This document shows positions 1 through 33,102 of a stretch of 33,102 nt of DNA, piece after piece; position 1 is the first letter of the stretch, and every line of letters begins with the position of its first letter. The notes beneath the pieces were generated by a model that saw nothing but the letters and a program-made list of their open reading frames with translations, had not been told where the DNA came from and ran no database searches. This DNA is from a virus, in IMG/VR virus record IMGVR_UViG_3300044646_001371, positions 1 through 33,102 of that record; one strand, 5' to 3'. Position numbers and translations under genes: made by a program.

Positions 1-163
1 TGCAACATCTGCAATTACTGCAAGTTCATTAGTAACCGCATCATTTGATAACGGAACTCGTAACTTAACATTTACAAAGGGAGATGCAAGTACATTCGCA
101 GTTAACATACCTGATGTAAGCGGAAGTAGTGGTAACTTTGTAACTACATCTTCATTCAACGCA
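1..163. repeat. Terminal direct repeat, left copy (circular closure)
   Basis: These 163 bases recur at the right end of the window (32940-33102). The copies differ only at position 127 (T here, C at 33066). Both lie in the same reading frame of one gene, so joining the ends leaves the frame open. I read this as the overlap of a circular or circularly permuted genome of about 32,939 bp. A genuine repeat inside the repetitive fibre gene is the alternative. Confidence 0.85.
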
Positions 164-3100
164 TATACTGCATCTAATGACCAAAGAGTAAGTTCTTTGG
201 AAGCTAATAGTGCATCAGTTAATACATCTATATCTGCATTAAATACATTTACTCAATCTGCAGACCAAAGATTAGATTCTATCGAAGCAGTGAGTGGTAG
301 CTGGATAACTGAATCCGAAACAGGTTCATTCGCAACGACAGGTTCAAATACATTCACAGGTATTCAAATATTCACTTCGGAAATAACTGCAAGTAATACT
401 TTGGTTAATGGTGATTTGACTGTTTTTCCAAACACATCAGTTAAATTAAACGGAAACGTAGATATTCAGAACTACTTATATGTAGGTGCTGGACAAACTA
501 TGGGTTCGCCTACAGCCGCTATCACATGGTTAGGTAGTGGAAGTATAGATGGAACATTCTCTGCTTCAGTAGATGCTAGAATAAACGCAATTACTGGTAG
601 TGGAACTACAAATACAGGCTCATTATTAGTAACTGCATCAGCAGCAGGTTCAACTATTACATTTACAAAAGGAGATGCATCTACATTTAGTGTAAGTGTA
701 GATACTGGTAGTGCAGGAACAACAATATATGAAGTAGTATATACGGGTGAGAATATAACTAAAGGAGACCCATTATATATTTCGGGCTCACAAGGTGCTA
801 ACCCAATAGTATATAAAGCAGATGCAAGTAATCCGGCTAAAATGCCTGTAACATTTGTATCGGCTGAAACAATAGCAGCTGCAAGTACAACTGAAGCAAT
901 AGTATTAGGTTTAATCGAAGGAATTGATTTAACTGGCTATACTGCAGGACAAGAGATATATGTAGCAGAAGGTGGTGGATGGTCTACATCTAAACCATCA
1001 GGCAGTGCTTCAATTACACAATTATTAGGTGTAGTAACTAAAGGTGGTAATGGTGGAAAAGGATTGGTATTAAACCCAGGTCCTGCAACATTACCAGGTT
1101 TAGATAATGGATATATGTGGGTAGGTGGAGCAAACAATCAACCTACTGAAATAACTACTGCATCATTCGCAACAACAGGCTCAAACACCTTTACAGGTAA
1201 TCAAATAATTACTGGTAGTGTTTATATTAGTTCATCAGCGGCAGTAGATTTAAGAGTAGAAGGACAAATATTCGTTTCTTCATCTGCAACAGGTGGAACA
1301 ACTGCACCAAGGATTACAGTATCTGGCTCTGCAGGAGTAACTCGAATCAATAGAAATAATATTACTATTACTGATGCAACTGATGAGGGTGGTATGTTTC
1401 CATCAACATTATATACAAAAGATGCAGCAACTTTTGATGAAATTGGATTTACGGTAGACCCATCTGTATTCTCAATTAGTGGGTGGTCAACTGGCCCCGC
1501 AATATATGTTAACAATGATGCATTAGATACTTATCCTGCTGTAATTGGTTTCCAAAATAAGGCAAACTATACCGATGGTAGAGTAGCAGTATTAACTCCA
1601 TTAAGTGCAAGTGCAGGATTTACTGCATCACTACAAAATGGATATGCATGGGTTGGTAATTCATTAGGACAAAATACTCAAGTAGCAACCTCATCATTTG
1701 GTAGTACAATAGATACAGGTAGTTTCGCAACAACAGGCTCTAACCAATTCAATGGTAATCAGACTGTTAACGGATTTGTATCAGCATCTAATGGATTCTT
1801 TGCAAACGATAACACAACTACATTAACTGTTGGTGAAGGTTCTAACATTCGTTTTGTTAGTGGCTCAAGCTACTACAACGTACAATTAGTGCCAGGTGTT
1901 GGAGATATGGCATTTAGTAGAGATGGTGTAAGTAATGTTAAAACATTTACATTAGCAGGTGCTGCAGGTAACTCTACAACATTCCAAAACAATAGTGTTG
2001 AGATTCAAAGTAGTGTTCCATCATTTACTGTTAACGCAGCAACACAATCGTATAGCGGTAGTGGTAATATTGCATTTACTTCTAACAATTGGACTTTAAG
2101 TTCACTAACTTCTCAATTTGCAACAACTGCATCATTTATTGGAAGTGTTAGTGTTACTGGTCAAAGTGGTGGTGATGGTAGAGCAATAATGTTAGGACAT
2201 AGTGGCTCATTGGTATTAGCTAATAGTTCTATTACTAACACATACGCTTCATTAGCACATATAAGTTCATCAGCAGCAAACGCAAATACGAACTTAATAT
2301 TCAAATCAAATAACAATACAGCTGATACAATCATATCAAGCAGTGCAAACATATTCGTAAATCCATCAGCACCAACTTCAGGATTTAAAAGATATCTGAC
2401 TGGTGGTAATATTGCAATTGGAGGTAGTGGAGCAGGATTTCCACAAATATCAGGCTCTATGGCTTGGTCACCTACTATTGCAAATAACGTATTTGCTAAC
2501 TCTTCAACTCCTATAACATATAGAGGACCTGTTAGTGCATCAGCATCTACAATAAATAATAACTTATTCGCAGGTGGAACAATCAATTTAGGACAATCCG
2601 CAACAAATAACTTTGAGAGACAGCAGAACGCCTTAACTATGAATGGTAACATTTTAGGTGGAACTCTTAATGCAATTGCAGCTAAAACTCCATTATCTGC
2701 ATCATCAACTATTGGTAATAATGTTTTAGTTGGTTCGATGACACTTAATATGGATAGTTCATCGGTAAATGCAAATGGTAATATGATTAATGGTGGCCTT
2801 ACCATAAATAACTCATACTTACCAGGAACAATAAATTCGACTAGTGGATTCGTTGGATTCAATACGAGTAACGTAAATGGTGGACTAACGGCATATTTTT
2901 CAGGCTCCAATACATCATTTACAGGCACACCAAGAACTATAAGTAACATTTTAAACGCAGGAGGAGGAAACGTAATATCTGCATCATTTAATGGAGATAA
3001 CTCTTCAGTAAATAGTTTAGGTTTAATCGGACAAGGTCTATTAGCATATGGTAACCAAACAAGAGCAGCAGCTGCAACTGATGCAACTTGGGGTGGAGCA

Positions 3101-3814
3101 TTCGTAGGTAGATGGAACGCAATTAATGGTAATAGAGCATACACCGCTGATACTGTATTTGCAGTAGGTACGGGTACTGCTGAAGCAAGTAGAAAAACTG
3201 CTTTCTTAATCGATTCTGGCTCTAACACATTTGTAGAAGGAACATTAAATGTAAGTGGTAGCACTTCATTGACAGGTTCATTCAGAGCAAACATACCAAC
3301 TGCATCAGCAGAGAGCCAAGTAAACTTATTCAATTGGGCACCATTTGTGGGAGCAAATGGTACTACATATACATCAGCAAACTTCTCATTACAAGATTAC
3401 GCTTCATCTAATATAGACCAGCAATTTGTAATAGAATATGCTAACGCAGATTTCCAAAAGTACACCGGATTCGTAGTAGGACCTACAACAGCAGGTTCTA
3501 AATTACAATTCTCTGTAAATACGGGCATCGGTTATGATTTCGATGAGATATCATTAACTGATAATGGAAATAATACATCAACTGCTTTAATTAAATCGGA
3601 CACGAATATATTAAGAGGAGCTACACAAATAACAGGTAGTTTATCAGTATCAAGTTCGATTTCAGTTCAATCAGGCTCATATACTGGAAACGTAGTAACT
3701 AATATAACGCCTGTATCATCATCGTTACAACCTGTGTTAAACATAGTAACAATGACAAGTGCAGAGTACGCATTAATTACTCCGGATTCACAAACACTAT
3801 ATGTAATAGTATAA
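2..3814 (+). CDS. Tail fibre / receptor-binding structural protein, 3' part of a gene that crosses the contig junction
   Basis: The frame is open from base 2, so the TTG at 197 is an internal leucine. The true start is the ATG at 32617, giving about 1378 residues once the circle is closed. The protein is rich in Ser, Thr, Gly, Asn and Ala. A motif of the type SFATTGSNTFTGNQ recurs (near nt 325, 1165 and 1725), followed by short beta-strand-like segments such as SVSVTG, as in beta-helical phage fibres. A LVTAS...TFTKGDASTF block occurs near nt 35-100 and again near nt 630-705. The C-terminus (EYALITPDSQTLYVIV) resembles the tails of many phage fibre proteins. Assignment as a virion adhesin is from composition and context; no receptor is predictable. 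The adhesin gene follows after one base. Confidence 0.75.
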   Translation, partial: ATSAITASSLVTASFDNGTRNLTFTKGDASTFAVNIPDVSGSSGNFVTTSSFNAYTASNDQRVSSLEANSASVNTSISALNTFTQSADQRLDSIEAVSGSWITESETGSFATTGSNTFTGIQIFTSEITASNTLVNGDLTVFPNTSVKLNGNVDIQNYLYVGAGQTMGSPTAAITWLGSGSIDGTFSASVDARINAITGSGTTNTGSLLVTASAAGSTITFTKGDASTFSVSVDTGSAGTTIYEVVYTGENITKGDPLYISGSQGANPIVYKADASNPAKMPVTFVSAETIAAASTTEAIVLGLIEGIDLTGYTAGQEIYVAEGGGWSTSKPSGSASITQLLGVVTKGGNGGKGLVLNPGPATLPGLDNGYMWVGGANNQPTEITTASFATTGSNTFTGNQIITGSVYISSSAAVDLRVEGQIFVSSSATGGTTAPRITVSGSAGVTRINRNNITITDATDEGGMFPSTLYTKDAATFDEIGFTVDPSVFSISGWSTGPAIYVNNDALDTYPAVIGFQNKANYTDGRVAVLTPLSASAGFTASLQNGYAWVGNSLGQNTQVATSSFGSTIDTGSFATTGSNQFNGNQTVNGFVSASNGFFANDNTTTLTVGEGSNIRFVSGSSYYNVQLVPGVGDMAFSRDGVSNVKTFTLAGAAGNSTTFQNNSVEIQSSVPSFTVNAATQSYSGSGNIAFTSNNWTLSSLTSQFATTASFIGSVSVTGQSGGDGRAIMLGHSGSLVLANSSITNTYASLAHISSSAANANTNLIFKSNNNTADTIISSSANIFVNPSAPTSGFKRYLTGGNIAIGGSGAGFPQISGSMAWSPTIANNVFANSSTPITYRGPVSASASTINNNLFAGGTINLGQSATNNFERQQNALTMNGNILGGTLNAIAAKTPLSASSTIGNNVLVGSMTLNMDSSSVNANGNMINGGLTINNSYLPGTINSTSGFVGFNTSNVNGGLTAYFSGSNTSFTGTPRTISNILNAGGGNVISASFNGDNSSVNSLGLIGQGLLAYGNQTRAAAATDATWGGAFVGRWNAINGNRAYTADTVFAVGTGTAEASRKTAFLIDSGSNTFVEGTLNVSGSTSLTGSFRANIPTASAESQVNLFNWAPFVGANGTTYTSANFSLQDYASSNIDQQFVIEYANADFQKYTGFVVGPTTAGSKLQFSVNTGIGYDFDEISLTDNGNNTSTALIKSDTNILRGATQITGSLSVSSSISVQSGSYTGNVVTNITPVSSSLQPVLNIVTMTSAEYALITPDSQTLYVIV

Positions 3815-3815
3815 T

Positions 3816-5954
3816 ATGATAAAATTAGGAAATAGCGGGATATTATTAAAGGTAGGTAGCCAGGATGTGCAATCAGCATATCTTGGTTCTACTTTAGTTT
3901 ATTCTGCTTCCACAACAACAACGAGTACTACAACAACTACTACATCGACTACATCTACCACAACCACAACTGCAAATCCAATACCATCAGGTGCATACGC
4001 ATTCTATGATTTTGGAAATGTAACATCTTATCCAGGTTCAGGTAGTACTGTATTCGATATAAGTGGAAATAGTAATAATGGTACATTAGTAAACTCACCA
4101 ACATTTAGTTCAACTTTTGGTGGTGAATTAAGATTAGATAATGCTAGTTCTCAAAGAATAGATTATTCAGCATCATTCACACCTGATACATCTGTTGTTG
4201 TTATTTGGAAAAACGTAGATTCAACATTCTCAAAAGATACAGGTTTTCCAGATGCAACATTTGCATATGGTATTAAGTACGCACCATTAGCAGCAACTAA
4301 AGGATATACACCTATATTGATGAGTAATTTAGGTGTAGGTAATACATACTTTGATGCAGAAGTAACCGCAACTGATATTACACAATGGCATCAATGGGGA
4401 TGTGTTGTAACATCATCAGGAACAAGCTCAACTGCAACTAACTATTTAGATGGAAATGCTTCTTCTGCAACTGAAACTAAATCATTTGATAGAAGTGGAA
4501 CATCGGGTAGCGGAACTGCATATTTAGGATGGGATAGTGCAGTAGGTGATAGATATGCTAATGGATATTTAATGGCTTATTTACAATATAATAGAGCGTT
4601 AACTACATCTGAATTGAATAGTATATACACATATTATTCAGCTAGATTTGGTGGTGGTACAACAACTACTACAACTACTGCAGCACCGACTACAACGACA
4701 ACAACAACAACCGCAGCTCCAACAACGACTACGACTACAACAGCTGCACCGACAACAACAACCACAACTCTGGCTAACGCTTGTTACAACCAAACAACTG
4801 TTACCTTTACATCAGATGATAACGTAAACTTTAGGTTTGGTTATACTTCATGTGATGGTACTCAATCTACATTAGGTGGAAGTACTCTAACGCCGGGTTC
4901 ATTTACATTTGATAGTTCTTATTGTATAAGAGCTGGTGAAGTGGTTGCTGCACCTTTGGGTGAAGGTACTGTGGTAACTGGCGTATCGCAAACTAGTCAA
5001 TGTGGAACTTTCACAACAACCACAACGACTACAACTGCCGCACCTACTACAACGACTACAACTGCAGGACCGACTACAACAACAACTACAACTGCAGCAC
5101 CGACAACAACTACAACTACTTTAGCTAGTTTTACAGTTGAATATTATTTAGTTGCTGGCGGTGGCGGTGGAGGCCGTTTAGGTGGAGGCGGTGCCGGTGG
5201 CGGTATTGTTTCAGGCTCTGCTACAATTGTGCCAGGTGTAGTCTATTCATTAACAGAAGGTGCAGGTGGATATACAGCTCAAAGTGGTAGTGCAACTACC
5301 GCATTTGGAGTAACTGCAATAGGTGGAGCAGCTGGCGGTGGAACTAATGGAGCTGCTACATCGGGAATGGCTTATGGTGGAGGTGGTAGTGGTAATACAG
5401 ATACATCAATACAAACAGGCTCGATAGGAGTATATGGATATAATGGTGGTGATGGTAGCTTCGCATTAGATACAAATGGTGGTGGAGCAGGTGGAGCTGG
5501 TGATGGATTTGATGGAGTAAGCGGAAGTTCAGGTAATGGTGGAGTACCTCTTTATATACCATACTTAAATAATAATGTACAATTATATATGAGTGCATCT
5601 TCAGGTGGTGGTGGAGCAGCAACCTTAACATCAACCAGAGGAGAAGGTGGTACATTAGATAGTAGTACCGGATTAGGTAATGGAGGAGTTTATAATTCAG
5701 TTGGACAAGATGGGTTTTGGCCGGGCGGTGGAAGTGGTGGACATAGTTCTAATGCAACAACAATTAATAGATGGGGAGCAATGGGATATATACAATTTGT
5801 ATATGATGGACCAATAAAAACTAATCTAGCCATAACAGGTTCAGGTGCAATACAAAATTATAACTCATCTGTTGATAAGACTTATGTAAGATTGATTCCT
5901 CCAGTATCCCCAACAAATGGTAGTAGTTACACTTGGACACTACAATATGGATAA
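3816..5954 (+). CDS. Modular tail adhesin: anchor, LamG-like domain, Thr-rich linkers, Gly-rich C-terminus
   Basis: 712 residues. Residues 1-31 carry a short segment (VKVGSQDVQSAYLGSTLVY type) that I know as an N-terminal module of Bacteroidetes phage tail proteins. Thr-rich linkers at about 33-52, 282-318 and 400-435 separate the domains. Residues about 55-275 look like a LamG/concanavalin-type jelly roll (YAFYDFGN..., DISGNSNNGTL, LRLDNASSQ, LAYLQYNRALTTSELNSIY-like end), often carbohydrate binding. Residues about 320-398 form a small Cys-containing domain. Residues about 440-712 are extremely Gly-rich (LVAGGGGGGRLGGGGAGGG), like polyglycine receptor-binding tips. The gene starts one base after the fibre stop. 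A role in binding host glycans is inferred. Confidence 0.7.
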   Translation: MIKLGNSGILLKVGSQDVQSAYLGSTLVYSASTTTTSTTTTTTSTTSTTTTTANPIPSGAYAFYDFGNVTSYPGSGSTVFDISGNSNNGTLVNSPTFSSTFGGELRLDNASSQRIDYSASFTPDTSVVVIWKNVDSTFSKDTGFPDATFAYGIKYAPLAATKGYTPILMSNLGVGNTYFDAEVTATDITQWHQWGCVVTSSGTSSTATNYLDGNASSATETKSFDRSGTSGSGTAYLGWDSAVGDRYANGYLMAYLQYNRALTTSELNSIYTYYSARFGGGTTTTTTTAAPTTTTTTTTAAPTTTTTTTAAPTTTTTTLANACYNQTTVTFTSDDNVNFRFGYTSCDGTQSTLGGSTLTPGSFTFDSSYCIRAGEVVAAPLGEGTVVTGVSQTSQCGTFTTTTTTTTAAPTTTTTTAGPTTTTTTTAAPTTTTTTLASFTVEYYLVAGGGGGGRLGGGGAGGGIVSGSATIVPGVVYSLTEGAGGYTAQSGSATTAFGVTAIGGAAGGGTNGAATSGMAYGGGGSGNTDTSIQTGSIGVYGYNGGDGSFALDTNGGGAGGAGDGFDGVSGSSGNGGVPLYIPYLNNNVQLYMSASSGGGGAATLTSTRGEGGTLDSSTGLGNGGVYNSVGQDGFWPGGGSGGHSSNATTINRWGAMGYIQFVYDGPIKTNLAITGSGAIQNYNSSVDKTYVRLIPPVSPTNGSSYTWTLQYG
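3912..3971 (+). repeat. Thr-rich tract 1 (adhesin)
   Basis: Residues 33-52 are almost all Thr with a few Ser. The codons mix ACA, ACT, ACG and ACC rather than repeating one triplet. Confidence 0.9.
4659..4769 (+). repeat. Thr-rich tract 2 (adhesin), TTTTTTTAAP units
   Basis: 37 residues of Thr runs separated by AAP, linking the LamG-like domain to a small Cys-containing domain. Confidence 0.9.
5013..5120 (+). repeat. Thr-rich tract 3 (adhesin)
   Basis: 36 residues of Thr runs separated by AAP or AGP, leading into the Gly-rich C-terminal domain. Confidence 0.9.
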
Positions 5955-5988
5955 TTTATTAAAAAAATTACAACTTTTTAAATAACCA

Positions 5989-5998
5989 ATGTTAAATA
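5989..5998 (+). promoter_or_regulatory. TGTTAAA element before the scaffold gene
   Basis: ATGTTAAATA lies 19 bases before the start at 6018, with a CTTTTT run about 9 bases upstream. It belongs to a set of similar elements in gaps between gene groups; see the finding on this motif. Confidence 0.45.
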
Positions 5999-6017
5999 AC
6001 TAAATAACAAATTTATT

Positions 6018-6749
6018 ATGAACGCAAAACAAGTCCTAAATAAGATAATGACCCTTTTAAGTAAAGATGAAGTGGCATTCACTTATGCTAGATTAAAAGA
6101 TGGAACAATCGTAGAATCAGCTACATTCGATGTAGGTGAAGATTTGTTCGTAGTTTCAGAAGATGGAACTAAAACACCAGCTCCAGATGGCGAGCATGAG
6201 TTAGCACTTAAAGATTCAGAAGGTGAAGAAACTCTATTGAAAGTTATCACTAAAGACGGTAAAATCGTTGAAAGAGAGAACGTAGAATTAGAATTAGCAG
6301 ATGCTGAAACTAAAAAAGTAGAAGATTTACCACAAACTAATGTTGAAGAAGAAGCTAATATCGTTAAAGACATCAAATCTCCTGCATCTGATGATAAAGG
6401 TTTAAAACCATCTTCTATGATGGCTGAAGTAACTGAAGAAGTTAGTGAAGATATGCCTGAAACTGATGGTGAGCCAATGGATGATGAAATGCCATCTATT
6501 GAAATCGAATTGAAAGATATGATTGACAAATTATCATACAGAATCGAAGAGATGGAAAAGAAGATGATGGAAATGGAGAAAGTAAAAGAAGAAGTAGTAG
6601 ACAAAGAAGCAGACATTGAAGAAGAAATGGAATTACCTAAATTAGATGGTGCTCCTGTTGAAACTAAAATGAGTGCTGAAAAGACAGTTAAATTCGGTAA
6701 GAAAGTTGCAAATACGCAAGATAGATTCTTATCTAAACTTTATAAATAA
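6018..6749 (+). CDS. Capsid scaffold / assembly protein
   Basis: 243 residues, strongly acidic. Residues about 20-95 are beta-rich (DGTIVESATFDVGEDLFVV, EDGTKTPAPDGEHEL), a segment I associate with proteins encoded just before the capsid gene in Bacteroidetes phages. Residues about 155-205 are a charged, Met-rich coiled coil (RIEEMEKKMMEMEKVKEEV). A basic C-terminus (about 222-243, with KFGKKV and FLSKLYK) could bind the capsid protein, as scaffolds do. It lies 23 bases before the major capsid gene. Scaffold function is inferred from composition, coiled coil and position. Confidence 0.65.
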   Translation: MNAKQVLNKIMTLLSKDEVAFTYARLKDGTIVESATFDVGEDLFVVSEDGTKTPAPDGEHELALKDSEGEETLLKVITKDGKIVERENVELELADAETKKVEDLPQTNVEEEANIVKDIKSPASDDKGLKPSSMMAEVTEEVSEDMPETDGEPMDDEMPSIEIELKDMIDKLSYRIEEMEKKMMEMEKVKEEVVDKEADIEEEMELPKLDGAPVETKMSAEKTVKFGKKVANTQDRFLSKLYK

Positions 6750-6772
6750 AAATATTTTAAAAACAAGGTAAA

Positions 6773-7738
6773 ATGAAAAAATTACAAAAATTCGCAGAGC
6801 CTCAAATTACTTCTACCTACGCGGGTGAATTCGCAGGTCAGTATATTGCAGCAGCTCTTTTGTCAGCTAGAACGCTTGACAACAAATTAATCACAATCCA
6901 CCCTAACGTAAAATTCAAAGAAGTTTTACAAAAGGTAGCGGTTGATGGTATCGTACAAGACGCATCTTGTGACTTCGTAACTTCAGGTAGTGTAGTATTA
7001 TCTGAAAGAATTTTAGAACCAAAAGAATTACAAGTTAACTTACAATTATGTAAGCAAGAGTTCGTAGATAGCTGGGAAGCTTTACAATTAGGATATTCTG
7101 CATTTGATTCTATTCCTGCTAACTTCAACGATTTCTTAATTTCTTATGTAGGTGGTAAAGTAGCAGAAGCAACTGAACAATCTATTTGGAGAGGTACTAA
7201 CGTTAACGGTCAGTTCGAAGGTTTCCAAACTGAATTCTCTGCTTCTATCGCAGCAGGTGGAGCAACAGCAGTATTGGCAGCAAAGAGTGGCTCAGTAATC
7301 ATCTCTGGTTCTGTAACTTCAGCTAACGTATTAGACAAATTAAATTCAGTAGTAAACACTATCCCTGATACTGTTTATGGTAAGGAAGATGTATTGTTGT
7401 ATGTATCTACTGACGTAGCTAAAGCATATCAGCAAGCATTAGCAGGTGGTGCTATCGGTGCAAACGGATGGAACAACCAAATGAACGTTGGTGAAAAACC
7501 ATTCAACTTCAATGGTATCGAAATCGTATTATGTCCTGGTATGAGTGCTTCTAAAATCGTAGCAGCTCAAAAATCTAACTTATTCTTCGGTACAGGTTTA
7601 TTATCTGACCACAACGAAGTAAGAGTGTTAGACATGGCTAATTTAGATGGTTCTCAAAATTATAGAATCATAATGAGATACACTGCAGGTGTTCAGTTCG
7701 GTATCGGACAAGACATCGTTTACTACGGTGCATACTAA
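6773..7738 (+). CDS. Major capsid protein (HK97-like fold expected)
   Basis: 321 residues, with no signal peptide or membrane segment. The N-terminus (FAEPQITSTYAGEFAGQYI) and the run of alternating helices and strands with late segments such as LFFGTGLLSDHNEVRVLD and RIIMRYTAGVQFG fit a major capsid protein of Bacteroidetes phages. The gene sits right after the scaffold-like gene and is followed by a hairpin, as often seen for highly expressed capsid genes. Codon use is clean and the start ATG is preceded by an A-rich leader (AACAAGGTAAA). The fold assignment is from family resemblance and context. Confidence 0.8.
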   Translation: MKKLQKFAEPQITSTYAGEFAGQYIAAALLSARTLDNKLITIHPNVKFKEVLQKVAVDGIVQDASCDFVTSGSVVLSERILEPKELQVNLQLCKQEFVDSWEALQLGYSAFDSIPANFNDFLISYVGGKVAEATEQSIWRGTNVNGQFEGFQTEFSASIAAGGATAVLAAKSGSVIISGSVTSANVLDKLNSVVNTIPDTVYGKEDVLLYVSTDVAKAYQQALAGGAIGANGWNNQMNVGEKPFNFNGIEIVLCPGMSASKIVAAQKSNLFFGTGLLSDHNEVRVLDMANLDGSQNYRIIMRYTAGVQFGIGQDIVYYGAY

Positions 7739-7751
7739 TAAAAAAACTAAT

Positions 7752-7780
7752 GGGGTGGGATAATACTCACCCCTATTTTA
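7752..7780 (+). terminator. Terminator-like hairpin after the capsid gene
   Basis: GGGGTGGG (7752-7759) pairs with CTCACCCC (7766-7773) with one G-U pair and a 6-base loop, followed by TATTTT. The short T tract suggests partial termination. Confidence 0.65.
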
Positions 7781-7802
7781 AAAATTTTAAACAATAACAG
7801 AT

Positions 7803-8348
7803 ATGTCTTGTAATTTATCAGCTGGAAGAAACGAAGTTTGTAAAGATAGTATCGGCGGCTTGGCTGGCGTTTACTTCTTAAACTTTACGACTGGTTCTTT
7901 CACTAAAAACGGAGCTGGTGAAGTAACTGCATTCCCTTCAGGAAGTACAGTATACTATTACCAATTAAAAGGAACAAGTGCATATACTGAAACTGTTAAC
8001 TCATCTCGTGATAACGGAACAACTTTCTTTACGCAAGAATTAGTTCTTAATTTGAAAAAGTTAACAAACGAAATGACTACCCAATTAAAGCTTATGGCTT
8101 ATGGTAGACCTCAAATCGTTGTTCACACAATGAACGGAGATGCTTTATTAGTAGGTGAACAAGAGGGTGCAGATGTAACTGCAGGTACAATTCAGACAGG
8201 TGCAGCAATGGGTGACCTTTACGGATACTCAATTACTTTCACAGGTATGGAGAAGTTACCAGCGGCTTTCATTAGTGGCTCTACAACAGCAAATCCTTTC
8301 GCAGGATTGGGTGCAAATCCAACTGTTGTTTACGGAACTAATAGCTAA
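7803..8348 (+). CDS. Virion structural protein, candidate tail tube
   Basis: 181 residues. The N-terminus MSCNLSAGRNEVCKDSIGG is followed by beta strands, and the segment LLVGEQEGADVTAGTIQTG...GYSITFTGME resembles a family in Bacteroidetes prophages with the look of tail-tube subunits (two long beta hairpins, about 150-200 residues). It lies between two terminators, so it may form its own transcript, as expected for a protein needed in many copies. A capsid decoration protein is the alternative. The tail-tube call is an inference from size, strand pattern and abundance signals. Confidence 0.5.
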   Translation: MSCNLSAGRNEVCKDSIGGLAGVYFLNFTTGSFTKNGAGEVTAFPSGSTVYYYQLKGTSAYTETVNSSRDNGTTFFTQELVLNLKKLTNEMTTQLKLMAYGRPQIVVHTMNGDALLVGEQEGADVTAGTIQTGAAMGDLYGYSITFTGMEKLPAAFISGSTTANPFAGLGANPTVVYGTNS

Positions 8349-8375
8349 TCAGTATATTCACAAATATATTTAAAG

Positions 8376-8406
8376 ACCCTTTCAGAAATGGAAGGGTTTT
8401 TTATTT
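8376..8406 (+). terminator. Rho-independent terminator
   Basis: ACCCTTTC (8376-8383) pairs with GGAAGGGT (8390-8397) across a 6-base loop, followed directly by TTTTTATTT. This is one of the clearest terminators in the window and ends the capsid/tail-tube unit. Confidence 0.85.
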
Positions 8407-8429
8407 GCCAACTATTTTTACTTTTTAGG

Positions 8430-8439
8430 ATGTTAAATA
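8430..8439 (+). promoter_or_regulatory. TGTTAAA element between terminator and next gene
   Basis: ATGTTAAATA just downstream of the terminator at 8376, with ATTTTT about 10 bases upstream. Its place after a terminator is what a new promoter would need. Confidence 0.5.
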
Positions 8440-8466
8440 TAGAAGAACATAAACTATTACGAGATA

Positions 8467-8829
8467 ATGCTTACCTATTTTATATCAGGCAGTAACGGAT
8501 ACACAATTAGAACGAGTCAAACTACCTCTAATGCATTTACAATGTCATTACAAGATATGTTAACTCAAGTGAATTCTACTGCTTCAATCGTATCCCAATC
8601 ATACAACCAATGTGAAAGCATGGCTTCGTTTACTGCAAGTATAAGTGGAGCATATGTTGGGCAAGAGTTCAGAGCAACATTAACAAATGGTGTTTCTGAA
8701 TTATGGAATGGTAGTATTCAAATATTTGGTTCACAATCAGTATCTAAACCTGAATACATCAACCAAATACCAATCAACTCTGGCTCAATATCAGCGGATA
8801 GCAGTAACGAATATATTATAATGAACTAA
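8467..8829 (+). CDS. Small structural protein of unknown function, upstream of portal
   Basis: 120 residues, Ser/Thr/Asn-rich, predicted mainly beta (YTIRTSQTTSNAFTMSLQDML, GQEFRATLTNG, ELWNGSIQIFG) and ending in a short NEYIIMN tail. The look is of a small Ig-like or beta-sandwich virion protein. Similar short genes occur near connector genes in Bacteroidetes phages, but I cannot name the family. It ends one base before the portal start, so the two are probably translated together. Confidence 0.6.
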   Translation: MLTYFISGSNGYTIRTSQTTSNAFTMSLQDMLTQVNSTASIVSQSYNQCESMASFTASISGAYVGQEFRATLTNGVSELWNGSIQIFGSQSVSKPEYINQIPINSGSISADSSNEYIIMN

Positions 8830-8830
8830 T

Positions 8831-10132
8831 ATGAAGAAAGAAGTAAATTTCAATGTTTTCAATGTAAGCGGTAACAACTCTTTGCCAGTAGTTACTGAAG
8901 ATACGAGAACAAGATATGGATGGATTCCATTTGGCATTAATGGACACGATGATTTCTTTGATGCAGTTAATATTGCATACAATCAATCAACAACTAATGC
9001 AGCCTGTATAGAAGGTATTGCAGATTTAATATTTGGTAAAGGTATCTACTCAAAGAATGAGGCGTTTAATCCTATCCTACAAAAGATACTACCGCAAGAG
9101 GATGTTAAAAGAGCAGCATTCGATTTAAAATTGTTTGGTAATGCTGCATTCCAAGTTTATTGGAACGATGACCATACGAAGATAATTAAGTTTTATCACG
9201 TGCCTGTTCAAACACTTCGTGCTGAAAAGATATATGATAATCCTCGTATTGAGAACTACTACTATTGTGTAGATTGGAACGACCAAAGAAAAGTAAGAGA
9301 TAAGAAAAAGATTCCTGCTTTTGAAACATCATCAGAGAAGATGGAAATACTTTGGGTTAAGAATTATACTCCTAATCTTTATTACTATTCCCTACCTGAT
9401 TGGATTTCAGCATTTCAGTATTCAATTGTAGAAGCTGAATTAAGTAACTTACACACAAACAATATCTTAAATGGTTTCTTACCAATGGTAATGTTGAATA
9501 TGAATAGTGGTATTCCAGCACCTGAAGAAAGACAAACTATTGAAGATTTATTATACGCTAAATTTACAGGCACTAATAACGCAGGTAAGTTTATGTTATC
9601 ATTCAATGATGACCCTGCTACTAAACCAACTATCGATGTAATTCAAATCGATAATCTGCATGAGAAGTTTAGTTATGTAGCAGAATACGCACAAGATAGA
9701 ATATTAGTTGCACATAGAATTACTTCACCTCTTTTATTTGGTATTAGAACTGCTAACAACGGATTCTCTTCTCAATCGGAGGAAATGAAAACCGCATTTA
9801 GTATCTTACAAACAATGACAATTGCACCATTCCAAAACGTAATCTTAAATATTTTAGATTATGCTATGACTTGTGGTGGATACGATAACGCAGAATTATA
9901 CTTTGAGCAATTAACTCCATTAGTAATCTTATCACAACAAGCTGAAGAAACAGGTCAAACTGTTGAACAAATTGAAGAAGATACAAACGATGCTATGGAA
10001 AATCCTGCAGCTACCGAAGATACGGGTGATGCAGACCCGCAAGATATTGCACCAGATGAACCAATCGAAAGATTTGAGTATGGTTTAAGTGGAGCATTTT
10101 TTAAAAAAGAATACACAACTGAAAAAATATAA
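8831..10132 (+). CDS. Portal protein
   Basis: 433 residues, the usual portal length. Features typical of the HK97/PBSX-type portal family are the N-terminal region with YNQSTTNAACIEGIADLIFGKG (about 50-71, interrupted here only for description), a central FTGTNNAGKFML segment (about 244-255) and a SPLLFGI...GFSSQSEEM segment (about 299-318) followed by long helices. The acidic C-terminus (about 370-410) is probably flexible. Twelve copies would form the ring at the capsid vertex through which DNA is packaged by the terminase. The gene follows the capsid gene rather than the terminase, an unusual order. Confidence 0.85.
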   Translation: MKKEVNFNVFNVSGNNSLPVVTEDTRTRYGWIPFGINGHDDFFDAVNIAYNQSTTNAACIEGIADLIFGKGIYSKNEAFNPILQKILPQEDVKRAAFDLKLFGNAAFQVYWNDDHTKIIKFYHVPVQTLRAEKIYDNPRIENYYYCVDWNDQRKVRDKKKIPAFETSSEKMEILWVKNYTPNLYYYSLPDWISAFQYSIVEAELSNLHTNNILNGFLPMVMLNMNSGIPAPEERQTIEDLLYAKFTGTNNAGKFMLSFNDDPATKPTIDVIQIDNLHEKFSYVAEYAQDRILVAHRITSPLLFGIRTANNGFSSQSEEMKTAFSILQTMTIAPFQNVILNILDYAMTCGGYDNAELYFEQLTPLVILSQQAEETGQTVEQIEEDTNDAMENPAATEDTGDADPQDIAPDEPIERFEYGLSGAFFKKEYTTEKI

Positions 10133-10135
10133 GAT

Positions 10136-10648
10136 ATGGCAACCGCATTATTTATTACGAGAAACGACATAATTAAAAATACTCCTTTACAGGGAGCTAT
10201 TGATGCAGATGCGTTGTTACCATTTATGCATACTGCACAGGTAAAATACTTAAAGAATCTTTTAGGTACTGTATTATACGATTATTTGAGTGCACAAATT
10301 GAAACTCAAACTCCATTTACTGGCAGATATGCTGAATTGATGACTGACCACGTTAAACCAACCCTTATTTGGTATGCGTGTGTAGAATATATTCCTTTCA
10401 GTTCTATACAATTCAAATCTAATGGTGCTGTGAAGCAACAGAGTGAGCAAGGCGTCGCTCCATCTAAATCGGAGATAGATTACCTTCAAGCGCAAGCAAG
10501 AGCAAATGCTGACTACTATGCGTTGAGATTACAAAACTTTTGTATTTCATATTCGCAAGATATTCCACAATACTTACAAAGTGTTGGAAATCAAACACAA
10601 ATTTACCCAGACCAAACGAATCAATATTTTGGTGGTATTCAATTATAA
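10136..10648 (+). CDS. Head-tail connector (DUF6712-like)
   Basis: 170 residues, mainly helical. The pattern LFITRNDIIKNTPLQG...DADALLPFMHTAQ...YLKNLLG at the N-terminus and a C-terminal Tyr/Gln-rich tail match a family encoded right after portals in Bacteroidetes phages, which I recall as DUF6712 and which is thought to be an adaptor under the portal ring. The position, three bases after the portal gene, agrees. The specific family name is from memory; the connector role is from context. Confidence 0.6.
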   Translation: MATALFITRNDIIKNTPLQGAIDADALLPFMHTAQVKYLKNLLGTVLYDYLSAQIETQTPFTGRYAELMTDHVKPTLIWYACVEYIPFSSIQFKSNGAVKQQSEQGVAPSKSEIDYLQAQARANADYYALRLQNFCISYSQDIPQYLQSVGNQTQIYPDQTNQYFGGIQL

Positions 10649-10654
10649 TAAACT

Positions 10655-11200
10655 ATGAGCTACTTACAATATAATCAGAAAGTAAACTATACATTGTATT
10701 ACAATGCTTTAGATTATTTTGAAACTATAATGACTAATCATCCACAAATCGCTAAAGTAACAACTGGCGATATTACTGAAGTTGATGAAAGAGAGTTTCC
10801 TATGTATCCATTAGGTAATGTGAACATATTGAGTAGCACGATATCTGATTCTACAACTCGTCACGAAATACAATTAGTAATTGCTGACAAGATTAAGAAT
10901 AAAGATAACGAATCAAATCCTATTACAAATGAACAAACGATTCCGTTTTATGGAGTTGATGATACAGTTGATATTCTTGCTAACACTTTGGCAATTATCA
11001 ATGACCTTACTTCTTTTACACAATATTCAGTAGGGGCATTCGATATAGATGGTGAAATAGTATGTGAACCATTTATGGAAAGATTCAACAATGGATTAGC
11101 AGGACATGCAGCTACATTTACATTAGTAACACATAACGATAGACCTCGTTGTTTATTTAATTTGTTACCATCTGGCTCATATCCTAATCCTACTTGCTAA
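10655..11200 (+). CDS. Neck protein, candidate tail terminator / head completion
   Basis: 181 residues of mixed alpha/beta. Between the connector and the HK97-gp10-like gene is where tail-terminator or head-completion proteins are usually encoded. The C-terminal part (ERFNNGLAGHAATFTLVT, then NDRPRCLF and a final Cys) resembles a family seen at this place in related phages. No catalytic motif is visible. Its stop overlaps the next ATG by one base (TAATG), so translation is coupled. Confidence 0.5.
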   Translation: MSYLQYNQKVNYTLYYNALDYFETIMTNHPQIAKVTTGDITEVDEREFPMYPLGNVNILSSTISDSTTRHEIQLVIADKIKNKDNESNPITNEQTIPFYGVDDTVDILANTLAIINDLTSFTQYSVGAFDIDGEIVCEPFMERFNNGLAGHAATFTLVTHNDRPRCLFNLLPSGSYPNPTC

Positions 11201-11595
11201 TGGCTTCATCAAAAATACAATTACCTTTAAAGAACGTTGCAAAGCAGATACGAAATGTAGCATCTGCTTTAGCACCACGTAAAACGGGCAATCTTCGTAA
11301 TGTATTACGTTCATATAATACGCCCGATAGAATGGTTAAATTTGGAAAGAATGGTTCAGCAAATATTACGTTTTTCTTTGCGCCTCCTGGAGCTACTTAT
11401 GGTAAATACTGGAACAAACCATACGGAAGTGGTAATGGTACAACTGCAAAGATTAAGAGTAGATATCCACAACACTTCGACTACGCTGATAAAGCATATA
11501 AAGACCAGACTGTTAAGAAGTTAATTAAGGATTATACTAAAGCATTAGGTAAGCAAGTAGCAACTGAATTAAGAGAAGCAGTAAGAGCAAAGTAA
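11200..11595 (+). CDS. HK97-gp10-like neck / tail completion protein
   Basis: 131 residues from the ATG at 11200. An in-frame TTG six bases upstream is less likely. The N-terminal helix followed by ALAPRKTGNLRNVLRSY is the hallmark of the HK97-gp10-like family (basic helix, then KTGxLR). A Gly-rich beta region (FFFAPPGATYGKYWN) and C-terminal basic helices follow. Such proteins sit at the head-tail interface. The start overlaps the stop of the preceding gene. Confidence 0.7.
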   Translation: MASSKIQLPLKNVAKQIRNVASALAPRKTGNLRNVLRSYNTPDRMVKFGKNGSANITFFFAPPGATYGKYWNKPYGSGNGTTAKIKSRYPQHFDYADKAYKDQTVKKLIKDYTKALGKQVATELREAVRAK

Positions 11596-11620
11596 CCATC
11601 ACTTACTTTTTTAAAAACAA

Positions 11621-11629
11621 TGGTTAAAG
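11621..11629 (+). promoter_or_regulatory. TGTTAAA-like element before the distal tail genes
   Basis: TGGTTAAAG, a one-base variant, 17 bases before the start at 11647, with CTTTTTT about 8 bases upstream. Confidence 0.35.
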
Positions 11630-11646
11630 TCATAAAGGAAATATAG

Positions 11647-12813
11647 ATGTCTTTAAGTATAGTACAAACTCCAGCAACGTGTTCATTAGCACAATCACCA
11701 ATTATATTTTCCGTAGTGGAAAGTACAACTGCTACCGTCTTACAGGATGGTTTTCAATATTTGTGCGATTTGTATTATTGGAAAGGAACTCCAAGCAATT
11801 CAGGCTCGGTAGATTACATATTATCAAAATATCCTAACACATCTTTACATGGTATTTTTGATTTAAACAGAATTATCAATTCAACACTTACTGATTTAGC
11901 ACAAGCTAACCAATCAAACGTAATATACTTTGCGGGAGATTTCTATTGGCAGTATCCATCAGGAAGTACATATGTAACAGGTTCGCATGTAAAATCTGAT
12001 GTGTATAAAGCATTAGATGGATATTCAATATTCCAAGAACCAATCGGACAAGCTATATTTAATAAAACACCACATTGGCCTTTGATGACTGATGGACCAG
12101 CAACACAATCTGCATTCATTACAAATGAAGGAGTGGCGAGTGTATATGTTGGTACAACGGGTGGTGGAACTGCTCCTACAAAGATAGTTTATACATCTAA
12201 TTTGGGAAGTGCGGACTATACTGTGACAGGTAATACAAATACATCAGGTCAGGTTGCACAATATCCAATAGGACCAGCAGAAAGTGGATTCCCATTATCG
12301 ACTAGTGGATTAACTTATTTTACTACACAAGCATATAATGGTAGTACACCAATAGGAACAAAGATAACTTATAATATTGTTTGTACTCAAAAGTATCCAA
12401 ACATTCGTATCAAATGGAAAAATAGATACGGACAATTTGATTGGTTCAATTTCAATATGATAAATAGACAAGGATTCAATACTGAAAGAAGAACTTATCA
12501 ACCACAATTAGGAAGTTGGCAAGCATCTACATTATCATACAACAACTATGATAGTGCAACTCTAAACTATATTACGGATTCTACACAAACTCTTTCAGTT
12601 CAATCTGACTGGGTTGATGAAGCATACAACGATATATTCAAAGAATTATTAGTTGCTGATGAAATATATTGGATATACGATGAAAGTACAGGAGATTTAA
12701 GACCTATCACTATATCAACTGATTCTATCACATTTAAGACAGGAGTAGTTGATAAGGTAATTCAATACGGATTCGACTTTAAGTGGGGACAAAATTATAA
12801 ATTGATTATCTAA
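11647..12813 (+). CDS. Distal tail / minor tail protein
   Basis: 388 residues. The N-terminal half contains FDLNRIINSTLTDLAQ and IYFAGDFYWQYPSGS, then a Gly/Ser/Thr-rich insertion (about 165-240). The segment YPNIRIKWKNRYGQFDWFNF (about 251-270) is a pattern I associate with minor tail proteins of Bacteroidetes phages. The C-terminus (EIYWIYDESTGDLRPI, FDFKWGQNYKLII) is beta-rich. It sits at the head of the baseplate genes and shares one base with the next gene, which fits a Dit-like adaptor, although the exact role is inferred. Confidence 0.55.
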   Translation: MSLSIVQTPATCSLAQSPIIFSVVESTTATVLQDGFQYLCDLYYWKGTPSNSGSVDYILSKYPNTSLHGIFDLNRIINSTLTDLAQANQSNVIYFAGDFYWQYPSGSTYVTGSHVKSDVYKALDGYSIFQEPIGQAIFNKTPHWPLMTDGPATQSAFITNEGVASVYVGTTGGGTAPTKIVYTSNLGSADYTVTGNTNTSGQVAQYPIGPAESGFPLSTSGLTYFTTQAYNGSTPIGTKITYNIVCTQKYPNIRIKWKNRYGQFDWFNFNMINRQGFNTERRTYQPQLGSWQASTLSYNNYDSATLNYITDSTQTLSVQSDWVDEAYNDIFKELLVADEIYWIYDESTGDLRPITISTDSITFKTGVVDKVIQYGFDFKWGQNYKLII

Positions 12814-14753
12814 TGGGAGTAACGAGTACACAAGGTTTTGTATTTAAACTGATAGCAAACGGAACTCAATTAGACTTGTTTGATGATGAAGATATCTTAA
12901 TATCAGATAACGTAACAGGTCTATTTGATATTGGTGTGCTACCATCAGATTTTACTCGTCAAATTACTGTACCCGGCACAAAGAAGAATAACGCTTTCTT
13001 TGAGCACGTTTACGATATATCGGTTGTTAACCCATACCTTTTTGCAACGAACACAAAAGTTCCTTGCTATTTGGATTTTGATGGTATCTATTTATCAGAT
13101 GGATACTTACAATTAAACAAAGTAAATGTTCTTGCTAATAAGTTCATTGAGAGCTATGAGATAACTATCTTCGGTGGACTATCTTCATTTGCAAGAGATA
13201 TCAATAGAAATTTCCTAACCGACTTATCTTCTCTTTCACAATACAATCATACTGCATCCTACGAAGCTATTTCAGCAAGTTGGCAAGGTAATCTTTTCAA
13301 TGGCGATATAGTTTATCCTCTTGCAGATTATGGTAGTGGATATCAATATACACAAGGTAGTTTACAAACATTTGGAATGAATACCTTTGATGGTGCTTTG
13401 ACTGTACAAAACTTTAAACCTGCTATACGAGCTAAAGCAGTATTAGATGCAATATTTGAAGAAGCAGGATACACATACACATCATCATTTTTGAATTCAG
13501 GTGTATTGGATGATGTATATATGATTTGCAACTACGCACTTAAATATCCTGAATTTACAGGTGTTGATTTAGAAACCTATGGTAAAATAAAAGTAGGTGC
13601 TATTTCAGGTAGTGGAATGACAGACGTTCAATTACCATCAAATACTTTTGTAACATTACCTTGGTATAATACATTAGTAGATGCGCAAGGCTTTTATAAT
13701 AATGGTGCATATAGAATAGATAAGAGAACTAATTTAGAAGGTATTCTAAACCTTAATGTAAACGTAAGTTGCTCGGTAAATAATATGCCGGGTACGTTTA
13801 GTGCAAATGGTACCTGGCAATTACAAATGGTTGAAACAGGCAGTTCTACTGCATATGGATTAACTGCTATACAATCTTATATTGTATTCTTTGACCAATT
13901 ACAACAAAGTAGAACGGGTGGTATAAACACTACATACGAATTACAAACACAATTTAAATTGTATGATATACCCGCTGGTAACTATTACTTTCAGGTAAAA
14001 CAAAGACCTAATTTTGCATCACCAACGGTTCAACCAACGGTAATAATGGACCCAGGTGAAACAAATAAATCTTATATAGAAATTAAGCAAGTAAACCAAG
14101 CAGCTGATGGTAGAATTATGGATATACCATCTAATATGCCATATGGTACTAATGGAATTAAGCAAATTGATTTTATATTAGGTTTGCAAAAGAAATTCAA
14201 TCTAATCATTTATCCAAATAAGACAAGAACAAATGAATTCATTATTGAAACATTTAATGATTGGTATAAAAGAGGTGAAGTAAAAGATTTTAATAAATAC
14301 ATTAATTTAGATAAACGAATTGAGGTAATTCCTGCAAACAACCTTGCAGTAAATAAACTTAATTTTGGAGATACATTGGATAACGATTATATCTCTCAAC
14401 AATTCAATAAAGAAGCAAATAGAGAATATGGTAAATCATATTATATAGATACAACAAACTTCTTCTCACAAGGAGAGTTTAATGTTAAAACAACGTTTGC
14501 TTCTGACCCATTAATTAGAATACCAGGTACAGGTTTATCGGGTAGTGTTGGTGGTATTACACCGCCTCTACCTACATGCGCAGTATATACTGTAGGACCA
14601 GTATTTACGGGTGGATTTACTTATTGGATTAATTGCGATGGAACTAATCAATCTACTTATATTGATTATGGACAAACAATTAATATAGGATGTGCACAAA
14701 TCGGTTCAGTATCAGCTAACGGCCCTGTAACTTATATAACTTCATGCGAATAA
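12813..14753 (+). CDS. Tail hub / baseplate protein, N-terminal portion
   Basis: 646 residues. Residues about 25-75 contain EDILISDNVTGLFDIGVLPS and DFTRQITVPGTKKNNAFF, a conserved opening of the large hub-like tail proteins of Bacteroidetes phages. A middle region (about 440-520) with QKKFNLIIYPNKTRTNEFII and DFNKYINLDKRIEVIP also fits that family. The last ~60 residues form a Cys-containing module (CAVYTVGPVF... to TSCE) unlike the rest. In related phages I would expect the protein to continue, and the expected remainder seems to be encoded in the next gene, one base away. See the finding on a split hub. Confidence 0.6.
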   Translation: MGVTSTQGFVFKLIANGTQLDLFDDEDILISDNVTGLFDIGVLPSDFTRQITVPGTKKNNAFFEHVYDISVVNPYLFATNTKVPCYLDFDGIYLSDGYLQLNKVNVLANKFIESYEITIFGGLSSFARDINRNFLTDLSSLSQYNHTASYEAISASWQGNLFNGDIVYPLADYGSGYQYTQGSLQTFGMNTFDGALTVQNFKPAIRAKAVLDAIFEEAGYTYTSSFLNSGVLDDVYMICNYALKYPEFTGVDLETYGKIKVGAISGSGMTDVQLPSNTFVTLPWYNTLVDAQGFYNNGAYRIDKRTNLEGILNLNVNVSCSVNNMPGTFSANGTWQLQMVETGSSTAYGLTAIQSYIVFFDQLQQSRTGGINTTYELQTQFKLYDIPAGNYYFQVKQRPNFASPTVQPTVIMDPGETNKSYIEIKQVNQAADGRIMDIPSNMPYGTNGIKQIDFILGLQKKFNLIIYPNKTRTNEFIIETFNDWYKRGEVKDFNKYINLDKRIEVIPANNLAVNKLNFGDTLDNDYISQQFNKEANREYGKSYYIDTTNFFSQGEFNVKTTFASDPLIRIPGTGLSGSVGGITPPLPTCAVYTVGPVFTGGFTYWINCDGTNQSTYIDYGQTINIGCAQIGSVSANGPVTYITSCE

Positions 14754-14754
14754 T

Positions 14755-17109
14755 ATGGCTCAGATAATACCAATCAAAATACCTACTTATATATCAGCAG
14801 CAGATTTTGCTCCTGCTAGGGTATTACCACGTTTATTATATTATAACGGATTGGTTGAGTGTGAAAATTTCTATATAGAAAGTGGCTCGCTTACAAGGTC
14901 AGGTGTGGTTAAAGAAGAAACCGCATTTCCATATTTTGATAACTACAATGTAGTAACAGGAAGTTTTCCGAGTGCAGGTTCTGATTCACTTTTATTTAAT
15001 AATGAAGGAGCTGCATATGGTGCTTTACCAACTGGCAGTTTATATACAAAGTATTGGGAAACATATATAAATTTATTATATAATCCAACTACGAGATTAT
15101 TGAATTGTGATGCAATAATTCCATTAGCTGATTATTTCAATATGGAATTGAATGATATAGTAGAGTTCAGAGGAAACTACTATCATCTTCGTGCAATCAA
15201 TGATTACAATTTAAAAAATGGTGAATGTAAGATTCAGTTATTAGGCCCAATATTAGAAGATGCATTACAACTTGCTAACCCAGGTTGTAACTTTGGATTT
15301 ATATTAGAGCAAGTAGCAGGTACAACAACTACCACTACAACAACAGCTGCTCCTACTACGACTACTACCACTACTACGGTAGCACCAACTACGACTACAA
15401 CAACTGCTGGTGGAACTACGACTACAACTACGGGCGGACCAACTACTACAACTACTACGTTTAGTAACAACCCTTGTAATTGTGTTGAGATTAATCTAAC
15501 ATCAGAAGGTGGTGAAGTTGCGACATTCAACTGTTATGGACAGAATGAGAATTATGTTTATATGACAGGTGGTACTAAATACTTATGTGCAGCTGTAATA
15601 GGTGGATTATTGCAAGTATCAATTGTATCAGGAACAGGAACCTTCTCACCTATTGGTAATTGTAAGACTGGAGCATGTCCTCCGGCAACTACGACTACAA
15701 CTACGACTACTGCAGCACCTACTACTACTACGACTAGTACAACAACTACTACATTAGGTCCGACTATATTCAGAGCAGCTAACTGCCAGGATATTTTCGA
15801 CTTTAATACATACCAAGCGTTTGTAACATCTTCACTACAAGTTGGTGATGTATTACAAGATGCTTTTGGAACTTGCTACTCAATTTTAAACTTTGATGGT
15901 GAAGTGCCAGTAGGAACATTAACATATGTTGGAGGCTCAGGAAGTTGTGGACAGGCACCTTGTGTTACTACAACTACAACCGCAGCACCATTCTGTAATA
16001 CTTGGGAAGTAAGTAACGCAACAGGCGCAGGATACTACATCAAATACAAATATTGTGGAGATACGACATTCTCTTACCCAGAAATACCTGCATCTTCTAC
16101 GAGAACATTCTGTGTTCAAAATAATCAGATATTCAACGCATTTGGTGCACCATTAACATTTACTAATTTAGGTATAACTTGCTCCGCTACGACTACTACA
16201 ACTACGACTACCGCAGCACCTACAACTACAACTACTACGACTAGAGCACCTTATTGTTCTATTTGGACAGCTGAAAATGCATTTGGAGCTGGATATACAA
16301 TCAGATACAAATATTGTGGTTCAGTTGATAATACGTTTGTAGAAGTTCCACCATTTACTACTATTAGTTTATGTGTACAAAGTGGTGATATATCTAATTT
16401 AGGTAATCCAATTGTATTAACTGAAAGTAGTGCAAGTTGTATAGCAACGACTACAACAACAACAACAACGGCTGCACCGACTACGACAACCACAACTACA
16501 AGAGCACCTTATTGTTCGTTCTGGACTGCAAGTAACGCATTTGGAGCTGGATACAATATTCAATACACTTATTGTGGAGCAACAGGTTCGACATTTGTAG
16601 AAGTTCCTGCTAACACATCAATTATACTTTGTGTTCAATCAGGTCAAATTAGTAATTTAGGTAATCCAATCTTATTAACTGAAGATAGTGGAAGTTGTAT
16701 AGCAACAACTACAACTACTACGTTGGCTCCTACGACTACTACAACTACATTGCCAGTAGGATGTTTCATCTACGATGTAACTAACAACGGAGCAGGTTCT
16801 GCATTCTTCGATTACCAATATTGTAATGGTGGATATATCCGTGAAGATTTAGCAGGTGGTGGAGCATCGACAAGTGTTTGTGTGTTGAATGGTAATATCA
16901 GTTCTTCATACGCACCAATGGTAATCACTTTCACAGGTGTTCCGTGTGTAACATCAACTACGACTACAACTTCTACAACTACAACGACTACTTTACCTCC
17001 GTTTAGTAATCCTTGGACTGCAGATGCTTGGTTTGATACATCAGGTTTAAGTTTCGAAGTTGAATACTATAATACAAATAATTCATTCACATCATCAATA
17101 ATAAGTTAA
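14755..17109 (+). CDS. Hub C-terminal-like domain fused to a mucin-like array of Cys modules
   Basis: 784 residues. Residues 1-189 are a folded domain (ARVLPRLLYYNGLVECENFY, YWETYINLLYNPTTRLLNCD, IPLADYFNMELNDIVEFRG, YYHLRAINDYNLKNGECKIQ) that looks like the missing C-terminal part of the preceding hub gene. From residue 190 onward seven Thr-rich tracts separate small domains of about 60-70 residues. Three or four of these are copies of one four-Cys module (C-x3-W-T-x-N-A-F-G-A-G-Y...). The result is a bead-on-a-string rod reaching out of the baseplate. Role in adhesion or host-surface contact is inferred. Confidence 0.65.
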   Translation: MAQIIPIKIPTYISAADFAPARVLPRLLYYNGLVECENFYIESGSLTRSGVVKEETAFPYFDNYNVVTGSFPSAGSDSLLFNNEGAAYGALPTGSLYTKYWETYINLLYNPTTRLLNCDAIIPLADYFNMELNDIVEFRGNYYHLRAINDYNLKNGECKIQLLGPILEDALQLANPGCNFGFILEQVAGTTTTTTTTAAPTTTTTTTTVAPTTTTTTAGGTTTTTTGGPTTTTTTFSNNPCNCVEINLTSEGGEVATFNCYGQNENYVYMTGGTKYLCAAVIGGLLQVSIVSGTGTFSPIGNCKTGACPPATTTTTTTTAAPTTTTTSTTTTTLGPTIFRAANCQDIFDFNTYQAFVTSSLQVGDVLQDAFGTCYSILNFDGEVPVGTLTYVGGSGSCGQAPCVTTTTTAAPFCNTWEVSNATGAGYYIKYKYCGDTTFSYPEIPASSTRTFCVQNNQIFNAFGAPLTFTNLGITCSATTTTTTTTAAPTTTTTTTRAPYCSIWTAENAFGAGYTIRYKYCGSVDNTFVEVPPFTTISLCVQSGDISNLGNPIVLTESSASCIATTTTTTTTAAPTTTTTTTRAPYCSFWTASNAFGAGYNIQYTYCGATGSTFVEVPANTSIILCVQSGQISNLGNPILLTEDSGSCIATTTTTTLAPTTTTTTLPVGCFIYDVTNNGAGSAFFDYQYCNGGYIREDLAGGGASTSVCVLNGNISSSYAPMVITFTGVPCVTSTTTTTSTTTTTTLPPFSNPWTADAWFDTSGLSFEVEYYNTNNSFTSSIIS
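15322..15459 (+). repeat. Thr-rich tract 4
   Basis: Residues 190-235 of the protein at 14755: Thr runs broken by AAP, VAP, AGG and GGP. It begins the mucin-like part. Confidence 0.9.
15688..15753 (+). repeat. Thr-rich tract 5
   Basis: TTTTTTTTAAPTTTTT followed by STTTTT, between two Cys-containing domains. Confidence 0.9.
15967..15981 (+). repeat. Short Thr tract 6
   Basis: Only five Thr codons before AAP and the first four-Cys module. Confidence 0.85.
15982..16182 (+). repeat. Four-Cys module, copy A
   Basis: About 67 residues from AAPFCNTW to the fourth Cys. Shared pattern with other copies: C-x3-W near the start, GAGY, YKYCG, a Cys in the TFCVQ segment and a last Cys. This copy is the most diverged of the W-containing ones. 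Confidence 0.8.
16189..16242 (+). repeat. Thr-rich tract 7
   Basis: TTTTTTTTAAPTTTTTTT between module copies A and B. Confidence 0.9.
16243..16440 (+). repeat. Four-Cys module, copy B
   Basis: RAPYCSIWTAENAFGAGYTI at the start, ending at SSASC. It is closely related to copy C at DNA level too, which points to recent tandem duplication of module plus linker. Confidence 0.85.
16447..16500 (+). repeat. Thr-rich tract 8
   Basis: Same amino-acid pattern as the tract at 16189, but with different Thr codons at many positions. Confidence 0.9.
16501..16698 (+). repeat. Four-Cys module, copy C
   Basis: RAPYCSFWTASNAFGAGYNI at the start, ending at DSGSC; nearest relative is copy B. Confidence 0.85.
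16705..16749 (+). repeat. Thr-rich tract 9
   Basis: TTTTTTLAPTTTTTT before a diverged module (16750-16947, starting LPVGCFIYDV) that keeps four Cys but lacks the Trp. Confidence 0.9.
16951..16992 (+). repeat. Thr-rich tract 10
   Basis: TSTTTTTSTTTTTT, followed by a last ~39-residue domain. Confidence 0.9.
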
Positions 17110-17110
17110 T

Positions 17111-18349
17111 ATGGCATTGCAGAAATTAATAGGAGGACCTGATTGGGATGTTGTAACGAATCCAGACTCGGCTAGATATGCTGATTTTCACTACTTTATT
17201 TTGTCAGGAAGTACTGAAAGAAGTAATCCGTGGAATTCACCATCAACACCAATAGCAAAGGTTTTAAACGTAAGTAATGTAACCGCAAATTCGGTTGTAG
17301 CAAACTACGTCTCTTCCTCTGGCGAATTAACAAATGTAATATTAACTTCCGGCTCAACTGCACAAATTACATCACAAACTATCCCATTGGGTTTAGATAA
17401 TACCGCATGGTTAAGTGCGAGTATCGTTTCGGACTTTACGGGTAGTGTAACTGCAAGACCTACGGGAAGTAGATGGTTTGAATTAGAATCTATTAGAAGT
17501 ATTTCACAAGATACTTTTGTATATACTATTGCTGATGGGGCAACTACAATTACGAGAACTAACACAGGTCAACCTTCCGTTGGTTCATTAAGATATAGAT
17601 GTAGTAGAACAATACCTTATGTTGATAATGGATGGTGGATTATAAGAGATTTATATGATTGTTCAGGTGGAACTACTACTACAACAACAACTACCACAAC
17701 GACTACTACGACTACATTAGCTCCTACAACAACTACAACTACTGCAGCTCAATTCTGTAATGTTTGGACTGCAAGTAACGCATTTGGTGCAGGATATACA
17801 ATTAAGGTTAAGTATTGTGGTGATACAACATATTCATTCCCAACTGTTCCACCAAATAGTTCAATCTATGTGTGTGTTCAGAATGATGATATTACAAATA
17901 ATGGTAATCCAATTACGTTGACAAGTTCATCAGTTGCATGTTCTGGTAGTATAATAACTACTACAACAACAACAGGTGCACCTACAACTACTACGACTAG
18001 TACTACGACTACTACGACTAGTACAACAACGACTACCACAACAGCAGCACCGACAACAACGACTACTGCAGCACCAACAACAACAACAACTTCTACTACT
18101 ACTACGACTACATTAGCATCACAAAAGTATTATGTTGAAAGTTGCGCTCAAGAAGATGGAGGACCTGTTTTATCTGGTATAATTGAAATTACAAACGCAC
18201 CTTTATTAACTTCTAAAATAATTAAAGTTAATACACCTGTTGTAGGTTATTCTTGCTTCCAAGTATTCAGTACTTCAACAGGAACTATATCATTGGGAAC
18301 TCGTAGTGTAACTAACATTTATACTGATTGTGTGGATTGTACGGATTAA
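17111..18349 (+). CDS. Mucin-like tail protein with one four-Cys module
   Basis: 412 residues. Residues 1-187 form a folded N-terminal part (PDWDVVTNPDSARYADFHYF, then beta-rich segments and RCSRTIPYVDNGWWIIRDLY) that I do not recognise. A Thr tract (188-211), a four-Cys module (about 212-277) closely matching those in the previous protein, and a longer Thr tract (283-334) follow. The C-terminal ~78 residues contain paired Cys and end in YTDCVDCTD, a module seen at the ends of other Bacteroidetes phage tail proteins. It starts one base after the previous stop and is probably part of the same tail-tip assembly. Confidence 0.65.
   Translation: MALQKLIGGPDWDVVTNPDSARYADFHYFILSGSTERSNPWNSPSTPIAKVLNVSNVTANSVVANYVSSSGELTNVILTSGSTAQITSQTIPLGLDNTAWLSASIVSDFTGSVTARPTGSRWFELESIRSISQDTFVYTIADGATTITRTNTGQPSVGSLRYRCSRTIPYVDNGWWIIRDLYDCSGGTTTTTTTTTTTTTTTLAPTTTTTTAAQFCNVWTASNAFGAGYTIKVKYCGDTTYSFPTVPPNSSIYVCVQNDDITNNGNPITLTSSSVACSGSIITTTTTTGAPTTTTTSTTTTTTSTTTTTTTAAPTTTTTAAPTTTTTSTTTTTTLASQKYYVESCAQEDGGPVLSGIIEITNAPLLTSKIIKVNTPVVGYSCFQVFSTSTGTISLGTRSVTNIYTDCVDCTD
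17672..17743 (+). repeat. Thr-rich tract 11
   Basis: Fifteen Thr in a row, then LAP and six more, ahead of the four-Cys module. Confidence 0.9.
17744..17941 (+). repeat. Four-Cys module, copy in the second mucin-like protein
   Basis: AAQFCNVWTASNAFGAGYTI at the start, ending at SSVAC. It is closer to copies B and C of the preceding gene than those are to copy A. Confidence 0.85.
17957..18112 (+). repeat. Thr-rich tract 12 (longest)
   Basis: 52 codons of Thr runs broken by GAP, AAP and single Ser. Confidence 0.9.
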
Positions 18350-18371
18350 TAACTTATTAATAAAAAACTAA

Positions 18372-18380
18372 TTGTTAAAC
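18372..18380 (+). promoter_or_regulatory. TGTTAAA element before the gene at 18385
   Basis: TTGTTAAAC ends 4 bases before the ATG. No T run is present; the upstream CTTATTAATAAAAAACTA resembles the leader of the element at 22076. Confidence 0.35.
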
Positions 18381-18384
18381 ATAT

Positions 18385-19068
18385 ATGGCTGATGTATATT
18401 TTGTAGTAACTTTAACTAACGCTGAAGCAGGTTCAGGACCAAGCTATGATGCATTCTATTCAAATGATTGTGTTACCTATTCGCCTGCTATACCTGCTAC
18501 TGTGTTTCTACCATCAGTCGGTTCTCAATCTACGATAACAATACCAGATACTGCACAATGTGTAAGATTGACAAATATAAATTCAAATTGTAATAATAGT
18601 GTAACTTCATCAGTAACACCAACTACTACAACAACAACTACTGCAGCGCCTGTAACTACAACTACTACTGCGGGTGGAACTACTACAACTACAATACCTC
18701 CAACTACAACAACTACTACTCAAGTTGTAACATTCAATTGGAATTTTACCGAAGGTAATGGTGCAAGTGGTGAAATGATTTTATATATAAATGGTAGTGT
18801 AGTTGAAAATAGATTTAATACATCAAACGGAACATACTATCTTCTTCCAGGTGATACTATAAGTTGTGAAGTTATAACTACTGGTTGTACTTCACCTAAT
18901 GGAAAAGCTAACTCATATAGTATAGGTAGTAAGCCAGTATTAACTGATGCAGCTTGTTCTAATGGAAGTAGTAATATATTTACTCCTACATATACTGTGG
19001 TTAGTGGCGATTTAGGAACTACAATAACTTTATCAATGTATTCTATTTGTGATAGTGCCTGTGTGTAA
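18385..19068 (+). CDS. Mucin-like tail protein, two Cys-containing domains joined by a Thr tract
   Basis: 227 residues. The N-terminal ~78 residues are a beta-rich domain with Cys pairs (YDAFYSNDCVTYSP, DTAQCVRLTN, NSNCNNS). A Thr tract (80-112, broken by AAP, AGG and IPP) leads to a C-terminal ~115-residue domain with several Cys (SCEVITTGC, DAACSNG, YSICDSACV). No known enzyme motif is seen. It is the last tail-tip gene before the sugar-modification cassette. Function is inferred as a surface-exposed fibre component. Confidence 0.6.
   Translation: MADVYFVVTLTNAEAGSGPSYDAFYSNDCVTYSPAIPATVFLPSVGSQSTITIPDTAQCVRLTNINSNCNNSVTSSVTPTTTTTTTAAPVTTTTTAGGTTTTTIPPTTTTTTQVVTFNWNFTEGNGASGEMILYINGSVVENRFNTSNGTYYLLPGDTISCEVITTGCTSPNGKANSYSIGSKPVLTDAACSNGSSNIFTPTYTVVSGDLGTTITLSMYSICDSACV
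18622..18720 (+). repeat. Thr-rich tract 13
   Basis: 33 residues of Thr runs broken by AAPV, AGG and IPP; mixed ACN codons. Confidence 0.9.
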
Positions 19069-19085
19069 AACAAATTCATTTTGGG

Positions 19086-19095
19086 TTGTTAAATA
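19086..19095 (+). promoter_or_regulatory. TGTTAAA element before the glyco-modification cassette
   Basis: TTGTTAAATA, 16 bases before the ATG at 19112, with a TTTT run just upstream. If it is a promoter, it would give the cassette its own transcript. Confidence 0.4.
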
Positions 19096-19111
19096 GTAAA
19101 GACAATTTAAA

Positions 19112-20077
19112 ATGGAAAATGGCATTAAAATAGTTATGAAGAATTTAAGATTCGTATGTGCACAGCCGGCAACACTTTATTACGCTTGGCAAGTAGAAGT
19201 AATGTTAAACAATTTCATTGAGATGGGTGTTAACCCTAACAATGTAGATATTGTTTGTTGGAAACAAAATGGTGTAGTACCTGAAGAATGGAGTAAGTTA
19301 GCATCTGGCTATCCCGCTCGATTCTTTTTTTATGATGACACGAGAGAAACCAAACATTACATTTCATCAATCAGACCCAACATCCTTAAACAACATTGGT
19401 TAGCTCATCCTTATTTAAAAGATGAAGCAATCTTCTATCACGATTCTGATATCATATTTTCCAAACCTATTTCGGAATGGATTAGTGAAGATATTAGAGA
19501 TGATGAACAATGGTATGGTTCAGACACCCGTTGGTATATAGCACATTCTTACATAGTTGGTAAAGGTCAGCAGATAATCGATAAGATGTGTGATATTATG
19601 GATTTGCCAGAATCGTTGATTATAGACAACGAAATGAACGCAATCGGTGCGCAGTACTTAATGAAGAATGTAGATTATGAATATTGGAATAGAGTAGAAA
19701 TCGATTCAGAATTACTATTCAGACAAATTACTGATTTAAACAATCAAATAAAAGCAGAAACTCCTTCTTATCACGAACTACAAATATGGTGTGCAGATAT
19801 GTGGGCTGTATTGTGGGGAGCATGGAGAAGAGGATGGAAAACAAATTGTTTGCCAGAATTTGATTTTAGTTGGGGAACATCTACCGAAGATGATTTTTAC
19901 AAAATGAATATAATGCATAACGCTGGTGTAACATCACCAATACAAGGACTTTTTTATAAAGCTGAATTTATGAATTCACTTCCTTACAATGCTGAATTAA
20001 ATGTAAATGATAAGAGCGCAAGTAAAAAATATTGGGAATGGATTCAAAGAACTGCACAAAAAAGTAAATTGTTATGA
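19112..20077 (+). CDS. GT-A type glycosyltransferase
   Basis: 321 residues. The segment EAIFYHDSDIIFSKPISEW (about 105-123) contains the D-x-D motif (Asp111-Ser-Asp113) that binds the metal and nucleotide-sugar phosphate in GT-A transferases. FVCAQPATLYYAWQVEVML near the N-terminus fits the nucleotide-binding half, and MHNAGV with a later YWEWI segment the acceptor half. There is no signal peptide or membrane segment, so it acts in the cytoplasm. An internal ATG at 19136 (MKNLRF) is an alternative start. Its stop overlaps the next start (ATGA). Donor and acceptor are unknown; the adjacent Thr-rich tail proteins are a plausible acceptor. Confidence 0.7.
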   Translation: MENGIKIVMKNLRFVCAQPATLYYAWQVEVMLNNFIEMGVNPNNVDIVCWKQNGVVPEEWSKLASGYPARFFFYDDTRETKHYISSIRPNILKQHWLAHPYLKDEAIFYHDSDIIFSKPISEWISEDIRDDEQWYGSDTRWYIAHSYIVGKGQQIIDKMCDIMDLPESLIIDNEMNAIGAQYLMKNVDYEYWNRVEIDSELLFRQITDLNNQIKAETPSYHELQIWCADMWAVLWGAWRRGWKTNCLPEFDFSWGTSTEDDFYKMNIMHNAGVTSPIQGLFYKAEFMNSLPYNAELNVNDKSASKKYWEWIQRTAQKSKLL

Positions 20078-20697
20078 TAAAATTAGATTACAACACCCAA
20101 ACATACCCATTTTTAGAGGTATTAGGGTTGATTTATGCTACAAAAGAGTTGAACATGCTACATAAGCAGTATCAATTCGACTTATTGAAAAGAGAAAACG
20201 ACCAAAAAACTGAAATACATAAAAAATACTATGATAATTTTCAGTATATTAAACCTATCTACGATGATTTTGTAAAAGAACAAATCATGCCATTGTATGG
20301 TGAGCCTGTTGTTTATCAAAAGATACCAACATTCAGAATACAAGCTCCAAATAATGTAGGAGTGGGTGAGTGGCATAAAGATAGACAATACAACCATAAC
20401 CAAAATGAGATAAATTTCTTTTTACCTTTTACTGATGCTTTCGATACGAATACTATTTGGGCAGAGAGTGAAGAAGATAAAGGTGATTATTCTCCAATAG
20501 AAGCTCGCTACGGACAGTTTGTTATCTGGGAAGGTGTTCGGTTAACTCACGGAAATAAACTCAACCAAACGGATGTGAGTAGGGTTTCTGTGGATTTTAG
20601 AATAGTTCCATTAAGTAAGTGGAGTGTGCAAGAGGGTGAAGCGATTAATACAAAGGTAAAATTTGACATTGGAGGATATTACGAATTATGCAAATAG
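20074..20697 (+). CDS. Fe(II)/2-oxoglutarate-dependent dioxygenase
   Basis: 207 residues. The facial triad is visible as His101-x-Asp103 (GEWHKDRQYNHN) and His159 (RLTHGN), with Arg170 or Arg176 (VSRVSVDFR) placed to bind 2-oxoglutarate. The pattern is that of the phytanoyl-CoA dioxygenase/StrG-like branch, which hydroxylates small molecules or sugars. It overlaps the glycosyltransferase by four bases and the methyltransferase by ten, so the three are translated together. The substrate is not predictable; a sugar or a protein side chain are both possible in this context. Confidence 0.75.
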   Translation: MIKLDYNTQTYPFLEVLGLIYATKELNMLHKQYQFDLLKRENDQKTEIHKKYYDNFQYIKPIYDDFVKEQIMPLYGEPVVYQKIPTFRIQAPNNVGVGEWHKDRQYNHNQNEINFFLPFTDAFDTNTIWAESEEDKGDYSPIEARYGQFVIWEGVRLTHGNKLNQTDVSRVSVDFRIVPLSKWSVQEGEAINTKVKFDIGGYYELCK

Positions 20698-21212
20698 AAA
20701 AAATAACATCAGAGAACCCTGAAATCCATTGGAGATTTCTAAATTGTGAAAACAAAATTGTAATGGACATGGGTTGTTCATTTTGGGATAGTACTTGGCA
20801 CGATGATTGGTTATCATCATCTGAATACTTTGTATCTAAAGGAGCAAGTAAATTGATTGGATTCGATTGTGCTGCACACGATATTGAAAAGTATCATCAG
20901 TTGTATGGTAACGATGGAAAGTATTATACATTCCAATTATGCGTTAACGCTAATGAGCAAATAGAAGATTTATTAGAACATTACAAACCACATGTTATCA
21001 AATGTGATATTGAAGGTGCTGAAATACACTTTCAAAATGTTACAAAAGAAATGATTGAGTTTGTAGATGAAATAGCAATTGAATATCACAATGACCCAAC
21101 TCGTATTTTGTGTGAACAAAAGATGGTTGAATGGGGATTTACTAACCATCAACTTTATCAATTAGGTAACGAAGATATAAACAGAGTAGGAGTATGGCAT
21201 CTATGGAGATAA
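20688..21212 (+). CDS. FkbM-like SAM-dependent methyltransferase
   Basis: 174 residues, short for the family. IVMDMGCSFWDS (about 24-35) is a motif I nucleotide-binding loop in which the usual Gly-rich pattern is partly replaced. LIGFDCA (57-63) is the acidic motif II. KCDIEGAEIHF (105-115) with a later DEIAIEYHN is the signature of FkbM-type methyltransferases, which O-methylate sugars. The missing C-terminal part of larger relatives may reflect a minimal phage version. It overlaps the next gene by 19 bases. O-methylation of a sugar added by the neighbouring transferases is the natural inference. Confidence 0.7.
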   Translation: MQIEKITSENPEIHWRFLNCENKIVMDMGCSFWDSTWHDDWLSSSEYFVSKGASKLIGFDCAAHDIEKYHQLYGNDGKYYTFQLCVNANEQIEDLLEHYKPHVIKCDIEGAEIHFQNVTKEMIEFVDEIAIEYHNDPTRILCEQKMVEWGFTNHQLYQLGNEDINRVGVWHLWR

Positions 21213-22066
21213 TTAAAGCAGAGTATGGTGGTAAAGATTGTACAGAACAAATCCGTAGCAGAGTTGTAAACGGAAGATTATTAGTTCGTGCAGATAACAA
21301 CATATGTGGCGACCCGGCAGTAGGTGTTGTTAAGTATCTTAAAATAGATGCTGAAATAGATGGTGAAACTTTTACCGAAGAAGTAAGAGAAGGCGCTTTA
21401 CTTACTATGCCAAAGCCTAAAACAAATCGTTTAGGTATATTCTACTCAAACAATATAAACGAAAAGATATACCCAGCTATACGTGCATCATTAGAAAGTA
21501 TTCGTAAAGCAGCAGAGGGTAAAGCAGATATTTTGACTTGTATGTGGAGACACGAACCACATAATCCATTTTACGAATGTATTGCATGGACACAAACATC
21601 ATCACATTTGAATCAAATACTGCAAGTTTTACAATTACTATACACAGCAAAGCAAAGTGGTGATTACAAATATGTAAGTTTTTTAGAGCATGATTTAGTT
21701 TATGCTGAAGGATATTTTGATTACCCTGATTTTGATGAAGGTATTCTTGCTAATATGAATTATATTGGTATGAACAAAGAAGGATTTCAGCCACGTGGTC
21801 AGAATGATAAACCTACATCACAATTGACAATGTTGTTTGAAGATGCAATAAAACATTTTGAATCTCTTTTACCTAATGCGTTAGTAACAAATAGTGGATT
21901 ATTAGAGCCACAATTAAAAATGAATGAGTGGAATGCAGAGCATCCTAACATTCATATTAATCACGGCTCACACTTTACATCGCATTATTCTATTTATAGA
22001 AAAGATAATTTATTTACGGAACATCCTTATTGGGGAAATCATTCCGACTACCTTCACTTATTTTAA
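21194..22066 (+). CDS. DUF3395-like domain fused to a glycosyltransferase-like domain
   Basis: 290 residues. Residues about 4-72 (EIIKAEYGGKDCTEQIRSRV, NNICGDPAVGVVKYLKID, EVREGALLTMP) resemble the DUF3395 / DnaJ-C11 C-terminal domain, which I know next to glycosyltransferase domains in some bacteria and phages. Residues about 78-290 look like a transferase: LGIFYSNNINEKIYPAIRAS, then YVSFLEHDLVYAEGYFDYP with Glu165-His-Asp167 in the place of a D-x-D, and a His-rich C-terminus (HINHGSHFTSHYS). The ATG at 21203 is an alternative start. Last of four overlapping genes. The enzyme class is inferred from the fold pattern; the substrate is unknown. Confidence 0.6.
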   Translation: MASMEIIKAEYGGKDCTEQIRSRVVNGRLLVRADNNICGDPAVGVVKYLKIDAEIDGETFTEEVREGALLTMPKPKTNRLGIFYSNNINEKIYPAIRASLESIRKAAEGKADILTCMWRHEPHNPFYECIAWTQTSSHLNQILQVLQLLYTAKQSGDYKYVSFLEHDLVYAEGYFDYPDFDEGILANMNYIGMNKEGFQPRGQNDKPTSQLTMLFEDAIKHFESLLPNALVTNSGLLEPQLKMNEWNAEHPNIHINHGSHFTSHYSIYRKDNLFTEHPYWGNHSDYLHLF

Positions 22067-22075
22067 TAAAAACAA

Positions 22076-22084
22076 ATGTTAAGT
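22076..22084 (+). promoter_or_regulatory. TGTTAAA element before the tape-measure unit
   Basis: ATGTTAAGT ends 4 bases before the ATG at 22089; a TTTT run lies about 10 bases upstream. Confidence 0.35.
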
Positions 22085-22088
22085 CTAT

Positions 22089-22247
22089 ATGATAAAGAAC
22101 ACAATAGACTTGCTTTCATCGGGGGAATACTACGGACAAACTAAACGCATTGATATTGCGAAAGGTATGTATCAGATTCCAGCTACGTGGAAGGATGTCT
22201 TTAAATTAATTAAACGATTATTCCATGGCCGAAAAAATAGAAGTTGA
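22089..22247 (+). CDS. 52-residue protein overlapping the tape measure start
   Basis: Reads MIKNTIDLLSSGEYYGQTKR at the start and ends in a basic tail; its last 23 bases overlap the tape-measure gene in another frame. It is preceded by the recurrent TGTTAAA element. The segment QIPATWKDVFKL resembles EIPTSWKDVTLKQYL at the N-terminus of the putative chaperone at 31507, so it may be a reduced relative placed where tail assembly chaperones normally lie. It is too short to be certain, and coding status rests on start position and context. Confidence 0.45.
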   Translation: MIKNTIDLLSSGEYYGQTKRIDIAKGMYQIPATWKDVFKLIKRLFHGRKNRS

Positions 22248-24126
22248 TTTAGAAGTAAACTCCAATTTAGAGCCTACGATTGCCAACTTAAAAGCATTAA
22301 AAAAGCAATTAAAGGAAACTGCAGCAGGTTCTGCTGACTTTAATAAGATATCTGCGCAAATCAGAGATATGGATGATGCGATTAAAGATGCCAGCAAAAC
22401 ATCAGATGATTTTGCGGGTATGTTAGAAAATGCATCAGGTCCATTAGGGATGTTAGGTAAAGGTATTAGGTCAGCTGAAACAGCGTTTTCTAGCTTTAAC
22501 GGACTTTTAAAGATGTCCGTTATTGGTATATTAGTTACAGCAATTGGTGGATTAGTAGCAGCATTTACAAAGAGTGAAGTTGCGATGAAGAAACTACAAC
22601 CATTGTTTATCGCAATGGAAAAGATATTGGGTGGTATCTTCAGAGCATTTGAGCCTGTATTAGATGCGTTTATAGAATTAGCAACGCAGGCATTACCATA
22701 CATTACAAAGGGTATTGGTATGTTCTATTCAGGTCTATACTCTCTATTCACATTAGTTAAGAACGTAGGTGTATCGGTAGGTAAAATACTTAAAGGTGTA
22801 TTCACATTAGATTTCGATGCACTTAAAGAAGGTGCAGCAGGTATCAAAGATGCGTTTACAGGTGTAAGTAAAACATTTAATGATACTTACAAACGTTTCG
22901 AAGCAGGTACAAAGGAACAAACTAAAACTGAAAAAGAAGAGGCTGATAAGAGAGCAAAGAATGCAGCAGATGCAGCAGCTAAAAAGAAAGCAGCAGAAGA
23001 GAAAGCAGCAGCAGAAGCAGAGAAGAGAAGAGAGGAAATGCTAAAGAAAGCTGAAGCAGCAGATGCGGTTGAATTAGAAGCATTTAAAGCTACATTATCT
23101 GAAAGAGAAAAGGCTGAATACGAAGCAGGATTAAAATTAGCTGAACAAAGAAAAACATTAGCGGCAGCAGGTAGAACTGATATGACTGCTATTGAAGAAC
23201 AATATCGTATTACACTCGCAGATATAAAGAAGAAGTACGATGATGAAGAAGCTAAAAAGAAAGAAGAGCAAGATAAGAAAGATGCGGAGAATCTTAAAAA
23301 GAAATTAGAAGAGGAAAGAGGTATAATACTTACAAATCTTCAGGCTAAATTTGAAGATTTAGATAGAGAGAACGCCAGAATTGAATTTGATTTTGAGCAG
23401 GATTTAGCTCGTTTAGCAGAACAAAGACAAATACTTGCAGACCAAGAAGCAACTGAATTACAAAATATGGAACTTACTGAATTCCAAAAAACGGAAATCA
23501 GAAAGAAGTATGCAGATGCAAGAAAGGCTATAACTGACCAGGAGATAGCAACCGAAAGAGCAGCAGCAACTGCAAAGCATGATATCAATATGGCTTATTT
23601 AGGATTGTTCCAACAATTCGGAAGTGTATTGGGTCAGGTAGCAGGAAAGAATAAAGCATTAGCGATAGCAGCAGTAGTAATACAACAAGCAGCATCAATT
23701 GGACAAATTGTTGCATCAACAGGTATTGCTAACGCTAAAGCAGTAGCAGCATCACCATTAACATTTGGTATGCCATGGGTGGCAATCAATACTGTATCGG
23801 CAGGTTTATCAATCGCAGCATCGGTAGCAGGAGCAGTTAAATCTATATCAGAAATTAATAAAGCAGCATCTCAAGCGGGTGTAACAGGTGGAGGTGGTGG
23901 TAGTGCCGCAACTGCACCAACAATAGCTGCACCTAGAGTTGGAGGTATGGCTGCACCACAAATACAAACCGCAGGTGGACAAAACCCATCATCACAAATT
24001 GCACAAACAATTGCAGCATCTCAAAGTAGACCTGTAAGAGCATATGTAGTTAGTGGAGATGTATCATCACAACAGGCGCTAGATAGAAGAACTAACTCAG
24101 CGGCTACTTTTAGTAGTGGTGGATAA
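22225..24126 (+). CDS. Tail tape measure protein
   Basis: 633 residues. Residues 1-90 are helical. A hydrophobic segment lies at about 96-114 (MSVIGILVTAIGGLVAAF). A long, highly charged Ala/Lys/Glu coiled coil spans about 225-460, and a hydrophobic Ala/Ile/Val-rich region covers about 475-545 (ALAIAAVVIQQAASIGQIV). The last ~80 residues are Gly/Ala/Ser-rich with SRPVRAYVVSGDVSSQQALD, a typical tape-measure ending in Bacteroidetes phages. At about 1.5 angstrom per residue the tail would be roughly 95 nm. No lytic transglycosylase domain is visible. There is no sheath gene, so a siphovirus is likely. Confidence 0.85.
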   Translation: MAEKIEVDLEVNSNLEPTIANLKALKKQLKETAAGSADFNKISAQIRDMDDAIKDASKTSDDFAGMLENASGPLGMLGKGIRSAETAFSSFNGLLKMSVIGILVTAIGGLVAAFTKSEVAMKKLQPLFIAMEKILGGIFRAFEPVLDAFIELATQALPYITKGIGMFYSGLYSLFTLVKNVGVSVGKILKGVFTLDFDALKEGAAGIKDAFTGVSKTFNDTYKRFEAGTKEQTKTEKEEADKRAKNAADAAAKKKAAEEKAAAEAEKRREEMLKKAEAADAVELEAFKATLSEREKAEYEAGLKLAEQRKTLAAAGRTDMTAIEEQYRITLADIKKKYDDEEAKKKEEQDKKDAENLKKKLEEERGIILTNLQAKFEDLDRENARIEFDFEQDLARLAEQRQILADQEATELQNMELTEFQKTEIRKKYADARKAITDQEIATERAAATAKHDINMAYLGLFQQFGSVLGQVAGKNKALAIAAVVIQQAASIGQIVASTGIANAKAVAASPLTFGMPWVAINTVSAGLSIAASVAGAVKSISEINKAASQAGVTGGGGGSAATAPTIAAPRVGGMAAPQIQTAGGQNPSSQIAQTIAASQSRPVRAYVVSGDVSSQQALDRRTNSAATFSSGG

Positions 24127-24144
24127 CCATTTTTGAATTTATAA

Positions 24145-24154
24145 ATGTTAAATA
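24145..24154 (+). promoter_or_regulatory. TGTTAAA element before the protease unit
   Basis: ATGTTAAATA ends 3 bases before the ATG at 24158; ATTTTT lies 10 bases upstream. A promoter here would give an almost leaderless message. Confidence 0.45.
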
Positions 24155-24157
24155 GAC

Positions 24158-25192
24158 ATGATAAAAGATAACACAGAAGAATTATACGAACTTATACTAC
24201 AAGATGATGAGGATGGTGTATTTGCTAACTCATTAGTAGAATCACCAGCTATCGAAAGAGATTTCGTTTGGTTGAATAAGGAAGTAGCATTTCAATCGGT
24301 ATCGGAAGAGAAGCAATTAGTTGCCGGTCCAATATTAATTCCAAATAAAAAGATACTTCGTATTGATGGTGAAGGTAAAAGATACAATGTATTCTTTACG
24401 CCTGAAACTATTGAGATGGTTGCCAGAAAGTTTATGAAAAACAAATATGGTGATGAAGTAACATTGGAGCATGGTAACAAAACATCGGGAGTTTATTTAA
24501 CCGAGAGTTGGATTGTAGAACAATCTTCTAAAGATAAATCAAACTTATACGGATATACTTTACCAAAAGGTACTTGGTTTGGAATATACAAAATCGAAGC
24601 ACCAAAGATTTGGGAAAAAGTAAAAGATGGTACATTCAGAGGATTCTCAATTGAGGGTTTATTTGAACATAAGAAGAGTAACCTTAAACTTGCTTTAGAG
24701 AAGGATATAGCGGACTTAACTGATGATGAAGCAGAAGTATTACTTTCACAAATTAAAGCGATTATAAAGAAGGATAAGAGGTATGCAGCAAAGCAGAGAA
24801 TAGAAATGGAATCTTATTCAGATTATGGACAAGGTATTTCTAATAATGCAAAGAGAGGAATCGAATTAAACGAAAAGAATGGTAATAAATGTGCAACCCA
24901 AACGGGCAAAGTAAGAGCACAGCAATTAGCAAATGGTGAACCCATTTCAGTTGAAACCATCAAAAGAATGTATTCCTATTTAAGTAGAGCTGAAACCTAC
25001 TACGATGAAACTGATACATCAGCTTGTGGAACTATATCTTACCTATTATGGGGAGGTAAAAGTGCATTAAGTTGGAGTAGAAATAAATTAAGAGAATTAG
25101 GATTGTTGGAAGAAGCAGAAGCACAACCATCAATACCGGCATCTACATACCCTGGCGAAGCAGCTAAAAAAAGAAAGAAAGATGACAAGTAA
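24158..25192 (+). CDS. XkdF-like capsid maturation protease with C-terminal extra domain
   Basis: 344 residues. The N-terminal part (about 20-175) fits the XkdF/prohead-protease group: LVAGPILIPNKKILRID, then FTPETIEMVARKFM, TLEHGNKTSG with candidate catalytic His105, and FRGFSIEGLF with candidate catalytic Ser164. The C-terminal part (about 220-320: SYSDYGQGISNNAKRGIELN, CATQTGKVRAQQLANGEPIS, IKRMYSYLSRAETYYDE, ACGTISYLLWGG) is a domain I recall attached to such proteases in aquatic phages; its function is unknown to me. The protease would cleave scaffold or capsid during maturation. It is about 16 kb from the capsid gene, whereas protease genes usually adjoin it. Confidence 0.7.
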   Translation: MIKDNTEELYELILQDDEDGVFANSLVESPAIERDFVWLNKEVAFQSVSEEKQLVAGPILIPNKKILRIDGEGKRYNVFFTPETIEMVARKFMKNKYGDEVTLEHGNKTSGVYLTESWIVEQSSKDKSNLYGYTLPKGTWFGIYKIEAPKIWEKVKDGTFRGFSIEGLFEHKKSNLKLALEKDIADLTDDEAEVLLSQIKAIIKKDKRYAAKQRIEMESYSDYGQGISNNAKRGIELNEKNGNKCATQTGKVRAQQLANGEPISVETIKRMYSYLSRAETYYDETDTSACGTISYLLWGGKSALSWSRNKLRELGLLEEAEAQPSIPASTYPGEAAKKRKKDDK

Positions 25193-25514
25193 TTCCGTAC
25201 ATAGTAAATTACAACATTTCATTTCAGCTGAAATCAGTTTCTCTGAATTTGAAGATATACTAAAGAATCAGGCAACTCGTTCTAACCCTGTTAGAGTAGG
25301 TTGGATTACTGAAACTGGCAGAAAAAGATATTATGATATGTTTTGGATTGATGGACCGATTGGTGATGGTATTGCCGGCGGTAGTGATACTAAAGCAATG
25401 ATGGATATGTATAATGTGCCAGTAGTTGGATTAGATGGTGATTGGAGAACTTTGGACTTCAATACTGTTTATAAAGTAAGATTTAATAATAAAACATATA
25501 AAGTAGATAACTAA
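25182..25514 (+). CDS. Small protein with WYL_2-like (SH3-like) fold, tentative
   Basis: 110 residues overlapping the protease gene by 11 bases. RVGWITETGRKRYYDMFWID and VVGLDGDWRTLDFNTVYKVR resemble the two halves of the small WYL_2-type phage proteins (a beta barrel seen in many phage genomes, function unknown). A loop of about 25 residues, rich in Gly and Asp, separates them. The family link is weak and made by eye. It is coupled to the next gene by a one-base overlap. Confidence 0.5.
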   Translation: MTSNSVHSKLQHFISAEISFSEFEDILKNQATRSNPVRVGWITETGRKRYYDMFWIDGPIGDGIAGGSDTKAMMDMYNVPVVGLDGDWRTLDFNTVYKVRFNNKTYKVDN

Positions 25515-25831
25515 TGCCAATCAATATTAACAAAGGAGAATCTGAAAGTGAATTCATCAGTAGATGTATTGGTGAAGAAATCAATTCAGGCAAAGAGCAA
25601 GATGTAGCAACAGCTATATGTTACTCTTATTGGGATAAAGAAACAATGAGTAAGATAAAAGATACTTCAGCTAAAGTAATGGCTAGAGTAGCTTACGATA
25701 CTAAATTCAGAGGTATCAATCTAATGGCTGAAGAAGGTGATGACCCATGTTGGTCTGGATATGAGCAGTATGGTACTAAAGATGTAGGTGGTAGAGAAGT
25801 TCCTAATTGTATACCTGTAAGTGGGGAATAA
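25514..25831 (+). CDS. Small phage protein with a C-terminal VPNC motif
   Basis: 105 residues. The N-terminal half (GESESEFISRCIGEEINSGK, VATAICYSYWDKE) is helical, with two Cys. The C-terminus (CWSGYEQYGTKDVGGREVPN, then CIPVSGE) is a short conserved motif that I know from the ends of several unrelated aquatic-phage proteins, including protease- and structure-associated ones. Position next to the protease suggests a virion or maturation role. Function unknown. Confidence 0.6.
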   Translation: MPININKGESESEFISRCIGEEINSGKEQDVATAICYSYWDKETMSKIKDTSAKVMARVAYDTKFRGINLMAEEGDDPCWSGYEQYGTKDVGGREVPNCIPVSGE

Positions 25832-25971
25832 TGGAAACGAGATTACTACAATTAGAATTAAGTATGGATGCCGCTAAAAGAGACATCGATGAACTTAAAG
25901 AATTATTAATTAATTTAACCTTTATGGTTAATGATTTAAGTGATAAAATAAACTTATTATCAAATGGCTAA
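25831..25971 (+). CDS. 46-residue coiled-coil protein
   Basis: The ATG overlaps the preceding stop by one base (TAATG). The sequence METRLLQLELSMDAAKRDID followed by ELKELLINLTFM and NDLSDKINLL shows a continuous heptad-like pattern of Leu/Ile/Met, so a short coiled coil. Its last 8 bases overlap the next gene. It resembles spanin- or scaffold-sized helical proteins only in size; function unknown. Confidence 0.6.
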   Translation: METRLLQLELSMDAAKRDIDELKELLINLTFMVNDLSDKINLLSNG

Positions 25972-26092
25972 ATCCAAATCATCAGGCGGTACTACAAAAG
26001 TATCATTCGGAAAAAAGAGTACAGGTAAAGCGAGAAAGAGTTATGGTCCCAAAGACCAAAAACCAAAAAGATATAGAGGCCAAGGCCGTTAA
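25964..26092 (+). CDS. 42-residue basic protein (KSYGPKDQK...RYRGQGR)
   Basis: Very basic and Gly/Ser-rich with no hydrophobic core: it starts MAKSKSSGGTTKVSFGKKST and ends KPKRYRGQGR. I recall near-identical tiny proteins at this place in Bacteroidetes phage genomes, so it is likely real and conserved. Nucleic-acid binding or packing inside the capsid is a guess from charge. It is the last gene before a strong terminator. Confidence 0.6.
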   Translation: MAKSKSSGGTTKVSFGKKSTGKARKSYGPKDQKPKRYRGQGR

Positions 26093-26108
26093 TCAGAGAG
26101 TAAACAAA

Positions 26109-26140
26109 GAAGGGTAGCCATAAAACAGCTACCCTTTCTT
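26109..26140 (+). terminator. Rho-independent terminator ending the structural genes
   Basis: AAGGGTAGC (26110-26118) pairs perfectly with GCTACCCTT (26128-26136) across a 9-base loop, followed by TCTT. It lies 17 bases after the last structural gene. A weaker inverted repeat follows at 26170-26176/26197-26203 (AAAACCT/AGGTTTT). Confidence 0.85.
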
Positions 26141-26220
26141 CATTTCAAAATTAAATACTATGGACAGTTAAAACCTCAACAATACAAATGTACGAAAGGT
26201 TTTTCAATTTTCCAAATTTA

Positions 26221-26264
26221 TTGCAAAAAGAAACCCACCCTGAAATGGCACTAACAGGGTGGGT
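26221..26264 (-). terminator. Minus-strand terminator
   Basis: ACCCACCCTG (26233-26242) and CAGGGTGGGT (26255-26264) form a perfect 10-bp stem with a 12-base loop. Only on the minus strand is the hairpin followed by a T-rich tract (TTTCTTTTTGC, 26232-26222), so it terminates leftward transcripts. Confidence 0.8.
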
Positions 26265-26344
26265 GTATATAAAAAGGTAATAGGACACTGATTATAAGTT
26301 ACGTGTATAAAGAATCAGTATTGATTAAGTCCTATTCTCTAATC
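26221..26344 (-). ncRNA. Candidate ~115-nt structured small RNA (minus strand)
   Basis: A minus-strand promoter at 26350-26381 and a minus-strand terminator at 26221-26264 bracket about 115 bases with no open frame. Read on the minus strand, AATAGGAC pairs with GTCCTATT (8 bp) and, inside it, ACTGATT pairs with AATCAGT (7 bp), separated on one side by a 9-base bulge (TTAATCAAT). The apical loop is about 20 bases. A U-rich linker leads to the terminator stem. A long hairpin with a one-sided internal loop recalls 6S-type RNAs, but size and sequence do not match one I know. It is the only convincing minus-strand transcription unit. Confidence 0.65.
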
Positions 26345-26349
26345 TTTAA

Positions 26350-26381
26350 CAAAGATACTTAAAAAAATCTACATTTCCAAA
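26350..26381 (-). promoter_or_regulatory. Bacteroidetes-type promoter, minus strand
   Basis: On the minus strand: TTTG (-33 box, 26381-26378), 20 bases, then TATCTTTG (-7 box, 26357-26350), matching TTTG-N19-21-TAnnTTTG. The start would fall near 26341-26344, just before the candidate small RNA stem. Confidence 0.75.
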
Positions 26382-26476
26382 TAAAAAATATTTTCATAAT
26401 TTCTAAAGAATATCGGCGCTTTCGAAAATTTGCTTATACTTATAATAAATACTACAAATTAGTTTAGTAACATAAA

Positions 26477-26508
26477 TTTGTTAATTTAAAATATTTGTTG
26501 TATATTTG
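26477..26508 (+). promoter_or_regulatory. Bacteroidetes-type promoter, plus strand
   Basis: TTTG (26477-26480), 20 bases, then TATATTTG (26501-26508), the same architecture and spacing as the divergent minus-strand promoter about 100 bases away. Transcription would start near 26514-26516 and run through the structured RNA toward the HNH gene and the small-gene block. Confidence 0.8.
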
Positions 26509-26513
26509 AAACA

Positions 26514-26850
26514 TCAACTCTAAAAATGGCACATCTCTAAAACAAATCCCCTAAAAGTAAATCGACCTGTATTCAAGCTACGATGATTCAGTTGAACGGT
26601 AGTAGTTTAGACATCGGATTAGTAATTGCACTACTGAAATAATGTAGAAACATAGCGATGAGGTTTTCTCCGGTAGGTCAAAAGAAATAGTTAATAAGAG
26701 ATTGACGAGTTGGTATAGGTTTTTGTACAGACACCCTTTACTATACTGATAATGACTCAACTACGAAGTACTATTTTGAAAAAATGCAGAAAGCTCCAAA
26801 GGGTGTTCTGGCTACATTCAGTAGTGTAAAATTATTTTAAAAAAAGTTAG
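26514..26850 (+). ncRNA. Candidate ~310-nt structured RNA (plus strand)
   Basis: There is no credible open frame on either strand, yet several long pairings are visible. ACTACTGA-AATA-ATGTAG (26630-26647) pairs with CTACAT-TCAGTAGT (26812-26825), 14 bp around one 4-base bulge. CAGACACCCTTT (26728-26739) pairs with AAAGGGTGTTCTG (26798-26810), 12 bp with one bulged base. GTATAG (26713-26718) can pair with CTATAC (26741-26746), forming a pseudoknot with the previous stem. GACCT (26564-26568) can pair with AGGTC (26675-26679) and CATCG (26612-26616) with CGATG (26656-26660). AGTAGT (26601-26606) competes for ACTACT (26630-26635). It follows directly after a strong promoter and precedes an HNH endonuclease gene. 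I do not recognise the class. Confidence 0.6.
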
Positions 26851-26916
26851 TTAAAACAGCTTTTTCGAAAAATTAAATGATATATATAAGTATAGTAAAA
26901 TAAAAACAATTATAAT

Positions 26917-27282
26917 ATGGCACATGAAATCTGGAAACCAATAGAAGGTTTCTCACTCTATCAAATCTCAAATACAGGAAAAGTAAGAACTTGTCAGAAA
27001 GGCAGGGGCAGAGTTAATTGGTATGAACTTAAATTAAGAAAGAATCATAGAAGTGGTTACATATATGTTGGATTATATGATAGCATCAGCAGAAAATGGT
27101 TTAGAGTTCATAGATTAGTTTATCAGCACTATACAGGTTGCATACCTGATACATTAGTAGTTGACCACATTGATAATGATAAACAAAACAATCACGTTAA
27201 CAACTTACAATTACTTACTAAATCAGAAAACGCTAAAAAATATCATAAATTAAAAAAACAAATCAATGAGCAAGAGTATTAA
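26917..27282 (+). CDS. NUMOD4-HNH endonuclease
   Basis: 121 residues. The N-terminal IWKPIEGFSLYQISNTGKVR is a NUMOD4 DNA-recognition motif. The HNH core is seen as FRVHRLVYQHY (His65) and LVVDHIDNDKQNNHVNNLQL (His84, Asn87 or Asn91), followed by a basic C-terminal tail. Such enzymes are homing-type nickases or, near terminase genes, packaging helpers. No intron or split gene is visible around it, so it is free-standing. The upstream structured RNA is part of its probable transcript. Its last 17 bases overlap the next gene. Confidence 0.85.
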   Translation: MAHEIWKPIEGFSLYQISNTGKVRTCQKGRGRVNWYELKLRKNHRSGYIYVGLYDSISRKWFRVHRLVYQHYTGCIPDTLVVDHIDNDKQNNHVNNLQLLTKSENAKKYHKLKKQINEQEY

Positions 27283-27418
27283 GAAAAACAAAATGCTACA
27301 AATCAGCGAAGAAACACATAAGATGCTGAAAGAATATTGCGATAAGCATGGTTTCAAAATGGGAGGCTTTGTATCAGCATTAGTTAAACAAGCAATTTAC
27401 GGAAGAAAAGATAGATAA
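27266..27418 (+). CDS. Ribbon-helix-helix (CopG/Arc-like) DNA-binding protein
   Basis: 50 residues. The pattern KMLQISEETHKMLKEYCDKH gives a short strand and a first helix, and KMGGFVSALVKQAI gives the second helix with the typical turn, matching small ribbon-helix-helix repressors. It overlaps the HNH gene by 17 bases and ends one base before the next start. As the only small regulator seen, it may act on the divergent promoters at 26350-26508, where a TTTCGAAA palindrome lies; that link is a guess. Confidence 0.6.
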   Translation: MSKSIKKNKMLQISEETHKMLKEYCDKHGFKMGGFVSALVKQAIYGRKDR

Positions 27419-27419
27419 T

Positions 27420-27605
27420 ATGAAATGTATATTCAGATTTGGAACTTGGTTAGAAGGTCTAATTTCAGTTCTAACATTAGGACACGGTAAAGCATTCGCA
27501 GGTTGGGTAGCTTGGACATTCTTTAAGAACCCTGATTGTGGCTGCGAAAGACGTAGAATTTATTTAGATGAACTATTTGGATGTCAGGAAGGAATTAAAT
27601 TATAA
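27420..27605 (+). CDS. Small Cys-containing protein (CGCERRR motif)
   Basis: 61 residues. A hydrophobic or amphipathic N-terminal half (LEGLISVLTLGHGKAFAGWV) is followed by DCGCERRRIYLDELFGC. The C-x-C-x13-C arrangement with a preceding Asp could bind a metal. I recall this CGCxRR motif from small phage proteins of Bacteroidetes and aquatic phages, without known function. It begins two bases after the stop of the ribbon-helix-helix gene. Confidence 0.6.
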   Translation: MKCIFRFGTWLEGLISVLTLGHGKAFAGWVAWTFFKNPDCGCERRRIYLDELFGCQEGIKL

Positions 27606-27608
27606 GTT

Positions 27609-27869
27609 ATGATAAAAGTATTAACAGAAGAAGAAAGCGCTCAAATGCGACTAAAAGAATTAGAAATGAAGCGATTATGGAGTAGAGAACAAATCGTAGC
27701 AGATGCGAAACTATTCCGCTCAATGCCTGATATGGGAAATACAAAGTACATAGTAGGTGAAGAGAATTGGCAAGGTTTCTTTAAATGGTTAGAAACAAAT
27801 GAAGCAAGAGAAGTGTGGAATGAAACGCCATACATTTTAACATTAGCACAATATTATACAAACAAATAA
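27609..27869 (+). CDS. Hypothetical helical protein
   Basis: 86 residues, mainly charged helices (EEESAQMRLKELEMKRLWSR) with a Trp-containing C-terminal half (GEENWQGFFKWLETNEAREV). No Cys, signal or membrane segment. It starts three bases after the preceding stop and belongs to the same operon. I do not recognise the family. Confidence 0.6.
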   Translation: MIKVLTEEESAQMRLKELEMKRLWSREQIVADAKLFRSMPDMGNTKYIVGEENWQGFFKWLETNEAREVWNETPYILTLAQYYTNK

Positions 27870-27876
27870 AACAATT

Positions 27877-28137
27877 ATGAAAGTAGTAAAAGCAAATTTA
27901 GATGGTACACAAGCAATCGATGAGAATTCAGTATATCTCGTTGATTTTTCAAAGATTCAATCAGTAAATGATTTAGTTATAATCCTTGCATCAGTAGGAT
28001 TTAGTTTCTCACCACGCCACCCGCAGTTTGAAACAATTAAGCAGTTTTTAGCATTGGATAATCCTATTGCACTTCAGCAACCACAACAACCAAAGCAAGA
28101 AGAAATTAAATTACCTAAATTGAAAAAGTTAGACTAA
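27877..28137 (+). CDS. Hypothetical protein
   Basis: 86 residues. A beta-alpha fold is suggested by VYLVDFSKIQSVNDLVIILA and GFSFSPRHPQFETIKQFLAL; the last ~20 residues are Gln/Pro/Lys-rich and probably disordered (QQPQQPKQEE). It shares one base with the next start. Family unknown. Confidence 0.6.
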   Translation: MKVVKANLDGTQAIDENSVYLVDFSKIQSVNDLVIILASVGFSFSPRHPQFETIKQFLALDNPIALQQPQQPKQEEIKLPKLKKLD

Positions 28138-28406
28138 TGGAAACAACTGTAACTACAATACCACCAGAACATACATTCCATCCTTATACTAAAGATGAGT
28201 TTGTAGAGTTAAGAAATGTTATGGTAAACATTACTACACACATTCCAAATGATAGAATGGGTTGGGTATGGGGTAACCATAATAAAATAAGTGGAACAAA
28301 CGAACCACAGCCGTGCAGTTGTGGTAGTGCTGCAGGACATTGGAAGAGAGCAGCGGAAACTATTCGTAATTTTATTTCAACAAAAGAATCACTATTAAAT
28401 GGCTAA
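28137..28406 (+). CDS. Hypothetical protein with C-x-C-G motif
   Basis: 89 residues. The C-terminal half contains EPQPCSCGSAAGHWKRAAET, a motif (C-x-CG...WK-A-x-T-x-R-x-F) that I recall from small phage genes of unknown role. WVWGNHNKISG precedes it. Two Cys alone could complete a metal site only in a dimer. It overlaps the sigma-like gene by 8 bases. Confidence 0.6.
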   Translation: METTVTTIPPEHTFHPYTKDEFVELRNVMVNITTHIPNDRMGWVWGNHNKISGTNEPQPCSCGSAAGHWKRAAETIRNFISTKESLLNG

Positions 28407-28953
28407 TGAAGTAACCGGAAGTGTGGCTGAACAATGTGAAAGAAGATTGGAAAATCTATTTAAACAATCCCATACATGGTTACTTCAGGTATCATTCAAC
28501 ATATGTAAGAATACAGAAGAGAGTGAAGATTTAGTAATGGAATTGTATGAGTATCTACATAAGAAGCAGAACAATAGAATCTTCTTTGATAACTCATACA
28601 ATCTCATTTACTGTATGCATTTCATTAAACATCGTTGGATAAACAAAACAAAGAAACTTAAACGATTACAATATCAGGAAGATATCTTTACTGATGACCC
28701 ATCGGAAGAGTATGATGTAGATAGAGATTTAGGTATAATGAAAGCATATGATGAAGTAATGGGAGAGATACAAAGATTAAAACAAACCAGACAATTCGCA
28801 TCTGCTATGTTGTATGAGTTGTATTGGACTTCAGATGATACACTGCAAGAAGTTGCAGATAAAATCGGAATATCAAAATCGACAACCTTTATAGCAATAA
28901 AGAAAGTAAGAAAGCATCTAAAAGGAATAATAAAGAATCCATTCATAGATTAA
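28399..28953 (+). CDS. RNA polymerase sigma-like factor
   Basis: 184 residues, the size of an ECF-type sigma factor. Residues about 20-90 look like region 2 (NTEESEDLVMELYEYLHKK, then NLIYCMHFIKHRWINKTKKL, rich in aromatic and basic residues). Residues about 130-180 look like region 4 with a helix-turn-helix at about 148-172 (TLQEVADKIGISKSTTFIAI). The linker at 95-110 is acidic. It lies just upstream of the zinc-ribbon and terminase genes and could switch on late genes, perhaps through the TGTTAAA elements. A DNA-binding regulator of sigma origin without sigma activity is the alternative. Confidence 0.65.
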   Translation: MANEVTGSVAEQCERRLENLFKQSHTWLLQVSFNICKNTEESEDLVMELYEYLHKKQNNRIFFDNSYNLIYCMHFIKHRWINKTKKLKRLQYQEDIFTDDPSEEYDVDRDLGIMKAYDEVMGEIQRLKQTRQFASAMLYELYWTSDDTLQEVADKIGISKSTTFIAIKKVRKHLKGIIKNPFID

Positions 28954-28962
28954 TCAGTTATA

Positions 28963-29415
28963 ATGAGAATAGAGATAAGGGAATGTATAAAATGCGGAGA
29001 GATAGGAGAAATACCACAACCAAAGGACCATACGAGCAATGTATGTAAAGAGTGTAGAAACAAAGCAGCTAGAATATACGCAGAAAGAAGAGCAGAACAA
29101 AAGGGACAAAGAAAAGGTATGATGGGAAGATTACCTTACCCATTAGAAGGTAAGTGGGCATATCCTTTACAAAAGTTTCAAAGCATAAACAAAGTATTTA
29201 AGAAGTTACATTTTAGACACGAATGGATAGAGCAGATAAGAATCAATTTAGAAATTACTCTTAACAATAAAGAAGTAATGGATTGGATTAATGCACATAA
29301 AGATGAAGCACCTTTAAAAAGACAAAAGAAGATAGAAAGAGATTACCCTGATACAACTAAAATGACATGGGATGAGTGGGAAAAGGGGGGCTGGGGAGAT
29401 GAGGTCGATAGTTAG
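28963..29415 (+). CDS. Zinc-ribbon protein of unknown function
   Basis: 150 residues. An N-terminal four-Cys zinc site is clear: CIKCG (Cys8, Cys11) and CKECRNKAARIYAERRAEQK (the Cys pair near residues 28 and 31), followed by a very basic helix. This start is common in phage proteins with an HNH or DNA-binding role, but no HNH residues follow. The C-terminal part contains RHEWIEQIRINLE and MTWDEWEKGGWGDE. DNA binding is likely; the task is unknown. Confidence 0.6.
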   Translation: MRIEIRECIKCGEIGEIPQPKDHTSNVCKECRNKAARIYAERRAEQKGQRKGMMGRLPYPLEGKWAYPLQKFQSINKVFKKLHFRHEWIEQIRINLEITLNNKEVMDWINAHKDEAPLKRQKKIERDYPDTTKMTWDEWEKGGWGDEVDS

Positions 29416-29430
29416 AAAATTTTGATAGTA

Positions 29431-29724
29431 ATGTTAAGAGAAGAAACATACCATAGGATTGCGAATGAGTACGGAGTAGGCGTAGGTATAGCAGAATGGA
29501 CTGAACCATTTTATCCCTACTATCCAATAAGTAAGATGCCGGATGATTTCAAAGTTATAATTCTGACAAACCTAATAATAAGAGAAGGTATATATCAGCA
29601 AGTACATAGAGAACTATGGAGACTAAAGAATAAGATAGGTAAAAGAAGAATAAAAGAAAGTACACTATATGAGAAAGCAATTAACAATGTGGTTGAAGAA
29701 ACTGGCATCGTTCTTAATATCTGA
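29431..29724 (+). CDS. Hypothetical protein
   Basis: 97 residues from the ATG at 29431; an in-frame TTG at 29422 would add three residues and is less likely. The sequence has an aromatic Pro/Tyr-rich segment (WTEPFYPYYPISKMPDDFKV) and a basic helical second half (YQQVHRELWRLKNKIGKRRI). Its end overlaps the following small membrane protein by 56 bases. Family unknown. Confidence 0.55.
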   Translation: MLREETYHRIANEYGVGVGIAEWTEPFYPYYPISKMPDDFKVIILTNLIIREGIYQQVHRELWRLKNKIGKRRIKESTLYEKAINNVVEETGIVLNI

Positions 29725-29821
29725 AGAAATGATATTATTAGCCGCTTACTTCTTCCTACTATTCATCCTATCATTTGGATTTCATATGCTAAAGACGATA
29801 TGGGTAGCACTCCTAAAGTAA
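29669..29821 (+). CDS. 50-residue single-helix membrane protein
   Basis: Starts MRKQLTMWLKKLASFLISEE and continues with a strongly hydrophobic stretch (MILLAAYFFLLFILSFGF, about 21-38), ending in a Lys. A basic amphipathic N-terminus before one membrane helix is compatible with a small holin-like or pinholin-like protein, or with a phage membrane modulator. It overlaps the preceding gene by 56 bases in another frame, which lowers certainty. No endolysin is found next to it. Confidence 0.45.
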   Translation: MRKQLTMWLKKLASFLISEEMILLAAYFFLLFILSFGFHMLKTIWVALLK

Positions 29822-29862
29822 TATATACATATATACGCATTAACTACAAACGGAAGCATCGG

Positions 29863-29872
29863 TGTTAAAATA
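29863..29872 (+). promoter_or_regulatory. TGTTAAA element before the terminase genes
   Basis: TGTTAAAATA, 19 bases before the ATG at 29892, without an upstream T run. It is in the right place for a late-gene signal ahead of terminase. Confidence 0.3.
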
Positions 29873-29891
29873 ACATAGCTAAACATTAAAG

Positions 29892-30200
29892 ATGCCATTC
29901 ACAAAAGGAAACAAATTAGGAAAAGGTAGACCGGCAGGACAATTGAATCGTTCTACCGAACAAGCTAAACTTGCTGTTGCAAGATTGGCTAATAGTGGAT
30001 TGGATGCGCTGAGAGAAGATTTGGAGAAGATAAGAAAGAATGACCCATTAGAAGCAGCAAAGATATATTTGAAACTAATTGAGTACATCGTTCCAAAGAA
30101 ACAAGCAATAGAATTGACAGGAGAAATAAATCAACGCATTCAACAAATATCAGTAAACATACAAGATGGAACTGCAAATAGACACATCAAAGACGTATAG
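29892..30200 (+). CDS. terS: Terminase small subunit
   Basis: 102 residues. The basic Gly-rich opening MPFTKGNKLGKGRPAGQLN is typical of small terminase subunits and related DUF5681 proteins. A helical middle (EQAKLAVARLANSGLDALRE, then DPLEAAKIYLKLIEYIVP) would give the oligomer core, and the C-terminal tail (INQRIQQISVNIQD) may contact the large subunit. It overlaps the large-subunit gene by 35 bases. The call rests on the N-terminal pattern and this overlap. Confidence 0.7.
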   Translation: MPFTKGNKLGKGRPAGQLNRSTEQAKLAVARLANSGLDALREDLEKIRKNDPLEAAKIYLKLIEYIVPKKQAIELTGEINQRIQQISVNIQDGTANRHIKDV

Positions 30201-31338
30201 AGATATTGAAGGTAGTAAAAGAATCTGCATACTTCAAGGAGGAACGAGAAGTGGTAAGTCATATTCAGCATTACAATGGATATTGGTTAAAGCATTAAGT
30301 GAACCTAATATGGTATTCTCTATTGTCCGTAAATCATTTCCATCAATGAGAGTATCCATTATGAGAGATTGGGTTGGTATTCTAAAAGGTTTAAACATAT
30401 GGGATGAAGATAAATGGTCTGCAACTGAACACATCTATACATTTGATAACGGAAGCATGGTTGAGTTTATGTCAATCGATAGTTCGGAGAAACGTAAAGG
30501 TAGTGCAAGAGATTACTTATTTGTAGATGAGTGTAATGAGTTAAGCAGAGAAGATTGGTTTCAATTATTTATCAGAACACGTAAGAAGAGTATCATAGCA
30601 TACAACCCATCATTTGGTACAAACAATTATATCTTTACTGAAATACAAACACACCCCGAAGCGGACTTATACATTAGTACGTTTAAAGATAATCCTTATT
30701 TAGAGAAGCAGTTAGTAGAAGAGATTGAAAGATTAAAAGATATTAACCCTGAATACTATAAGATATATGGTATGGGTATGCCAGGTAATAACGTAGGTAC
30801 AATCTTCTCAATCAATTTAGTAGAAGAAGTGCCAGAGAATGCAGAGTTCGTTGCATTTGGATTAGACTATGGATTTACCGTTGACCCAACTGCTTTAGTA
30901 GCAATTTGGAAAAGAGATAAAGATATTTTCATTGATGAACTAATATACCACAAAGGAATGGTTACATCAGATATAGCACAAAGATTAAGAGATTTAGAAG
31001 TAGGTAGAGAAGAGATATGGGCAGATAGTGCAGAACCTCGTCTTAACGAAGAACTATATAGGCTCGGATTCAACGTTAAACCAGTGCGTAAGGGGAAGGA
31101 TTCCATTAAGCTAGGTATTGACCTTATGATGCAATATCGCTTAATAGTGACAAAGAGAAGCAGTAATATAGTGAAGGAGTTCGGAGAGTATGTTTGGATG
31201 GTAGATAAGAATGGTAACTTTGAAAACATTCCTGTTGATTATTCAAACCACGCAATAGATGCAATTCGTTATGTGTGTATGGAAAGATTAAATGCGAAGA
31301 AGATAAACGCTGGACAATACTCAATATCAATAAGATAA
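30166..31338 (+). CDS. terL: Terminase large subunit (ATPase and nuclease)
   Basis: 390 residues, on the short side for the family. The ATPase domain has Walker A GGTRSGKS (25-32), Walker B YLFVDE (117-122) with the catalytic Glu122, and the coupling motif AYNPS (145-149). The nuclease domain has metal-binding acids in FGLDYGFTVDPT (Asp234), EIWADSAEP (Asp287) and NHAIDAIRY (Asp365). This is the PBSX/Terminase_6C type arrangement. It pumps DNA through the portal and cuts it. All motifs are intact. The start within the small-subunit gene gives coupled translation. Confidence 0.95.
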   Translation: MELQIDTSKTYRDIEGSKRICILQGGTRSGKSYSALQWILVKALSEPNMVFSIVRKSFPSMRVSIMRDWVGILKGLNIWDEDKWSATEHIYTFDNGSMVEFMSIDSSEKRKGSARDYLFVDECNELSREDWFQLFIRTRKKSIIAYNPSFGTNNYIFTEIQTHPEADLYISTFKDNPYLEKQLVEEIERLKDINPEYYKIYGMGMPGNNVGTIFSINLVEEVPENAEFVAFGLDYGFTVDPTALVAIWKRDKDIFIDELIYHKGMVTSDIAQRLRDLEVGREEIWADSAEPRLNEELYRLGFNVKPVRKGKDSIKLGIDLMMQYRLIVTKRSSNIVKEFGEYVWMVDKNGNFENIPVDYSNHAIDAIRYVCMERLNAKKINAGQYSISIR

Positions 31339-31339
31339 T

Positions 31340-31510
31340 ATGCAAACATACACATCAGAAGAAGTAAAACAATTGTTACTATATGTAGCAGAAACACAAA
31401 AGGAAAACGAAGAGTTAAAAGCCAAAATGATTGCTATGGATGCAATGCTGAAAAACGAAATGGCTAAAAACAAACAATTAAAACAAATACTAAATACATA
31501 CACCGCATGA
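31340..31510 (+). CDS. 56-residue coiled-coil protein
   Basis: Starts one base after the terminase stop and overlaps the next start (ATGA). MQTYTSEEVKQLLLYVAETQ is followed by heptad-like charged helices (KENEELKAKMIAMDAMLKNE). No other motif. It is well placed for a cofactor of packaging or of the following chaperone; function unknown. Confidence 0.6.
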   Translation: MQTYTSEEVKQLLLYVAETQKENEELKAKMIAMDAMLKNEMAKNKQLKQILNTYTA

Positions 31511-32157
31511 GAAAGACATTAACATTAGAGATACCTACGAGTTGGAAAGATGTAACACTTAAACAATACCTAGCGTTACAAGCCGATTTGGAAGCATATA
31601 GAGATGATGAAGAAGCACAAATTGCATTAACGTTACATCACCTATGTGGATTAGACCCGCAGTATCTAAAGAGTTTATCAGTTGAATCATACAATAGAGT
31701 AAAAGCAAAGTTAAATGAATTTACTTCACCTGAAAGTATTGAGTTAACACAATTCGTAACAATAGATGGAAAGGAATACGGCTTTGAACCTAACCTATCT
31801 AAAATGTCTTATGGTGCTTACGCAGATATCACACAATACGATACACTAAACATAGATAAGAATTGGGGAAAGATAATGAGTATCTTATATAGACCTGTAA
31901 CAAAGAAGCATCAAGAAAGATATGAGATAGAAACATACGATGGTACTATCGATGAAACCAAATGGTTAGATGTTGATATGGATGTTCATTGGGGCACCCT
32001 GTTTTTTTTTGTTCATTTGCAAATGGACTTACTGAAAGGTATCCTGAACTCTTTGAAGGAGGAGGAAATCCCACCCAGCATGAGGTCAATTTTAGCAAGA
32101 AGTGGAGAGCTTATTCAACTATCATTGAACTTGCCGATGGCAAAATTAAAGAAATAG
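31507..32157 (+). CDS. Putative tail/baseplate assembly chaperone, zero-frame product
   Basis: 216 residues in the zero frame. The N-terminus TLEIPTSWKDVTLKQYLALQ and the following LCGLDPQYLKSLS segment resemble a family of chaperone-like proteins in Bacteroidetes phages, distantly like T4 gp26-type chaperones. At codons 165-168 the frame runs CTG TTT TTT TTT and continues as VHLQMDLLKGILNSLKEEE, which also fits the family. A second frame (-1) is open from the same T run to 32279. The product may be the short form of a frameshifting pair like lambda gpG/gpGT. Confidence 0.65.
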   Translation: MRKTLTLEIPTSWKDVTLKQYLALQADLEAYRDDEEAQIALTLHHLCGLDPQYLKSLSVESYNRVKAKLNEFTSPESIELTQFVTIDGKEYGFEPNLSKMSYGAYADITQYDTLNIDKNWGKIMSILYRPVTKKHQERYEIETYDGTIDETKWLDVDMDVHWGTLFFFVHLQMDLLKGILNSLKEEEIPPSMRSILARSGELIQLSLNLPMAKLKK

Positions 32158-32279
32158 ATGAAGTGGTGAAAGAACCATTAGAAAAATGCCTATTATATTT
32201 AGCTTTTAAAGCTGACAAATCACAATTGGAAGGAATACTACATAAGGAAGCGATGAAATCTATATCAGCATCCAAATAG
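31507..32279 (+). CDS. Putative tail/baseplate assembly chaperone, -1 frameshift product
   Basis: If ribosomes slip back one base at T-TTT-TTT (32004-32010), the product is about 257 residues: residues 1-168 shared with the short form, then a domain with NFSKKWRAYSTIIELADGKI and VVKEPLEKCLLYLAFKADK. This C-terminal segment has the W-x-Y-x-I-x-L-A-x-G pattern that I know from homologues, so it is very likely expressed. The alternative is one missing or extra base in the nine-T run in the assembly. No stand-alone ATG begins the second frame after the slip, which argues for a fusion. Confidence 0.55.
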
Positions 32280-32302
32280 TTCTACCATTTTTACATTGAA
32301 CA

Positions 32303-32311
32303 TTGTTAAAG
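32303..32311 (+). promoter_or_regulatory. TGTTAAA element before 32330
   Basis: TTGTTAAAG, 18 bases before the ATG at 32330, with ATTTTT about 10 bases upstream. Confidence 0.4.
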
Positions 32312-32329
32312 TAATAAACATTATTTATT

Positions 32330-32602
32330 ATGCCTTGGTCAAATAGTAGAAATGGTGCGTTGAGATATTCCGTTAATAGAGAGAATAATTCTGGATATTA
32401 CATCGGGCCAACACGCGGATTGAGTTCTCCAAAGAATAGTAGGAGAGCTTGTTTGTGTCTTAACGAAGATACATACGATGTAAAGTGTTGCCAAGGTGCA
32501 TTAATGCAGCAGGGTATTGGAGTAATTGAATCACCTAATAGAACAAAAGGTGGAGCATTCTCTGATGGTTACTCTGATGGATTTGATATAATATTAGATT
32601 AA
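32330..32602 (+). CDS. Small Cys-rich structural protein upstream of the fibre gene
   Basis: 90 residues. The segment RRACLCLNEDTYDVKCCQGA followed by LMQQGIGVIE is a motif I recall as conserved in small proteins of Bacteroidetes and aquatic phages. Four Cys (C-x-C...CC) could bind a metal or form disulfides. The N-terminus (WSNSRNGALRYSVN) is polar. It ends 14 bases before the giant fibre gene, so a virion or fibre-assembly role is likely but unproven. Confidence 0.6.
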   Translation: MPWSNSRNGALRYSVNRENNSGYYIGPTRGLSSPKNSRRACLCLNEDTYDVKCCQGALMQQGIGVIESPNRTKGGAFSDGYSDGFDIILD

Positions 32603-32616
32603 AATAAAAATATAAC

Positions 32617-33102
32617 ATGGCAGAATTATCAAAACAAGCCCTGAGGGTTGAAAATAATACCGAATTTCCAAATAACAATAATGGTCAGATTACACCATCA
32701 CGTTTAAGAGGATTCAATGAAGATATGATTGACTCATTAGTAGATGAGATATCATATAACGCTGATAGTGCCAGTTGGAATGCACAAATAGCAGCATTAG
32801 ACCCATCGGGTTCTGCTGGCTCAATATCTGCATTAAATGCTTTCACTGCATCGCAGTTGATTGTAAATAGTGGATTAAACGCAAGTACTGCATCACAACA
32901 AACACAAATAGATTCTTTAACTGCGGCTACTGCATCTTATGCAACATCTGCAATTACTGCAAGTTCATTAGTAACCGCATCATTTGATAACGGAACTCGT
33001 AACTTAACATTTACAAAGGGAGATGCAAGTACATTCGCAGTTAACATACCTGATGTAAGCGGAAGCAGTGGTAACTTTGTAACTACATCTTCATTCAACG
33101 CA
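32617..33102 (+). CDS. Tail fibre, 5' part (continues at position 164 after circle closure)
   Basis: The ATG at 32617 begins MAELSKQALRVENNTEFPNN and stays open to the end of the window. Residues 1-60 look like the virion-attachment part of a fibre (TPSRLRGFNEDMIDSLVDEI). From about residue 65 there are helical heptad-like Ala/Ser/Thr-rich repeats (ASTASQQTQIDSLTAATASY), then the sequence shared with the left end. The full gene would be 4137 bases on the closed circle. Confidence 0.8.
   Translation, partial: MAELSKQALRVENNTEFPNNNNGQITPSRLRGFNEDMIDSLVDEISYNADSASWNAQIAALDPSGSAGSISALNAFTASQLIVNSGLNASTASQQTQIDSLTAATASYATSAITASSLVTASFDNGTRNLTFTKGDASTFAVNIPDVSGSSGNFVTTSSFNA
32940..33102. repeat. 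Terminal direct repeat, right copy
   Basis: Matches 1-163 except C at 33066 against T at 127; the change is synonymous (AGC/AGT Ser). Confidence 0.85.

Follow-up and report, generated by a model that had tools for sequence, protein, structure and literature searches.

Virion self-glycosylation is already known, having been reported from mycobacteriophages: as described in papers citing that work, phage transferases O-glycosylate the C-termini of capsid and tail-tube proteins in Che8 and Corndog (Freeman et al. 2023, PMID 37329881). Corndog carries an O-methyltransferase and transferases among its structural genes (PMC4351075). The system described here resembles that of the mycobacteriophages in that a transferase gene is coupled to capsid and tail proteins with C-terminal Thr tails, whose role as acceptors is inferred, and in that its methyltransferase/transferase group is analogous to that of Corndog. 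It is unlike the mycobacteriophage systems in that the putative acceptors are poly-Thr tracts and the hosts are Bacteroidota and Firmicutes. We observed no homologous transferase in mycobacteriophages (0 Mycobacterium phages among 74 cultured-phage tblastn matches) and no Thr tracts in the Che8 capsid and tail proteins. The literature searched, with subscription papers outside its scope, contained nothing relevant on poly-Thr together with phage glycosylation. It described neither this enzyme family nor poly-Thr as an acceptor nor such a range of phyla, all of which look new, and it did not mention the possible dosing by frameshifting.

The window, i.e. the whole stretch of DNA that was analysed, is a 33,102-base IMG/VR virus record. 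It is siphovirus-like, with portal, tape measure, head protease and terminase recognised in Pfam and PHROG scans. As the nearest relatives of the portal are found in the Nonlabens phages P12024S/L, a Bacteroidota host is likely, judging from this similarity. No membrane flippase or bactoprenol transferase of the gtr type was recognised in Pfam and PHROG scans of the main ORFs of the window, made without membrane-segment prediction. The features relevant to the analysis are as follows.

3816..5954, + strand: putative acceptor in trans; encoded far from the cassette, 8 Thr tracts
14755..17109, + strand: tail protein T1, putative acceptor; N-domain of ~175 aa, then Thr tracts and bead domains
17111..18349, + strand: tail-region protein T2, putative acceptor; Thr tracts and one bead domain
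18385..19068, + strand: tail-region protein T3, putative acceptor; Thr tracts, directly upstream of gene 1
19112..20077, + strand: gene 1, predicted initiating glycosyltransferase; PHROG 4417, GT8/glycogenin-type GT-A fold, DxD at residues 111-113, HNAG at 269-272
20074..20697, + strand: gene 2, 2OG-Fe(II) oxygenase-like, putative glycan or acceptor hydroxylase; EWHKD ... LTHGN ... R, Pfam E=0.06
20688..21212, + strand: gene 3, SAM methyltransferase, FkbM-like, putative sugar O-methyltransferase; MDMGCS and DIEGAE motifs
21194..22066, + strand: gene 4, predicted second glycosyltransferase; ~75-residue N-terminal beta domain and GT2-like GT-A domain (76-287)

The initial annotation had placed four overlapping genes at 19112-22066, right after three tail proteins with Thr tracts. 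This gene content is demonstrated and the coordinates were borne out: consecutive genes of the cassette overlap by 4, 10 and 19 bases, and a gap of 43 bases separates T3 from gene 1. The 13 tracts counted earlier in the three upstream proteins have to be revised to 21 Thr-rich runs. Tracts had also been reported in one further gene, correctly so (the 8 runs in 3816-5954), while the AAP said to punctuate the tracts does occur, but so do VAP, GGP, LAP and LPP. Tract codons are a mixture of ACA, ACT, ACG and ACC. When the window was compared with a close relative, tract codons showed 13 synonymous changes and 1 non-synonymous change versus 72 synonymous and 105 non-synonymous changes in the non-tract codons of the same genes (p=1.4e-4). 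This codon comparison indicates that purifying selection keeps the Thr tracts as amino acids, and selection at that level is counted here among the observations. Identification of the tracts as a DNA microsatellite was ruled out by the mixed codons and the synonymous excess. In 14755-17109 and 17111-18349 a four-Cys domain of ~62 residues, present in five copies, alternates with the tracts in a beads-on-linker architecture.

Gene 1 matches PHROG 4417, a family of unknown function, with E=1.7e-60. Its structure, predicted from 32 relatives with pLDDT 95.8, has its best match in glycogenin (Z 15.1, 220 residues, 3.3 A), with further matches to LgtC, Skp1 galactosyltransferase, UGGT and GlyE (Z 13.2). 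On the strength of this model the fold is a GT-A fold of the GT8/glycogenin type; the GT8-type group around gene 1 includes several enzymes with protein or glycoprotein acceptors (Skp1, the transferases of SRRP adhesins, UGGT). The catalytic motif is observed directly, D111 and D113 of the DxD being invariant in the 32 family sequences, as is HNAG. Gene 1 is like glycogenin and other GT8 enzymes, including the GlyE of pneumococcal serine-rich adhesin glycosylation, in predicted fold and DxD; it is unlike them in that identity over the structural alignment is only 11-13% and a Pfam match is absent. None of the 32 family members matched Pfam GT8 at E<=0.1, and no Pfam model of any kind fitted any of them. 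Gene 1 is, then, GT8-like by fold without recognised GT8 membership by sequence.

None of the four genes reaches a curated Pfam cut-off, and their domain labels rest on motifs and structure. The labels proposed initially survive in part. The GT-A transferase label of gene 1 is upheld by fold and DxD and gains nothing from Pfam. The label of 2OG-Fe dioxygenase for gene 2 has the HxD...H...R motif behind it, conserved in three relatives (L004 and L034 among them), with a Pfam match of only E=0.06, below the cut-off. For the FkbM label of gene 3 there are the DIEG and SAM-binding motifs: the class I methyltransferase motif is kept and DIEG is invariant in 14 relatives, but the match to PF05050 (E=0.05, 14.1 bits) falls short of the cut-off of 22.7. 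Gene 4 had been described as a fusion of a DUF3395-like domain with a transferase, of which the transferase half holds. Residues 76-287 match 6p61 with Z 14.8, and TarP, TarS and hyaluronan synthase with Z of ~13, so that gene 4, as modelled, is a GT-A transferase behind a small beta domain; DUF3395 has to be dropped, as no Pfam family was found in gene 4 at E<=0.1 (the N-terminal domain was given no separate structure search).

The initial annotation was to be considered refuted if cassette and Thr tracts did not co-occur across related phages. For gene 1 this test was passed in a control within the lineage, in a second control with Enterococcus, in named genomes, in cultured phages and in a search run in reverse from Thr-tract DNA, and the self-glycosylation proposed initially is supported. 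For the lineage control the loci were picked by capsid protease, blind to transferase and Thr, and we counted the 60 loci in which the interval from the tail gene tB to the gene of the tape measure protein (TMP) was visible. This interval contained both the transferase and poly-Thr in 15 loci, the transferase only in 2, Thr only in 1 and neither in 42 (Fisher p=4e-11). In L197, one of the two loci with the transferase only, long Thr tracts occur elsewhere in the record; L158, with Thr tracts without transferase, is on a 13-kb fragment. The state of the transferase changes at least 10 times on the capsid protease tree, and in 9 independent contrasts on the tree Thr and transferase changed in the same way in ~8 and in opposite ways in none (p=0.008). 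Among whole records, (ACN)7 was present in 11 of the 13 with the transferase and in 1 of the 20 without it, the single case being an ACC homorepeat. (ACN)7 is absent from the 22-kb record L191, in which the transferase is present. While the N-domain of the tail protein was found in all 60 loci with ~65% identity, the extension behind it is Thr-rich essentially only alongside the transferase. In one clade (L048-L070) the cassette adjoins non-structural genes; (ACN)7 occurs elsewhere in most of the larger records only, and its frame was not confirmed for each.

The coupling of transferase and Thr was observed outside this lineage as well. Among Enterococcus prophages with a common major head protein, the 3 that have the transferase carry Thr tails on both the major head and the major tail protein, while homologous Enterococcus phages without the transferase carry no Thr tails. 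In Lactococcus 1706 a TTTTTTTTTHHD-like tail terminates the major head protein as well as the major tail protein, and the transferase comes after the latter. Named bacterial genomes provided 46 loci with the transferase; we found poly-Thr at 36 of them, in 35 of 46 within 1.2 kb upstream of the transferase and usually as the final residues of the preceding gene; the antisense-strand control gave poly-Thr at 0 of these 46 loci. Thr-rich repeats were situated at or near the transferase in all 15 cultured phages examined, in the form of poly-Thr in 14 of them, and in most of the Firmicutes cultured phages the Thr tails are carried by the major capsid protein, the tail protein or both, in some cases in the -1 frame. 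The transferase belongs to the late structural operon, where it is frequently the next gene behind that of the major tail or head protein. In the fifteenth cultured phage, Lactobacillus phage SAC12B (L410), TTVxP repeats and not extended Thr runs immediately precede the transferase, a pattern hinting at a minimal TT-x-x-P acceptor unit. In SAC12B such repeats were seen on a protein annotated as holin, too.

In the reverse search, seeded by (ACN)8 DNA alone, the transferase was the most recurrent neighbour family and was adjacent in 10 of 11 loci. Still, of the viral Thr loci with at least 3 kb of room downstream, only 9 of 46 had the transferase; therefore, either poly-Thr alone does not suffice or different enzymes act on it. 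A look at other transferase families near Thr tracts without the gene 1 family gave only three weak leads.

It is known that capsid and tail proteins of phages may carry C-terminal extensions made by programmed frameshifting, as in Lactobacillus A2 and Listeria PSA. Similarly, the Thr tail of the capsid protein is in the -1 frame at the stop codon in Planchet (L402), Enterococcus phage 9183 (L103) and VFW (L409), with CCCAAAA at the capsid stop of 9183 and Planchet; what sets these phages apart from A2 and PSA is that the shifted extension consists of poly-Thr and that the transferase gene comes next. From the arrangement of frames, a programmed frameshift producing a minor tagged form of the capsid protein is probable in these three phages. 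In TPWB06 the Thr end of the tail protein itself is followed by a second, longer Thr stretch in a different frame; the picture in PT1-4 is similar. In Lactococcus bIL285 (L100/L213) a TTTTTTRHD tail is situated directly behind the in-frame TAA of the major head gene, and this motif is also found at the end of the major tail protein. Such frameshifted or behind-stop Thr tails suggest that some phages may tag only a fraction of their subunits.

Ten loci in named genomes were without any poly-Thr. Eight of them are chromosomal loci of Bacteroidota, of RiPP/bacteriocin type and not phage, with LanC-like proteins, C39-type peptide exporters and small GG-leader-like peptides (a weak RiPP match) as neighbours. 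Gene 1 thus has cellular relatives inside Bacteroidota RiPP clusters; the cellular forms differ in being longer (509-571 aa), in being mostly fused to a second transferase domain and in having no adjoining poly-Thr tails. These longer relatives (loci L358, L360, L364, L369, L371, L384, L387 and L400) may possibly be concerned with glycosylated RiPPs. The presence of cellular family members in peptide-modification loci provides independent support for a polypeptide acceptor. Of the remaining two loci, one is a 3.5-kb fragment; in the other, from a delta-proteobacterial MAG (L355), the neighbour of the transferase relative is a Ser/Pro repeat protein (PAPESSQPD repeats), which may represent a version with Ser as the acceptor.

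We consider it quite probable that the phage glycosylates its own virion, with gene 1 starting an O-glycan on the Thr tracts and genes 2-4 elaborating it; sugar transfer itself is inferred, as there is no direct glycan evidence. During late gene expression the gene 1 product, a metal-dependent retaining enzyme of GT8 type, would act on polypeptide, moving a sugar from a host nucleotide-sugar to the Thr hydroxyls of the poly-Thr in the phage's own tail proteins; Thr as the target and the identity of the sugar are inferences as well. The second transferase (gene 4) would then extend the glycan, and the methyltransferase (gene 3) and the 2OG oxygenase (gene 2) would decorate it. The Thr linkers might thereby become dense, stiff and protease-resistant glycan brushes between the bead domains, a presumed benefit; of the purposes proposed initially, stiffening, shielding and mimicry all stay possible.

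Because the transferase almost always adjoins coat or tail proteins with Thr runs, and does so in two phyla, a large number of phages probably attach sugars to their own particles. With somewhat less assurance, we favour the view that the members of PHROG 4417 form a new polypeptide O-glycosyltransferase family for poly-Thr tags on virion capsid and tail proteins in phages of Bacteroidota and Firmicutes, kin to RiPP glycosyltransferases, with interchangeable downstream enzymes that yield a phage-specific glycan and, in some phages, dosing by frameshift. If true, phages from two phyla would commonly have glycosylated virions, and a poly-Thr tail with an adjoining PHROG 4417 gene would make a genome signature that predicts glycosylation and can be tested on cultured phages. 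An unannotated protein family would receive a function and the poly-Thr linkers of phage tails an explanation; a compact tool for protein O-glycosylation with a simple acceptor tag would be at hand.

Phage transferases often modify host surface glycans, and the cassette could act there, in superinfection exclusion or serotype conversion, and not on the virion. Methyltransferases and variable transferases would suit surface glycans, and one clade does carry the cassette outside the structural genes; yet we find this improbable given how closely it is tied to Thr-tailed structural proteins in phages that are not related to each other, the position within the late structural operon and the cellular relatives in peptide-modification clusters. 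Co-occurrence alone could also result from joint transfer of adjacent genes, if tracts and transferase travelled as one mobile, recombining module with no enzyme-substrate relation between them. That the coupling holds with distant acceptors (the 3816-5954 gene of the window, a major head gene several genes away, cases in trans) and with non-homologous Thr-bearing proteins across phage backbones, and that Thr codons are under purifying selection, makes such a module about as improbable. As for phage DNA, which many phage transferases modify (PMC12619734), we practically discount it as the acceptor, since the coupling is to protein tracts, the fold is of GT8 type and the neighbours are structural genes.

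Self-glycosylation of the virion could be confined to gene 1, with genes 2-4 directed at host glycans, DNA or small molecules. Indeed, these genes vary: the slots downstream of gene 1 in other phages are occupied by GT2, GT6, GT25 and other DxD transferases, by methyltransferases, an epimerase and a radical SAM enzyme; in Firmicutes phages genes 2-4 are absent, leaving the transferase as the only one of the four beside the Thr tails, and no homologues of genes 3 and 4 were found in cultured phages. On the other hand, the genes overlap in one operon, and in most relatives gene 4 comes after gene 1 with interchangeable glycan enzymes between them, so we regard a division of targets as unlikely, albeit not negligible. 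By analogy, the arrangement looks like that of polysaccharide clusters, a conserved priming enzyme being followed by interchangeable elaboration enzymes; the role of genes 2-4 as such variable enzymes is inferred. A relative of gene 4 was also observed in a large phage contig of 323 kb (L008), which contains 77 (ACN)7 matches.

Follow-up and report, generated by a model that had tools for sequence, protein, structure and literature searches.

The minus strand of a 33,102-base virus record (hereafter the window, meaning the whole stretch of DNA analysed) very probably carries a small RNA gene, one of a conserved RNA family distributed across many related phages of Bacteroidetes. We assign a probability of roughly three in four to the reading that the gene encodes a phage sRNA whose terminator loop pairs at the start region of an endonuclease message and represses its translation. 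The sRNA would be transcribed from its own promoter and ended by its own terminator. Its terminator loop would then pair with the translation start of the message for the endonuclease, which is of NUMOD4-HNH type in the window and, among relatives, of either HNH or zinc-ribbon GIY-YIG type. Pairing there would block ribosome entry, resulting in repression rather than activation. Computation supplied four elements of this reading: an RNA that is conserved, stems that covary, endonuclease genes that occur alongside it, and loop and start-site sequences that change in step.

The gene lies on the minus strand of a gap (approximately 26092-26917) that separates the end of the structural genes from the early operon, in a record with Bacteroidetes-type promoters. 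A promoter of this type, TTTG-N20-TATCTTTG (26350-26381, minus strand), precedes an sRNA gene of approximately 120 nt (26221-26343), for which the 5′ end was placed from the promoter position and the 3′ end from the T tract. The 5′ side of the first hairpin (26313-26336) comprises P1 (26336-26329), a 9-nt bulge TTAATCAAT (26328-26320) and P2 (26319-26313); on the 3′ side (26279-26293), P2′ (26293-26287) is followed directly by P1′ (26286-26279). P1 and P2 total 15 bp and the bulge is found on the 5′ side only. The intrinsic terminator (26233-26264) has a perfect 10-bp stem (26264-26255 with 26242-26233) enclosing a 12-nt loop, UUAGUGCCAUUU (26254-26243), which is the presumed seed and whose core is kept while the stems change. 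A T-rich tract (26221-26232) lies 3′ of the stem. An earlier sequence-only reading of this DNA had described the minus-strand promoter, bulged hairpin, 10-bp terminator and T-rich tract, and all are present where it placed them. Its statement that all other transcription runs on the plus strand was too strong, since a second minus-strand promoter-like sequence, TTTG-N20-TACATTTG, occurs at 26216-26185, just past the sRNA terminator, together with a terminator-like sequence at 26136-26110.

Similar promoters in three related loci (L083, L006 and L004) precede an apparent minus-strand reading frame starting near ATGGAAAATG or ATGAGTAC. The first of these loci, from a near-identical phage, is longer by approximately 700 bases in the interval from the end of the late operon to the sRNA terminator (L083 1118-1816 against window 26218-26223), likely through an insertion or replacement. 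Elsewhere in the window (197-20000), poly-threonine stretches (TTTTTTTTAAPTTTTTTT) are abundant in the structural proteins, joining repeated domains.

Folding of 26221-26381 (minus strand) gave an energy of -36.6 kcal/mol (z -2.69), with 3 of 200 shuffled sequences folding as well. Fold energy by itself is only moderately unusual, and conservation was therefore needed to decide. A simple scan for sigma-70 promoters and terminators listed neither the sRNA promoter nor the sRNA terminator, because it is built for a different promoter type and accepts loops of no more than 8 nt. The pattern TTTG-N18-21-TANNTTW was present upstream of 29 of the 48 homologs examined, compared with 1.4 in shuffled sequences.

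Relatives were fetched via two neighbouring proteins. Homologs were recognised by similarity and then by terminators possessing wholly different stems but a loop like TTAGTGCCATTT. The terminator palindrome was rejected as a sole search key, the 46 stretches that it returned being mostly unrelated terminators. A structural pattern search and an alignment (A5) of 20 distinct RNAs yielded three helices of 9, 7 and 9 pairs. Because the MAFFT alignments (A3 and A4) misaligned the stems, N was inserted at the variable loops before alignment, and A5 is consequently a guided alignment. Over 25 pairs and 20 homologs, 87.4% of cells were paired compared with 54.9% in shuffled alignments, and the covariation score was 0.84 compared with 0.226, a value as high being obtained in none of 500 shuffles. 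Changes on both sides were observed in 23 of the 25 pairs, and slid controls gave covariation scores of 0.13-0.22. All three helices covary in the 20 homologs, providing the compensatory changes in related phages by which it had been proposed that the hairpin be checked. The earlier interpretation of this stretch as a complete small RNA gene is thus backed by conservation and covariation, and a small RNA is very probably encoded here.

A covariance model (R1) was built on the 20 homologs, with the window copy included in the training set. As a training member, the window scored 85.6 bits at 26223-26340; non-training members scored 77.1 (L362), 76.2 (L374), 72.8 (L370) and 66.0 bits (L398). For 19 distinct rows reached via the HNH protein, 90.7% of cells were paired with a covariation score of 0.797, in an alignment that was fitted to the model and in which 3 of the 19 rows are also training sequences.

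Terminator stems vary freely within the family and the loop core is kept, usually as UGYCAU. The bulge of the first hairpin is near-fixed, reading UUAANNAAU (TTAANNAAT then RC) in 46 of 51 distinct RNAs. It might, speculatively, be a site of protein binding or of tertiary contact. The length of the hairpin, its internal unpaired region and its conserved bulge are also what might be expected of a 6S-like RNA that binds host RNA polymerase by imitating an open promoter, a role raised by the sequence-only reading. However, no Rfam 15 family reached its gathering score in the window or in nine related loci, and no 6S family appeared there at that score or among six matches up to E 5. Furthermore, the bulge is one-sided, 9 nt long and in its UUAANNAAU sequence unlike the host -7 element TANNTTTG, and polymerase binding would leave the covariation of loop and start site described below unexplained. 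The 6S-like reading was rejected after the Rfam scans and we regard it as barely credible.

A reordered version of the RNA was seen in L378 and L379 (upstream of a GIY-YIG gene), in L009 near 7032 and in L011 near 12722. The order in L378 and L379 is a hairpin with a GCCATTT loop, a hairpin whose loop TACAAATAAT resembles the bulge, and a separate terminator. A second seed may exist in L036 (near 12030) and L367 (near 1165), whose first hairpin has TGCCATTTT or TGCTATTTT in its apical loop.

The gene presumed to be regulated in the window (26917-27282, plus strand, start ATGGCAC) encodes a homing-type endonuclease with NUMOD4 (5.5e-12) and HNH_3 (8.8e-17) domains. NUMOD4 and HNH_3 also occur together in L028, and HNH_3 is found in L012, L342 and L058. 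The second type of neighbouring gene encodes a zinc-ribbon family with GIY-YIG features, including a match to I-TevI (1mk0) at E 0.0066. PHROGs assigned part of its members to endonuclease VII or homing endonuclease, and 2 of 12 to GIY-YIG homing endonuclease; Pfam returned no GIY-YIG match for this family. The presumed target genes thus appear to carry homing-endonuclease domains, whether HNH/NUMOD or with GIY-YIG features.

We assessed the association of the RNA with these genes using loci fetched via the endonucleases. Among 38 viral loci fetched via the GIY-YIG protein alone, R1 found the RNA in 29. Six of the nine loci lacking it begin no more than 41 nt before the match (L359, L361, L372, L380, L381 and L382), one (L356) lacks the RNA despite 740 nt of upstream sequence, and two (L378 and L379) hold only the reordered variant, with a AGCCAUUU or GUGCCAUUU loop. 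When 80 loci were fetched via the HNH protein of L012, L342 and L010, 19 of the 30 closest contained the RNA, and among the 11 without it several are truncated; R1 exceeded 18.2 bits in none of the 50 remote HNH loci. R1 gave no match in bacterial genomes, whether in 26 pattern loci or in six genomes, nor in 395 genomes of the phylum of G001, which were searched under stricter filters and had no positive control among them. R1 also found no RNA in Nonlabens phage P12024S (host Persicivirga), whose portal protein shares 36% identity with the window portal protein. Across 50,697 phage records, no match was obtained to the DNA of window 25900-27000 or to the GIY-YIG protein. One 62.6-kb record, IMGVR_UViG_3300043395_001957 (L005, L017 and L323), contains two separate matches to one protein; as the phage type is approximately 33 kb, it may represent two related genomes joined.

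The loop was compared with the start of the neighbouring gene. Reverse-complemented, the loop core reads ATGGCA, which is exactly how the gene that comes first after the RNA begins in many relatives. Start and loop variants were found in the combinations AUGGC/GCCAU, AUGAC/GUCAU, AUGGA/UCCAU and AUAGC/GCUAU. For TGCCAT loops, ATGGC was present in 11 of 12 start regions, the twelfth (L342) having ATGGT, which permits a G-U pair. ATGAC accompanied all 15 TGTCAT loops and the one CGTCAT loop, ATGGA the one TTCCAT loop and ATAGC all three TGCTAT loops. Thus, UGUCAU occurs with AUGACA in L012, L100 and L370, UUCCAU with AUGGAA in L042, and UGCUAU with AUAGCA in L046, L360 and L387, where the true start lies downstream of the paired site. 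The AUAGC variant is found in GIY-YIG (L046 and L360) and HNH (L387) cassettes alike. The flanks of the core track as well, UGCCAUCGGU occurring with ACCGAUGGCA (L362) and UGCCAUGUUU with AAACAUGGCA (L398).

Simple targeting of AUG codons by the loop was rejected, because in L046, L360 and L387 the loop pairs with AUAGCA and the true start lies further downstream. In five GIY-YIG loci (L046, L360, L370, L371 and L376) the paired site is located approximately 10 nt before the true start, and in several of them this site is an upstream AUG (ATGACA); in L046 and L360 the paired site is ATAGCA, matched by the loop.

For a quantitative comparison, loop strings and start codons were extracted manually, the duplicate L374 was dropped, 12 opposite-strand pairs were kept apart, and the reordered-variant loci (L009, L011, L378 and L379) were excluded from the loop-target pair counts. 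In the 32 distinct same-strand pairs, the mean longest Watson-Crick match was 8.38, compared with 6.29 when pairs were permuted, and the mean duplex energy was -11.07 compared with -7.71 kcal/mol; none of 20,000 permutations was as good by either measure. Match length gave the same outcome (0 of 20,000) within the GIY-YIG (18 pairs) or HNH (14 pairs) cassettes alone. Individual matches are short: those of at least 8 nt were present in 27 of 32 cognate pairs and, because few core types exist, also in 23% of non-cognate pairs. The cognate start region ranked first within its own locus in 14 of 32 cases, where 2.3 were expected. Ten of the 12 opposite-strand pairs share 6-10 nt, while L393 and L407 share only 4 nt and show no pairing.

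Mapped onto protein trees, the core of the loop has undergone at least 8 changes among the GIY-YIG proteins and 4 among the HNH proteins. Independent contrasts on well supported GIY-YIG branches ran in the expected direction in 3 of 3 cases (p 0.25); of two HNH pairs, typically one agreed and one was without difference, and none was opposed. These contrasts lack significance because too few independent ones are available. Taken together, the comparisons indicate that the seed is complementary to the target start region and is kept so by compensatory change. An antisense role, left equally open with decoy action by the sequence-only reading, is strongly supported in so far as it operates through the terminator loop, and is not supported for the bulged hairpin.

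A match between loop and start site might also be maintained at the level of DNA, with both places sharing a phage regulator site or a homing target and RNA pairing playing no part; such sites would presumably stay matched in the same manner. However, the shared part falls exactly in the loop of a freely varying terminator stem, is inverted relative to the message and extends over only 5-12 nt. Moreover, the G-U rescue in L342 makes sense for RNA only. We consider a DNA-level explanation very improbable.

The position of the RNA bears on a further alternative. In same-strand pairs (n = 32), the distance from the end of the loop to the downstream start codon is 85-132 nt in 30 cases and 807-861 nt in two. 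An RNA placed just upstream of a gene on the same strand could be a cis-acting leader of the endonuclease mRNA, an attenuator that switches between termination and read-through while its loop contacts the start site of the same molecule. Conversely, the window and 18 other homologs have the RNA on the minus strand, with the identified endonuclease genes there on the opposite strand. Even in the same-strand class, 29 of 32 pairs have a second promoter-like sequence after the sRNA terminator and ahead of the gene (relaxed pattern, without a shuffle control). An attenuator therefore appears improbable, and a separate sRNA acting through its terminator loop remains the preferred reading.

In the window, the RNA is of the opposite-strand type relative to the endonuclease gene. 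A divergent promoter, TTTG-N20-TATATTTG (26477-26508, plus strand), stands before a leader containing the candidate target AAATGGCAC (26524-26532, plus strand), 9 nt complementary to the sRNA loop, in which an ATG at 26526 opens a mini-ORF, MAHL. With -13.6 kcal/mol, this site ranked first of 39 window start regions. At 26917, the start of the endonuclease gene has a 7-nt match (-11.6 kcal/mol) and was tied in 5th-6th place among the same 39 regions. For the window start regions, the target prediction proposed alongside the sequence-only reading thus yielded a best site in the leader and a lower rank for the endonuclease start. In the relatives L196, L266 and L280, the place of the leader holds ATGGCACATATG or ATGGCACACATATG, running into or overlapping the start of the first gene. 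The early leader is most probably where the window RNA acts, and the family suggests an effect on the window endonuclease, either through the leader or direct. As the strongest window site is the leader AUG and the endonuclease start offers only 7 nt, the message hit here is less sure than the mechanism of the family.

A further interpretation shares this pairing mechanism and differs only in its biology: the sRNA may serve as the RNA antitoxin in a pair resembling type I toxin-antitoxin systems, shielding the cell or phage genome from an endonuclease toxin and making loss of the pair difficult. The usual site specificity of homing endonucleases counts against a toxin role, and we found no sign of the endonuclease toxicity that this interpretation presumes. 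Pairing of an RNA with the mRNA of the adjacent gene, expected of type I systems, is predicted in the same-strand class; in the window it amounts to only 7 nt. The base-pairing logic is nevertheless the same, the nuclease gene is adjacent, and the nuclease type is exchanged under the same loop. Precedents of antisense-controlled nuclease toxins, RalR/RalA and SymE/SymR, are described in a passage of PMC4147584. On balance, we consider a toxin-antitoxin pair unlikely. On a more far-reaching reading, which we hold to be less likely than not, regulation of the endonuclease by the terminator loop would form part of a modular antisense system. Here, a constant scaffold (with the UUAANNAAU bulge as the likely grip of an RNA-binding protein) would carry a re-programmable terminator-loop seed that tracks whichever homing endonuclease fills the cassette, even among unrelated nuclease folds. 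The RNA might then serve as a brake on the resident enzyme and as an immunity that silences the same endonuclease from a co-infecting phage.

RNA structure is a known means of limiting the translation of phage homing endonucleases. In the genes of T4-type phages (I-TevI, segB and mobE), hairpins that sequester the ribosome binding site restrain translation, as outlined in a section of PMC2988022. The RNA predicted here would have a similar effect; however, the T4-type hairpin acts in cis within a long transcript, whereas the present RNA appears to come from an sRNA gene of its own, complete with promoter and terminator, and to have a loop that follows its target. Closer in location is CfrI of cyanophage S-PM2, an antisense RNA at psbA and the F-CphI homing endonuclease (a passage of PMC12197685, citing Millard 2010). 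Like the RNA predicted here, CfrI is a phage antisense RNA beside a homing endonuclease gene, but it is linked to psbA, and that passage describes no family with a conserved scaffold and covarying loop.

Among the Bacteroidota, FopS and GibS of Bacteroides thetaiotaomicron pair with translation initiation regions and repress, as proven by compensatory mutants, and the FopS family is included in Rfam (sections of PMC11697453). The present sRNA is likewise predicted to pair at initiation regions. However, the FopS seed lies in a single-stranded 5′ part and its targets are mostly susC mRNAs, the FopS and GibS genes are bacterial, and we saw no relation in sequence or structure between them, so far as those sections describe them, and the phage sRNA. 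In SymE/SymR and RalR/RalA, a small antisense RNA controls the synthesis of a nuclease, as predicted here; SymR overlaps its target gene and RalA pairs inside the coding region and needs Hfq, and the passage cited above (PMC4147584) describes neither with the scaffold of the window RNA or a terminator-loop seed. A search of the open-access literature, with most subscription papers and all preprints outside its scope, found no dedicated sRNA family with a seed that follows the endonuclease start.

For most free-standing T4 homing endonucleases, translational control is not obvious and has yet to be addressed experimentally, according to a section of PMC2988022. In the Bacteroidetes phages studied here, a whole small RNA family appears to be dedicated to homing endonuclease genes, constituting a small, defined class of phage sRNA. 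Its many natural compensatory variants would make the base-pairing rule directly testable, and the near-invariant bulge may provide a bait for finding an RNA-binding protein.

Follow-up and report, generated by a model that had tools for sequence, protein, structure and literature searches.

The window analyzed here is the whole of a 33.1-kb virus record (33,102 nucleotides) from a tailed phage that encodes TerL, portal, and tape-measure proteins. Its structural operon ends at 26091 and is followed by about 825 nt of intergenic DNA, which reach up to a NUMOD4-HNH_3 homing endonuclease gene (Table 1). On balance, this locus appears to be a long 5′ leader, or an upstream RNA unit, of the homing endonuclease that holds two separate RNA features: a non-coding cassette on the plus strand and a small RNA (sRNA) on the minus strand. 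The 33.1-kb window has no tRNA genes, and a tRNA or tmRNA identity for the plus-strand region was rejected for lack of any such match; a group I or group II intron beside the HNH gene was likewise rejected, with no intron family among the covariance-model matches up to E = 10 across 26092-26950. The phage has Bacteroidota-type promoters (TTTG-N19/20-TAnnTTTG), TAnnTTTG being the promoter motif described for that phylum in the literature, and we infer that Bacteroidota are the likely hosts; a host search in genome contigs found no relative.

Table 1. Features of the intergenic region and the adjoining endonuclease gene, in window coordinates.
Feature	Position	Strand	Basis or remark
Second candidate minus-strand transcript	26110..26216	-	promoter 26216-26185, terminator 26136-26110
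Small RNA (predicted)	26227..26353	-	covariance-model match, 108 bits; covariation
sRNA terminator hairpin, loop UUAGUGCCAUUU	26233..26264	-	seed is the complement of 26245-26251
sRNA promoter, TTTG-N20-TATCTTTG	26350..26381	-	sequence
Promoter P1, Bacteroidota-type, TTTG-N20-TATATTTG	26477..26508	+	sequence; motif recurs in relatives
AAAUGGCAC, 9 nt complementary to the sRNA loop and close to the P1 transcript's 5′ end	26524..26532	+	reads as a 4-codon mini-ORF (MAHL-stop)
Non-coding cassette	26570..26827	+	26570-26813 common to L117 at 95.5%; without protein-family or Rfam match
Closing helix, 5′ strand	26628..26647	+	pairs with 26812-26827; unchanged in L117
Pseudoknot stem 1, 5′ strand	26709..26718	+	pairs with 26741-26750; crossing helix, 10 bp
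Pseudoknot stem 2, 5′ strand	26730..26739	+	pairs with 26798-26807; 10 bp
Pseudoknot stem 1, 3′ strand	26741..26750	+	pairs with 26709-26718
Pseudoknot stem 2, 3′ strand	26798..26807	+	pairs with 26730-26739
Closing helix, 3′ strand	26812..26827	+	pairs with 26628-26647
Second promoter-like element gctttttcgaaaaattaaatgatatatataagtatag, just 5′ of the HNH gene	26866..26900	+	inferred promoter
NUMOD4-HNH_3 homing endonuclease gene	26917..27282	+	Pfam HNH_3 8.8e-17, NUMOD4 5.5e-12; start AUGGCAC complementary to the sRNA loop

An earlier note on this DNA, made from its letters, had described a promoter upstream of an unrecognized RNA, and P1 is indeed present there, with TTTG at 26477-26480, N20, and TATATTTG at 26501-26508; its transcript would be expected to start near 26515. 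Elements similar to gctttttcgaaaaattaaatgatatatataagtatag precede nuclease genes in the relatives L007, L046, L050, L067, and L084. More broadly, an element of the form CGCTTTCGAAAATTT..ATACTTATA / GATATATATnAGTATA recurs on the plus strand at 26411-26455 and 26866-26900, 5′ of nuclease genes, and in the leaders of many relatives, and is probably a phage-specific promoter type.

The plus-strand cassette is delimited by comparison with one relative, L117, in which positions 5534-5777 match window positions 26570-26813 at 95.5% identity over 245 columns. Gene order in L117 is the same as in the window, the best-matching flanking DNA and neighbor genes are 65-72% identical, and the cassette begins 12 nt behind L117's own TTTG-N20-TACATTTG promoter, so that its slot is conserved relative to the promoter and not relative to the HNH gene. 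This high identity between diverged flanks, behind a promoter of L117's own, therefore points to a real, transferable cassette. L046 lacks the cassette, and its HNH gene comes about 55 nt after a promoter of this type, while in L008, L018, and L050 the slot is occupied by protein genes; the cassette is therefore a discrete accessory unit behind the promoter, non-coding and about 245-260 nt long. The earlier note had set the unit at about 310 nt, which is too long: the natural unit is the part common to L117 (26570-26813), possibly extending to about 26827. The L117 contig stops 11-15 nt past the shared part, where its letters are unrelated, contig ends being unreliable, so that of the closing helix the comparison with L117 covers the 5′ strand. 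The region is also carried by two near-identical contigs, L002 and L004, the sole carriers among relatives found via TerL, HNH, and a 184-aa sigma-like protein. Exact-pattern and 15-mer scans of viral contigs, together with the fetched relatives, gave no copies beyond the window, L002, L004, and L117 among the matches listed, and thus two distinct cassette sequences among those matches (the window type and L117); the phage, plasmid, and GTDB genome collections gave no match. No intrinsic terminator was found 3′ of the cassette, which is presumably transcribed. As antisense to other phage genes, its longest match is 11 nt, equal to shuffles. A direct repeat, ATGGCACAT, at 26526 and 26917 was considered as an insertion footprint and is unsupported, the L117 cassette boundary lying at 26570.

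Within the cassette, the three helices of the earlier note are present where it had placed them. The closing helix consists of 11 bp (26628-26638/26817-26827) continued by 26641-26647/26812-26818, and the two crossing stems form a proposed pseudoknot with loops of 11, 1, and 47 nt. The note's statement that so much complementarity is unlikely by chance holds in part. When 26570-26827 was shuffled 400 times with its dinucleotides preserved, the five best helices summed were matched in one shuffle, the best single helix in 14, and the best crossing pair in 18; the longest helix, on the other hand, is ordinary (176 of 400), and the folding-energy z-score is +0.33 for the whole leader (26514-26917), -1.31 for 26566-26828, and -2.33 for 26626-26829, the last with hand-picked ends and not taken as evidence alone. 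Complementarity in the cassette thus exceeds chance modestly. The window and L117 copies differ by 11 changes, of which none falls in the helices (P = 0.045) and nine fall in two pseudoknot loops; tested as an H-type pseudoknot, both crossing helices are invariant in the L117 copy, with no compensatory change between what are only two distinct sequences. Changes that spare the helices are consistent with a pseudoknot, not proof of one, and a pseudoknot core is a plausible reading of the cassette. The earlier note could not match the region to a known class, and a scan against Rfam bears this out: no family exceeds its gathering threshold, relaxed limits give chance-level matches only, there is no resemblance to GOLLD, and an identity with GOLLD or ROOL was rejected on the absence of a match. 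The idea of an unrecognized non-coding element between a promoter and the HNH gene thus stands, as a discrete unit shared with L117 and without a protein-family match.

The earlier note missed a structured RNA on the opposite strand (26353-26227), established by comparison and complementary to the HNH start codon. This sRNA, of about 125 nt, lies 150 nt upstream of the plus-strand region that had been noted, between the structural-operon terminator and P1, and by sequence it has both a promoter and an intrinsic terminator of its own. Its fold comprises a two-part stem that carries a conserved bulge on its 5′ side (CUUAAUcAAUA), followed by an intrinsic terminator hairpin; the constant features are the 5′ stem bulge (UUAA..AAU) and, in most copies, GUGCCA in the terminator loop. 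In an alignment of 20 sRNA sequences, 81% of pair cells are paired versus 55% when shuffled and at most 48% when slid, and the number of doubly changed pair cells (139 versus 57 in shuffles) was reached in 0 of 500 shuffles. A covariance model finds 46 matches at E < 0.004 in 86 sources, several of them duplicates of one phage and many outside the set from which the model was built, in either orientation. In many phages the sRNA lies close to the structural operon's end, and plus-oriented copies lie directly upstream of the nuclease gene in L038, L046, L061, L108, and L110. No Rfam match was found for the sRNA in 15 related loci. By these comparisons, we predict a structured small RNA gene with covarying helices on the minus strand. 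Rearranged or weak variants, in which the order of elements is changed or a terminator hairpin was not found, occur in L096 (1377-1462), L103 (87-176), L107, L112-L114, and L116.

The HNH gene starts with AUGGCAC, to which the sRNA's terminator loop, GUGCCAU, is complementary. In the 33 kb, ATGGCAC occurs three times, all within 26245-26923: in the sRNA loop (as the complement), at 26526, and at the HNH start (26917). The group has 671 distinct ORFs that reach 80 aa or more; those starting with ATGGCAC number 12, and every one is an HNH or zinc-ribbon nuclease-like gene, a classification that partly used the tested genes as queries; queries picked without regard to the start also recover ATGGCAC-start nuclease genes, and Pfam HNH_3 matches 7 of the 10 such ORFs tested, plus the window's own gene. 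In L061, L065, L067, L090, L102, and L105 the nuclease starts with AUGACA, AUGACU, or AUGAUA and the loop carries GUCAU, not GCCAU; in L061, L065, L102, and L105 the loop also matches letters upstream of the AUG. The start is ATGG in 17 of the 19 cases with a GCCA loop versus none of the 6 with a GTCA loop (Fisher P = 1.6e-4), and permuted loop-target pairs equal the true pairs in 0 of 20,000 trials; for the GTCA class alone this happens in 53-147 of 20,000 (P = 0.003-0.007) and for the GCCA class, in which the pairing excess is weak, in 330-1075 of 20,000 (P = 0.017-0.054), all of these P values being overstated since the sequences are related. L039, L095, and L008 fit the pairing of loop and start poorly. 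Across the group, the predicted sRNA seed is complementary to, and covaries with, the translation start of its target.

Initiation in hosts without Shine-Dalgarno leaders needs an unstructured neighborhood around the AUG (PMC6847099), and since Bacteroidota lack such leaders, the AUG itself would be a natural point of attack. In the mechanism that we propose, P1 would give rise to a plus-strand RNA containing the transferable non-coding cassette (26570-26827), which we take most probably to be an accessory RNA in which a long-range stem closes a pseudoknot core, and the HNH gene behind it would be read from its own promoter-like element. The sRNA would present GUGCCAU in its terminator loop and pair with the endonuclease start, where the loop, lying over the AUG and codons 2-3, would block ribosome binding; the loop would change along with any replacement of the endonuclease gene or alteration of its start. 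The P1 transcript, which contains the cassette, carries a copy of the target word at its 5′ end and may thus also be bound by the sRNA; for the plus-oriented copies, action in cis and in trans are both possible. Because a loop covering the AUG and the next two codons should block initiation, repression of the endonuclease, rather than activation, is the likeliest outcome, and that the sRNA blocks translation of homing endonucleases is our best reading of the sequences. For the cassette, we give an accessory RNA an even chance. The combined picture is one we hold tentatively, at slightly below even: a group of Bacteroidota-type phages would carry a dedicated sRNA that silences the homing endonuclease of the early operon and whose loop is re-aimed when the endonuclease changes, and in this phage the transcript would also hold a mobile, pseudoknotted accessory RNA that the sRNA could bind at its 5′ end.

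Alternatively, the cassette might do no more than act in cis as the 5′ leader of the HNH mRNA, with a pseudoknot that slows or gates the endonuclease and no function of its own. Phage T4 endonuclease genes are held back by mRNA structure, and no terminator separates the cassette from the HNH gene; against this, the placement shared with L117 is relative to the promoter and not to HNH, a promoter-like element of the HNH gene lies between the cassette and the start codon, and the related HNH gene of L046 does without the cassette, all of which makes a mere leader unlikely. Rather improbable is a wrecked accessory protein gene, or a source of a micro-peptide, in which the stems are incidental. 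The region is gene-free, as the earlier note had it, in that no plus-strand ORF of at least 60 aa is present; the cassette has 3-12 stops per frame. Its best plus frame combines 3 stops in 85 codons with the top codon score (13 of 500 shuffles scored as high), and a 19-aa ORF, MIQLNGSSLDIGLVIALLK (26582-26641), is unchanged in L117 and holds the first AUG behind the L117 promoter. That best score, however, is 0.06 versus a mean of 0.35 for real phage genes, far below most of them, and no Pfam, PHROG, or NCBIfam match was found in any frame searched. A conserved reading frame was looked for in the two copies, which have stops in common and are separated by two single-base, frame-shifting indels; a working protein is therefore unlikely, and the cassette was rejected as a protein-coding gene for want of an open conserved frame or a family match.

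Recent transfer alone would account for near-identity across otherwise diverged phages, and it is expected if the cassette is a DNA site (for replication origin, packaging, or recombination) or a short mobile DNA element moved by homing. A substitution-free tract of 639 nt relative to L004 (26415-27053), in contigs that are otherwise about 1.8% diverged, covers part of the leader and continues into the HNH gene, much as expected from co-conversion. The tract fits constraint or homing co-conversion, and since it reaches into HNH in a manner that suits recombination, we dropped it as proof of RNA constraint. The position of the cassette directly behind a promoter in both phages and the sparing of the helices by the changes between copies speak against a DNA element, and we regard it as quite doubtful. 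On the minus strand, the RNA could be a mere conserved terminator or boundary element whose loop arose as an inverted copy of the nuclease start; its location, in many phages, close to where the structural operon ends and the near invariance of GUGCCA would agree with this. Against this, the RNA also has a covarying 5′ domain and a promoter of its own, it is found in both orientations, and the loop tracks the start when this is AUGAC or AUGAU, including letters upstream of the AUG (L061, L065, L102, L105), so that such an origin, too, seems improbable.

Trans-acting sRNAs of the MicF and DicF kind pair through a seed at the translation start, which the sRNA seed described here also matches. 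Unlike these, the present sRNA is phage-borne, adjoins its target, covers the AUG and codons 2-3 rather than the Shine-Dalgarno sequence, and has no Rfam relationship. CfrI, an antisense RNA in the psbA and homing endonuclease region of cyanophage S-PM2 (PMC12197685), is also a non-coding RNA of a phage and is likewise associated with a free-standing homing endonuclease gene; it is a psbA-linked antisense, whereas the present sRNA has a compact terminator-loop seed that covaries with the endonuclease start in Bacteroidota-type phages. Start-blocking sRNAs are a known kind, and with CfrI there is precedent for an antisense RNA of a phage close to a homing endonuclease; this sRNA family, its target class, and its covarying seed appear to be undescribed in the literature searched, which includes few subscription papers. 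GOLLD and ROOL are far larger phage RNAs, proven by covariation and often lying near tRNA islands, with GOLLD often exceeding 800 nt (PMC12286853); the cassette resembles them as a phage-encoded candidate structured RNA, and differs in its size of about 250 nt, a window without tRNA genes, and the lack of an Rfam match. Homing endonucleases are selfish elements, which raises the question of how phages coexist with them; the proposed mechanism, if true, would give a case, both simple and testable, of selfish-gene control by RNA in bacteria that lack Shine-Dalgarno sequences. For anti-defense or regulatory screens, the cassette offers a new phage RNA candidate.

Several smaller observations concern neighboring or related sequences. 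L004 has at 1317, on the minus strand, a strain-specific insert with a 66-aa gene that starts with ATGGCAC and has its own promoter, a second possible sRNA target. The second candidate minus-strand transcript of the window (26216-26110) shows a weak, below-threshold likeness to the Rfam families L20_leader and BTncRNA_FopS. In L008, the leader behind the promoter (4660-4760) contains the crossing complementarities GTGAGAT/ATCTCAC and AAACCCC/GGGGTTT followed by a T-run, and is possibly another pseudoknot-terminator leader.
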